Source of the DNA: Psococerastis gibbosa
Taxonomy: Eukaryota > Arthropoda > Insecta > Psocodea > Psocidae
Direction of reading: 5' to 3'
Assembly (NCBI GenBank): GCA_963971405.1
Contig: OZ020490.1
Span: 310,001 to 374,000 of the forward strand
Length of the DNA stretch: 64,000 bases
The notes under the pieces are model-generated. The model worked only from the letters and a program-made list of their open reading frames with translations. It searched no databases and had not been told where the DNA came from. Below are positions 1 to 64,000 of the stretch, in pieces (the stretch's first letter is position 1; every line of letters starts with the position of its first letter). The translations under genes were made by a program, and so were the position numbers.

Positions 1-284
1 ATTAAATTTAAGTAAACAGAACAATAACAAACCAAACTTCAAAACCAAAACGTGCCATTAATCAGTAGTTGCAGCAAAATTGAATTTTAAAGTCCACGCC
101 ACGCCATAACTTTCCCAAGACCACCAAAAGAACCGGTCTGAGTTTACTCGAACGTGCTTTCCAATTTATCAAAATTAGCAGATAGAGAAAATGAATAATT
201 TCATGGTAAATAATTTTCCTATGGTTAAATTTCCAATATTTTTTTTGGGGTTACCATCTGACGTCACTGGAAGTGAGGTAATTT

Positions 285-705
285 CTAGATAGGTCAGACC
301 AACACATCACACAGCAATAATGGCAGGGCACGCAAAGCATTTAAGCATGAATTTTCTATCATTTTTTCAAAAAACAAAATTTTTGCACAAAACCAAATGG
401 TTTTTTGGGAAAGCAACCTGTCCGGTTTCGTTACTCAATTTAACACCTAAAACATGCCTGAATGTAGAATTAAGTTAATCGATAGAAAGGTTTCACAGAA
501 AAATTATTTTTTAATAATTTTTTAATTATTATTATTAATTTTAATTATTTTTTAATAATTTTTCATGAAAATTTAGTTATTTTTATTTTTTTACCCCCAG
601 AAGCAAACTATCAAGGGGCCAGCGACCCCCTGCAATTTGTTAACATTATAACAACGACTACAAGATATGTGAATTTAAAAGAAATCGTTGGGGCCGTTTT
701 TGAGA
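285..705 (+). repeat. dispersed repeat, copy at 5' side of non-LTR element
   Basis: Closely matches 4297-4690 in the same orientation (shared landmarks: GGTCAGACCAACACAT, AATAATGGCAGGGCACGC, AACATGCCTGAA, AGAAATCGTTGG). No ORF. The two copies flank the minus-strand non-LTR element at 706-3960. The preceding bases 1-284 hold only AT-rich sequence and an inverted-repeat arm at 131-240. Confidence 0.7.
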
Positions 706-1035
706 ATTATTATTATTATTATTATTATATTTATTCAGTCCCATAAACATTACATAGTGATACATAGGTATTGCCACAGGCCAAGGCCGTGCGTGGCTAG
801 TTAAAGGGATGTTAGTCAAGCTTAAAAATAAAGTTAGTTAAAAAAAATTAAAATTAATTAAAGATTACGTTAGGTTAGGTTAGTTGCATATTTTCTAAAA
901 GTTCACAGTGCACTCAATAAAATTGTCCTTGATGCTGATTAGTTTAATATTGAAAAGAATTGAAATAAGTAAATGAATGAATGGAATCTTATTGGAAGGG
1001 GAGGGGGGGGGGGGGGAGTTGAAAATTACATATTC

Positions 1036-2409
1036 TTAAAAGAGATTCAAGTGCTGGGAAGCTTTGGTTATAAATACTCGTAGGCTTTTACCATCCTTCA
1101 AGTTTCTGGGCAGATCATTATAGATAGAGAGTGCCTTGTATTGCGCTGTATTTTTAGTTTTACTTGTTCTTGGTTTTTCGTGCAGTAGGGGTTTTCTCTC
1201 TTTATATCTTGTGCCATGTTCGTGGGAGACTTCGGGATGCAGGCCTAAAAGCTTATTTTTGTATAACTGTATTAGAGATTGTTTGGTAAATATTTTATTG
1301 ATGGTTGGGACTTTGGCAATATGAAAAAGCTCTTCAGTGGGGAATAATTTAGGCTTTTTGTACATAATTTTAAGGATTTTCTTTTGAATTTTAATTAGCC
1401 GTTCAAGTTCATTTTTATATGAAGCCCCCCATGCTATAATCCCATATTGTAAGTGTGACTGTATTAAAGCAAAGTATATGGCTCTCAGTAAGTGTTCATC
1501 AACTATATTCCTAACTTGGACGAATTTGTAAATAGATTTTCTAAGTTTCAATATAAGGGTATTAATTTGTTCCTGCCAGTTTAGTTTTTTGTCTATTATC
1601 AAACCAAGATATTTTGCGCTATCTACTCTTTGGATTCCCTCAATTCGGTAGTTGTCAGTTTGTATGTTGGTTTGTGAATTAGTGAACTCTATATAATACG
1701 TTTTTTTTAAGTTTAGAGTAAGTAAATTGTCATTCATCCATGATTTTACAATTTTCAGATCATTGTTTGCAGACTCATATAGCTCGGCTCTTGTGGAGCC
1801 TCTGCATATTAGTATCGTATCATCCGCAAATGCATTTATTTTGCTACTTAGTTTTAAGGTTAATAAATCATTTAAGATTAAATTGAAGCAAAATGGTCCA
1901 AGTACCGTGCCTTGGGGTATGCCACACGTAACGGTATCTTCATCGCTAAAACAAATGCATTTGTCAGAACTAGGTAACGTTTTTGTTTTTTGTTTTCGAT
2001 TAGTCAGGTAACTGGTTAGCAAAGTGTGGACTTGTCCTCTGAGCCCTAGTTTCTCCATTTTTTTAAGTAGTATACTGTGGGAAATAGTGTCAAAACCTTT
2101 TTTTAAGTCATTTAGGATGCAAAGACTGTATTGTTTCTTGTTAGAAATATCACTTAATTCATTTATTAGGTCACATATTGCTTCCGTTGTTCCCTTGTTT
2201 TTTTGGAATCCAAATTGCTGGGAAGAAATAAGCTTATGTTTTTCGGCAAAATCGCTTAGTCTGGTATATAGGACTTTTTCATAGATTTTACTGATAGCAG
2301 GTAGTACTGATATTGGCCTATAGTTTGCAGGGTCATCTGGGCTATTGTCCTTGAATATTGGAGTGACTATTGCTAGCTTTAGGCTATCGGGAAACGTACA
2401 GGTCGACAA
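1036..2409 (-). pseudogene. non-LTR reverse transcriptase
   Basis: 457-residue open frame with RT landmarks in order: YRPISVLPAISKIYEK, QQFGFQKNKGTTEA, LNDLKKGFDTISH, CGIPQGTVLGP, AFADDT (catalytic DD) and KYLGLIID, ending with the usual C-terminal L-P-x-x-L region (LPRNLKDGKSL). In motif A the expected F-L-D-L-x-K-A-F-D reads LNDLKKGFD, so the first catalytic Asp is kept but neighbours are changed. Separated by a frame break from its endonuclease, so the element is dead. Confidence 0.88.
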
Positions 2410-3076
2410 AGATGCATTGATGGCATGAGTTAACGGTTCCGCTATATGGGGTTTGACGGACTTAAGGGTATAGTTTGTAATATTGTCATGACCGGGGGCA
2501 GAATAATTTTTTAAATTCGATATTATTGTACTTATTTCTTGTGGGGTTGTAGGGGTTAGGAACAGTGTATATGGATTAGATGGGATTGCTGCTAGGCGAA
2601 TGTTCAGACTTGCTGGGTCATGGGGTATTTCACGGGCAAGGTTCGCGCCTACTTTTAAAAAGTATTCGTTAAATGCTTTGGAAGAGATGTTAGTTTCTTT
2701 AATGTTTTGTTTCTTCGTACCTCCAGTTATTTCATTTACTATTTCCCATTTTTTCTCAAATTATGTCCTGCATCGTGTAATTTGTTTTGGTAATATGTGG
2801 ACTTTATTATTTTAATTTGCGTTTTAACTTGGGCCGAGAATGATTTAGCATGAGATTTTAATATGAGGTCATGGGGTCGTTTCTTACTTTTTTATGCAAT
2901 TTATCACGATGTCGTATTGCTTCAACGATTTCAGTTGTTATCCATGGTTTCAACTTTTTTGTTTTGTTGTTGGGCCTAACTTCGAACTGCTTAGTATTAT
3001 TTTGTATTTGTTTCTTGAAGATATGTAAGAAATTGTTGTATGTTGCATTGCCGTCGTTATTTAAATATACACTATC

Positions 3077-3937
3077 CTATGTTTCCTGTTCTAAGGACCG
3101 ATTTAAGGCATTATAATCAATTTTATTTATTTTTAACTTGCACCCTAACTTATTTTCAATTTTTGAATAGTGGGAAGGCATGGGTAGGGATAACAGTTGA
3201 GTATAGTGGTCAGTTATTGATGTTTGAATAACAAAGGATTGTATGTCGGTGGTGGAATAGTTTTCAGGGATATAAATATGGTCAATGCATGATTGACTTA
3301 CATCGGTAACTCTGGTGTAGTTATTTATACACTGGACGTAGCCATGGCCGCTAAGCATATTTTGATATTCATCCCCCTCTTTGTCTAACACGTCGATGTT
3401 TATGTCTCCTGCTAAAATAGGGCCTAGTCCTAATTGATTTTTGCGCATATGTAAGCACATGTCAAGATCATTAATAAAATTTTCTGTATTTTTAATAGAG
3501 GGTGTTCTGTAGATGCCCAGAACTGACAGGGACTTCGCCCCCTTTTGGTGTTTCAATTCAAGTAATAGTGAAGTGCATTCTGTTATTTTAATATCAACTA
3601 CTGAGGCTTTGTGGGTGGATTTACAAAATATTACGACCCCCTCATTGCGTGTTAGAGAACCACCCTTAGCGAAGAAGTCATACCCATCTAGGCTGAAGGC
3701 AGGGCTATTTTCATTTATAAAAGCTTCAGTTAACACAATTATATCAATCACGACAGGTAGGCTCTGCAGAAAAATAAGAAATTCATCCAAATTGTGACTA
3801 ATGGATCGTATGTTCATATGGAGTATGTACAGATTTCCATTTTTTATTATATTTCGGGATAGTTGGCGACAATTTTCAATGACTATTGAGTTTATTTGGT
3901 TTATATTTAATATCTCATCGTCCTCATCATGCATCAT
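3077..3937 (-). pseudogene. non-LTR apurinic-like endonuclease domain
   Basis: 286-residue frame with the endonuclease/exonuclease/phosphatase fold markers: LHMNIRSISHN, IIVLTEAF, GIYRTPS, LAGDINID, and CIDHIYI with SITDHY near the end. It lies directly upstream (in element orientation) of the RT at 1036-2409 and belongs to the same insertion. The N-terminal ORF1 is not recognised. Confidence 0.82.
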
Positions 3938-4296
3938 TTTATGATATAGTTCAAGGTTAAAGGTGTTTATTCATTTATTTATTTCAATTTTTCCAGATCA
4001 TCTAGACAATTAATTTTTATTACATTGCAATTTTCTGATTTTCTGACCAATATAATATAGAATAACACCCCCCCCCCCAAATTGAGTTAGCCCAAAATAA
4101 AAAAGTATCTCGCGGTATGATTTTTGTGAACCTACATGTAAAATTTCTTCAAAATCGGCCGAGTAGTTTGCCCGGAAATCGATGAACAGACAGACAGACA
4201 TACAGGGTCCGGAACCCAGGGACCTCCTCCGGCATTCGCCTAGGATATCACCAATCCCAAAGCATTGAATTAATCGATGGCATTGCATATTCTAGA

Positions 4297-4690
4297 CCGG
4301 TCAGACCAACACATTACCACACAGTAATAATGGCAGGGCACGCAATGCATTTGAGCTTGAATTTTGTATCATTTTTTCACAAAACATTTTTTGCCTAAAA
4401 CCAAATACTTTTTTGGGAAAGCAACCTGGCCGGTTTCGTTCCCTTTCTTAGCACCTAAAACATGCCTGAAGGTAGAAATCATCGATAGAAAGGTTTCGCA
4501 GAAAAATTATTTTTTAGTCATTTTTCATTAAAATTTAGTTATTTTTATTTTTTACCCCCCGAAGCAAACTATCAAGGGGCAAGCGATCCCATGAATTTTG
4601 TTAACATTAATAACGACTACAATATGTGTGAATTTAAAAGAAATCGTTGGAGCCGTTTATGAGAAATAATTTTTTTAGACTTTTTTTGTA
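4297..4690 (+). repeat. dispersed repeat, second copy
   Basis: Homologous to 285-705. Followed (4700-4910) by short units with the phrase 'CCTACAT..AAATTTCATCAAAAT' and GACAGACAGACAGA, a common form of animal interspersed repeat; related pieces occur at 4100-4205, 6840-7010, 45480-45720 (reverse), 52930-53230 and 54340-54460. Confidence 0.65.
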
Positions 4691-4910
4691 GTTTTTGATA
4701 ATATAAGCTTAAGCCCTCAAAACTGAGTTAGCCCGAATTAAAAAAAATGGTCCCGAGGTATGAACCTACATCAAAATTTCATAAAAATCGACCGAGTAGT
4801 TGAAAAAAAATGGTCTCGAGGTATAATTTTTGTGAACCTACATGCCAAATTTCATCAAAATTGACTGAGTAGTTTGCCCGGAAATTGACGAACAGACAGA
4901 CAGACAGAGC

Positions 4911-5740
4911 CAGGGCTGCCACATTCCGTGGTTTACCTCGGAATTCCGTGGGAAATAATTTTATTCCGAAAAATTTCCGGGGTCAACAATTTTTGAGGTT
5001 TTTCTGTGGGATTTTAGGGAAATTTGTTTTTATTTTATTTTTTAAGATTTTTGTCGAATGACCATTGATTCTCTCGCGATTTCATAAAATTTTCGCAAAA
5101 ATTCAAAAAATATAAACACTATTTCCACCCCGAGCCCTACACCTCCATATGATTTGCATGCTGAAGCAGGGGACCAATCGAAAGTCCACCATATTTTGGC
5201 CTAAAATTTTCGCGCCAAATGAAACTCAATAGTTATCTTATGGCAGTTATGACAGTTAATTGTCAGCTATTTATTACGACTTAGCTGTCGTGTATTTCCC
5301 GCCGCCAGCGCACTAAAAATTATTCTAGATTTCTGCATGTTTTTAAAAAGTTACTAGCTTGAGTAGCTTCAGCTTTGTATAATGAATAAAACTTAGATGA
5401 ACCTGAAATAAGATGCCGGGAATATCATATCAGCCTATAAAAGTGTGAGAGTGAGAAAAAAGTCAAATCAAATGATTAAATCATGGGAGCCTATTGCATT
5501 ATTTCCATCACAAACCTATTTCAAGAAAGGTTTGTAAGTTTATACATACATGCATTGGCGTAAATAGGGGGGTCCTGGGGGGGGGGGGAGGCTAAGCCCG
5601 CAGGCCCCCCCCCCAGGATTTCTGGTGACAAAGACGTTATGGAGGTGAAAGGCATAGTATCCACAATAACGAAAGGGAAATTAATTCTTGATACTCGGTA
5701 TGCTTATTTTACATTAAAGACATCATGAAAAAATCAACAC
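4911..5740. other. non-coding spacer
   Basis: No ORF with family resemblance. AT-rich sequence with a TTCCGTGG-type repeat near 4920 and a G-run followed by a C-run near 5580-5615. Nothing else supported. Confidence 0.4.
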
Positions 5741-5819
5741 GTTGACTTATTTTCACGAAAATATATTACTCAAAATGCTTAAGATCCCAATAGGCCTATT
5801 TCAGACCTATTTTTTCAAG

Positions 5820-6190
5820 CTTTTTCTTCGGGGGAGACCCCCGGACCCCCTCAGTGGTAGGTTTATTTGTCGGTACAATCTCAACTGTACTGCTTGCAAA
5901 ATTCGTAAAACCTCACTAATTTGGACCTAGGCCTATATACATCAATTTTCCTTCTCCGGGGGAAACCCCCGGCCCCCCATTCTCCAGGGTTTAATATGCG
6001 TAAAACCTCACTAATTTGGGCCTATTTATCAATTTTTTTCTACGGGGGAGACCCCCGGACCCACCTATCACCAGGGTATAAAATGCGAAAAACCTCATTA
6101 ATTTGGGCCTATTTATCATTGTTTTTTCTGCAGGGGAGACTGCGCCCCCTTCTCCAGGGGATAAAATGTGTAAAACCTCACTAATTCAGG
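5820..6190. repeat. tandem array of 85-96 bp units
   Basis: About four diverged units, each with a GTAAAACCTCACTAATTTGG block (starts near 5903, 5999, 6086, 6171) and a GGGGGAGACCCCCGGACCC block. Small open frames through it are by-products of the repeat. Confidence 0.8.
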
Positions 6191-6619
6191 TTTACCATAA
6201 CATTAATGGCTTGGATTTACGGAGAACAGCTTAGATCTGATAATGACAACCCAAACAACCTAGCCCCCCCCTCCAGTCTCCAGAAGGTTACGCAGCCCCC
6301 TATAATGCTTTTCTCAGCGCTCCAAGTATTTTTAATTGTCAGCAACTGCCAATTTTGAATTTGCCACAATTAAAAGTACCTACTTATGGTATACGTGGGT
6401 GTAGCTTAGGAGCCTTAGACTATACTGCTCTAGCTTCTGAAAATTAGCAAGATTAAAAGATGAAAACTGGTGAAGTAGGCATGGTGACGTACAGCAGTCG
6501 ATACTCTCAAAAATAATAAAAATCCGCCTATGCTTAGCATACTACATGAAAACAAACTTTATATCCAGTTCAATTTGTAACATCCTTGGTGTTCAAAAAT
6601 GAAAAAAATCATATATAAG

Positions 6620-6758
6620 GCGCTTATTCGACCAAGGTCAATAGTGATAGTAAATGTGGTATTGACGTGGTAGCAGACATTAAGACAGTCTAAAAATGTC
6701 TGCTCCCACGTCAATACTACATTTACTATCACTATTGACGCTGGTGGAATATGCATCT
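6620..6758. repeat. near-perfect hairpin / small MITE
   Basis: Two arms of about 60 bp around a short loop: GTCAATAGTGATAGTAAATG at 6638 onward and its reverse complement ending at about 6739, with AGCAGACATT and AATGTCTGCT next to the loop. Could be a tiny foldback element; transcription is not shown. Confidence 0.75.
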
Positions 6759-6889
6759 AAAGGGAACCAACATTTAAAAAAAATTCCGGGGTATTCTGAG
6801 GAACTATTTAAAAATTTCCGAGGAATACGGCAGAAGTCATTTGGCAGCCCTGGACAGAGCAACAGAGCGACAGTGCGAAAGACAGACAT

Positions 6890-7475
6890 TTCGTAAAAAA
6901 CACATTTTTGGGTTCCTGGGACCTCAAAGCATGTAAATCCGTTGAAATCTCGGAATCGAAAATTTCGACCATCACAAAGCTTTCCTTATGCGACGTATAA
7001 ATTGGAAAGCAAAAATTACTTATATAATTATTATTCATTGTGCTCAGTTGATTCTATTATTCCGTGATTATTGTTATGATTTACAAAATGTTGTTATACC
7101 TAAAGAGGTGTTGAAAATGGCTGTTATTCCATTCTCTTCTATAGGTATGTAAGATCTCTTTCTTCTTTTATATTTCCATTGTCCATAATGTATTGTAATT
7201 GTATTGTATTTATGTAACAATATAATATATCTCTTATTGATTGAATCCTATGACGTCATACTGCTCCTGGGGGTCAGAAACCCCCCCCCCCCCCCCCGCC
7301 CAACCCGAAGTGTTTCCATCGTACACTAGATGCAGTTGCAGATGCAGAATCCGAAATTTAACCATAGGGTAATTATTTACTATGAAATTACACATTATCT
7401 CTATCTACTAATTTACAAATTGGAAAGCATGTTCGAGTAAACTCGGACCGGTTCATTAATTTTTCGTGTCCTATG
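6890..7475. other. non-coding spacer with inverted-repeat arm
   Basis: Contains a repeat fragment, a 17-base C run near 7280 and, at about 7352-7460, the reverse complement of 131-240 (shared CCGAGTTTACTCGAAC-like core, CATAGG and TAAATTATT blocks). No gene seen. Confidence 0.5.
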
Positions 7476-7480
7476 TTGAG

Positions 7481-7720
7481 TGTCGTGCCGAGGACTCGTG
7501 TTTTGCCTGCTGGCCGACTACCTTAAGGCGGAAAGAAGATACCTTCTTTGGTGGGAGGATGTCGTTGCGCTACTGGATTTTGTACACGTTCGAAAAAAGA
7601 AGAGAAAGAAAACAAAAGAAGTCAACCTAAATGTTTTTAATGTTTTGAAATTATCGCTAATGTTTTGCTTTAATAAATGAAAAATTATGAACTTGAATAA
7701 TTATTTATAGTTTTTTAACA
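7481..7720 (+). repeat. 5' LTR of BEL/Pao-like element
   Basis: 240 bp, TG...CA, contains AATAAA near its 3' end (at 7672). Differs from the 3' LTR at about eight positions by eye, three of them clustered in the first seven bases. Preceded by TTGAG. Confidence 0.85.
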
Positions 7721-7722
7721 AG

Positions 7723-7735
7723 TGGCGACCGTGAC
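7723..7735 (+). other. primer-binding site
   Basis: TGGCGACCGTGAC lies two bases inside the 5' LTR. It matches the form of primer-binding sites complementary to the 3' end of tRNA-Arg in arthropod LTR elements (from memory). Confidence 0.6.
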
Positions 7736-7746
7736 AAAGGACATCC

Positions 7747-8448
7747 ATGGACGGAACGGCAAGTCTTAATTGTATGAGAAAAAAAAGAGGGGGCTTACGA
7801 GTGATGATAACCAAAGCCATTCGGGACGCAGATTTAGCCTATGACGATGAGAAATGGGAAGAGCTTCGAATAGAAACCCACACAATTGCAATGGGAGGCA
7901 AGGAACTAGTTAAATTAGACCAGAATATTGTGAATTTGATTGTTTCTGATGAGTTATTAACGGAAGAATATATACGTAGCGAGAATGAAAGTGCCAATGA
8001 TTGCCAAGAGAAGATAATGAGTTGTTGCTCAAGGGAAGTTAACTTTGCTGGATTGTGTAAGGGTAATCTAAGTGCGCAATTAAGTGACGGGAAATGCAAT
8101 CTAAAACTTCCCCAAATAGAACTAATAAAATTCGATGTGAAATTGATTTTGATGAGAAAGCGGGCCTCTTTATTTTGCACAGAACTTAATCACAAAGCCA
8201 ACGATTGTGTGGCCCAAGTGTCTTGCAAGGGATGTTCTGGAAGACATGGGACCATTATATGCCCTGGACGAGGGCGGCAGACAGATGATGATGGTATTTA
8301 TCTTGATGAGGATACTTACTTTACTTTTTCGAGTCCAAGCGCGTCCAAAACTACGCCTTCAAAACTTTCGTCTTGGGCCGCAAGGGCGAGGTCATCCGCG
8401 TATAGGAAGTGGTTGGATGTGAGCGATATTGGTTGGTCATTTGTATAG
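7747..8448 (+). pseudogene. BEL/Pao-like gag remnant (zinc knuckle)
   Basis: Starts MDGTASLNC 27 bp after the LTR. The C-terminal part has a Cys/His pattern of the Pao type (FCTELNHKANDC, CKGCSGRHGTIICP). Retrovirus-like gag homology ends near residue 185 (about 8300); the rest of the frame reads through into the antisense of the inserted non-LTR element. Only about 185 residues remain where an intact gag would be much longer. Confidence 0.65.
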
Positions 8449-9511
8449 ATGTTGAACAGCATAGGACTCCACCCTGTGCCAAACCGTTTTTCTGATTTCG
8501 CCATCTGCTCTTTTTGCCCTCAAAGGAGACGTAGAGCCTCCGATTCTGGAGCAAAGATTTTATCACTTGCGTAAGTCTCTCGTCGCCCGTCATTGCTCTT
8601 ACTTTCTCCAGCAGGACTTTGTGGCTCACCGTGTCGTAGGCCGCTGTAAGGTCGACGAAGACAACGCCTGTTACTAGTTGGTCTTGAAAACCTCGTTCAA
8701 TAAACTCGGTGAGGTTGAGAACCTGGCTTGTACAGTTCTTTCCTGGGCGGAAGCCTGCTTGTTGTGGTATTAGAATCGGATCTAGAACTGGCTTTATTCT
8801 TTCCAGGATTAGTCTCTCGTACAGTTTAAATAGGTGACATAGAAGTGAGATAGGTCGGTAACTACTAGCGCTATCGGCTGGTTTTCCGGGTTTCAAGAGA
8901 GCAATGCCCCTGGCTTTTTTCCAGACCTTTGAGATTTGGAAACTCAAGGTGCATTTATTAAAGAGCTTCAATATCCAGGCCTTGGTATGAGTTCCAAAGT
9001 TCTTAATTTGCTCTGTGCAGAGGTCATCACCCCCCGCAGTTTTACCATTCTGCATTAGCTTGAGGCCTGCGTCGAATTCCTTCAGGGTGAAAGGTGCTGC
9101 CAGGACATCGTTATGGGTTGGGGTGGTATGCACTGCTGGACTCACACGGACTCTTGCTCTTCGGTTGGTTTTCCCATTTAAAAGGAGTTGGTGTGCTATT
9201 TGGTTCGGAGTTACCTGACTAGAAGTTATCACAGCTTTTTTATCACAGCTCAGTTTCTTAATTAGATTCCATGCCATCTTGCTACTATGAGTCATGTCCA
9301 TCCTTCCCAGAGTCTCTATCCATTTCGCTTGCCTTTCCTTACTCACGGTCTTCAACAGAGCCTCGCCACACTCGATCGTTTCTTCATTGAAGGGGTCTTG
9401 CTCGTAAAGGTCTTGATACTGCTTCAGCAGGGCGCGGGAATCATGGTTGAGCCCCGGGATATAGTGCTTTCTACAACCTCTCGGAATATTCTTGCAAGAC
9501 ATCTTTCGCAC
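8351..9511 (-). pseudogene. non-LTR reverse transcriptase
   Basis: 386-residue frame: thumb/fingers region, YRPISLLCHLFKLYERL, QQAGFRPGKNCTSQV, FVDLTAAYDTVSH, NGLAQGGVL. A frame break at about 8460 moves the catalytic FLYADDLAL into the overlapping frame 8316-8504. Truncated at the C-terminal end. Confidence 0.85.
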
Positions 9512-10187
9512 TAAGTCTTCTAAATGGTATTTCCGTTGGTCTCACGGCTGCATGGATGTTTATGCCGATAGGGCGGTGTTGTGTTTTGGGAATAGGCTTA
9601 TAGACCATCTTGGTACTGCAGCCGTAGATTTTTTCACTGACGAAAGCAAGATCTGGATTGTAACCTTTTCTCCAAACTCTGCTATTGAACGACTTCGGTA
9701 ATTTCGGGTCGTGGATAAGCGTCAGGTTGTTTGCTTCGGCCCAGTCTTCAATTGCCTTGCCATTGTTATCCGTTTCGGCATACCCCCAGGCTGTATGGTG
9801 GCTGTTAAAATCTCCAACGATTACATTAAGAGCGCTACCCCGGAAGTTCTGTGGAGGCAAGAAGGAGAAGTGAGTGCCAGGGGGTTTATATACCGATGTT
9901 ATGGTACAGTTGAGCAGCTCAACGGTGAGAATTTCGATTCCATCATTATTTGTGCTACTTGCGGTCTTGGTAGCAAGGCTTTTTCGGACGAATATGGCGC
10001 TGCCGTGTTTTTTGTGTGGAATTTCGATGGCGAGTTGCATTCCGTCGATTGCGGGTCTGTTTAATTTTCTATCTCTGTGTGTCTCTTGGACACACAGAAC
10101 GTCACAATTCATGTCCTTACACAGTTGCGAAACAAGATCTTCCTTGTCACTAGTAATTGAGATGGCCGTCAGAGCAGGCCCTGACAA
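9471..10187 (-). pseudogene. non-LTR endonuclease domain
   Basis: 238 residues with endonuclease markers: DVLCVQETH, TSVYKPPGT, VIVGDFNSHH, and YNPDLAFVS. It precedes the RT frame (overlap 9471-9511) in the same element. ORF1 is absent: 10188-10320 is only short leader or flank. Confidence 0.82.
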
Positions 10188-10372
10188 GGGCCGATTTGGG
10201 TGTATTGGGGGGAGTATTCATATTCGTCTGGTTTCTTTGGTCGCTTGTTAGTGGAAGAATTAGCCGTACTTTGTACGTTGCCCAGGGGACGTCGACGATT
10301 TATCACTTAAGACAGATGGCCAAAAGAAATCGTACGCGGGGAGGCTTCTTCCGTGTCCCCTCAATGATAAGG

Positions 10373-10543
10373 ATAATGATGATGATATTGATCATGATGA
10401 TGACTATGATGACCTTGATAAGGATGATGATATTGATCTCGATGACGATGATGATGACTTTGATAAGTATGATGATATTGATCTTGATAACGACGATGAT
10501 GATGATGTTCTTGATGAGGAGGATGATGAATGCAGCTAATTTG
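10373..10543 (+). repeat. GAT-rich low-complexity tract (Asp-rich if translated)
   Basis: Imperfect GAT/GAC triplets would give a run of Asp in one frame, ending at a TGA-rich region. A similar tract resumes at 16447-16475 after the non-LTR insertion, so both may be halves of one acidic segment of the LTR element. Confidence 0.6.
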
Positions 10544-10684
10544 CAACATAGACCTATGGTAGCCGACTGTAATAAGGTAAAAGATGCTATTTGATCCATT
10601 GAATGAGTCAATGGACAAAATTTTACAAAACGTTGATAATGAAAAAATTAAGATACGTACGACTCTAAATTAAAAATTTTAAGT

Positions 10685-11336
10685 ATGAATATTCGAAGTC
10701 GAAATAAGAATTTTAATCAGTTTCTAGTGTGCTACCAAAGCGTTAGGATTTTATTTGATGTTACTGTCTTAACTGAAACGCACCACTCTGCTGAATCTGG
10801 TAGTACTTACTCCATTCCCGATTACGACTCTTTTTATAGTTACGGTTTTATTAACAAATGTGATGGGGTTGCGGTCTTCACCAGGTCTTGTTTAGGGGCC
10901 AGCTTTGAACTAGTTAATATTACTGGATGCAACGCAACAGTCGTCTCACTTTCATATGCAGATAAAAAACACAAAATGATTTCGATCTATCGACCGCCTA
11001 GGGAAAATGTACCAGGTTTTATTGTGTGCCTAGCAAGCTTCCTTGAAAACCTTAACAGCTCCTCTTATGACCTACTAACATTGACAGCGGATATTAATAT
11101 AGACACAGCAGAGGAAACCCCACCGGTAGATACCTTGAATTATTTGAACATACTCACATCGATGGTGCTATACTCAGCAATTAATAGTTATACTAGAGTT
11201 CCTACTGAACCTAATATTAAAAGCTCTTGTCTAGACCACTTTTTTACAAACGCGCACTCAGACGCACTTGGACACATATATACTACGCTCATCAGTGACA
11301 GACCACTTTATGACAGCATTAACCATTCAGCACGTT
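10685..11336 (+). pseudogene. non-LTR endonuclease domain, interrupted
   Basis: 217 residues: MNIRSRNKNFNQFL, VTVLTETHH, ISIYRPPRE, ADINIDTAEE, SCLDHFFTN and ending at the DHxP-like ISDRPLY. The copia target site lies just after this motif. Homologous to the endonuclease at 3077-3937. Confidence 0.82.
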
Positions 11337-11341
11337 AGTAC

Positions 11342-11510
11342 TGTTGAAATTAAATAAGCCAAAAGAACACACGTGGAGATACATCTTGCTTATTAATGAT
11401 AATATTGATAATAGTAAGCAACCATAGAGTACCAACGTCCGACACGGACACTTAGGAGTGGCACAAGACACGTTTAACTTACGCGCCATATCCATAAGTT
11501 AACTTCAACA
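11342..11510 (-). repeat. copia 3' LTR
   Basis: 169 bp, begins TGTTGAAATT and ends AACTTCAACA on the + strand, with AGTAC before it. The adjoining internal sequence on the minus strand (AAGGGGATTG) is a plausible polypurine tract. Confidence 0.92.
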
Positions 11511-11559
11511 CAATCCCCTTAATCTTAGGAACAATACGTGAGCGCAAACACAAACTAAG

Positions 11560-12575
11560 TTAAACTACGACCATATTCCTGAGTCTCTGAAATTTAATCT
11601 TGTTTAATGGTTTAGTATTAATGTGCGCGATCTGTTCGTCGGTAGGACAAAAAGTAGCCTCAATTATATTTTTCTTAATGAGATTTCTGATAAAATGAAC
11701 TTTGACATCTATATGTTTTGTGCGTTTGATATTCTGATCCTCCATAAGCATAAGCGCACTTTGGTTATCAATAAGCAGCTTACATTTCAGAGACTCATTA
11801 CATAATTCTTCTAACATAGACTTAAGAAATAAGATAGATTTGCAGCACTCGTCTGCTGCCACATACTCCGCTTCGGTGCTGGACAAAGCAACGATTGATT
11901 GTTTCCTTGTAGCCCAAGAAATTGGACCACCACAAAGGAATATTATGAAGCCAGTTGTACTTTCTCTCCCATCATCGTTTTCAGCGTAGCTAGCATCAGA
12001 ATATGCTACTAACTCAGAATCATCTTTAAAACGAATTCCAGTATTAATGGTTCCTTTAAGGTACCTAAAGATTCTCTTTACGTTCAGGATATCCTTAAAA
12101 CTGTAGTTCTCTACACTGCGAGCACATATATTTACGGCATAAGTTATGTCAGGCCGGGTAAATCTAGACAGATACAACAGAGAACCGACCGCCTCTCGAT
12201 AGGGAAATTTTCTTAGACTATCCGTTGCCCCTTCACCGTCATCAGTATTATTATTATTATTATTTTCTGACATGGGTGTCGGTGCTGGCTTACACCCACT
12301 CATGTTGAACACGCCAAGTATCTTCTTACAATATTCCGAATGGGTTAAAGTCACTGAGTCCTTACCCCAATCTAGTTTAATTCCCAGATAGCAACAACAT
12401 TGCTGACGGTAGTTTCAAACTCACTTGTAAGTTCAACCAAAAAACTTTCCAACTCATTAATATTCTTTGAAAGTGCTATGCCGTCATCTACGTGAATCGC
12501 AAGGATCAAAGTTTTTTCACAATTACAAAAAATACACGGATCATTTGCCAGCTGTTTAAGCTCAATTTGATACAA
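11560..12575 (-). pseudogene. copia RT C-terminal part and RNase H
   Basis: The RT part (12372-12575) has the copia catalytic segment ILAIHVDDGIAL, then the frame shifts. 11560-12354 follows with YCKKILGVFNMSGCKPAPTPM, FPYREAVGSLLYLSRFTRPDI, YSDASYAENDDGRESTTG, SIVALSSTEAEYVA and NIKRTKHIDVKVHFI, the full RNase H signature of Ty1/copia Pol. At least one frame break, so inactive. Confidence 0.9.
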
Positions 12576-12594
12576 AAATTTTGTTAACCTTTCA

Positions 12595-13065
12595 TTAAAT
12601 TGTTTGGGACTCTGTTAAGTCCGTATAGACTTTTTTTTTTAACTTACAAGTTTGTCCTTCTTCTTTAAACCCTTCTGGTACGTATATATACACGTTTTTG
12701 TGCTCACCAAGGGTACTAGACAAGAATGCACCACAAATATCGAATTTCTTTGAATGAAAATTATTTTTTGTTGCCAAGGCAATAATTATTCTCAATGCTT
12801 CAAGATTGACAACTGGGCTAAACGTGTCTTAGTAATCGACCCCAAACTTTTGCTGAAAGCCTCTAACAACTAATCTAGCCTTATATCTACCGTCTTTTTG
12901 TCTTCGGAACACCCACTTTGCACTTAACACATTTTTTGTAGTAAGCACATCGCTATTCACTATTCTACAAGTATCATTTTTTTAACAGGTTTGACTTTTC
13001 CTCTTCTATCGCCTTCATCCAGCTCCGAGCATCCTCTCCACTAACTGCCTCGTAATATGTGTTGG
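12595..13065 (-). pseudogene. copia RT N-terminal part
   Basis: 12595-12795 gives FDICGAFLSSTLGEH and YVPEGFKEEG (copia has D-V-x-x-A-F-L-x-G-x-L and Y-M-x-Q-P-x-G-F). Upstream fragments in broken frames carry YYEAVSGEDARSWMKAIEEE, the conserved start of copia RT. Stops and frameshifts present. Confidence 0.8.
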
Positions 13066-13692
13066 GACTTATATTGCCGACGAACGCGCTGTATGCTTCG
13101 TAGAGTTCGCAGTCTCACTACCGGCGACGTCTGCGTTATTTTCACTAGCATGTTTCAACTCACATTCCAACAAGCGTGATTTGACAAATTCCATAGTGAT
13201 AGTAGTGGCCATTGTTTCGATAGCCATTACTACAAGGTCGTAACTTGTTGGTAAAGCCAACAGGAAATGACAAATTTTATCATCTTCTTCAAACTTTGCT
13301 CTGGCATTATCCAACTCTCTTAAAAGAGTGTCAAAGGCGATAAAATGTTCCTCCAGTGAACCTTTGTTAAATTTTTTTTGTACTTACACTTTTACGCACG
13401 TATACCTTTTCTAGAGCTTCAAGCATGTCAAATGCGGTTGATTTCCCCTGGACATACCCTAAGTGCTTATCCGTGAGGGATTGTATGATCAGTAATTTTG
13501 CCAGACGATCCTGTTTCCCATGTTTATAGGGATCCTTTTTGAATAAAACTTCCGAATTAGTAATGACTTCGGAGCACTCTCTCTCTCTTGAAAAACAGTT
13601 ATCCGTCTAAACATCCAGTTGGAAAAATTACTGCCCTCAAACTTGGGCAAGATCACATGGTTAGCCGTCATAAATACTTGAATAAATAACAA
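13066..13692 (-). pseudogene. copia gag remnants
   Basis: Two frames: 13489-13692 with ILPKFEGSNFSNWMFRR (gag start: F-x-G-x-N-F-x-x-W) and 13069-13314 with FEEDDKICHFLLALPTSYD and MEFVKSRLLECELK (UBN2-like gag). The nucleocapsid, protease and integrase are deleted. Confidence 0.78.
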
Positions 13693-13725
13693 TAAAAAAC
13701 TTCCTGTTTTTAATATATAAAACCG

Positions 13726-13745
13726 CTAGGCCTGGGCCCATAACC
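13726..13745 (-). other. copia primer-binding site (half-tRNA type)
   Basis: On the minus strand the bases just inside the 5' LTR read GGTTATGGGCCCAGG. This matches the anticodon-loop region of initiator tRNA-Met, as in Drosophila copia, which primes from a half-tRNA (family knowledge). Confidence 0.7.
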
Positions 13746-13914
13746 TGTTGAAATTAAATAAGCTAAAAGAACACACGTGGAGATACATCTTACTTTTTAA
13801 AGATAATATTGATGATAGTAAACAACCATAGAGTACCGACGTCCGACACGGACACTTGGGAGTGGCACGAGACACGTTTAACTTACGCGCCACGTCCATA
13901 AATTAACTTCAACA
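13746..13914 (-). repeat. copia 5' LTR
   Basis: 169 bp, about 93% identical by eye to the other LTR, followed by the target duplication AGTAC at 13915. Confidence 0.92.
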
Positions 13915-13919
13915 AGTAC

Positions 13920-16250
13920 AACCAAAAAATACAATACTAAAATTGAGAAAACTATAATAGACGGTTTAAAACTAAACGACCTGCTTCTGCACGAAACTTG
14001 GGAGACGGTTCATTATGAAACTGATGTTAACTGCTGCGCGGACAACTTCCTACATACTTTGACTAACTACATTACCTTAGCCACGAAAACAGTCACAAAA
14101 CCTAATAAAACAACGAAACTCAAGCCGTGGATAACTATTGGCCTGCTTAAATCTATTAACAATCATAGAGATCGTATGAAACAGAGATTAACAGCATACC
14201 TCAACTATGATGAACTCCGGAAAAAATATATCCGATACAGAAACCATTTAAAAAAATTGATCACAAATACAAAAAATAATTTTTACAAAGACAAGATAGG
14301 CCTATTAACAAGTAAAGAAAATCCACGTGAGACATGGAAACTTATAAACGAAATTACCGACATTATTAAAAAATCTAAAAATTAAATCAAGGAAATTTCA
14401 GATAATGAGAATAAACGTCTAACAATGGAAAACAATCAGGGTAGGGACATCGCCAACGCATTTAACTTATATTTTGCGAGGGTTGGCGAGACTCTAGCGT
14501 CTGAACTGCCCAAAGGACAACACAATGCGGAGCAACCAACAGCAGAACGATGCAACGAGCGTTCTGTCTTTATGACACCTATTGACGAACAAGAGACTGA
14601 AAAATATCTAATAGAACTCAAGACGAATGCTGCATCAGGCCTAGATGGAATATCGGCAAGGACCTTGAAACAGCACTGACATCGTCTCCTGAAGCCACTT
14701 ACATACCTGATTAAATCTCGTAATGACTGAAGGTTCATTTCCTGACGTGTGCAAACGAGCTACCATAGGCCATAGGAAATGTCCAACTATCGACCGATAT
14801 CCCTTATCTCAAAAATAATCGAAAAAGCTCTCAAATCTCGACTAATGTCTTTCCTCGAACAGACGCACTCCCTCTCAGAACGACAGTTTGGAAACGGAAG
14901 AAGCACTCAAGACGCACTAGCTGAACTTTCAGGACGAGTATACTCTGACCTAGACAAAGGACTACACTCATTATGTATCTTCTTGGACCTAAAAAAAGCA
15001 TTTCACACCGTTATCACATGACATACAACTTTCCAAACTCGAGCGGGCAGGAATAACGGGGATTTGTCTTCAACTAGTTTGCTCGTACATTACCAACAGA
15101 CAACAACAAGTTTTAATAAGTGGACCGTACGATGCTTGTGGCACAAGCAAAACTTTTTTTAGTGACATGACGACAATGACGTGTGGTGTCCCGCAAGGAA
15201 CCGTCCTCGGTCTCCTTTTTTTCCTCGTCTACTATAATCAACTACTGGAACTGGACACAGAAGGTACACTGATAGGCTTCGCCGACGACACTGTTCTGTA
15301 CTTAAACGGTCCTACGTGGAACGACACTTATCAAAAGGCAACCACCGCAATACGCAAGGTAAAAGATTGGCTAGACAAGAACTTACTTACCCTTAACATT
15401 AATAAAACGGAGTACATGGCTTTCAGCAACACGGTTGTCGGGCAACCTGAAAACCAGCACTTGATGCTTCATGGACATTACTGTGCTCTAGACAACTGTT
15501 ACAATTGCCGAGAAATTATTAAAACTGATAAATACAAATACTTAGGGACCATTATGGACTACAAATTTACGATGGAGTGAGCACATATCATTAACTGTCA
15601 AAAGGTTAAGAAAAACCGTGTACATTCAAAAGACTAAGGCATATTGTAAACAGTGACGTTATAAGACAAATTTACATCGCGCTAGTCCAATCACTTGAAC
15701 AATATAACATCTTAGCATGGGGCGGAGCACATTCTACAATCATGGAGCCCCTAGAAACAGCCCTCCGAAGCGTAATTAAAGTTGCCATGAAAAAGCACTA
15801 TAGGTACCCATCGGAACTGCTCTATGACGAATTTAACGTACCTACCACCACAATCACTTACGCAAGAGGGCAAGACAGCTTTGTTTATACAGGTACAAAC
15901 AATTACTAGACGCAAACAACCAATCAGAATTAATTCAACATGACTGTGGCACAAGACTTGGTGTTGGTCGCAATCTTCAGATCCCCAGTCATAACACTAC
16001 CCTCTTTTCAAACATTCGCACATTTACCTATCAGTTCCATTCTATAACAGCCTTCCTGAGTTCATAAAAAATCTACGGCCAAAAAAAAAAATTCATAAGT
16101 AAAATTAGCTTTCATCTGTCCCAAAATCAATTAAAAAATCTTCCAGCAATAGCGCACTAGCATAACAACCCCGGATTCTACAGAGTGATAAACAATTATA
16201 TTATTTCATCTTAGTATGATCTTACTTACTAACTTACTTAGTGATGTCAC
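13920..16250 (+). pseudogene. non-LTR reverse transcriptase, broken
   Basis: RT fragments in changing frames: 14059-14385 (fingers), 14425-14679 (KTNAASGLDGISARTLK), 14779-15021 (YRPISLISKIIEKAL, RQFGNGRSTQDAL, IFLDLKKAFHTV) and 15167-15580 (CGVPQGTVLG, IGFADDTVLY, YKYLGTIMD), then degenerate C-terminal sequence to about 16150. Catalytic FADD intact, but multiple frameshifts. It continues the endonuclease at 10685-11336 across the copia insertion. Confidence 0.82.
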
Positions 16251-16554
16251 TTAGAGTCTACATAAAATTAATTAATTAATTAATCGATAAAGTTTTATTT
16301 ATTTTATTTTAGTATAAGCTTAGTTATTAGTACTAAGGGGGCCGCAGAAAATCCTTTGGGGCACCTCTACTTTAATATATCACTGTAGGCCTATATGTAT
16401 ATGTAATATTGAATAAATTTATTTATTATTATTATTTTTTATTTTCATGACGATGATGATGATGATGATGAGAAGAAGAAGACAGAAAACATACTACAAC
16501 CGGAGGATGAATCTACTCAGAAGGAAGAAGTTATGCCTGACCCCCATCCCCCAG

Positions 16555-17225
16555 TGACCAGCCGAGGACTCGTGTTTTGCCTGCTGGCCGACTACCTTAA
16601 GGCGGAAAGAAGATACCTTCTTTGGTGGGAGGATGTCGTTGCGCTACTGGGTTTTGTACGCGTTCGAAAAAAGAAGAGAAAGAAAACAAAAGAAGTCAAC
16701 CTAAATGTTTTTAATGTTTTGAAATTAGGCGCCCATTCCACATACGTACAACGTCAATGAAAATTATGAAATTGAAGGACATTTCAATTTCTCATTGATG
16801 GGGGCCATTCCATATGTTTTTCAAAAATTGACAATTTTCAATTGAAGCGTATGCGCCAAATTTTTGAAATATGTTTCTTGAAATTGTATTTGTTTTCTTC
16901 GTCGCCTTATTATTTAATCCTTATTATAATTTTTATACAGAAATGCTTTCTTTTTAGAGAAATCAATTAAAATAGTTGTACTTGTCATATCATATGACGC
17001 CATTTTTTAATTTTATATTGTTTGTTTCATTGTTTGTGATTTTACTCTATTATCAATTGATCATTGATCAATTTTAACAATGGCATAGAGTAAAATTGAA
17101 ATGCCCTTCAATTTCATAATTTTCATTGACGTTGTACGTATGTGGAATGGGCACCTTATCGCTAACGTTTTGCTTTAATAAATGAAAAATTGTGAACTTG
17201 AATAATTATTTATAGTTTTTGAACA
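16555..17225 (+). repeat. 3' LTR of BEL/Pao-like element (interrupted by MITE)
   Basis: 240 bp of LTR once the MITE and its duplicated TTA are removed. Preceded by an acidic, Pro-rich coding-like stretch (16447-16554) and followed by the duplication TTGAG at 17226-17230. Confidence 0.85.
16728..17155. mobile_element. Harbinger-type MITE in the 3' LTR
   Basis: 428 bp with terminal inverted repeats of about 60 bp (GGCGCCCATTCCACATACGT at the left, its near-perfect complement at the right), flanked by TTA (16725-16727 and 17156-17158). The other LTR shows the empty site at 7651-7655. TTA duplication and lack of ORF fit PIF/Harbinger MITEs. Confidence 0.92.
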
Positions 17226-17389
17226 TTGAGACTCAATAATGTTTTTGGTCCCCGCATGTTCTGCCACCTTGGCGCCATTGCCTGTGCACTCTCAATGATT
17301 GTCTGAGGTGGAGCTATAGTAGGGCAAAGGGTGCATTGAAGCATAACTGTGGGTTAGTAATGCACCATGTATCGTACTACATATTTCAG

Positions 17390-17671
17390 AACGAGTCGGT
17401 TCAGTACTGGATATCGAAAGGCGTCCCTAGGCGTAAACTCGTCATGAAGTTGCCTTCATCTGGAGTGGGCTTTACTCTCGCCAGCACCAATAATACGGGT
17501 CTCAAAGCTGAGGCAAATTTACAGTATGAACATGAATCGTACAGCCTTATCTGTAGAAATATTCAGAATGGATGGAACGTCGTGCGAGATCGAGAGGGAG
17601 CAATGAGTTCTTATATCTACAAAGACGATAAATGGGTCTCATTTAATGATATAGTCGACATCCAAAGGAAG
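17390..17671 (+). CDS. gene 1 exon 6: GH18 C-terminal part
   Basis: Acceptor AG at 17388-17389, donor GTGAGC at 17672, both phase 0. The 94 residues begin [19 protein letters not shown], typical of the GH18 segment where chitinases have a Y-W-x-x-x-G-x-P-x-x-K-L-x-x-G-L-P pattern, and end in WVSFNDIVDIQRK. The insertion loop is 10 residues shorter than in gene 2. The upstream ATG-to-acceptor reading is intronic. Confidence 0.85.
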
Positions 17672-20600
17672 GTGAGCAATTAATTAACTATATATTTTGA
17701 TTACTCTGATTCTGATTACACCCACATACAGTATATAATAACCAGTCTGCTTCCAGCTTCACCTTTTTCCCGGTAGATGGCACTGTTCACATTCGCACAA
17801 TGCAATATTCCTAAATCTCCTTTTTACGCATTTATTTTCTTTATTCAATAATATCTTTACGCTACCCTCTGTGCCTCATCAGCTCCTTTAGCTGCTGGGG
17901 ACACAGAGTTGGTTTGTCTACATGGAAGCAGGCTGGGTCACATCCATTAATAATTGTAAGCATTCTTTTCACACACCTGATATTGTAATCATTGTTTGTA
18001 AATTCTCTCTTAACTTACTTAAGTGGAGTCGAAACTACTCAATACAAATCATTACTAGTATCAATCATTCAAGTGTCCAGTCCAACCAGCCTCATTACAA
18101 CTTGCTGCTTCTGCTTCTGCGGCTTGACATGGTGGTAGCCTATTACTTGTGCGAGTCTTTAGACACCATGGGAGGCCTCGTAACTCAACTCCAAGCTATT
18201 TAGTGAGAGGACTAAAGATGTTACTTGGATACATTCTTAAAAATGTTTGTTTGCTATTAGGCAGGCAGGCAGGTGGGCTATTATTTAAATAACTATTTAA
18301 ATATAATAATATTTGTCTTGGCACCAAATAATTATGTGGGGATTGGGGAATTTGCTCTCAAAAAGACCATGACCGTCAGAGCATGATTTGGGCTCTTCAA
18401 ACATTTTCAAGCCGTGCTGATTAACATAGCACCAGCACCATAGGCTCAAAAGACAAGGACTGTCTAAAGGTACAGTCCAACTTCTCTATAAAATCATTTT
18501 TGGACAAACAAAATAATTATATCAACTCCTTTCCCTTTTTTCTCAATGCTTGCAATGTGCTATGCACGGTAGTAGGAGTTCCACAAGACACAGCACCATC
18601 CTCAGTCCGCACATTATCATGGTTTCCATTTTCTTGTATTTCAGTCGGAATACATACGTATGATGGATTTGGGAGGAGCTGCGGCCGAAATGCTCCCAGA
18701 CGACCCTAACGACTGGTGTGGAGGTGGCCGCTATCCTATCCTGTCCACGATAAGACAGGTGCTGGGACCTGCAATGAATCATACTGTTTCTATACCTAAC
18801 AATTTCATGAAGGATATCGGCTCCTACCTGATTTTGATAATCTGTCTCGGCGCTATTTTTGGATACAGTATTTATCAAGTTAATCGAAGGTATCGTCGGA
18901 GAGGCCAAAATGACATGATTATGATGGAAAAGAAATTGATACATGTCATCAACAGACTTGTGCAAAGTGACGGGAACATGGAGCCAATTGAAATGCCATT
19001 TGTTACTTTGGAGAGAAAGGTGGAACTACGCAGACCGCGTGAAGAATCTCATGGGCCGGCGCCAGAGTATCAGCTTCCTGTTGACCCACATTGGGAGATT
19101 TCCCGAGACAATATCGTTCTGGGTAACCTTCTGGGAGAAGGCGAGTTTGGTCGAGTAGTATTGGCCAAACTTACAGATGACTCACAAAGAGGCAGCACAT
19201 CTGTTGCCGTTAAGATGTTGAAAGGTGAGTCTGAAAGAAAATGGAGGAGAGTTTTAGATACTTCGGCTTTAGTTATATACAATACAAGTCCTAAACCTAA
19301 ACCAGAACTAACTTAGCTAATTAGAATACTAGCTATAGTAATATAGCCTAATACCATGCTTTCCTTTTCGCAAAACTTAAGCTTGGCGTCGTCGAAATGT
19401 TCGATTTCAACGGGATTGCATGTTTTGAGGAGCCAGAACGAAATAAAACTTATAAGTGACTTTTACGAAATGTCTGTATGCCTGCTAGTTGGTTTATCTG
19501 TGTAGGTATCTATGGGCATCGGCTAATTCTTAAATTCGGCATATATAGGTTTGCAAACATCTTATCTGGGGAAAAAATCCCTATTGGGTCAGGCTAATAT
19601 TTTTGACCATTCACCTATATTTAAAGCAATTGCCCTGTTTAATACCTTACCAACAGACATTAGAGACCAGTCTCACTTGCCTAAATTCAAATCAATCGTC
19701 AAAAGATGGGTAAAAAATCAATCTTGATTTGTAAACTGTTTCAATATTCAAGTTTTCCTACAGAGTTAGGCCTAGATTTTTTAGATTTTTAACTTTTTAA
19801 ATATTAAATAATTGTATACCTCGTAAATATATGTAAATGTGACGACACATCCTGTGTATAATGACAATGATTCACTCACGTAACAAGTCGGCCCTTTGGG
19901 TTGTATAAACAAAAAATAACAAAAACTTAGAGTTTTAGATAAACTTGTTATAACAATTCCCGAATTAGTAAAACCCAAATAATCGTTAAGAAATTAACTT
20001 TGTCTAAGAAACCCACTTGTGTTAGTATAAAACCCTGAGCGTTTTCGGCAAGAACTGCCATCTACAGAGGGAAACCCACTAGCACAGTTACACCTTATCG
20101 GCGATTTGAGACTTGCTCAACTCGAGGAGAAGATGCAAATGTGACTAGGGAGAGGAAACCTTGGTTTACATAGGACTGGGAGCGGGGGGAGGAGGGGGTG
20201 GGAGGGGGCGTGGCTGGTTACCTATTCCTAACCTACTAGCTAGATCTATTAGAGGGGATTGTGTGAAGGTTGTGTCGTTTGTTAACTTTTCCCTATTGTG
20301 TAAATTTTCAAAAAAATTTAAAGTGTAACTTTCTTTATTTTGTGTAGGGCTGTCCAATTGTGAGGATCGAATGTGTGATTTTCCGAGTTAAGGTGTTTCA
20401 CGAATGTGCTGTTGGTGTTGGTGTCTCCTATACCTGTTATATGTTCTCTGACCCTAGTTTTAAAACTTCTGCCTGTTTGGCTTATGTAAATTGCGTTACA
20501 ATCGTTACGATTTAGACGATAAACTCCATTGCCTTTTCCTTTTCTGGTTTGGTTTTGCAGTTCATGAGTTGGCTAAATTGTTGCGGTTGTACGGGGCTGG

Positions 20601-23600
20601 TGTTTTGTCTGTTGTAGAAGAAATGAGGTTACTTATTTTTTCTGTGCTTTTTTCTATGTATTGTATCCTGAAATATGATTTATTGGTTTCCGGGTTTAAG
20701 CTCTCTGGGGGGTAAATTAGTTTGAGGTTGTGTTTGATTTTGTGATGTCGTAGGATTCTGTATATTAGATGGAGATTGAAATTGTTATTTTGGGCAATTT
20801 GTTTTATTGTATCTAATTCATTATTATAGTTGGTTTCATTCATAGGGATGCTAAGGAGTCGAAAAATCATACTATGGAATGTCGCGTGTTTGTGCTGGAA
20901 TGGGTGAGAAGAATCAACAGGGATTATATTATCGCTATGGGTTTCTTTACGAAATATCTTAAAGTCTAGGGTAGGCCTACTATTATTTTTGGTGATGGTG
21001 AGGTCTAAGAAGTTCAGGGAGTTGTTTTCTTCTACTTCCATGGTAAATTGGATTTTTGGGTGAATTGTGTTGATAAAACTTAAGAAATTAGAAATCTAGT
21101 TGTCTGTTACTTCCTGTCCAAATGCAGAAGATATCATCCACATATACCTTGTCCATAAAGATATACATTTAACTAGGGGGTTTTTATTGAGTAGAAGTTT
21201 GTGTTCGAAGTTATCCATAAAAATTTCAGCAAGAAGGGGAGAATGGGAAGAACCCATAGGTAGGCCTATTTTTTGTTAGCTGTAGTCGGATTCAATAAGG
21301 TGTAACTGTGCTAGTGGGTTTCCCTCTGTAGATGGCAGTTCTTACCGAAAGCGCTCAGGGTTTTATACTAACACATGTGGGTTTCTTAGACAAAGTTAAT
21401 TTCTTAACGATATTATTTGGGTTTTATGAATTCGGGTTGTTTTTCTCTAAGTTTTTGTTATTTTTTGTTTATTAAAATGAAATACCACGAAGTCACGAGT
21501 AATCTAATTATTTATCTTTGGGTTGTACTTAGTGTGGGTAGATGAAAATGTAAAATGTTAATTTATTATATTAAATTCATTCATTCATTCAATCAGGTAT
21601 AAGGAGATTTCATAAAAGCACCAACCCGGCCGTGTCGAGGGGCGGCGGTTTCTCATTCGCCTATAAATGATTACACATATTACACTAATGAAGTACAGTT
21701 GAACAAACATCGCCCAAGCGCCGACTGGTTAATGAACTTGATCTAGTAGCTGGAAGAGAAGACATTTGTATGATTAATTTTTATACCAAGTTTTATTAAA
21801 ATCGGATAATACTTGGAAGTTAGAGTGTTTAATAAAGCCGATACTAATAATATTTCGAATGGGGGGGGGGTGTGTTTTAGGTTCAAGGTGGCCATGTGAA
21901 AAGTTATGGAGAACATTGTCGTCGTCTCAATAGGTTGATGAATCTCTCTAATATACGATGCATGCTATATGTTTTTAAGTAAAACCATTAAACGCCATTT
22001 AAGTTTTAGTTTTAAATACTTTGAAATTAATAAGTCAAAAGTCCTTGATGCTGATGGGCATTGTGTTTTCAGAGGTTCATAGTGACAGCGATATGATAGA
22101 TTTTGTAAGCGAAATGGAAATAATGAAAATTATTGGCGAGCATATCAACATAATCAATTTGGTTGGCTGCTGCACGCAAGGCGGTCCTTTTTTTGTAGTC
22201 GTCGAGTTCGCCCCACACGGCAATTTGAGGGATTTCTTAAGGGGATGTCGAACCACTACTCTGTTGACCCCCCAACATGAAGACCGTCACGTTCTCAATG
22301 ATAGAGATCAAGTTTCTATCTCATATCAAATTTCAAGAGGAATGGAGTATCTTGTGTCAAAAAAGGCAAGTGAAACTGGTAGACTAGGGCTCAAGTTCAT
22401 CAGAACAATTAAATACAGAACTGCAGTACATGAGCATACTCATACATCCCCCCATACATCAAGGCCGTAGCCAGGATTTTTTTCGGGGGCGGCTGGGCTG
22501 TAATGACGACTGTGATCCTGTCTATTGTATACAATACATTGTAGTAATATATGGTATATATAACACTGACATCAAATTAATTTTGGTTGAAGAGGTAACC
22601 TCCTCGAAATTGGAGGAAATGGAAAAAGCTGAGCTTGGCGGGATTCTAACCCACGATCTACGCCTAACCGGGGCGTCGTCTCAACCGCTCATCACCGCAA
22701 ATCAAATTGAAAAATAAGAATAAAACACAGTGGCGGCTTCCAACTCAACGACCCAAACTTCCTTACTTGCTTCGTGTGTCCAGCTGGAGACACACATTTA
22801 ATGAGTGCAAAAAATTGGGCATCCGAGCTTGGAGGGCTTTGTCGTTTGCTTCATGCTGGTCGTTAATCGTGCATGTAGTGGACAGACCAGCAGGTGGGCG
22901 GCACCCTGAACTGCCCCAGTGTGAGCGTCGGCAACACGCAATCTTCACATGGCAGCGGTGGCCTTCGAGAGTGCTGTCGAACGTACGCCAGATGTGAAAA
23001 GAAAGGTGAAGCCATCCGACATCAGTTTCTCATCGGGGAAGGGCAGTTGTGGGTGAAGATTTTCTTCATGCCTATATGCGGTGATCAATCGGAACATTAG
23101 TAGTAGGGCCGGTAGGGGTGGTGCTGCTGCGCAGGAAACTTTTTCTTGATGAAAGGCGGCAAGGAGAAGGTCGTGCATCGTTTCTTGTTTGTTGGCTGCT
23201 ATAACAGCGGAAACTGTGACTCGTCTGATTGTTGGGGGAGTAATTCCAGCTATTGGGTAAATTTTGCTGAGAGGCGTAGGTTTGAGACCTCCCGTTATGA
23301 TTCCCACTATTTCGTTTCTGGGGCGACATTCTTTAGCATCAACCGACTTGTGCCACACAACAGTTGCGTAATCTCCCGCGGTTCTCACAGTTCCTGGCTG
23401 GGCATCCCATGAGGAATAAAGTAAGCATTTTCTTAATTTTTTTTATGGTGAACATTTTCATCTTTTTGTAGTTGAGGGTTCTGTCCAAAATTCTTAACAC
23501 CTAAATATTTGGGAGCGTTGTTGTGTCTGAGTTGTACATTTCCCCATATTTTATATATATATTATATTATATATATATATATTTATTTCCCCACATTCAG

Positions 23601-25155
23601 TTCTCTGTCGGACTTCTTACTATACGGAGGTGAAAAGTTTGTTTAAAATGGATTTGGTGCTGTAAGTTGTCCAACTAAAAGCTGGATGCGTACATCCATG
23701 AGCACGGCTTTCCCCTGTTTTCTACACATGTTTTTAATGGGAGGCGCCATCTAGTATACACCGCCGCGCCGCCCCTTCGAAAACCTATCGTTAAGCCACT
23801 GGATGTAAAATAAGCCGCAAAGAAACGGAGGAACAGAAGTTAGTCAAACTAATTTAATTGATGCCGTTTCAGCTAGTTCACCGAGATCTCGCCGCCAGGA
23901 ACATCCTCGTTTACCATGAATTCACGGTAAAAGTCGCTGACTTTGGTCTGACACGAGAAGTCAACAGCTCGTATTACTACCGAAGAACTACGGAGGGTAA
24001 GATGCCCATTCGATGGATGGCTCCAGAAGCCTTGTTCGACCAGGTATCGACCTTCCAGTCGGACGTCTGGTCGTATGGGGTCGTTCTGTGGGAAATCTTT
24101 GCTCTGGGAGGGAATCCTTACCCCTCCGTCAGCAACCAGGAGCTGTATGACATGCTGAAAATCGGGCACCGTATGGAGAAGCCAGCGGGGTGTTCAGATG
24201 AGATGTACCAGATCATGCGGGACTGCTGGATGTATCGGCCTAAGGAAAGGCCGACTTTTGGAGAACTAGTGTTAAGGCTAGACAGTCTCTTGGCTCAAGC
24301 ATCACCTGCGGTAAGTTTGCGTCCCAACAGTATGTAATCCCAAAATAGAAAACTTATTTTGGTTTCCTTTTACGACTCACGCATAAGGTCATGTAGCCTG
24401 AGCAAATAAAACTGTTATACGGCTTTCTCTTGAGTAGGCTATATAAATCTTACTAGATATGTTGGGGAAGGAACCTTGGGAAAATTCGGGAAGTCTTCTT
24501 TATTAAAAACTAAAGGTTCTAATTAATAATCTGCTTCATCGTTTAGTGGTCACGGATCCAAGCTCATGCAATAGTTGGGGGACGATCGGAGACGTGTCGT
24601 AACTCAACACGGGTACTAACCTACAGAGACGACTGAATAGGTCATTCTGATAAATTCATTTAATTGTTTGAATGCGATTAACCTTTTTATAAGAAAAAAA
24701 AAACAATGCCCCATTCAGCCTACAAAGCTTTAATTTTTAAGTTCAAATTGTTTTGGTTTTTGACAGTCCGTGTGTTGGCTCAGACGCCACCAGCGCTGCT
24801 TGACGCCTCAATTTGACTTGTCAAGCCCCCAGGACATAGATTTAACTAGTTTGTGAGCCTTTAAAATATTTTTTGAGGGAAACCGTCAGTAACTGCCGCT
24901 TGCAAAGGCCCGAGACGACGTTGAATTCTACCCATCAAACAACTTGCCGTTCACTGGTGACGCGCAAATCTATTGGATCTGCCAAATTATGCATTACACC
25001 TCACACTAGATAATTTATTCGTTCATTTTCCTATTTTGGGGCATTGTCTGTACATTGTCAGGTATGATTTTCAGGAATACCTCGAGCTAGATGTCCCTCC
25101 ATTGAACATTGCAGCAGACGTGAACGGCGATATCGAGGCAAATGTTCGGATTTAA
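17390..25155 (+). CDS. GH18-FGFR-type receptor tyrosine kinase, gene 1 (exons 6-10 only)
   Basis: The spliced coding segments are 17390-17671, 18645-19224, 22073-22365, 23873-24310 and 25075-25155. They join in frame (1674 nt, 557 residues plus stop). They encode the C-terminal third of a GH18 chitinase-like domain, one transmembrane helix, a juxtamembrane region, a complete FGFR-like tyrosine kinase and a tail containing EYLEL. Kinase landmarks all present: GEGEFG loop, VAVK lysine, [11 protein letters not shown], tandem activation-loop tyrosines (SSYYYRR) and APE. Exons 1-5, which encode signal peptide and most of GH18 in the neighbouring paralogs, are not found upstream. A 9.7-kb retroelement composite lies directly 5' of exon 6. 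The 5' half is therefore lost or lies beyond the window start, and whether the gene is functional is open. Confidence 0.85.
18645..19224 (+). CDS. gene 1 exon 7: GH18 end, transmembrane helix, kinase N-lobe start
   Basis: Acceptor AG at 18643-18644 (phase 0), donor AAAG|GTGAGT at 19224/19225 (phase 1). It starts SEYIRMMDLGGAAAEM, the last GH18 strand, then CGGGRYPIL. A hydrophobic helix (YLILIICLGAIFGYSIY) is followed by basic residues (NRRYRRRG), giving an extracellular N-terminus. The juxtamembrane EYQLPVDPHWEISRDNIVLG resembles FGFRs, followed by GEGEFGRVV and VAVKMLK. The usual GH18 W and DDF near the last strand are altered (AEM, DDP). Confidence 0.9.
19560..19735 (+). mobile_element. 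non-LTR element 3' fragment
   Basis: Translates to FKAIALFNTLPTDIRDQSHL and FKSIVKRWVK, the standard C-terminus of Jockey/CR1-like RTs, followed by a stop. It lies in intron 7 of receptor gene 1. Confidence 0.6.
20166..20561 (-). pseudogene. Penelope GIY-YIG endonuclease fragment
   Basis: Reads GVYRLNRNDCNAIYISQTGR and SFKTRVREHITG, then FVKHL. This is the GIY-YIG-like core with the Penelope C-x-x-x-Y-I-G-x-T-x-R-x-F pattern (Y-I-S here). 20166-20357 is a low-value Pro-rich frame at the end. Confidence 0.7.
20562..21300 (-). pseudogene. Penelope reverse transcriptase fragment
   Basis: The longest frame is 20562-21041, beginning MEVEENNSLNFLDLTI and continuing to the RT thumb (SMIFRLLSIPMNE, LHLIYRILRHHKIK). 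Upstream on the same strand, in a different frame, are the GLPMGS and DD-motif regions. Not translatable as one protein. Confidence 0.8.
22073..22365 (+). CDS. gene 1 exon 8: kinase N-lobe to hinge and alpha-E
   Basis: Acceptor AG at 22071-22072; the split codon rebuilds a Glu (VAVKMLK-E-VHSDSD). It carries the alpha-C helix (VSEMEIMK), GEHINIINLVGCCTQ, hinge [17 protein letters not shown] and GMEYLVSKK. The exon ends AAAAAG and is followed by GCAAGT, so the in-frame donor is GC, not GT. Using the GT four bases later would break the frame of exon 9. Confidence 0.88.
22620..22695 (-). repeat. tRNA-derived SINE head
   Basis: On the minus strand the sequence has an A-box-like GCGGTTGAGACG and a B-box-like GGTTAGAATCCCGCC about 40 bases apart. 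It does not fold as a complete tRNA with an acceptor stem that I can see. In intron 8 of gene 1. Confidence 0.5.
22720..23420 (-). mobile_element. non-LTR RT C-terminal fragment
   Basis: The frame 22945-23388 gives IVGIITGGLKPTPLSKIYPI and AGITPPTIRR, a hallmark of the C-terminal region of Jockey-group RTs. No catalytic motifs remain. Sits in intron 8 of receptor gene 1; GC content is higher than its surroundings. Confidence 0.75.
23545..23585. repeat. AT dinucleotide microsatellite
   Basis: TATATA runs in intron 8 of gene 1. Confidence 0.7.
23873..24310 (+). CDS. gene 1 exon 9: kinase catalytic and C-lobe
   Basis: Acceptor AG at 23871-23872, donor GTAAGT at 24311, both phase 0. It encodes [13 protein letters not shown], the DFG loop, [46 protein letters not shown] and MRDCWMYRPKERPTF, all diagnostic of FGFR-group receptor kinases. 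All catalytic residues are present, so the kinase is predicted active. Confidence 0.93.
25075..25155 (+). CDS. gene 1 exon 10: C-terminal tail with EYLEL motif
   Basis: Acceptor at 25073-25074 (ATTTTCAG), phase 0; 26 residues then TAA. It opens with EYLELDVPPL, which matches the position and form of the FGFR tail motif EYLDL (the PLC-gamma docking tyrosine in vertebrate FGFR1, from memory). An alternative AG at 25061-25062 would give an immediate stop, so this acceptor is preferred. Confidence 0.75.
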   Translation, partial: EYLELDVPPLNIAADVNGDIEANVRI

Positions 25156-25317
25156 TCAGGATAGATCGATTTGGCAATCAGTTGTACGTCTTGTTATTGT
25201 ACCTTGGAGCGTATAGTATGTACATTTTAAATTTTTCATCGACTGCTTTTAAATATGTACCCAACATCTTTATTGTATCAACACAAAAATTTATTAGCCT
25301 CTTCAATGTAATGCAGA

Positions 25318-25323
25318 AATAAA
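25318..25323 (+). terminator. poly(A) signal of gene 1
   Basis: AATAAA lies 163 bp after the stop codon of exon 10, in an otherwise featureless AT-rich 3' UTR. No other AATAAA is nearer. Confidence 0.6.
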
Positions 25324-25329
25324 GCTTTT

Positions 25330-27116
25330 CACACATAGTAATCCTCCTTTATTTACTTCGGCCTTGTCCTTACGACGCAGGCTTGTCGACCTTTCGTCTT
25401 CTGGCTAGATCGGAGAGACATACCAACCGGGAGGTCAGCAAGGACGTAGGGAAACGGTTGTGGGGCTTCGGGGACGTAAGTGGGCTACCACGCCCGTACA
25501 TCATGAATTCACTGCCCACATAAACGGTCTTCTGCGGTTCATCTGAGGGGGGGGGGGGGGGAAGGTCGGAAAGGGTGTAGGGGAGGGGCGTTAGGGAACA
25601 AAAGGCGTATGAAGGGGTGAGAAGGGACTCCGGGGGGGTAGCTAGTCCGTGGTATTGCGTCAGATAAATCCATCATGACTTTCCCGGTGCTTGATTGTTG
25701 AACCTATTAATAATAATGAACTATCTGAAAAAAAGGACGAAGACGCATCCACTAGACTAAGTTTCAACTTTACTGCTGCCATGCTTCGACAATTAACTAA
25801 ACGTAAGTAAAAATGGCTGTTGGACATGAGCCATAAACCATGTACGGACGTAGCAGTACAACAAACATCTGACAAAATTTAAATTCATCTTCAGTTGTAA
25901 ATATGCATAATTACTGGGATGATTTAATATCAGCTATACATTTTTTAGCACAAGCCTGGAAATGGGAGCCGAAGTGCCGCCCCCCCCCCCCGCACCGCGT
26001 GATATTTACGCCACTGTATGTGAGGTGGGATGCCTAAATTTTTGTGTTTTGCTGTCTTGTTAGTGTAGTTATTAGTACAGGGAACGAAACCTCTAAAAAA
26101 GGTGTAGAGGGAATTATTTGGTACGCAATAAAATTTAGCATTTACCATCAATTAATTTAATAAATTGTATTAATCGTAATCGTAATAAATTAAGTAACAA
26201 TATATTTTCTACATTGGGGGGGGGGGGGCAACTGGCCCCCCCGTATCTGTCCACGGACGAAGGGTCCCATAGAGAAGAAGGCATTGAAGAAGAAGAAGGG
26301 GAAATCGAAGACGAAGAAGAGACCCATCCCACCCAATGAGAGCAAGAAACTGACTGAAATGGTAGGTACTTAGGTACTATTGTATTTTTTTGACTTTTCA
26401 ATATAATAAACCTCGTTTTCATGTAATGTTTTTTTTTTTTTGTTTTTGTCAAATGCACAAACATGTTCATAGAAACGAAAGCATGTTCCCATTAAAATGG
26501 CTATAGAGAGCTATTTTGGCGTCCGTCCAGTACTCAATTAAAATATGTAGGCCTACGTACGTGCAGAATCATGTATATTTCAGCCAATGCGCTTGACGCC
26601 TCTCAATACTAGAATTGGTTTAACTGTAGAAGGAAAATGTATCAAACAGTAAAGTAATATAAATTATTGAAGGGAATTTAATGCTCTATAGCCCTATGGC
26701 CTGCATTTGGTTTTTAGTTGAACCGTTGACGAGTTATCCGGTCAAAATGATCAAAAAATGTTGTTTTTTTTCAAAATTTCTGACTTTCCCGAGTGGATAT
26801 CTCGAAAATGCAAGATATCAAAAACTTATTAACGTCTCACAAATGTAATCAGTGTTAATTTGGTATAAGGCGGAGATATCGCTAGGGCGCAGGTTCCGAG
26901 ATGTGTGCGAAAAAAAAAATGTGCCTTCAAAGCCCCCCCCCCCCCCCCCGGCTCAAAAGCTACGGGTGAGGACTTTTGATATGTTCACTTCCTAACTAGT
27001 CGATCGATACAAAGTTACGAAGCCATTGAAGCCAAAAATTGTGTTTCAAAAAATTCCCCCAATACCTTTTCGTTGCCTGTACTATTATGCTTAAAATACC
27101 TTCCATGATGCGTGAG
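25330..27116. other. intergenic region between receptor genes 1 and 2
   Basis: No gene recognised. Contains G runs (25545-25561, 26216-26228) and C runs (25980-25990, 26936-26949), a purine-rich GAAGAAGAAG stretch at 26275-26330 and diffuse repeats. Small ORFs have no family resemblance. Confidence 0.5.
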
Positions 27117-28209
27117 CTGTTAGCCCTGGGTAGTTAATTTTTTTTTAAAACATTGCATTATAGTTGAATGAAACCCATTGGAAATGGAAGATAATATGAC
27201 AGACATTAAAGGAAAAATAAATTACGGACGATCTGAGTTCGGGAGGCAGGTAGGGGTGTTTTTTAGGGTGAAATACGGTATATCTTCATTTCCGACAAAA
27301 CTACAAGTCCCATCGAAAAATGTCAAACAGGAAAAAGGTAGGTAATAAGCAGATGTACAACTTTAGCCACTACACTTTTTTCACATAACATCAAATTTTA
27401 TGAGAAAAATGCCAATAACCAAGGTTTTGGTTTTTAATTTTTAACTTTAAAAAAAAAAAAATTACGTGAAATTTTGTGAAAACTTATTTTTTTTTTATGT
27501 TTGAATACACTGTAGATTTTTTGTTTCAAAATGTTATTTTTTTCAACTAATTTTGACTATAGGTATATATGGAAAAAGCACCCTAATTTTCCATCGAAAG
27601 ATCTCACGTCAAAATGACGATTTTTTAAAAAAATTAGTTTGGCCTTTTGTTCGTTGAAATCTTTTTTTTCTGTTATAAAAAACAATATCCATTACTGTGC
27701 AAAATTTTCTTAAAAAGTGCAAAAAACGAAATCGAAAAATGATGTCTTCAATATTTAAAATATAGCCTAGTCCAGTCAATTTAGTCATCCAAATTTGCAA
27801 TAATTGGTATCTAATATTGTAGGTACTAAAATATCATTCGATTTTTTTTTTTTAGATTAGCCTATGTAACGCTAAACATTAACGTGCGCGGAAGTGCACG
27901 AGCCAAGTTCCAACACCCGCCCGACTGTTGTGCGACGCAGTAGTTATACACGACAGAGCTTAAACGTGAAATTTGGCACTTTTGAGCCCCTGTAGCTTTG
28001 CCCCCAATGCACCTATGTTTTGAATTTTGAATTTTTCCTACAGTTATACTTCTGTGTAACATATTAAATAAAGTAAGGTTCCAGGTTCACAGGGGGCTGA
28101 GATACAGATGCCTGAAAACCCCGAAAAAGCCGAAAAAACGAACGATATATTTATATATATAGATGAGTGACTGATCATAATGTTTAGGCACTTCTACTGT
28201 ACCTGGAAA

Positions 28210-28600
28210 CCTGAAATTTTGCATGTAGTTAGGTAATGTATTGAAACCAACAGAAAAATTATAAATCCAAAATATCTGCTTTCGTTTCTGAACTACTGCG
28301 CAAAATGTGCTTATTCCGAGCTATTTCTAATATGACATTCGCTGGACCTAGAAACCTGCAATTTTGCGTGTAGTTAGGTAATCTATTCAAACCAACAGAA
28401 AACTTATGAAATCCAAAATATCTGCTGTCGTTTCTGAGCTATAGCCCAAATGTGGCCATTCTGAGATTTTTATACTATGACATCCCTTGGAGCTAGAAAT
28501 CTGAAATTTGGCATGTAGGTAGGTAATAAACTAAAATAACAGCAAAGTTCCAAAATCCAAAATATTCGCTGTCGTACCTGAACAACAGCGGAGAAATAAA
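28210..28600. repeat. tandem repeat, 145-bp period, ~3 copies
   Basis: Landmark GCATGTAGTTAGGTAAT recurs at 28221, 28366 (GCGTGTAGTT) and 28511; each unit also contains AATCCAAAATATCTGCT-like and TTTCTGA words. Located in the centre of the palindrome. Confidence 0.85.
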
Positions 28601-28661
28601 AAACTAATGCGGCTTGTAGTTTTCAGATGCATGTTGCATGGTAATGTGTGCTTTCATGCCT

Positions 28662-28892
28662 TATTGTTGTTTTTGTTTTTGTTATCGTTGCTGTTGTAGT
28701 TTCTGCTGCTGCTGTTGTTGCTGTTGTTTTTGTTTCTGAGTTTGCTGTTGTTTTTTCTGCTGTTTCTGCTGTTGTTTCTGCTGTTGCTGTTGTTTCTGCT
28801 GCTGTTGTTGCTTTATGCTGCTGTTTCTGCTGTTGTTGTTGCTGTTGTTGTTTCTGCTGTTGTTGTTGTTTTTGTTTTTGTTGTTGTGATTT
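28662..28892. repeat. CTG/TTG-rich low-complexity tract
   Basis: Repeated TGCTGTTGTTTCTGCTG-type triplets. Overlapping open frames of Val, Leu, Ala or Cys are artefacts of composition. Confidence 0.85.
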
Positions 28893-29109
28893 TCAAATCC
28901 TTGTCTTAACCTTAACCGTGGTGATTACATGACTTTCCGACTTTGCATTAAAGTTTGAGTCGTCAGTCAGTGTACACCACTGTGCCACTACTTAAAATAC
29001 AAACAACAGCGTCCGTCTAGCAGTTCGCCTACATCCAATCGTACATTAAGAGTGTTATATTAAAAGTATGATGTCACAAGTAGCGACCTAGTGCAAAAAG
29101 TTATGAGAT

Positions 29110-29666
29110 CCCAACAAAAACACTCCGTGTAAAAACAGGCCAAGTTCCTAACCCAGATTTTGCAAAAAGTTTAGCCATTCAAATTAATGAGATCTTAAAT
29201 TTGGCCAAGTTCTTTGGCCATTAAAAGTTATGAGATAGGGATGAGGGCCAAATTCATAGGTCACAGGATTTTTCAAAATATATGGCTGCGTTTTAGATAA
29301 CTTGGCCTGGCAAATGATGTTTTAGGACTGTGCTATTCAATAGCAGTCTCATTAGTTCATTGTGAGCCAATATTTCGATACCGTCATGAAGGCTAAAATA
29401 CAATTACTGGGTCGTATGAAAATAAGACGCTCCTGATGAAAATGTGCTATTTTTAAAGTTAAGACCCAGGCCAAGTTATCTAAAACGCAGCCATATATTT
29501 CGAAAAATCCTGTGACCTATGAACTTGGCCCTCATCCCTATCTCATAACTTTTAATGGCCAAAAAACTTGGCCAAATTTAAGATCTCATTACTTTGAATG
29601 GCTAAACTTTTTGCAAAATCTGGGTTAGGAACTTGGCCTGTTTTTACACGGAGTGTTTTTGTTGGG
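29110..29666. mobile_element. foldback element with ~200-bp inverted repeats
   Basis: Ends CCCAACAAAAACACTCCGTG and its complement. Arms 29110-29312 and 29467-29666 are nearly perfect (shared AACAGGCCAAGTTCCTAACC, CATAGGTCACAGGATTTTTC). Short central spacer, no ORF. Nested in the larger palindrome. Confidence 0.88.
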
Positions 29667-30636
29667 TACTATTTAAGAACGAAAATATTACTATTTTTAT
29701 TTTAGAGCTGATTGGTACAGATATATAAATATAGGGCCCTGATAAATGAAATTGACCGGACTATGTTTTAAATATTGAAGACATCATTTTTCGATTTGTT
29801 TTATTTTTTATTTTTTAAGAAAATTTTGCACAGAATGTAAGCTATATTGTTTTTCATACCATCGGAAAGTAGAGATTTCAACGAACAAAAAGCCCACCTA
29901 ATTTTTTTTTAAATTGACATTTTGACGTGAGATTTTTCGATTGAACATTAGGGTCCATTTTCAATATATATAGGCCTAGTCAAAATTAGTTGGAAAAAAA
30001 TAATGTTTTGAATCAGAAATTTGCAGTGTGTTTAAAACGTAAAAAAATAAGTTTTCTCCAAATTTATTCACGTAAAAAAGGTTTTATTTGTGAAAGTTAA
30101 AAATAAAAAACCAAAACCTTGGTTTTTGGCATTTTTCTCATAAAATTTGAGGTTATGTGAAAAAAGTGTAATCGCTGAAGTTGTACATCTGCTTATTACC
30201 TACCTTTTTGAGATTTGACGTTTTTCCATGGGACTTGTAGTTTTATTGGAAATGAAGATGTACCTTGTATTTCACCCTTAAAAACCGGGTCTACCTTCTT
30301 CCCGAACTCAGATCGCCCGTAATTTATTTTTCCTTTAATGTCTGTCATATTATCTACCATTTCCAATGAGTTTCATTCCACTATAATTTAATGGTTTTTT
30401 TTTGACCATTTTTCAGTGGATCTACCCTGGGCTATTTGGGCTTTCTTTAAGTTTTATTGCAATAATAATCCTGGTAAGGCTAGGTAAGGCACTTGTTTGA
30501 TATTTCATGCTGGAACAAGACATTAGAATATACAAAATCATAGAACTGAGTGTAGCATCTTTGAAATGCCAGTTGCCATTGGTGAACTCTCATGGTCTCA
30601 CACACACTGCAGATGGGTTGATCATAACCTTTCAAT

Positions 30637-30725
30637 TGTAGAACACCACACAGTAACGGGGTTTATCTGGGGGGTTGAAGAAGTCGCTTTATTGCAAACG
30701 CAGGAAAGAGTGTAGCAAGGATGTG
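30637..30725 (+). promoter_or_regulatory. conserved block upstream of gene 2
   Basis: Shares words with 47748-47835 upstream of gene 3 (CACCAC.CAG, then GCAGGAAAGAGTG followed by AAGG). Position 110-200 bp 5' of the first exon suggests promoter or 5' UTR retained from the ancestral gene. No TATA box claimed. Confidence 0.4.
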
Positions 30726-30835
30726 CGATAGATAGAGTTGAAGGTGTTGATCTCCACATCCTTCCTGGACTTTCGATAGACCTCAAAGCACATTCGACGC
30801 TATCTCCTTACTTGCAACCTTGACTCCAGTTTAAT

Positions 30836-30941
30836 ATGATGGGTCACGTTTGGAACGTCATCACAAAATATAGTTGCTTTGTGGGTATACTTCTCGTCAA
30901 TATTTGCTTCGACACTTTCGCGCAAAGTTTCGAAACTTACG
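30836..30941 (+). CDS. gene 2 exon 1: start codon and signal peptide
   Basis: Two adjacent ATG codons (30836 and 30839) start a 35-residue exon. A basic and polar N-region is followed by a hydrophobic core ([12 protein letters not shown]) and a cleavage-like TFA-QS at 29/30. Donor GTGAGT at 30942, phase 1. The phase matches exon 2, and gene 3 has an equivalent exon. 5' UTR limits cannot be set from sequence. Confidence 0.75.
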
Positions 30942-33900
30942 GTGAGTTAATCAGGAGTTTAATTATACTACTTTATGATGATGTGGAGTTTCCTGAGCTT
31001 AATCGACCTTGAAATTGGTTGGAAGATGCCTTGTCGTGTTACTATAATGCTTGAGAATATATCGCCATAACGTCTTATTATAGTTTTATTTTTGCAGATG
31101 ACATCACAAGTACTTTTGTTAAGCATCATACGGGCTCGCAAGGTGCAATTCCACACTACTTAGTGGCTCCTCCAATAACGTCACCTAAATCAGGCAAGAT
31201 TATGTAAAGCCAACAACTTACTCAAACGTAAACCTTTTTGGAGCAACATTGTCGGGTCAATAAATTAATAATGGTACAGGGGATCCACCCCTCCTTCCCT
31301 TAAATGGCACAATTTAAAACGAAATGAACTAAACTGAGTTGTTGCAATACAAAATTTGTCAGGTGTTATAGATGTTCAGGCCTATACAATGAGCAATACC
31401 TATACGATTTGATTGGTAGAATTATTCAACGTCGTCTCGTTGATGTAGGTCTATTATTTATATTCATTCTTGCTGGTTGTTGACTAACAAAATCCATGGC
31501 CATGTTCATTTAGGGCGATTTTTAATTGGTTATAGTAACAAACCCGATTCATTTGTTTTCATAACTTGCCTTTATTTATTCTGTCTAACTTGATTTGGTG
31601 GGTAATATTTCACTTAGTTTTCGTTTAACTCTTGCCCCCCTCACTAGGACCTTTTTAGGAATATATTAGAATGGCATTTTAGGGAGTTTCATCTACCTAT
31701 TGAGACGGCGACCAATGTTCGACTATCACAACTTTTCATTTCATGACCCCATGAGTCTAATACAGCCTCCTGTTCAAAATGTTATGCGCATAGCGTACAT
31801 ACATATGTATGTATGAATGTATGTACCTACAGTACGGCATGTATGATTTTAGGAACCACTGTAACTTACGGTGATAGTATCCGATTTTGATGAAACTTGT
31901 CACATAAATTTATCATACAAATATATTGATCGAGTTCGTTAACCAGCGTTATCCGCTATTGGTTTCAAGATGACCGAAAACTTAAAAAATGCTTGTCTCA
32001 GTTAATATATTAGTTGTAGCGAGATGAGATAACATGTGACTGAAAGCCCGTAGTTTCATCTGCAGCAAATCATCGATTTGACTGACATGACTGTGTCTTA
32101 CCAGAAATTTTTAAACTATCATTAAGTGGTACCTCATCTATTTAATAATAGTGTCACTATCTTTTAAAATTGTCTTAGGTTACTTCAAGATTATATGTGA
32201 ATTACACTCCCCTCAGTGGTACTCGATATCTGAAGTCCTAAAGCCCATTAAGATGGACCTGTGTACCCACATCGTACACGGCCACACATTTATGGATTTC
32301 GGCACGCTACTCTTGGACAATCCACCACATTTCACTGATGCACTCAAGAGTAAGTAGGCTACATTCGATAGCTACGCCTATAATTTGCTGGCATTAGCAG
32401 AAGTTGGTGATGAAATGGACTAAAATCCGGAATATAGACTTGCCGGTCCATGACTGCGAGGCATGTTGCAGACCACTGCATCGCAATTACAACAGTGGTC
32501 ATAGGCAAGGGGATCCTTCCACATGAATGCAGCTAGCAGTAGGCACTTCGCCTCACTGATTCGATGATTACACATCTACATAATTTTTGGGATTAGTCCT
32601 TAAGGGGAGTGCTATGCAAAATTGGTAGTCCAATTAAAAGCTAAGGCAAACGCCAAAGAAAATCCCATTATCAGGTAGGCTACCTAATTATTTACTAGTA
32701 TATTTTATTTTATTTTAATAATAAATAAACCGGCCGCCATACCATGTTGAATCCAGCGGACCAGAGCAGGTTCAAAGCTGCAGATAACTTGGTCGTGTGG
32801 ACAGTGCCGGTAGGGAAACATGGTAGGACTTGTCCTGGTCACCTCCGAACTAATCGTGTGACTTCACTGTGTTTCCCAAGTGGTTCGGAATCCACTATAA
32901 TCAGGAGGTCCACTGTCCTATGGGCTGGCATAGGACAGTCAAGTCGGGGTCGCTCTATGGGCCCAAATGAGGCCTAAGTCGTTATTAACCCGACGAACAC
33001 TACTACTACTACTAATAATAAATACATAAATAATAATGACTTTTTGTTCTATTACTAAGCAAACCTAGCGGAGTTAGGGTTTTAAAGCCCTCTCTTACAT
33101 TCAACTAGAGAGGCCCTGGACCGCCTGCTATACACGCCCTCCGAAGCATGGCCAAAATCAGTGTGGGACTCGAACCAACAACCTTTCGGGTGAAAGTCAG
33201 AGTCCGTACCGCTACTCAACATGTCCTGACTCCATATTATATACAGTACTTGAAAAATCTACGTGCAATAGGTGTAGTCTAATTGAAAAGCCACGCCTGA
33301 GTGACTTTTTTAATCAAAAAATATCAGTGAAGAATCCTTAAAAAATGAATTTCAGGGCGTCTTAGACTGGGAGTGGAGACACTGAAGAAAACAGGAACAA
33401 AACCTATCTTGATGCTGGTGTTCTGGGATTCCGACGTTGGCAGACTGGTTTCGGACCCAGATGACATGGCGGCTTTTAGCGAACATGTTGTAGGATATCT
33501 CATTAAAGAAGGATTTGATGGGATGCAATTGAATTTGGGATTCATGGTGTGCTTAAAGTTTTGTTAAGTTCCTAACTATTGTATGCACAAAATATTATAG
33601 CAAGCTACTGATATGATGATTCTAGCCGGCTCGGTGAAAATTGTACAGTATAGTACGGTACCGGTAGTCAATTTTTCAGTAGCCCCCGTTTCCCTTTTAT
33701 TTTTACCATTCTCAGTTGTCTCTACTATAGTTTATTGCAGTTATTGCTTTCTTATGTATACGTTAGTAAAAGGAGAGCTTTTTTATTGTCAAAATTCCAA
33801 CGGACTTTTGTTTGACTTTTGACACGTTTTGAGGTCCCAAAAAAAGTTTTTACGACACATGATCAACCACTTTCGAGATGGTACCCAGTCAAATTGAAAA

Positions 33901-36900
33901 TAATAATATGTGATGAATAAATAAGGACGTTTTTGTTCTATTACTAAGCCAACCTAGTGGAGTACATTCTCATTTCAATGTCTTAATCAAGTTAGTTAAC
34001 CAGTGTGACCATTTTGTTTCTCAGTTAACATTTCTCTAGATAAGTAATGGAATAAAATGTGTCTGAAATGCATTACTTTTTTCTGCGATATTTGGTAGGC
34101 TAATATAGTTTTTACGCCAAATCAACGATTTCAAGATGGCGGCCGATCATTTAGTGAAAATCATGTGATATTTCCATGAAGTTCATAGCCGTCATAGCGT
34201 CATAGCGTTTTAAAAGAGGGAAAGCAGTGTCGGCACTTGTGCCAAATGCCAAAATGTTCTCTAGTGTAGCCTACTAGCCTACATTAGTGCAATATGATAA
34301 GTGATGGAGGAACCATCGCTCCACGTTGCAGAGTTGCGTATGCATGAAATCTCCCAATGCCTGATCGACCAGATTCAAACTAAGGAATTTTTAAAAAATC
34401 ATTGGTGCCTATTTTTGAAAGACATGTTTTGTCGCATTTTTTTTTTTGTATTCACCAAAATTTAATCAACATTGGAAAAATTATTTCCTAGGCAATAACT
34501 TTTGTTTTTACAATTTCAAGCGTACTCCACTGAACACTGATAATATGGAGATGGACCATTTCGTCCTTTGGGTCAAAGAACTGCGCACAGCCTTCCGACC
34601 ACACGGGTTGTTACTCTCAGTTGCAAGTTCACCTTACATTGAAGTCATACCTATTCTTGCAGAGCACGTCGAATGGATAACCCTCACTACAAACATTTTG
34701 CAATGGGAACGGCGAAATCGAACTTATTACGTGTCTCCCTTATTTTACAGGGAGCAAAATCCCGACCACCTGCCTAATTACTTTGTGAACGTGGTAACTA
34801 ATACTGAAAGTTTTTTAGGTACATACGTATCATATATTGACACATTCAAAGGTTTAAAAAACCCCGGAAAAATAATTAACTAAACGTGAAATTGTAAGGA
34901 CATTTTCCATCGGTTTTGACCGATGAATGTTTTGGGTTTTCGAAAGTATTACCCCTTTATTAGACCCACCCATCACACGAAGAGGCGACCGCAGCAGGCG
35001 CCAAAGATCCAGAAGCTAGTCTAACAGGCCAACAGGGAGATATTTTTTCAATATATATTCAATTAAAATGCCCAATGGGTCGGGCCCGAGAGATGTATCT
35101 CATCTTTTTGCAAAATGTACTTTGAATTGTTGCGCATGCACATACGAGTAGCTCGTAGCTCCAACATATCACAAGGAAGTGTAGTTATTGGCGATGGCTA
35201 TTTATTTGAATCATAAGCCCTGATTGCGCAGTTCATAATGTTATTTCATTCCATTGAAAATTTGTTTATTAAGAATATTCGATTTGAATTTTGATATTGC
35301 ACTGCACTTTCCAATCAATTTTCAAATCGCTATTGGGTCGAATATTGGAACAATATTTAGAGTGTTAAGGCTGAGTGTTCAAAATGTTTTGTAAACAAGA
35401 AATTTTACTGATTTTTGAACAAAATAATTTATTGCTCATTCCACAGACACAAAGATAACAAAGTGAACAGATAAATAACTCATAAAAAAATCCAAGTTAT
35501 CGCAGGAAGTTTATATTTTCTGAACTGAAATATTATTACCTTAAAAAAATTTGATAAATAGCCTTAAACCCATTTTGTAGCACAGTTGTAAATCTGTAAG
35601 GGAAATAGACAACTTTCACAGAAAGCTAGTATTTTTTAAGATTTTTTCATCTGTTCCCTTTTATATCTTTGTGGCTGTGGAACGAGCAATTAATTAATTT
35701 CGTCCAAAAAGTACGATAATTTCTTGTTTACAAAACATTTTGAAGACTCAGCCTTAATCATGAGGATAGTTTTAAAAAATGTATTTTGCGCGTGTAGAGT
35801 GAAATTAATTTTTGTCTTCAATGCATCGTATTGATTTGTTTTAAAATATTAGTACACATAATAAATGTGATTCTTTTTATTCGAACTAGCTCACTACACC
35901 TGACACCTGTATACACTAAGTTATTGTAGGCTAATTTTGTCATTCTAGAGATAGTGAATGAGTGAGGGAGGGAGAGAGAGAGCCCCATCTCAGTAGTAGG
36001 CTAATAGAACAATGGCTATTTTTTACATTACAGAACGATTCAATCCATTACTGGATATCGAAGGGAGTCCCTCGCCGTAAACTCGTCATGACGCTGCCTT
36101 CTGAAGGAAGGACTTTTACTCTCGCCAGCACCAATGATACAAGTCTCAACGCACAAGAAATTGGAGATGGCGAACTGGGCGAGTTCAATAATGAACCGAC
36201 ATATATCGCCTACTTCGAAATCTGTTATCGCATTCGGTACCAGAAATGGGTCGTTGTACAAGATCATGAGGAGACAGTGGGTTCTTATATGTACAAGGGG
36301 AATCAATGGGTGTCCTTTGATGATATAACGGTGATTCAAAATAAGGTGAACCATAAACTATAATATTATGAATAGTGGGGTCTAAGTGATTTACAGTTTA
36401 GAAATTTGTTGAAAACTAAATTTTGAAAAATAAGCGTGATGACAGAATATGACATGAGTTAACTTACAATATTTATAAGCCATATGGAGCTCCAAATAAT
36501 GTTGTGAGGTACCTACACTTGCATTATCAGTCTCCAGTTTAACTTTCCAAGTCTTTGCCCATAAAATTGTCATCATTCACTGTTATGTACGTATCTAGAA
36601 CAGTGAAATTGTTTTAAGTGCCAAAATTTTCTATTTCGAGATTTTGTGTTACCCAAGTTGAGGCCTCCTGAGTTTCTGAGACATGTGAGTTCTCAAGAAA
36701 TTTGCTGCCCCCCCCCCCCCCCCCATCTATAAACAAATCCTGGCTATACCTCTTTAACTAAGCAGTAAATATTATTAGCACCAGCAGATTACCAGTACAA
36801 CAAGACTAGGACTATCCTCTTGAAACTATGCCAAAAATAGATTACCATGTTGACGCAAAAAATGATAGGTACCGTACGACTTTATGAATGAAAGCCACAA

Positions 36901-39900
36901 AGGCGAATGGCCAGAATGATGCCTGTCCGGTCCAGTCTAAATCACAACAATTGGTCCTTCTGTGGTAAATTTAGGTCCACTGCAGATCTTGTTCCATGTC
37001 CATTTGTGATCGCCAGCATTTCTCATTAAGTGATACTGCTGCAGCTGTGGCACGAACATAGTACTATAGAACCCATTTCACGTTCAGCGGGTTTTATTGG
37101 GCACAACACAAGCCCGCTGAATTAAAAAGATACTCTTTTTCTGCATTTCAGTCAGAATACATACGTTTCATGAATTTGGGAGGAGCTGAGGTTGACATGA
37201 CCCACGATGACTTTAAAGACGTATGCGGAGGCGGCTACTATCCTATACTGTCCACGACCAGACAAATACTGGGACCTGCAGTGAATGATACCGCAGCGGA
37301 GAAGGTGCCACTGCAGGAGATAGTTTCTAGACCAAATAATGCCATGATTAATATAGGCATCAACTTCGCATACTTCATATTGACAATCTGCCTCATTGCT
37401 ATTTTCGGATACAGTGCTTATCGAATTAATCGACGGTATCGTTGGAAACGCAATGATGATCAGATTATGATGGAAAAGAAAATTGTTTTCGTTGCGAAAA
37501 AGCTTGTTCAAGGTGAAGAGAATTCAATTGAGTTGCCATTTGTGACGCTGGAGAAAAAGGTGGAATTATGCAGACGACGTGAAGAATCTCCTAGGCCGGT
37601 ACCAGAGTATCAGCTTCAAATTGATCACTTTTGGGAGATTTCCCGAGACTGCATTATTATGGGTGAGCTTCTGGGAGAAGGCGGATTTGGCCGAGTAGTA
37701 CGGGCCGAAGTTTTAGATGACTCACAAAGAGGCAGCACATCTGTTGCCGTTAAGATGTTGAAAGGTGAGGGAGGTTAAATTCTTCTTTTTTTTATTCATT
37801 AACTGATGATATACTTACAATCAAAATTTCCAGATACTTGGCTGGTAATAATAACAAACATGATAAGGAAAACGCTGTTGATTTGCTTTTGTCTCCACGT
37901 AATTAAAAGAAAATTTAATAACTGGGCGCCATGTTAAATTTTCTGGTAGATTGTTATGTACTTGTTCTTAATCATGCAAATGCTCATAAACTAATTTTGT
38001 GATTTTTTCGAAATTGATAAACGGCACCGGAAGCCAAACCGTGAGTGATAGATGAATGCACAAAACACTTTTAATGCCAATATTGCGCATGCTCAATGCA
38101 TAGGGGAGTTTGAAGCTGAAAGCAGCAGGGGCTTAAAATAAATGAATAAATAAATAAAATTACACATATTTATGTTAAATTATGCAATACAAGTAATCAA
38201 CAATTAATTGACAAGAAAGTATAAATTATAAAGTCGTCAACTTAGGGACTGTAGCCTACGGCAACAGTTCGAAAATAGCCATTTGGCTGATTGTTCTTAA
38301 GGAACTTGGTTGATTGATAGTAAATGATTACACTGAGAGAAATGCTACACATAAGATATCGGAGTTTATCCGATAAATACGTGACAACGTAGTTGGTACT
38401 ATAAGTTAACGGATCGGTTCTCCGATAAATCCTCTACGTTAACTCATCGTCTTCCATAACTCCGATACTTATGTGCTCCGATAATTCACTAACATATCGT
38501 TTTCTATTTAACGTTGGCCTAGATTTTGCTCCGATAACCCATCGTTCTCTAGTTATCGTTGACCTATAAATTCTCCGATAATCCATCGTTAAGCTCTGCT
38601 TCTACCTACGATACCCTATCGTAGCTGCATCCTCGTGGGGGGGGGGGGGGGGGACAGCGGCAGCGCTGGCAGTATATATATATATAGGGAGGATCTGGTA
38701 CATATATATATATGCACTCTGTATTAATGCACGCAGAGCCCCCTGAATATGTATATCCAAACGCCGCCCTTCATCGCCTCCTCCCCTCTCTCCTCCCGAT
38801 AGATGCAGCACGTTGCAACACTGGGCGCTATCTATGCACGTCCTTTCATCCTGCAGCCACCTGAAAGGAATAATTCAACAATATAATGCAATGTATAACT
38901 GTATATAAGATTAAAATGGTGTAGCCCATAAACAGTATATTGGGCAATGGGGAACATAATAGCCTAGATACAATCGCTTTTGAACAACCAAATTAAGACA
39001 ATTTTCTAGTCCAGCTTTTTGGCTTAAGCTAAGAAAGAATTCCACGGGAAATATTCACTACAGGCTATGGCTATAAAAGCATTATAGACACTAGATGAAA
39101 TATTTCTCTTTATTTTAATGCGGATGCATTATAATTATGTGACCAATCAATCGTATATCAAAATGCAGAGAAATAATTCTTCTACTGCCTTAAATATAAG
39201 ACTTGAGACACTAGGCATATGAAATAATGATGCGCATCCAAACAGCCCCAACTATTACGTGAGGGAGCTCTAAGGAAAGGAATGAAGGACTGAAGGTTCA
39301 AGGTAGGCAGGTACGTCCGTTAATGCAAGATGCGCGGGACGTTGACGCAGGGGTAAATCCCGAACTGCGCATGTGCAGACCTTCAACTACGATAACTTGC
39401 TGCGATAATTTAAATGGGGGTTGACCACTCCGATAACATTTTTTTAGTCTCCGATATCTTACCTAGGTCTTACGATAACTTTTCAAAAGTTAATTGTGAT
39501 GGACAGGCGTAAAGCAACTACGATTAGTTTTTGATTTTTAGACTAGAGTACAAGGACTACAATTCAAGGACATTTTGGTATACGCGATAACTTAACGTCG
39601 CATCTGTTAGAATAATCTGGTTAACTTGCTTATTGCACGAAAAGTTAGAGTCCTTTTTTTAGCTATTTTATTTATTTTCAACTAAAATTCATGATTTCGA
39701 GTTGCTAAATTTGTGGATTGGCATTCAGCATAGGGGTATGGTGAAATTATTGAATTTTCCTCTCCCCTAACGTTAGTATTTCATGTGTTCAATAACCAAA
39801 TTTTCTTTTGGACTTCATTTTTAGAATAAGCACATAGGTATTTAGTAGTAAAAGTCTACTTATTTTTTTTTAACTATAATATTTACGACGCTGTTCAATT

Positions 39901-42900
39901 TTTTAACTCTCCGAGCAACATGCAATCCGCGTGAGCCCAGTATCAGCACTGGGCACTGGGTATCCAGCGGCTCCGACTATCGCACGGACCCGATGGGTCA
40001 CCCCCTGCCATCATAAGCCGCATAGCCCGCATCCGCAGCATCACGCAATGCGTATACATTATTATTATATGCATCCTATAGATCAAGTCATAGCCCATAT
40101 ATACACAATATAACATATTATATTTTCTTAAATGAAATTTATCCTCCATTCAGCATGACTACCAGACAAAACACTTTATCAGGGAGAACCCATTATAATC
40201 GAAAATATTCAAATCAATTTATTAGTTATGCAACCGTTTGACACAGGTAATCAATTAACCTAAAGAAATCCAGCAAATTTGAGTATACTTGTACAAAATG
40301 AAACCTCCTTCCCCACTTCGTTTACTTTTAAATACAATTTCATGACAACTTTTAACGAATAGCAAAAATTAGGTTTGAATTTCTTTGGACGCTAACAGAA
40401 GCATCCGTCCATACCGCACATATACAAATATGTATTTGCATTTTATTTTTCAAAGTCATAACATAATTATAACCCCCCCCCCCCCCAGGGGAATTGGTTA
40501 ATTTTTCCCTACAATAGCAAAGCAAAGTAGTTTTCTATGTAATATATAATTTTTTACTTTCGTTCCATATTTACGAATATAGATGTCGTATTAAAGCAAT
40601 ATGATTTTAAATTTTAGCGCGAAAAACACACGCTACGTGTAACTTATCGGACCATATCCAGTGAATCCGATAAGTATTCGTCTCAGCTAGGTCATCATAT
40701 CATATCATATCGTATCGTACATTTTTTAGGCGTTGGATTATCGATGTGCCAGAGCTCCTTTAAAGTATTGTCGACTAAGCAACGATATCTTATCGAGGCA
40801 TTACAAGTTCGATAAGATATCGGAGTAACAGCTCAACGAAAACGCAACGGAGATTTTGGGTTATCGGAGAAGTGGTCCGATATCTTATGTGTAGTAATCT
40901 ACGATAAGTTTTCGAAATTTCGTTATCGGACTGAAAAATGGGTGTCCGATACTTGAATACAGCCCAATATTTCTCTCAGTGTAGTTCATGTGTAACCAAA
41001 AATTGTTACCTTAGAAATAAGCTGTTTACGCGGATTACAGAGCAATGCAATATAGAAATTTCAAAACTGAAAAATTACTGACAATCAATCAGACAAATGT
41101 TTAAAATATCCAGCATTTATTGAAAATTTGCCCCCCTTAAGTTTTAATCCCAGATGGGCTATTTATACAGTGGTGAAAAATGTCTAGGTATAGGCCTATA
41201 TAAGTTTGGCGAGTTGTCTATTAAATCGCAAATAGATCGGCACTTCGGAGAGGATGTTGGCTATTGTGACTATGGGTTTTAGGATTTAAAAGTTGTTCTG
41301 TGACGGCTAAGGAAGTGCTGGAGGAAAGAGAGGTGGGTTACGCGAATGCCTTTAAGCGTATTGCCCTTAGAATGTATTAGACGATAATACATATGATAGT
41401 TCTATAGTGGCATCAAAGGGTCACGCTGGAATTCTCCTTCTCTTTTTATTTTGTTTTACCATCTTTAGCTGAGATTTGCATGACTATGGACACTCTTCAA
41501 CCACCTGAGACAACTGCCAATATCCATTAGATTACCAAGTATTTGCCTGTTCTAACAAGTTTCGGCCCATGTCTATTATAAATTGACACTGTAGTTACGA
41601 CCACTGTTCACAGCCATTTGTGGTGCGCAGTAATCTGAATGTGGTTTGAGAAGTTGCCACAATTAGAGTTCCAACAAGAAGTACTGTATGCTTTTAGGGA
41701 GTTGTCATATTTATCAAACAGTCACAGGTTCAAAGATCTTATAATAAACTTGGTTTACCTTACTCCATGGTGCTACAGCCTGGTTAGGACATTGACCTGT
41801 TTTACATCAGCGTTAGGCAAGGAACTGATGATGCATCGATACATCTGACATGTTACAATGCAACGCTACAGATGCTAATGCCAGCTTTTTCAGTTTTAAA
41901 TTTTGTAAAGTTTGATGCTGATAGGCATAGACATTGTGTTTTCAGAGACTCATAGTGACAGCGATATGGTGGATTTCGTAAGCGAAATGGAAATAATGAA
42001 AATTATTGGCGAGCATATCAACTTAATCAATTTGATTGGCTGCTGCACCCAAGACGGACCTCTTTTGGTGGTGGTCGAGTTCGCCCCTCATGGCAATTTG
42101 AGAGATTTCTTAAGAGGATGTCGACGAACTTCCCAAAAGATCCACCGAGAAGAAGGCGACCATGTCTCCGATGAAAGGGTTCTAGTTTCCATCGCATTTC
42201 AAATTGCAAGTGGAATGGAGTATCTGTCGTCAAAAAAGGCAAGTAGGCCTGAAACTGGAGCAGGTCTAAAGTAGAGTAGTAATGTAGAAACTTTCGGAAC
42301 TACGATGTATATAAAAATGCAGTTCATTTGCAAGGCATTTTCATTTTGTAAACTGGAGTGACAGTCAATACTGGTCAAATCGCTAAGCGGAGCATATAGT
42401 GTCGGCCATAATAAAAATTTTATTTTAATTTTATTTTTTTATTTTTTATTTTAGTATGTATTGGCCATTTTTAAAATACAGTGGTATTCTCAGCGTCGTT
42501 ATAGATAAAATAACTCTATTACGATTTATTACGTTATTATACGTTTGGATTGACCATATCCTTCGCTTTTACAATCTACCATTATCAATGATTCTAGGTG
42601 CTTTCCTCAAACTGTCTGCTGCTTATGATCGTGTTAACATGCAATTTTTGCTTGACAAACTGTATACCTACTGCATTGGTATATAAGGACTCCCGCATAA
42701 TCTACTCCAATCTTATCGTCTCCAATTTATTGTAGCCTGTAAACTTATGGCAGCCTAACTAAAGAGAATAAAACTGCTCAGTTGGAGGACAGATATTAAC
42801 CAACACCCTACGCTTGTGGTCTAAACTCTATTTTTATTTCGGAATCAGCTGCAACAATAGACGGTATCCCTCAGGACTCTGTTTTAAGCCCAATTTTGTA

Positions 42901-45345
42901 CCGAATTTATGGCAATAATATTGATTGTTTTCTTGTTGTTTGTTTGCGACGCCTGCTTTCTGCTTTTTTGCTCTTAAGCAACCCTGTTAGCCTAGAGGGA
43001 GGGGGGGGGGGGCAGTGAGTCTGTTTGTTAACTTGAGGCAACCTAAGAGCACACTCTTTCACCTCCGGAGAAAGGGGACTTGACTGTCAGGGCCATGGAT
43101 ATCCTGATTTTTAGTGGATTCCGAACCACTTTGGGAACATAGTGAAATGACACGATTAAATCGGAGGTGACCAGGACTCAGACCGCACTTAGACTGACTG
43201 GTATAGTCCTTATGTCCCATCATGTGTCCAGAATGTGTTCAACATAATTTTACAATTATTTAACTTCTTCCATTTCCCGATCACTGAAATCGTCTTCATT
43301 GGCTCCAGTTTCAGTTATCCCGTCTCCAGACATATCTTCTTACATATTAAAAGAAATGTTTATTGAATTCTGATGACATCACCATAATATATGTATCAGC
43401 TTCCACCATAAGTCAGATTATGCTGTTAGACAGTCTACGGCCACCTTAACCAATGTTGAACACCTGTTCCCTATGCATAAGGTTTACTACTCAACGATGG
43501 AAAACCACCACCGAAACAGCTGACCATAAATTTGATTTATTATTGTGGAATTCGTGCAGTTCTTTGTAATTTTATCCTAAATTGTAATGGGTCACTTCCT
43601 CACTTCCACGAAGTCACTGCAGGGACAGAATTAGGTTATTAGATGTCTTCTTAAACTTTCGATAGCTACAATTTGCAGAGATTGTTTTAGGCAACTCTGA
43701 ATTACGGTACACTTTCCCCTCATTACACGCATACCAATCACGTCATTTAGCTAAACGAAAAGTAACTGTGGGTGACTGTGTCTCATCTAATAAAATACAC
43801 CTTAACACTGTTACCAGACAAGGGGTTATCTCCTCTGAACTGGCCCACAAGATGAAAGTAGAGCTAGTCAGCTAGCCCCCACTAACAACAGTTGAAAATT
43901 GTTTACAATGGCCTATGTATACAATTACAGAGAATTATAATATTAGTGTCAATTATTGCAGCTAGTTCATCGTGATCTCGCCGCTAGGAACATCCTCGTT
44001 GGCCATGAAGTCACAGTAAAGATCGCTGACTTTGGTCTGACACGAGAAGTCAACAGTTTGTACTACTACCGAAAAACCACGGAGGGTAAGCTTCCCATCC
44101 GGTGGATGGCTCCAGAAGCCTTGTTTGACCAGATATCGACCTTCCAGTCGGACGTCTGGTCGTACGGGGTTGTTCTGTGGGAGATTTTCACTCTGGGAGA
44201 AACGCCTTACCCTTCCATCAGCCACCAGGATCTGTACAACATGCTGAAGAGCGGGCACCGTATGGAGAAGCCAGCGGGGTGTTCAGATGATGTGTACCAG
44301 ATCATGCGAGACTGCTGGATGTATAAGTCTAAGGAAAGGCCGACTTTTGGAGAACTAGTTGTAAAGCTAGACAGTCTGATGGCTCAAGCGATAAGTAGGG
44401 TAAGTTTTAAATTGAGCGATTATTGAAGAAATATTTTGGTTCATTTCATGTAACCTACAAACCTTTTTTTTTATGAATTTTGACAGCAGTAAAAGTCAGG
44501 TCTTGCAGACAAAGACACATTTCATGTGGGGGGCTGGACACTTGTTTCAATGCCTCATCCAACAGTATGCCATAAGGAAATAGCATTTACAAGTCATATT
44601 GCTGATTCATAAAGAATAAAACGTTTAACCGCCTCAGATCATAAATTTCAGGAGATTAAAATGGTTTTTTGGCTCAAAATTTAGTTGAAGGGCTCAATTA
44701 CAGCGTTTATACTTCAAATTACTCACTGAACGTGTAATACTGGCATTACACTGACTTAGGTAAGAGAAGCGACCTCCTCGTTATAACTTAAGCTACAGGA
44801 CCTATAATCATCTGTTTTGCCGTATGCCGGGCATCGTCTTAGCCACAAGACCACATGCCCGCCAGTGCAGGGTTGGCTAAATCTTCTATTTTATAGAATG
44901 CTCTTTGACAAAATTCGCATTGTTGGACAGGTTAAAACATCAGCTGGAGGATTTAGCGAAATTTGTGGTCTAGCGTTTAAGACGATTCCTTGGGAAGGCA
45001 TAAATCCAGAGTCTAAATCCCGCCAAGTCCAGTTGTTTCTATACCTAGATAGATCCTCCAAATTTCGGTTACGTGATTTACGGTATCGAAATCATGATTC
45101 CTATCGGCTGTAATAACCCACAAAACTTTAGTTTTCAAAGTCAGCTTCCGATTTCTTTGTGGTTTCATCGTAGGCCTACACTCGCTCTGCTTTATCACCG
45201 TCATTTGACTTATCAATTAGTAGCCAAGCCAATTGTGATTATGAAGACCTAGGGACTATAGTCTATGTTCATGGTGACATGTAATTTTCAGGACGTCTTT
45301 TCTATGAACACTGAAGAAGACACTAGCAGCGATATTCGGAAGTAA
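30836..45345 (+). CDS. GH18-FGFR-type receptor tyrosine kinase, gene 2 (complete, 10 exons)
   Basis: Exons: 30836-30941, 31098-31193, 32179-32349, 33356-33546, 34521-34793, 36034-36345, 37152-37764, 41946-42238, 43962-44399, 45292-45345. They sum to 2547 nt, an exact multiple of three, with every splice phase consistent, giving 848 residues. Predicted layout: signal peptide 1-29, linker to about 67, GH18 barrel about 68-420, transmembrane helix about 452-473, kinase about 544-831, tail 832-848. The GH18 catalytic motif is degenerate (D179-G-M-Q-L-N-L-G186, glycine in place of the catalytic Glu). The kinase is intact: G-loop 558-563, K584, alpha-C E601, D690, DFG 708-710, activation-loop Y719-Y721, APE 735-737. 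Inferred role: plasma-membrane receptor that binds through a dead chitinase fold and signals as an FGFR-like kinase. The exact end of exon 5 is the weakest boundary. Confidence 0.88.
31098..31193 (+). CDS. gene 2 exon 2: short linker before GH18
   Basis: Acceptor TTTGCAG ending at 31097, phase 1. It encodes DDITSTFV... and a conserved [11 protein letters not shown] stretch shared almost identically with gene 3. The phase needed by exon 3 puts the exon end at TCAG (31193), followed by GCAAGA, so this is a second GC-type donor. The GT in GTAAAG a few bases later gives the wrong phase. Confidence 0.7.
32179..32349 (+). CDS. gene 2 exon 3: GH18 first strands
   Basis: Acceptor GTCTTAG ending at 32178; donor GTAAGT at 32350, phase 1. 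It encodes [16 protein letters not shown] and [11 protein letters not shown]. These correspond to GH18 beta-1 (K-V-x-C-Y-x-x-x-W) and beta-2 (L-C-T-H-I-x-Y-x-F). The paired cysteines (IC, LC) that form the first disulfide of animal chitinases are kept. Confidence 0.85.
32720..33015 (+). repeat. dispersed repeat ending in ACT/AAT microsatellite
   Basis: About 250 bp, moderately GC-rich, ending in an ACT-repeat and AATAATAAATA. Part of it (AGTGGTTCGGAATCCACT, GGTCACCTCCGA) recurs in reverse at 43060-43220. Its 77-residue open frame is not a gene. In intron 3 of gene 2. Confidence 0.6.
33038..33231 (-). repeat. tRNA-derived SINE, near full-length
   Basis: Minus strand: A-box-like TAGCGGTACGGAC region and B box GGTTCGAGTCCCAC (33163-33176), then the body GGGCGTG..AGCAGGCGGTCC and a tail with CTAGGTTTGCTTAG and AAAAAGTC. 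Same family as 62154-62357 and fragments at 53754-53862 and 33915-33965. In intron 3 of gene 2. Confidence 0.8.
33356..33546 (+). CDS. gene 2 exon 4: GH18 beta-3/beta-4 with lost catalytic motif
   Basis: Acceptor ATTTCAG ending at 33355; donor GTGTGC at 33547, phase 0. It contains the beta-3 region ([10 protein letters not shown]) and the beta-4 segment [13 protein letters not shown]. In active GH18 enzymes this reads F-D-G-x-D-x-D-W-E; here both inner Asp are Q and N and the acid/base Glu is Gly. This predicts no chitin hydrolysis. Confidence 0.88.
33915..33965 (-). repeat. SINE tail fragment
   Basis: Shares TTGTTCTATTACTAAGCC and AACCTAGTGGAGT with the SINE 3' part. In intron 4 of gene 2. 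Confidence 0.6.
34521..34793 (+). CDS. gene 2 exon 5: GH18 middle
   Basis: The acceptor TTTCAAG ends at 34520 and aligns with the acceptor of gene 3 exon 5. It encodes [21 protein letters not shown], matching the GH18 N-F-x-x-L-L-x-E-L-R-x-A-F helix and the following strand, then [12 protein letters not shown] where active enzymes carry M-x-Y-D. The donor is placed at GTAACT (34794); a GTGAAC six codons earlier is an alternative in the same phase. Confidence 0.75.
35369..35753. mobile_element. TTAA-flanked MITE
   Basis: 385 bp with about 35-bp inverted ends (GGCTGAGTGTTCAAAATG at left; CATTTTGAAGACTCAGCC at right) and TTAA on both sides (35365-35368, 35754-35757). The TTAA target is the piggyBac signature. 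No ORF. In intron 5 of gene 2. Confidence 0.75.
36034..36345 (+). CDS. gene 2 exon 6: GH18 C-terminal part
   Basis: Acceptor ACATTACAG ending at 36033; donor GTGAAC at 36346, both phase 0. It encodes [32 protein letters not shown], an insertion domain, and [15 protein letters not shown] followed by IQNK, all standard GH18 C-half signatures. The 104 residues contain potential N-glycosylation sites (NDS, NDT). Confidence 0.88.
36367..37140. other. intron 6 of gene 2
   Basis: No exon or element recognised; contains a C run at 36709-36724. Confidence 0.5.
37152..37764 (+). CDS. gene 2 exon 7: GH18 end, transmembrane helix, kinase start
   Basis: Acceptor CATTTCAG ending at 37151; donor AAAG|GTGAGG, phase 1. 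Residues 384-587: last GH18 strand (LGGAEVD, then [13 protein letters not shown]), a stalk about 20 residues longer than in gene 1, the helix [20 protein letters not shown], basic stop-transfer (RRYRWKR), juxtamembrane, [21 protein letters not shown] and VAVKMLK. One exon spans ectodomain, membrane helix and kinase lobe, so the fusion is physically encoded in one exon and not a prediction artefact. Confidence 0.93.
38331..40981. mobile_element. foldback-type DNA element, copy A (2651 bp)
   Basis: Terminal inverted repeat CACTGAGAGAAAT / ATTTCTCTCAGTG with TA on both sides (38329-38330, 40982-40983). Subterminal regions are packed with alternating CTCCGATAA and TTATCGGAG words. Includes G and C runs and AT microsatellites. 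No transposase ORF. Homologous over most of its length to copy B at 49346-51189. In intron 7 of gene 2. Confidence 0.88.
41946..42238 (+). CDS. gene 2 exon 8: kinase N-lobe to alpha-E
   Basis: Acceptor TTTTCAG ending at 41945; phase 1 entry, phase 0 exit; 293 nt, identical in length to gene 1 exon 8. Motifs: [44 protein letters not shown] and GMEYLSSKK. The donor is AAG|GCAAGT at 42239, the same GC donor as in gene 1. Confidence 0.9.
42540..42940 (+). mobile_element. degenerate non-LTR RT fragment
   Basis: Reads [20 protein letters not shown] (motif A of RT) then, after stops, [20 protein letters not shown] (motif B). No YADD. In intron 8 of gene 2. Confidence 0.7.
43962..44399 (+). CDS. gene 2 exon 9: kinase catalytic and C-lobe
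   Basis: Acceptor TTGCAG ending at 43961; donor GTAAGT at 44400; 438 nt, identical in length to gene 1 exon 9. Contains [58 protein letters not shown] and ERPTF. Predicted active, and closest in pattern to FGF receptors. Confidence 0.93.
45292..45345 (+). CDS. gene 2 exon 10: short acidic tail and stop
   Basis: Acceptor AATTTTCAG ending at 45291, phase 0, 17 residues (starting [10 protein letters not shown]) then TAA. Unlike gene 1 the tail has no tyrosine. The position is supported by the correct phase and by the total length being divisible by three, but the exon is short and unconserved, so a different last exon is possible. Confidence 0.55.
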   Translation, partial: DVFSMNTEEDTSSDIRK

Positions 45346-46059
45346 TCACAATTTGGCAAACATCGTATATTTTACCATGCTTCGAGTATCCTACAATAAA
45401 TTTTCATCGCTTAGCCTAAATGCAGTAGACCTATATGTAGCTAGCCTATATAAAAAAAATTATAAGTTATAGTTATGAAAAGGAAAGCTTTTTGATGGTC
45501 AAAATGTTTAATTTCGAGATTTTTATGGATTTACACGTTGTGAGAACCCCCAAAAGGTGGTTTGTGTACGAAATGTCTGTCTGTCGATCGGTGGGTCTGT
45601 CGGTCTGTCTGTCCATTGATTTGTGGATAAGCTACATCCTATGGATTTTTATTAAATTCGCCATGTAGGTTCACATTGGTCCTACCACGGGAAAAAAAAT
45701 TTGTATTTTGGGCTAACTCAATTTTGGGGGGAAATTGTCCCAAAAGCGGCTGCAGCGCGATTTCTTCTAAATTCACAGTAATGTAGTCCTTATTAATGTA
45801 AAAAAAATACCACTAGGCCGCTTCCGGGGACAAAACAACTAAAAAGGTTCAATTTTTATGAGAAATGGCATAAAATAAAGTTCATGGGGACCTTTTTATT
45901 GAAGTATTGAACTATATATGTAATGAGTATCCATAATTTGGTACCTTTACTAATAGCTAAATAGGAATGCATGTACTAGTTCTCTCGTACCGATGCTATT
46001 GTATTGTATTTTTATTGTAACGACACCAATATTTATAAGGTAATATAAAAGATTGTCAA

Positions 46060-46065
46060 AATAAA
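46060..46065 (+). terminator. poly(A) signal of gene 2
   Basis: AATAAA about 715 bp after the proposed stop. Sequence just downstream (from about 46117: GCGCAGGCTTGTC then CTTTTCGTCTTCTGG) resembles the region just downstream of the gene 1 signal (from about 25375), so the duplicated unit includes the 3' end. Confidence 0.55.
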
Positions 46066-46510
46066 CTTTTTCACCTAGTATAATTATTTCCTTCCCTTCT
46101 TCAACATTGAATTTACGGCGCAGGCTTGTCAACCTTTTCGTCTTCTGGCTGCCCGGGGCTGGTATGGAATGGAGAGGGAGCTGGGCTAGCCTGATGCCGC
46201 TTATTGTAGGTTGTAGAAGCTAGTTGTGCATAGTATGGTAGTTTGAAGATGTTGGTTGTATACTCCTAAAATATACAGGAGGCAGCGACAGTAAAAATGT
46301 TTCTTCTTCATCATTTTAATTCATAGGTAGCACAATTAATTTGCTGCCCGTTACCAAGATTTTATTTCGGGGAGGGCTGCGATCCTATAGCATGTACTGA
46401 AATGTCGCACATCTGCAAAGTTCACTTCTATCTAATTAGTTTAAACCTAAAACAATTTTGTTCACTAACAAGTCGGTTTGGTTTTGTGGCTCTACTTAAG
46501 TACCGAAAAC

Positions 46511-46735
46511 ATACTTAAAGTTGATAAGTGGACAGAAGAACCCAGACTAATAGGCCGTGGTCGATTTGAAAGTATGCTTCGAAACGTTTCGTCAGCAATA
46601 GCGGTCGACATCTTCAGTGACACTACTTACCCTTATACTTGTAAGATTGTATCGCGGAGGTATACTGTGGCAACAGTCCGCATTCTTCAGTCCACTTATT
46701 AGGCTATACTCCGCCCGTGAAAGCCTTCGTTATTA
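46511..46735 (-). repeat. Penelope-type terminal repeat with hammerhead-like core, copy 1
   Basis: On the minus strand: CTGAAGATGTCGACCGC, a short loop, then CTGACGAAACG. Same arrangement as the copy at 54083-54262. CTGANGA ... GAAA is the conserved hammerhead ribozyme core reported from Penelope-like elements (family knowledge). Confidence 0.5.
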
Positions 46736-47747
46736 TATACTTAAAGATGGTTCCTCAGAAAAAATATTTTTTCAAGGAAATTAAGTAATTTTTTACCCCA
46801 CAACCAAACTATCAAGAGGCAAGCCATCTGTTGTGTTTTGTTAAGTAAGTTACTACAATGTATGTGAATTTATAATGTAATATACTAATACAGTAATTTC
46901 TAATTTTCTGCCCTTTCCACCGATGCTTTCTTTCTTGAGAGGTGTTAGGTGTTAAATAGAGTAACAGAATTTCTTTTTGAACAAAAAATTATTTTTTGAA
47001 GAAATTATGGATAATTGACGCTCCAATTGAAGAAATAACCATTTTTGAAGTAATTATGGATCTGCGCCCCAATGTTCAGCCATAGCATTATTGTAGTATG
47101 TGTAGTACTGTATTTATGGCCTACCCATTCTATACTATATGCAATTGTCCCAACGTTCAATCAATTAACGACAAGGAAAACCTTTTGGGAGGCTATATTT
47201 TTTTATCCACGGGACAATTTATGGATCATTCAACTATTACGCGGTAGCCTACCTATATATTTATTGATGAATAGGAAAGCAGGTACCGGTTCACTCGTAC
47301 CTGTCTATTCACTTTTCGCTATTTTGTTGATCTGGTTACGCCTATACATTTGTTTAGCCCTGGTTAGCTAGCCTGCATTCGGCTTACATCCATCGTCATC
47401 AGTCAACCAAATGGCGACTGCATTAATTAGGAGCGGCTTCGGAAAATAACACCAGAAGCACGAAGGCCACTTCATTCTCACTACTAAGCTACTAGTATTA
47501 AGTATGTATAAATGGACTTTCTGGAATTATTATTTAGACTAAGGCCCGTTAAAGGTGGGATACATACACAGCATAAATATGGTGCTGGAAACGGCTGTAG
47601 CAGCCGTGAATGGCATCACGTATAGGTAAGTTCATGTCTTTCATGGACAAAACTTCAAGGTTGAAGTCAAAGTAAATTAAGGAGAAAGTAAATTAAAGTA
47701 GGCTAATTTAAGCTTGTGGTCCAAGGTATTTTACCACTTTCCAATTG

Positions 47748-47835
47748 GCACACCACGCAGCGAGGGCATTCATATACAGTATGTGGGGTTGTATCGCTAA
47801 AGCTGTAAAGCAGGAAAGAGTGCGGTAAGGGAGTA
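47748..47835 (+). promoter_or_regulatory. conserved block upstream of gene 3
   Basis: Counterpart of 30637-30725. It is now 3.5 kb from exon 1 of gene 3 because foldback copy B and other sequence lie between, so it may no longer drive the gene. Confidence 0.35.
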
Positions 47836-48510
47836 GCAGATAGCGTCATCCGACGAGGAAATGATTGATATGGGTGTAAAATGTCGCGTGATTATCGACT
47901 GTAAACAATTATTGAAAGTGAACACAGTGCTGCGCTGCTGTAATTGTATTAACGGGCAGGCACAGGTACAGGCAAGACTAAGACTGTATAGTACTAACCT
48001 AAATCAAATTGATTGTATAAATTAAGACAGAGCCTCAAGACAGGAGGCTTCGAAATTTCTTTGATAAAAGATTAAGTTATCATCGTTCAAGACATTGCCA
48101 AGGGCACGAATACCTCACGACTCATCTGCCACGCATCCGGGTTGTTCTATCAGAAGTGCGCTCCCTTTGGGACGACCCGCTGCCTACCACCTGCCCAGCC
48201 CTGGGCACTCGAACGACAGACGGACAAAAACAGCTTCGTGGAGACACCTCGACTGTACTGGTCAGCGCGTCGCCAAATGGCTATGGGTCTGCGTTGACAA
48301 GTAAAGTAAGTAGTTTTTGGCGTCATTTAAATGGGTAGGAAAAGTTGTAGCCATAGAAGGAAAGCTACTGTAGGGGGCAAAGCCGAAAGGGCAAAGGGAC
48401 AATTTTTTTCATGACTCATGAAGGCCCAAATCATTCACACTCAGTCAGCTAAGGCGCCAAATTTTGAAATTTAACTTTAAAAAATTACACTGCTATAGGC
48501 CTAGTAATGA

Positions 48511-48660
48511 GTTTTAAGGAGACCATTCTGTAGATACTTAACTTACCAATTATAAATTAAGTTATAATATGATAGAGACTTATTAATGATGCCTGCTACC
48601 ATATCATAACTTAGTTTATAATAGATAAGTTAAGTATCAACAGAATAGTCTCCTTAAAAC
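48511..48660. mobile_element. small foldback MITE (150 bp)
   Basis: Arms of about 65 bp: GTTTTAAGGAGACCATTCTG at the left and CAGAATAGTCTCCTTAAAAC at the right, with TACTTAACTTA inside. No ORF, no clear target duplication. Confidence 0.85.
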
Positions 48661-49345
48661 AAAACAAATGTCAAAGACAAAGTCAAAGTTCAAGTAGGCC
48701 TAAATTCGTCACTGGAATGGCCGTCTTACATTTTTAATCCCACGCTAATATTAAAATTAATAGTCGCCATTGTAGGCCCCATAGAAATTAATTTTAATTA
48801 ACTGGAACGGCGGGACTCCCATTAGTCATAACTTATAAGCCCAATATCAGAGAATACTAATGTGAAAAATATCAAAGTCTTAACATTGCAGCATAGCAGA
48901 ACGGATACCTGGTCCCGGTCAAAACCTTATACAGTAACAGTCTACATTAACAGTCTACAGCCCCCTGTAGGTCATTTATTGCGGTTTCAGAGTTTCTACT
49001 TTTATCCGTCAGGTCAATAGTTTGAGTGATAATTGCGAAAAGGGGAGAACTTGCACGGTTTTTCTAAGATGGAGCCATCTGCAAAAGACGATGAGTACCG
49101 TACCGTTTGTAAAGTTAACATTTAGAAGGTGCACCTTAAAATCTCTCGCTAGAAGCACCAATTTTCTTAATTCCCGGAAAACGCTCCACCTAAAAGTACC
49201 ATAGTGACCTGGAAACATGTGAAATCCCTCTAATCCGCTCCAACAGCACAATTTTGCCGGTTCTGTTTTCAATCTGTAGCACAAGCATCCATAACAAAAA
49301 TCAATCCATTCCAATGCAATAATTCAAGCATGCCTAGATCATATA

Positions 49346-51189
49346 CACTGAGAGAAATGGTACATATAAGATATCGGAATCGCTCCGATAAATACGTGAC
49401 AACGTAGTTGGTACTATAAGTTAACGGATCGGTACTCCGATAAATCCTCTCCGTTAACTCTTCGTCTTCCATAACTCCGATACTTATATGCTCCGATAAT
49501 TCACTACTATAACTTATAAGAGTTAAATCTCCTTTAAGTTATCGGACCCTAAATCTTCTAGGGCAGTAGCTCCGATAACATATCGTTTTCTAGTTAACGT
49601 TGGCCTAGATTTTGCTCCGATAACCTATCGTTCTCTAGTTATCGTAGACCTATACATTCTCCGATAATCTATCGTTAAGCTCTGCTTCTACCTACGATAC
49701 CCTATTGTAGCTGCATCCCCGGGGGGGGGGGGGGGGGGGGACAGCGGCAGCGCTGGCATATATATATATATAGGGAGGAGGATCTGGTACATATATATAT
49801 GCACTCTGTATTAATACACGCATATATATATATATATACCAGAGCCCCCTAAATATATATATCCAAACGCCGCCCTTCATCGCCGCCTCCCCTCTCTCCT
49901 CCCGATAGATGCAGCACGTTGCAACACTGGGCGCTATCTATGCACGTCATTTCATCCTGCAGCCACCTGAAAGGAATAATTCAACAATATAATGCAATGT
50001 ATAACTGTATATAAGATTAAATTGGTGTAGCCTATAAACAGTATATTGGCCAATTGGGAACATAATAGGCTAGATACAATCAATTTTGAACAACCAAATT
50101 AAGACTATTTTCTAGTCCAGCTTTTGGGCTTAAGCTAAGAAAGAATTTCACGGGAAATATTCACTACAGGCTATAGCTATAAAATTTACATTTTTATTAT
50201 AATAAATGCATGCTATATGGATCAGCTCATTTATTATACACAATATAACATATTATATTATTTTAAATGAAATTTATCCTCCATCCAGCATGACTACCAG
50301 ACAAAACACTTTATCAGGGAGAACTCAGTCTAATCGAAAATATTCAAATCAATTTATTAGTTATGCAACCGTTTGACACGGGTAATCGATTAACCTAAAG
50401 AAATCCAGCAAATTTGAGTATACTTGTACAAAATGAAGCCTCTTTCCCCATTTCGTTTACTTTTAAATACTATTACATGACAACTTTTAACGAATAGCAA
50501 AAATGAGGTTTGAATTTCTTTGGACGCTAACAGATGCATCCGTCTATACCGCACATATACAAATATGTATTTTATTTTATTTTATTTTTATTTTATTTTA
50601 TTTTCCAATTTATTTTCCAAAGTCATAATATAATTATAATCCCCCCCCCCAGGGGAATTGGTTAATTTTTCCCTACAATAGCAAAGTAGTTTTTTTTATG
50701 TAATAGGCTATATAATTTTTTACTTTCGTTCCATATTTACGAATATAAATGTCGTATTAAAGCAATATGATTTTAAATTTTAGCGCGAAAAACCATATCC
50801 AGTGAATCCGGTAAGTTTTCGTCTCAGCTAGGTCATCATATCATATCATATCTTATCGTACATTTTTTAGGCGTTGGATTATCGATGTGCCAGAGCTCCT
50901 TTAAAGTATCGTCGACCAAGCAACGATATCTTATGGTGGTATTACAAGTTCTATAAGATATCGGAGGTCACTCCGGTAACTTATGGGGGAAGAATTTTCA
51001 TTCCGATAACTTATCGTGTAATTTTTATCGGTGTAACAGCTCAACGAAAACGCAACGGAGATTTTGGGTTTTCGGAGAAGTGGTCCGATATCTTATGTGT
51101 AGTAATCTACGATAAGTTTTCGAAATTTCGTTATCGGATCGAAAAATGGGTGTCCGATACTTGAAAACAGTCCAATATTTCTCTCAGTG
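49346..51189. mobile_element. foldback-type DNA element, copy B (1844 bp)
   Basis: Same CACTGAGAGAAAT termini and TA flanks (49344-49345, 51190-51191) as copy A, same CTCCGATAA/TTATCGGAG subterminal repeats and same order of landmarks (G run, AT microsatellite, GATGCAGCACGTTGCAACAC). About 800 bp shorter than copy A through internal deletion. It ends 174 bp before exon 1 of gene 3. Confidence 0.88.
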
Positions 51190-51363
51190 TATCTATACAG
51201 TACATCCGAAATTAGAAGGCCTAGAAAAACTGGATTTGTTGGGATTTGAAATAACGATCTACACCCCTATCCGGTTACTACGAAGAATTTTGAAATGTGG
51301 TAAAAAAATTTAATAACAAAGGAGTCTATTATGTAAGCTAAATTTTTTTCTTATTTCTTTTTA

Positions 51364-51496
51364 ATGGAAAGGCTTGGATACATGACGTCACGCCTGGGTC
51401 ACGCCTGGGCCGCGCCCTCGCAATGCTGTATGGCTGGTCTACTTCTTATCAGCATTTGCTACTCCGACACTTCGACGCTAAGTTACAAAAATGGCG
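51364..51496 (+). CDS. gene 3 exon 1: signal peptide
   Basis: An ATG at 51364 opens a 44-residue exon ending in a GTGAGT donor (phase 1). A second in-frame ATG at 51430 begins MAGLLLISICYS, a better signal peptide, and may be the true start. It lies 175 bp downstream of a foldback element that could have displaced the promoter. Confidence 0.65.
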
Positions 51497-54400
51497 GTGA
51501 GTTAATTGGGAGATGTTTAGGCAAGCTGCAGCTAAATACTGAAGCTGGGGAAACGAAGGCGTGGTGTTGAGGTTGTAAGGCCCGATTCTATAATATATTG
51601 TGATATTGTTAGTTTCGTGTACCCAATCGCAGGTATTCTTCATTATGTCCTTTTGATTAGGTAGGAGGGAGGGGCCGTAAAGACCCGCACTCACCTTATA
51701 CTTAACACAAATTATGGACGCTGGTGACAAGCCAAATTGAGATGACTGTTTCGACTGCACCCCATACCATGATCAAAAGGAAATGAGATTATTTCATTTT
51801 TACTTATAAAAATCCCTTTCGGCTCTGACCGATCAGGAGTAGGGAGATTCCGCAGACCCTGCTTTTCCTCTACGCTACCTAAATAATTAGATTACTCGTG
51901 ACTTCGTGGTATTTCATTTTAGTAAACAAACAATAACAAAAACTTAGTGTTTTAGAAAAACTTTGTCTAAGAAACCCACTTGTGTTAGTATAAAACCCTG
52001 AGCGCTTTCGGCAAGAGAGGTTTCCTCTCCCTAGTCACATTTGCATCTTCTCCTCGAGTTGAGCAAGTCTCAAATTGCAGATAAAGTGTAACTGTGCTAG
52101 TGGGTTTCCCTCTGTAGATGGCAGTTCTTGCCGAAAGCGCTCAGGGTTTTATACTAACACAAGTGGGTTTCTTAGACAAAGTTAATTTCTTAACGATTAT
52201 TTGGGTTTTACTAATTCGGGTTGTTATAACAAGTTTTTCTAAAACTCTAAGTTTTTGTAATTTTTTGTTTACGCTACCCACGCTATGTGTGTAATAAAAT
52301 TAAAAAAAAATACTTCATTATTTTCCAGACCACAACATCAACACACAAAACACTTCTGTGTTCCAAATTTCGAACCACAATGCCGACTATGAACTTTATT
52401 TATCAAATTATTTTCACTTTGACTGGATGCCATCTTAAAATGGTTGATTTGTCGTAAAAAGTGGTAATTACCATTATCGTAGATAATAAAACGGACTTTC
52501 AGTCAGAAATTTAATTCATTCCTATGCGACCAATATTAACTGAGATATGATTTATTCTAATTTATATATTCTATTCTATTCTATTAATACAAGGTTTCAA
52601 TCGGCTGCCATCTTATTGTAACTAAATGATAATGACGAAATTATGTTTTCGACACTTGATTTTTTTTTGCTTTTCTATTTTTCTATTTGAACCTCTCGCT
52701 CAAAATGTGTCATTTAGGAAATATGATGGAGATATCAATGAATTGCCCATGTTGTAATTAGGGTACGGAAATGTATGGGCATGACAAGGCACATGGAGAA
52801 GGTTAATGAAACTTGTGCAAGCATTTTAGTATTAATTTCTGGAAATATAGGCCTAATAAACTAACAGCCAATAGCCTTAATTGATACCATACGATTTGAC
52901 GATTTTACTTTATACCTGTACCTACTTTTTTGTCGATTAGGTACTTGTTCCGAGATTTCAATGGATTTACACGTTTTGAGGTCCCAGGAACCCAAAACAG
53001 TGTTTTTTACGAAATGTCGGTCTACGGCTCTGTCTGCCTGTTTATCGATTTTCATGAAATGTGGCATGTAGCTTTACAAAAATCATACCTGGAGATCTTT
53101 ATTTTATTTCGGGGTAACTTAATTTTGGGGGGATTATTCTGAAAAACTCAAAAAAAAAACGCTAAAAAAATTATTTCTCAAAAACGGCTCCAACGATTTC
53201 TTTTAAATTCACATATATTGTAACTGTTATTATTGTTAACGGAATACGGTTGGTCGTCTTCCGTCTCCTACAAAAAAAGCTCCATGCACTATCCCTATAT
53301 GTTATTCAAAAATAATCCCTTAACCTTGCATCAACGTTTCGCTGTAGACCTAGTGCACCCTCTATGAGTTGCCCTGACTTCATCCATAGCTTTACACCTT
53401 TATCATAATATAAAATCCCCTCCCCTCTTATACACTGTATGTATAATTATATATATTATGTAAGCCTTGAGCCATACGGCCACTAATTTGAACAAGTCGC
53501 GGTGCCCCTCCCCGCCTATCAGAGAGACGACGAATCATCGTCTGTAAAAATCAAAATATCTTGATTGCTTTAAAAATGATGTACTGTGCGCCAATAAGGA
53601 TATAGCCTTCATTACAATAATACATGACATAATCTTGGCACAACAACTTATAGTTAATTTATTTTGCAGATGATGACATCACAACTACAACGGTGTCGCA
53701 AGGTGCAATTCCACACTACCTAGTGGCTCCTCCAGTAACATCACCTAAACCAGGCATGTAAAGCAGGCGGTCCCGGGCCTTCCTAGTTGAGTGTAAGAGA
53801 GGGCTTATTAGCCCTAACTTCGCTAGGTTGGCTTAGTAATAGAAACAATAAAAAGTCCTTACTTAAAATTACATATTATGTATGTGCACGGTACGAGACT
53901 ACATGTGTCAACGAACCTGTATATTCTATCCCCTTTATTAATATAGTTATAATAATTGTAATTTTATAATAGTTATGTACATGTAAATACATGTTAATTA
54001 AGATAGGCATAAGTTAAGTTTAAGTTAGTATTTGCATATTATTGGACTCCGTCTGTTTGCAATTAAATGCTTATTTATTTGAAGAACCAGTAGGCTAGAA
54101 TTCGGGCTGATGGGCCGTGGTCGAATTGAAAGTGAACTTCCAAACGTTTCGTCAACATTTGCGGTCGACATCTTCAGTGGCGCTGCGTAGACTTTGAAGG
54201 TTGTACCTCGGTGGCTCAATTCAACCACGGCCCATCAGCCCGGATTCTACTGGTTCTTCATTTGACTCCGGCCGTGAAAGCCTTTGCAGTTACATCGTTT
54301 ATTTATTTATTTTTAAATTTAGTACATCTACCTGTATTCATTCCGTTGAGCAGACAGACAGAGCGACAGACAGACATTTCGTAGGTTTGGTTCGTGGAAC

Positions 54401-55532
54401 GTGTAAATCTGTTGAAATCTCGGAATCGAAAATTTTGACCATCACAAAGCTTTCCTTGTACTAGGCCACATGGGACCCTCGCCCTTAATTGCTGCAGTTT
54501 TCTATTATAAACCTGTTATTCGTTGCAAGGCTATGATCACTTTGAAGGCAATTACAATAATTCACGCTTCATCATCTGACGAACTGTTCGTTATTTTAGA
54601 CTACTTCAAGATAATCTGTGAATTCAAACGTTGGAATGGTTACCCGACCAATCACCCAATGAGCGTCCAAGAAGTCATTGATATGGAGTTGTGTTCACAC
54701 ATTATTTACGATTCCGTAAGTTTGGATAGCGACACGCTGCTCATATCATCAGGTCAAGACTTCGAAATAGACACAATGAAAAGTAAGTAAGTATACGCAC
54801 GATGCTTTTTAACCTGCTTGCTACCAGAGAACCAGCAACTGCTTCGTAAGGAACACTGCGTCTCCATCCACGATCCCCCATATTGTGTAACGCATTATTA
54901 TACTGTACGTAAGTACAATACAAAGGGAGATTAGTTCGCACACCTCAAATAATTACAATTCATGGTTTAAAGTAATCAGTCGACAGAGGACATGATAAAG
55001 TATTAAACATTTCGTGGCAATCATGGCCGTGCCCAGTGGGTGGTCCATGGGGTGCGGACCCCTCCCCCCCGAAATAAATTTTTGCATGTAAACCTGTATA
55101 GTTTGAAGAATTTATCCTTTAATTCATTAATAAATTACGCAAAAAATTCTTGGACCCCCGAAATCAAAACCTGGGCACGGCCTTGGTGGCAAGGTATGAC
55201 TCTGGAACACTGCAGCGCCCCGAAGTGCCTGGGGGTAACTCTTGACCGTTCACTCATATGCAAGAATCACTGTCTAGCCACCAAGAAAAAGGTATGCGCG
55301 AGAAATAATATCATCCTCAAATTAACTGGGAGCACATGGGGAACGCGGCCGCCGATACTACGAACCTACTGTTTGGTTGGGTCGATGCATATCAGCTGCC
55401 GAATACGCAGCACCGGCCTGGGACGCGTCTGCACACACCAAAGATGTCGATGTTGCTGTAAATGAGGGTGCACAAATCATCTCAAACTGTGAAAACGCGC
55501 AAAACCATGTACATTATTTGGGGTTTATTTAT

Positions 55533-55564
<32 letters not shown>

Positions 55565-56917
55565 CTGGTGAAAACTAACCTTTTCATGTTCTTTGTAATT
55601 TTTTTGAATTAATTTATTTTTTATTCCACCAATCTTGACTAAATATGGAGAAAGCACCCTAATTTCTAATTTTCAATCGAAAAATCTCACCTATTTTTTT
55701 TTTTTAATTGATGGTTTGTTGTTGTTATTTTTGAAATCTCTATTTTCCGATTGTATAATAAAACAATATGTAGGCTATGCACTACTGTTCAAAATTTTCT
55801 TAGAAAATGCAAAAAACTAATCCGAGAAATGATATATCTTTTATATTTAGACTAGATATAGTCCGGTCAATTTAGGCTTCTGAAGCTACAATAATTCGCC
55901 CCTGGCTGAAAATTGGCAGAATTGTTCAAAACACAATTATAAATTATGAATGATGAAAGAACGCAGGTAACTCAAGTCTTTAATTCTACTGAATAGCCGA
56001 GCAACGTTGAAGGAAATCACTGAAAAGTGAAGTGGAGCTATAAGTAAAGCTGTCATGAAGGGAATGGGTTACAAATTGATTTCAGCGAAGAAAATGACCG
56101 CGCTTTCAAGGCTTCAAGCACGAAGAAGGTTACAATGGGCCAGAAATTTCTCCAAATGGCCCAAAGACACGGAAACAGTCATTTGGTTCGATGAGTCACG
56201 GTTTGTTCTCCATGTGGGCAATCAAGAACTTCAAAGTCATTAGAAGTCATCTGAAGCTTATTCAGACGGCCAAGTTCCCGACCAGCGCGGATGCATGAGT
56301 TCGAAGGGAGTTGATCAATACAATACAATACAATATTAACTGTACTTCGTAGGAGACAATGTCAATGGCTCTAAGCTTATTTAGAAATTCCAAGCAGCCA
56401 TCTTTTACTGTCGATATGGCCTACATTCCGATGGCAATTTTGCATTTAAGCAATACAGGACTTGTCAAATTACAAATGCTGCTAAGCAGTGGTTTGGTGA
56501 AAACAAATGTTTCGGTTTCGACAAGGGTATAGTTAATATCTCAGATTTGTCAGAAATTGAAAACTTTTGGCTCATCATGAAAATGGCGGTAAGTTAGCCT
56601 ATATAAAAGAGCCCGAAGACAAAGGTAGAACTGAAGAAGACGCTGGAAGATGAGTGGAGCGGTATTACACCGGCAATGTGCAGTAATCATGTTCATTCAT
56701 CAATGCCCAAACGAATTGTCACTGTCATAAAAAACAAAGGAGGTAGTAGGTGCTCATAGACCATTTTGATTGTGTGACCTATAACGCCGGGCAAGTTGAT
56801 GAAACAAATTTTAATTCTGAATTGTTGATGGTTATTACATCTGATGTTTATGTTGCTAGATGTAGTTTATCATGTCCTCTATCGATTGATTACAAGTATT
56901 CTTTATAGTATATTATC

Positions 56918-56957
<40 letters not shown>

Positions 56958-59900
56958 TATTATATATATATATATTTATATATATATATTTATATATATA
57001 TATTTATTATATATTATATATATATTTATATATTTAACAAATTGCCACTTAAACTAAAAGAATTGAACAAAATAGGGAAAATAAAAAAAGAATTAAAAAA
57101 ATACTTAATTTTAAATACAGACTATTAGCCATTTCATTATACATATAATTTTACATCAATATATAATAATATATAATAGTATAAATAATAAATATATATA
57201 AATACATCCTTCAGAGTTCAGAAGGATCTCACTCATTGCAGAAAGCTAGAGTGAGTACTATACAATGGTTTATTATTATTAATTATTATTAATTATATTT
57301 ACATCTTGCAGAGCCACTGCACTATGATCGCTCGATAAGCGGAAGCTTGAGCGTGATAATGCTGTTTAATAACAAATTGTTGTTCTCAATATGTCCGGGG
57401 TTACCGGTCAAGGAAAAAAGTGAAGTGAAGTGATTATTATTATTATTTTTAAACAGACGAATTCTACGATTTTGCACCCTCCACTATTAGGGTTATACAA
57501 TGCAATATAATTTTTCACTTTATTCAAAAATTTTTGTGGATTTTAGCCTAGGCCTATATTAGTTATCAAAATTAATTTACTATAGGGTACTATTGTATTA
57601 AACGTATATTAGTGTATGAGTATACTGTATATAGGCCTAAGTATACTTTACTTTTACCTTTTCCGCGCCATTTCCTCATGGAGGGTCGGCGGCAGAGCTG
57701 CGGCGTTTCCAAACGTTTCTGTCTTGCTTGTCCTCCCTTGTGAGCCCGGTTTCTGGCAGGTCGCTTACAAATTTCCTCTCCAGGGTGAGCTTTGGGTGCC
57801 CACGTGCTCGGAGTCCAGGTACCATCGCCTCTCCCACTCTGCGTGTAAGCGCTGATGCCTGTCTCCTTTGCACGAGTCCCCACCAGCTGAGCCTCTTCCC
57901 TCTTAGTTTTTGCACCACGTCCGTTGTTCGCATTTCTTCCCGAATGTCCTCGTTTCTGCGCCTGTCATTTAATGTTACGCCACATACCCTCCGTAGCATC
58001 CTCATCTCCGCTACGTGGATCACTTGTTGTTCGCGTTTACGCACGGCCCAACACTGAGCGCCATATATCATACATGGCCTGACCACTTGTTTGTATATGC
58101 CACTTTTCAATTTCTTTGGCATCCTTCTGTCAGTCAGGACCGCGGACATCTCTCGAAACTTGGCCCACCCCGCAGCAGTACGCGCCTTCACATCGTCATC
58201 GCAGCCTCCGTTTTCGCCAATTGTGCTGCCTAGGTACTTAAATTTCCCTACTTTGTTTAGCTGTTGGTTACCAACGCTTATGCTACCGGGAGTCTGCCTA
58301 ACGCACTCCATGTATTCTGTCTTGCCTCTGTTGACCTTTAGGCCTTCGTCCTCCAGCGTTTTCACCTAGCTCAGCTTCAGCTTCCTGTCGGCTTTCTGTA
58401 CTTATTACAACGTCATCCGCGAAAAGAAGGCTCGCTGGGGCTTCGCCTTGGATATGTTTTGTCACCGTGTCCATTATAATAAGCTAGACCACTCGCTGTG
58501 TGAATCTAGGCTTGCCTATAGGATCCAAGTGTAGGGTGGAAGTGACATCACTAATTTAAGGTGACTTATAGTTACGCAAAAATATATAATTAGAACGATA
58601 GCCGGGAAACCAAGGATGTGTCCATCACTTCCCCTCTTTGCTTCACTTAGTCTATTCCCGCTAAGATACCTTCACTTATACAAGACTTTAAAAATATTTT
58701 ATTCCATCAGTGGCGATATGGTACAGAGACCGAGGCCAGTAAATACCAGACAAATTGAGCACTTCACAGTACCTAGAGCATATACAACAATTTTTACAAA
58801 GGCCTACCAATACCTAGCGCCAAAGACATTTAATCAACTAAAATTACGGTCTGGATCTCTGACCTATAATAAATTTTCAAAATTTATTCGGGAATGGCTG
58901 ATTGGACGGGAAGAGGTGGAATCTTTGTTTCAAATTATGGATTAAAAAGAATTTTTTCTGTGGACCTGTTATTATATATAATATTATATATATATTATAT
59001 ATATTAATGTTAGTCGTTTTTTTTCAAGGGTTTAAAATTTTGTTGTTAAATTTATTTTTTAGTCTGTTATGGGCCATCTGGCCCTACAGTATTGTGTATT
59101 TGTATTTTTCTAATACACCTTTTGATTTGATTTGATTTGATTTCATAACGGAACGGAACGGAACGGACTGAGCGCTGATCCCTGGTGCAGCCCGAATTTG
59201 ACGCTGAATGGCTCACTAAGGCCAGTTGCGCTTCTTACTCTTGTGGAGCATTCCCTGTACATATCTTGGATGGCATGGACATTTTCGGAAACGACTCCTC
59301 TTTTCTTTACACATTCCCATATTAGGCTTCTTGGGATTCTGCCATAGGCCTTCTCGAGGTCAACGAAAACGTAGTGTAGTGGTTTCTGAAACTCTCGGTG
59401 TTTTTTTAGCATTGTACGCAAGATGTATATGCCGTCTGTCGTCCCCCGCCCTTTCATGAAGTAAAATAACTTCATGAAAGTATACACGGATAGTATAGTA
59501 TAAGTTGTGTATTGCATAACAGGATAACACTTGTGTAATATTGCCCCTTAATATCTTTATACATTTACTCACCTTCTTTTCGTCTTCAAAATTTAATTTC
59601 ATGGTGAGGTTTGATTAAACGCATAAGAATGCAAAGAGTTGAGTATTTTTTGCACGATATTAATTTCAATTCGTTGGATCTTTTGGCTGATGTCTATGTC
59701 TATGCCTATACCGGCCGCATGGAGCCCCTCCACACATTTCAACTATGCTTTGGGTGGTAGTTTAATACATAAATAATTCTTATCCTATATATTTGTGAAA
59801 TCTTCGTCTATGTGTACTTGAACAGTATTTTTTTATTTTTTTACTCAGCAAACATTGGTGTTGAATGTTTATAAGTGTTTATTTCAGTTTTTTATAGATT

Positions 59901-61761
59901 GACAATGGAAAATATCAAGAAAAGAGGGATAAAGGTTATCTTGAACATTTATCTTAGGCGACTGTTTCGAAACCCGGAGGAAATGTCAGCTTTTAACAAA
60001 CATGCAGTTGGTTATCTCACTAAGGAAGGCTATGATGGGTTGCAACTGGGGTTGGAACTCCTGGTGTGTTGAAATTGTTTTAAGTACCTGAAAACAATGT
60101 TATAACCTCCTAAGGAGTTGTCAAGAGAATCTTCTAATAAGATACAAATCTGATTTACAAACAAGAAAATCACTTGACATTCTAGGGTTATACACATATT
60201 TTTCCATATAGAATACTTCATTACAAGAAAGACAGAAAGAAAGAATTATCTTTGAAAACCGACCTCCATTTAAAATGTTATATTATATACGTATATATAT
60301 TTATATTGTATGTTAATGTGTATGTTTGCATATAGATATTAGGAGACACACTAACTTCCGTAAAATATATTATCCGATTTTAATGAAACTTGACACAAGT
60401 AAACATTGATCATGCAAATGTCTTGATTGAGTTTTTTAACCAGCTAGATCTGTTATTCTTTTCCAAGATTTATATAAGTTATTATAAGTGTTATATAATT
60501 CATATCTCAGTTAATATTGGGCGCAGAGGAATACAATAAAATCGGACTGAAAGCCCGTATTATTTTCTACGACAACGATAATATACACTTTTTACGAGAA
60601 ATCAGCGATTTCAAGATGGCGTCCATTCAAAGTGACAATATAATGTGATAGGCCTCCTTATAAGGGAAAGTTCATGGTCATCATTGTCAACACAATCAAC
60701 ATAAGAGTGTTTTGTGAGGTCGGGAAAACAATGGGGATTTTTTTTTATTCATTACATACCTGCACATAGCGTAGGTAGCATAGAGGAAAAGCGGGGTCTG
60801 CGTCTGCATGGAATCTCCCTACACCTGATCGGTCAGGGCCGAAAGGGGTTTTTGTGGGAAAACCTCCTGTATAACCTTTTATTAAGTTAACATTTAATGC
60901 ATTCGAAATATTACAAGGAAACAATTTCATATGACTGTCACTTGGATCTTCTGAACGTTAATTAAGATGCCCGCATTTCTGCCTGCTGCCTACACTTATT
61001 TTATTTATGATATAATGATAAATTTGATATACACAGTATGTGCATACATACATAATATACTAGTACATATATGTATATATAATTTTGAACGGAGGGCGGT
61101 TTTAGGCTCAGGGGGTCATGAAATGAAAAGTTGTGAAGAAATTTCCGGAAGTCGAATTGGTCGCCGTCTCAATAGTTAGATGAATCTCCCTAAAGGTAGA
61201 CCTAAGTTAAATAAAAAATATTAAGAATCGGATTTTGGGTAGCCAATATTCTACGCTCTGTATCCTCTTAATGGTTACTTAGGTAAACTCTTATATGAGG
61301 TCCCAAAACATACCTACAAGTCTATTATTGCGTAGTTCGATAGATCTATCATGTTAATCGGATTATAGTGTAATATTTTTTCGCTTGACATTGATGTGCA
61401 TTTTTTTCATGTTCCTCACTTAAACCTTTAAATCATTAATTGTTAGGGATCATATTTACTATGGTACCAACCGCCTTCCACTGTATAATTTGTAATCCGT
61501 TTTCTGTGGGGTTTTAAGCCTAGTCCAATGTTCTTCGATAATGACAGCATCTTAACCTGGCTCAAAGAATTGCACGCTACTTTCCAACCACATGGGTTGT
61601 CACTATCATTTTCGGATTTACGTGATAGTGAAATCATACCGACTTTTGCCGAGCACGCTGATTGGGTTACAGTCCGGACTCACTATACGGAAAGTGAATG
61701 GAAAACTTTTCGTCCGAATACTTTATTCTACGGTCAGCAAAGTAACGACGCTGTGAGTGAG
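51364..61761 (+). CDS. GH18-FGFR-type receptor tyrosine kinase, gene 3 (exons 1-5; rest beyond window)
   Basis: Exons: 51364-51496, 53670-53753, 54600-54782, 59888-60063, 61519-61761. They join in frame with the same phases (1,1,1,0,0) as gene 2 and encode about 273 residues: signal peptide, conserved [11 protein letters not shown] linker, and GH18 beta-1 to about beta-6. No exon 6 ([11 protein letters not shown]) is seen between 61762 and 64000, so the gene probably continues past the window. The GH18 motif at beta-4 reads D183-G-L-Q-L-G-L-E190: the acid/base Glu position is kept but both inner Asp are gone. Introns are much larger than in gene 2 because of a SINE, a mariner remnant and an RTE-like element. 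Confidence 0.8.
51880..52290. repeat. Penelope-like element terminal repeats without coding core
   Basis: Contains the same inverted terminal units as 19904-21520 (GTCTAAGAAACCCAC, AGGGTTTTATACTAACACA, GGGTTTCCCTCTGTAGATGG) facing each other with about 60 bp between. The outer GATTACTCGTGACTTCGTGG matches 21480-21520 in reverse. In intron 1 of gene 3. Confidence 0.8.
52395..52650. repeat. dispersed 'GATTTCAAGATGGC'-type repeat
   Basis: Related, diverged copies at 31858-32100, 34000-34160 and 60353-60640 share TCCGATTTTGATGAAACTT, ACTGAAAGCCCGTA and ATTTCAAGATGGC words. No coding potential. Confidence 0.55.
53670..53753 (+). CDS. gene 3 exon 2: conserved linker
   Basis: Acceptor TTTTGCAG ending at 53669. 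It encodes DDDITTTTVSQ then [17 protein letters not shown]. The exon end CCAG is followed at once by GCATGTAAAGCAGGCGG, which is SINE sequence, so the native donor has been replaced. The phase still calls for a GC donor at 53754. Confidence 0.7.
53754..53862 (+). repeat. 5'-truncated SINE at an exon edge
   Basis: Starts GCATGTAAAGCAGGCGG directly after exon 2 of gene 3 and runs to AAAAAGTCCTTACTT. Same family as 33038-33231 and 62154-62357 but lacking the tRNA head. Its first bases occupy the splice-donor position. Confidence 0.8.
54083..54262 (-). repeat. Penelope-type terminal repeat with hammerhead-like core, copy 2
   Basis: Palindromic outer arms (GAAGAACCAGTAGGCTAGAA / GGATTCTACTGGTTCTTC) surround a minus-strand CTGAAGATGTCGACCGC, loop, GTTGACGAAACG. 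GUCGAC can pair with GUUGAC as stem II. Confidence 0.55.
54600..54782 (+). CDS. gene 3 exon 3: GH18 first strands
   Basis: Acceptor TATTTTAG ending at 54599; donor GTAAGT at 54783, phase 1. It encodes DYFKIICEFKRWNGYP and MELCSHIIYDS, homologous to gene 2 exon 3 and to GH18 beta-1/beta-2. Four residues longer than gene 2. Confidence 0.82.
55180..55480 (+). mobile_element. non-LTR RT C-terminal fragment
   Basis: Reads CLGVTLDRSLICKNHCLATK and KKVCARNNIILKLTGSTWG, the C-terminal palm/thumb of Jockey-group RTs. No catalytic motif. In intron 3 of gene 3. Confidence 0.75.
55575..55900 (+). repeat. third partial copy of the palindrome arm
   Basis: Matches 27480-27800 (GGAGAAAGCACCCTAATTT, CGAAAAATCTCAC, AAAATTTTCTTA, AGTCCGGTCAATTTA) in the same orientation. 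Preceded by a poly(A) run at 55538-55564. Confidence 0.75.
55990..56760 (+). pseudogene. Tc1/mariner transposase remnant
   Basis: 56055-56243 gives KMTALSRLQARRRLQWARNF and IWFDESRFVLH (first catalytic Asp region, W-x-D-E-S). Later fragments in other frames give QWFGENK and a degenerate LSEIENFWLIMK (active form: D-L-N-P-I-E-N-L-W), then SMPKRIVTVIKNKGG. Frameshifts, and a SINE-like gap at 56300-56340. In intron 3 of gene 3. Confidence 0.75.
56915..57025. repeat. ATT and AT microsatellite
   Basis: TATTATTATT then TATATATA runs. Followed at 57036-57128 by a non-LTR RT C-terminus (FNKLPLKLKELNKI). Confidence 0.85.
57676..58450 (-). pseudogene. RTE-like RT, C-terminal part
   Basis: Starts at a DD-motif remnant near 58420 (FADDVVIS), then LKVNRGKTEYMEC, KYLGSTIGENGG, WAVRKREQQVIHVAEMRMLR, CGVTLNDRRRNEDIRE and RGKRLSWWGLVQRR. 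This is the diagnostic C-terminal domain of RTE-type elements. GC-rich relative to its host intron. Confidence 0.85.
58560..59143 (+). mobile_element. non-LTR 3' end nested in the RTE-like element
   Basis: Reads RAYTTIFTKAYQYLAPKTFN and KFSKFIREWLIG (RT C-terminus) and ends in a GATTT-repeat tail (59121-59143). Confidence 0.7.
59143..59517 (-). pseudogene. RTE-like RT, catalytic motif A and B part
   Basis: FMKGRGTTDGIYILR, YVFVDLEKAYGRIPR (motif A, with D-L-E-K-A-Y and Gly where Asp is usual) and VKFGLHQGSALSP (motif B). Broken at the 3' side by an inserted non-LTR fragment. Confidence 0.85.
59888..60063 (+). CDS. gene 3 exon 4: GH18 beta-3/beta-4
   Basis: Acceptor TATTTCAG ending at 59887 (using the later AG at 59896-59897 would create an immediate stop); donor GTGTGT at 60064, phase 0. 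It contains KKRGIKVILNIYL and EGYDGLQLGLELL. The catalytic Glu position is retained, but the DxD aspartates are Q and G. Five residues shorter than gene 2 in the loop between the strands. Confidence 0.82.
60353..60860. repeat. dispersed repeats in intron 4 of gene 3
   Basis: A diverged copy of the 31858-32100 repeat, then a block (60760-60850; GGAATCTCCCTACACCTGAT) that recurs in reverse at 51805-51870. Confidence 0.6.
61519..61761 (+). CDS. gene 3 exon 5: GH18 middle
   Basis: Acceptor GTTTTAAG ending at 61518, aligned with gene 2; donor GTAAGC at 61762, phase 0. It encodes LTWLKELHATFQPHGLSLSF, AEHADWVTVRTHYTESEW and NTLFYGQQ. The GH18 M-x-Y-D strand is again altered (VRTHY). Confidence 0.8.
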
Positions 61762-62153
61762 GTAAGCAATTATAAAATTAAACCTTTATCGGTTAAGACT
61801 GTACATTGCGATCTTATTTCGAATTCATCTCCAATAAATTAGCAAAGGTGTTTACAATAAAAACTTGGGGCTACTTACGGCTGTGGTAGGCTACTTCAAA
61901 GCCATGATCATTATTATTATTCAGTTTATTTCGCTTCCGAATTGGTCCAGTAAATAACAAATAAAATAACTAAACATAGATTCAGCACTATGCAAACCAG
62001 TCATTTTGAACATACAAATTTTGAGTACCGTAATGCTTCACGAAGATATTTTATTTTTTACTATGACGAAGGTATACAATGTGATTGTGGAAAATATTGC
62101 TGAAATCTACGTTACACGTTTTTGTTTTATTTCAGTTTCTTAAATAAATAAAA

Positions 62154-62357
62154 AGGACTTTTTATAGTTTCTATTACTTAGCCAACCTAGTGGAGTTAGG
62201 GCTATAAAGCCCTCTCTTACACTCAACTAGGAAGGTCCGGGACCGCCTGCTTTACATGCCCTCCAAAGCATGGCCAGAAAATTTAATCAGTGTGGGACTC
62301 GAGCCAACAACCTTTCGGGTGAAACTCAGAGCCCGTACCACTACGCTACATGTCCTT
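62154..62357 (-). repeat. tRNA-derived SINE, near full-length
   Basis: Minus strand begins AAGGACATGTAGCGTAGTGG (A-box-like) and contains GGCTCGAGTCCCAC (B box with one change), body and tail as in the copy at 33038. Lies in intron 5 of gene 3. Confidence 0.85.
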
Positions 62358-64000
62358 GCTTCTGTTTTCGTTTTGGGGGATGTATGCCCCAAAAAACTGG
62401 TAAAAAATTGGTTGTCTGTAAGTCGGTTGTAAAGTTGGTTTAACGTGACAACGTCTAAATTAACTTATACTTATAATTAATAATATATGGCTGGAAAGAG
62501 AAAGAAATGTGGAAAAGCCCTTAAAAGCCATTAAGTAGTTTGCATTTTTTATATAGATAATAACTCGGCCGAAAGAGACCTATTTTTGTTGAAAATCGTG
62601 CGCACCCCCTGGCGTTTCAAAGCCCCAAAGCCAAACTCATTGCTTGATCACCACAAAATATATAGCATGGCCTGAAAGAGGAAGAATAGACGAAGACATG
62701 GTTATAATATAAATTAAGATAGGCCTTCCACAACAGCCCAAAAAATTGCTTTAAACCCGCCCATGCAATTCAAATGGGATTGCTGGAAATGCGTCATTTT
62801 TTTTAAAAATTTTGTATTCCACTCGTGTTTAAGGGGTGAAGGGGTAATTTTGAAAATATTTATTTATACTCGTTTGAAACCTTCTGCTCATTCATTCCAT
62901 CCCATCATAAATCCAACGCAATCCACCATAACAACAAACACAACTATTACGGTACCTAGAGTAATTGATAAATAGTATAGTATCCACGGGTTCGCTTGTA
63001 CCAGTTCTTTGAATTTGTACCCGCCATTTAACGAAAAGTGAATAGCTGGCGGCCATCTTGAATTTTCCAATTGATTATTTTTTATTGTGTGGAATTAGAC
63101 TTTTTTTTATAATTTTTTATCTTATTGTTATTTCTACAGTTCATGTCCGGCGGAAATCAATATATTTGGTCCTAATTCGCTCCAACCGATTGCAACTACG
63201 AAAGTTTTGAAGTTATACTTCTTTAGCCGCGTTATGAAAAAATAATGAGAGTAAATTTTGTAATCTGTAACACAAAAGTTCACGCATAGTTGCCAGATCG
63301 CATTAATGGTTCCCCTCAAAGAACGCATATAATACAGTGTATAATACAGGTGTAGGGGCTCGGTTATTTTCAATCTTTTACTTTCTTACAATTCTTACCA
63401 TATAGGAATTATAGGATACAAACGGCGGATGACAATACCCGGGTATATAGTGCCTTACTGTTTTCATATTTATAATATTTATCAACATGTTTCTATAGTT
63501 TAGACATTCACAACACGTGTTTCGCTTTCATACAAGTGCGAATTATATATGTGCTAATAAATTATATTCATTAGTGATTTAAATTGAATATTTTGATTGA
63601 TATTATTTACTAGGTATTCGTGAATATCAGTGAAAAAAATTGTGCTTATAATATAATATAAAAGTATATAAATATACTTCTTTAAGGGCTCCAATATAAT
63701 TGAGGTTAAGTTAACTATTCATACGTATTATTTCTTGATATGAATTAAAACATTTTTATTTAATATAATTAACATTAAATAGGCCTATTATTAAATTATT
63801 AATGTTAAATATTTATTATTGGTTATTTAATATTTACGCAATTTTATTATAATTCATTCTAAGTTTTCTACATAGGCCTACACTTCGGTAATTAGCGCGA
63901 GGATCTGGCAAAACACAATTGAAACACAATTAAGGCATAGAGCAAGGAAAACTGTGTCTGTTGAAATATACAATATGTCGAAATAAACTGAGACTCATGT
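62358..64000. other. AT-rich region, probable intron 5 of gene 3
   Basis: No exon 6 homologue and no recognisable element. Very AT-rich from 63450 to the end. Confidence 0.5.

What the first reader, a model, noticed from the sequence alone, without database searches (positions are those of the whole stretch)
30836..45345. A receptor that joins a chitinase-like GH18 ectodomain to an FGFR-type tyrosine kinase
Ten exons of gene 2 join in frame to 848 residues: signal peptide, GH18, transmembrane helix, FGFR-like kinase. The single exon 37152-37764 alone carries the last GH18 strand, the membrane helix and the start of the kinase, so the fusion cannot be an artefact of joining neighbours. I know of no described receptor family with this architecture; known FGFRs have Ig domains outside. 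Seen: the domains and phases. Inferred: receptor for a glycan or chitinase-like ligand.
Basis: partly seen in the sequence, partly recalled or inferred. Interest (0 to 1): 0.95.

Follow-up and report, generated by a model that had tools for sequence, protein, structure and literature searches.

The report
Chitinase-headed FGF-receptor-type kinase family
An unnamed arthropod carries a tandem set of genes in which the usual outer part of an FGF-receptor-like kinase is replaced by a chitinase domain that has lost its cutting and most sugar-gripping residues; plants have a comparable receptor type, and our searches showed no earlier animal example.

Summary
Ten + strand exons (30836-45345) join in frame to 848 residues: signal peptide, GH18 (Pfam 4.4e-32), one membrane helix, FGFR-type juxtamembrane and tyrosine kinase (2.7e-94). 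Exon 37152-37764 holds the last GH18 strand, helix and kinase start without an intron. Main addition: it is one of at least three tandem copies. Gene 1 (17390-25155) repeats exons 6-9 and probably 10; gene 3 (from 51382, off the window) repeats exons 1-5, phases alike. Replacement changes per site are fewer than silent ones. The GH18 part resembles arthropod Cht10, the kinase arthropod FGFR. No canonical GH18 active-site motif is intact wherever the copies can be read, while four chitinase cysteines and the kinase motifs remain. I read it as a ligand-activated receptor whose barrel binds a protein or another surface ligand. Plants have GH18-kinase receptors (CHRK1), so the architecture is convergent rather than unprecedented. 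No animal protein with both domains was listed (0 of 54; 0 of the best 120 of 7458). Expression, ligand and species are unknown; the own-genome search did not complete.

The parts
30836..30941 (+). gene 2 exon 1, signal peptide (residues 1-35)
   Evidence: ATG, hydrophobic core; donor gtgagt; same phase as gene 3 exon 1
31098..31193 (+). gene 2 exon 2, N-terminal extension [18 protein letters not shown]
   Evidence: GC donor; closely matched in gene 3
32179..32349 (+). gene 2 exon 3, start of the GH18 barrel
   Evidence: aligns to group II chitinases
33356..33546 (+). gene 2 exon 4, GH18, degenerate catalytic motif [11 protein letters not shown]
34521..34793 (+). gene 2 exon 5, GH18
36034..36345 (+). 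gene 2 exon 6, GH18 (includes the insertion-domain region)
37152..37764 (+). gene 2 exon 7: last GH18 strand, linker, membrane helix, juxtamembrane, kinase glycine loop and VAVK lysine
41946..42238 (+). gene 2 exon 8, kinase; GC donor shared with gene 1
43962..44399 (+). gene 2 exon 9, kinase [14 protein letters not shown] activation loop, APE
45292..45345 (+). gene 2 exon 10, short tail and stop
17390..17671 (+). gene 1 exon 6 (GH18)
   Evidence: Pfam GH18 2e-10; same phase as gene 2
18645..19224 (+). gene 1 exon 7, same fused exon (GH18 end, helix, juxtamembrane, kinase start)
22073..22365 (+). gene 1 exon 8, kinase
23873..24310 (+). gene 1 exon 9, kinase
   Evidence: Pfam PK_Tyr_Ser-Thr 9e-57
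25075..25155 (+). gene 1 probable exon 10, tail EYLELDVPPLN...
   Evidence: acceptor, phase and stop; aligns with the EYLDL tail of six of the seven FGFRs
51382..51496 (+). gene 3 exon 1, signal peptide
53670..53753 (+). gene 3 exon 2, GC donor
54600..54782 (+). gene 3 exon 3, GH18
   Evidence: no Pfam hit by itself
59888..60063 (+). gene 3 exon 4, GH18, degenerate motif YDGLQLGLELL
61519..61761 (+). gene 3 exon 5, GH18; the gene then runs past the window
   Evidence: no Pfam hit by itself

Best explanation
A family of receptor tyrosine kinases formed when the immunoglobulin ectodomain of an arthropod FGFR was replaced by one GH18 domain of a group II (Cht10-like) chitinase, then duplicated in tandem. 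The extracellular GH18 barrel has lost catalysis and the canonical chitin groove and acts as a folded binding surface for another ligand, most likely a protein; ligand-driven dimerisation lets the FGFR-type kinase phosphorylate itself and feed the usual FGFR/Ras-MAPK route. Shown: gene structure, domains, nearest relatives of both halves, tandem copies, motif states, constraint between copies. Inferred: the replacement event, expression, surface location, dimerisation, ligand class, downstream route.
For: Open ten-exon frame with compatible phases; GH18 and kinase Pfam hits; the exon carrying the junction is present in two tandem genes; between genes 1 and 2 the only plus-strand DNA matches at E 1e-3 or better are the exons (exon 6 in part) with at most about 40 adjoining bases; dN/dS below 1 in the four segments compared (0.40 kinase, 0.40 TM-juxtamembrane, 0.54 GH18 C-part, 0.64 exons 1-5), one-sided Fisher p 3e-6, 6e-4, 0.004, 0.003. 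FGFR origin: the 60 best solved structures shown (of 259) are FGFR1-3; 119 of the 120 listed kinase hits are 51-57% identical, most with Ig domains and, where named, mostly called FGFR; the juxtamembrane aligns with insect FGFRs. GH18 origin: group II chitinase best in the PDB (3e-61) and chitinases best in the protein search. Active-site motifs lost, cysteines 74, 96, 343, 408 and the kinase motifs kept.
Against: No transcript or protein evidence. Gene 1's exons 1-5 were not found in the 17.4 kb upstream, so that copy may be broken or interrupted by retroelements; gene 3's kinase half lies beyond the window, so only gene 2 is seen whole. The ectodomain diverges fast (genes 2/3: 45% identity over 258 aligned codons; exons 3-5 do not match as DNA), which also fits weak constraint. 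Both halves sit on long branches, and no RTK family other than FGFR-like was put in the kinase tree. Two aromatic groove residues (OfChtII Trp1691, Tyr1624) are retained. Whether the genome has a separate FGFR and Cht10 could not be looked at.
Confidence: 0.66

Rival explanations
1. Chitin or glycan sensor: the GH18 domain binds chitin fragments (moulting fluid, fungal wall) and signals through the kinase, as a chitolectin.
For: GH18 fold; Trp1691 and Tyr1624 equivalents kept; some mammalian chitolectins are reported to bind carbohydrate without the catalytic Glu (PMC1945033 section 7).
Against: In gene 2 the catalytic motif reads [13 protein letters not shown] of the first motif is VF, MxYDxxG reads TTNILQW; the Trp of GxxxWxxDxDD is missing in genes 1 and 2. 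CBM14 was not among the Pfam hits.
Confidence: 0.14
2. Partner of chitinase-like growth factors (IDGF-type) or of other GH18 proteins: barrel-to-barrel recognition.
For: IDGF2 has been suggested to have moved from carbohydrate to protein binding (PMC1945033 section 7); same fold.
Against: No ligand data; no IDGF gene of this genome could be examined because the own-genome search did not complete.
Confidence: 0.2
3. Decaying tandem family without function, still open because of recent origin.
For: Fast ectodomain, gene 1 upstream exons not found in the window, several retroelement frames nearby.
Against: No stop or frame shift in the exons read in three copies; dS 0.31-0.67 with fewer replacement than silent changes per site, one-sided p 0.004 or less; kinase catalytic motifs intact.
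Confidence: 0.1
4. Assembly or gene-prediction artefact joining a chitinase to an FGFR.
For: Only the lack of transcript data.
Against: The junction lies inside one continuous open exon, and a diverged copy of that exon exists 18 kb away.
Confidence: 0.02

Closest known systems
Tobacco CHRK1 and plant GH18 receptor-like kinases
   Same: Extracellular GH18 domain, membrane location and kinase; CHRK1 is said to lack chitinase activity for want of the Glu (PMC10573068 section 2.11, passage; PMC5485988, passage, which instead speaks of a predicted enzymatic activity)
   Different: Plant receptor-like kinase (class recalled) rather than FGFR-type tyrosine kinase; its GH18 is described as related to tobacco class V and bacterial chitinases, here it is nearest to arthropod group II; independent origin is my inference
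Arthropod FGFR (heartless/breathless type, names recalled)
   Same: Juxtamembrane, kinase, activation-loop tyrosines; in gene 1 also an EYLEL tail
   Different: Immunoglobulin ectodomain replaced by GH18; 11 juxtamembrane columns missing in the alignment; gene 2 tail changed
Group II chitinase Cht10/ChtII
   Same: GH18 barrel, up to about 40% identical; C74, C96, C343 and C408 kept
   Different: One GH18 only, no CBM14 hit, all four active-site motifs broken in gene 2, joined to a kinase; ChtII also has GH18 domains presumed inactive (N1-N3 of OfChtII, with the Glu replaced; PMC5827449 passages)
IDGF chitinase-like growth factors
   Same: GH18 fold without the catalytic Glu, used in signalling (PMC1945033 section 7)
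   Different: Soluble proteins, not receptors
Venus kinase receptors
   Same: Invertebrate RTK family joining a ligand-binding domain known from other receptors to a known kinase (PMC2680970 passages)
   Different: Venus flytrap domain and insulin-receptor-like kinase
C. elegans KIN-16 family (OLD-1, FLOR-1)
   Same: Species-specific RTK family; [quoted passage not shown]
   Different: Neighbours of GH18 genes; a fusion is not described in the passages seen

Membership tests
FGFR family (kinase part) | Tyrosine kinase closest to FGFR with [11 protein letters not shown] and activation-loop tyrosines | tested here: met
FGFR family (whole receptor) | Extracellular immunoglobulin domains | tested here: not met
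   Pfam finds GH18 and no Ig domain
FGFR family (whole receptor) | Binds FGF | not testable with these tools
   needs a binding assay
GH18 fold | Sequence match over the barrel | tested here: met
   Pfam 84-395; residues 69-427 against a group II chitinase of known structure
Active GH18 chitinase | FDGxDLDWEYP with proton-donor Glu and the motifs KxxxxxGGW, MxYDxxG, GxxxWxxDxDD (listed in PMC5827449) | tested here: not met
   0 of 4 intact in gene 2; the fourth broken in gene 1, the first three in gene 3, the rest not readable there
Plant CHRK1-type GH18 receptor-like kinase | GH18 ectodomain without catalytic Glu + one helix + kinase | tested here: met
Plant CHRK1-type GH18 receptor-like kinase | Plant receptor-like-kinase type kinase domain (class recalled) | tested here: not met
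   nearest kinases are FGFRs
IDGF | Soluble single GH18 protein | tested here: not met
   a membrane helix and the kinase start follow in the same exon

The most novel reading that the evidence does not exclude
The first animal GH18-headed receptor tyrosine kinases: an arthropod lineage swapped the FGFR ectodomain for a pseudo-chitinase and amplified it in tandem into a fast-diverging recognition set (cuticle state, pathogen or chitinase-like proteins), a convergent animal counterpart of plant CHRK1 and of the chil-linked KIN-16 receptors of worms.
Probability: 0.45. Interest if true: 0.85.

Novelty: new variant of a known kind. Interest (0 to 1): 0.74.

Why it matters
It shows an animal receptor kinase with a new class of outer domain in place of the FGFR immunoglobulin domains, in parallel with plants. 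If expressed, it offers a direct test of what a dead chitinase barrel recognises when wired to a kinase, a question that also concerns IDGFs and chitolectins, and a possible route by which arthropods monitor cuticle or pathogens.

Tried and rejected
Other ends for exons 4 and 5 and a GT site 10 bases past the exon 2 GC donor were weighed by eye; the reported joins keep frame and follow the chitinase alignment, and gene 3 has corresponding joins. Species identification by a reverse-transcriptase search failed: the only near-identical hit is the window's own (P0176); the next are at most 45% identical. Gene 1 exons 1-5 were sought with gene 2, four gene 3 pieces and nine chitinases and not found upstream (its output was cut in the middle, the upstream part was shown). 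The GH18 and kinase trees point to Cht10-like domains and to FGFRs but not to an order, because of long branches: of 48 cut GH18 domains one (P0036) was dropped before the tree, and the kinase tree holds 31 FGFRs chosen from the 120 listed hits, two Culex kinase domains and genes 1 and 2, and no other RTK family. In mapping OfChtII numbers, Asp1811 and Trp1961 of PMC5827449 did not fall on an Asp and a Trp; those two were set aside and the motif used instead. Pfam gave nothing for gene 3 exons 3 and 5 taken alone, and for five of the ten putative mobile-element frames tried. Rfam: no match in the window. The literature searches that bear on an animal GH18-RTK (open-access library; listings seen, capped at 20, 12, 12 and 10 of 2,329, 373, 27 and 30 papers) showed none.
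Full report
What is there. On the + strand, exons 30836-30941, 31098-31193, 32179-32349, 33356-33546, 34521-34793, 36034-36345, 37152-37764, 41946-42238, 43962-44399 and 45292-45345 join to 2547 nt and 848 residues without an internal stop. Seven introns are GT-AG, two are GC-AG. Pfam gives GH18 at 84-395 (4.4e-32) and tyrosine kinase at 553-821 (2.7e-94). The hydropathy peak is at 451-469, and there are five NxS/T sites before it.

The junction is inside one exon. Exon 7 has no intron; residues 1-41 match the ends of Cht10 GH18 domains (best 8e-8) and the later part matches FGFR juxtamembrane and kinase starts (best 3e-17), E-values being for the small set of proteins fetched here. Pfam on the exon alone sees only the kinase start, below cut-off, and no GH18.

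It is a family. A search of the window with the protein finds two more + strand genes. Gene 1 has exons 6-9 at 17390-17671, 18645-19224, 22073-22365 and 23873-24310 and a probable exon 10 at 25075-25155; gene 3 has exons 1-5 at 51382-51496, 53670-53753, 54600-54782, 59888-60063 and 61519-61761 and runs off the window. Phases equal those of gene 2, including GC donors at intron 2 (genes 2 and 3) and intron 8 (genes 1 and 2). Between genes 1 and 2 the plus-strand DNA matches are exons 6 (first 126 bases, with a few upstream), 7, 8 and 9 with at most about 40 adjoining bases; between genes 2 and 3 they are parts of exons 1 and 2 with adjoining bases and a number of repeats elsewhere, exons 3-5 being recognisable only as protein. 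Nei-Gojobori counts: gene 1/2 kinase dN 0.126, dS 0.312; TM-juxtamembrane 0.234/0.584; GH18 C-part 0.318/0.591; gene 3/2 exons 1-5 0.425/0.666. Replacement changes per site are fewer than silent ones in these four segments, one-sided p from 3e-6 to 0.004 with sites treated as independent. The kinase is the most conserved part (79% between genes 1 and 2), exons 1-5 the least (45% between genes 2 and 3). Gene 1's exons 1-5 were not found upstream, so only gene 2 is seen whole.

Where the halves come from. Of 54 proteins found with the whole protein (4688 candidates scored), 34 list GH18, 20 list kinase domains and none lists both. For the kinase region, 7971 candidates were scored and 7458 matched; the best 120 are listed, none lists GH18, and all but P0057 (36%) are 51-57% identical, mostly arthropod FGFRs where named. 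Both searches see only proteins of 0.55 to 1.75 times the query's length. The nearest solved structures are group II chitinases for the ectodomain and FGFR1-3 for the kinase (60 best of 259 shown). In the GH18 tree (48 rows) gene 2 falls in a 15-row group of arthropod chitinase domains including Halyomorpha, Temnothorax and Anopheles, support 83/91, on a branch of 3.17, so its place is unsure. In the kinase tree (35 rows) genes 1 and 2 pair at 100/100 on a stem of 2.29 and hang among FGFRs without a resolved neighbour.

State of the two halves. PMC5827449 lists four GH18 motifs (passages). In gene 2 they read [27 protein letters not shown] and [10 protein letters not shown]; gene 3 shows a gap, YDGLQLGLELL and RTHYTES for the first three; gene 1 shows GAAAEMLPDD for the fourth. 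Mapped to OfChtII-C1, catalytic Asp1729, Asp1731 and Glu1733 are Gln, Asn and Gly, Trp1621 is Pro, Trp1663 is Phe, Tyr1803 is Asn and Trp1809 is Arg, while Trp1691 and Tyr1624 are kept. Cysteines 74, 96, 343 and 408 align with chitinase cysteines. The kinase keeps [21 protein letters not shown], the YYY loop and APE. Gene 1's tail EYLELDVPPLN aligns with EYLDL in six of the seven FGFRs compared; that this motif docks PLC-gamma in vertebrate FGFR1 is recalled. Gene 2's tail lacks it.

How it most likely works. Kinase and topology say a signalling receptor. A barrel without its groove says that the ligand is probably not chitin held in the usual way; a protein ligand, as suggested for IDGF2 (PMC1945033 section 7, part 1 of 2 read), is the best guess. 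Dimerisation, expression and the pathway are inference.

Comparison. The nearest system by architecture is plant: CHRK1 has a GH18 ectodomain, said to lack the catalytic Glu, and a kinase (passages; the original paper was not held). Kinase class and, by inference, origin differ. Among animals, Venus kinase receptors are a precedent for a new RTK family made by domain joining (passages), and several C. elegans KIN-16 receptors lie among chitinase-like genes (passages). No animal GH18-RTK appeared in the listings of eight searches of an open-access library (several listings capped); this is not proof of absence.

Limits. The species is unknown (one search did not name it); that it is an arthropod is inferred from the relatives of both halves. 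The own-genome search was unanswered 11 times, so family size, a separate FGFR and a separate Cht10 are not established. No expression data were at hand.

Noticed in passing
17390-25155 and 51382-61761: Two further tandem copies of the GH18-kinase gene on the same strand; gene 1 without visible exons 1-5, gene 3 running past the window end.
   Followed up: yes
31193/31194, 53753/53754, 22365/22366, 42238/42239: GC-AG introns at the same positions in paralogues (intron 2 in genes 2 and 3, intron 8 in genes 1 and 2).
   Followed up: partly
31098-31193 and 53670-53753: Exon 2 peptide [13 protein letters not shown][IV]TSPK is nearly identical in genes 2 and 3 (4 of 57 bases differ) while the GH18 beside it is far more diverged; six short words from it occur in none of the fetched proteins. 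Possible binding or processing segment, or gene conversion.
   Followed up: partly
25075-25155: Gene 1 keeps an FGFR-like EYLEL tail that gene 2 lacks, so the copies may differ in downstream docking.
   Followed up: partly
1036-2760, 8351-10217, 14993-15580, 59143-59547: Retroelement frames (Pfam reverse transcriptase in four, endonuclease at 9474-10217; 5 of 10 frames tried had a hit). 11560-12414 looks Copia-like by eye, without a Pfam hit.
   Followed up: partly
40365-40983 and 50500-51191: A repeat, 82% and 96% alike in two pieces, in intron 7 of gene 2 and just upstream of gene 3; the compared stretch began at 50500, so it may extend further.
   Followed up: no
28623-28932: Long simple-repeat stretch, open in several frames on both strands; not taken for a gene.
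   Followed up: no
P0056, Culex pipiens protein: Annotated 801-residue protein with two FGFR-like kinase domains in a row; possibly a mispredicted tandem.
   Followed up: no
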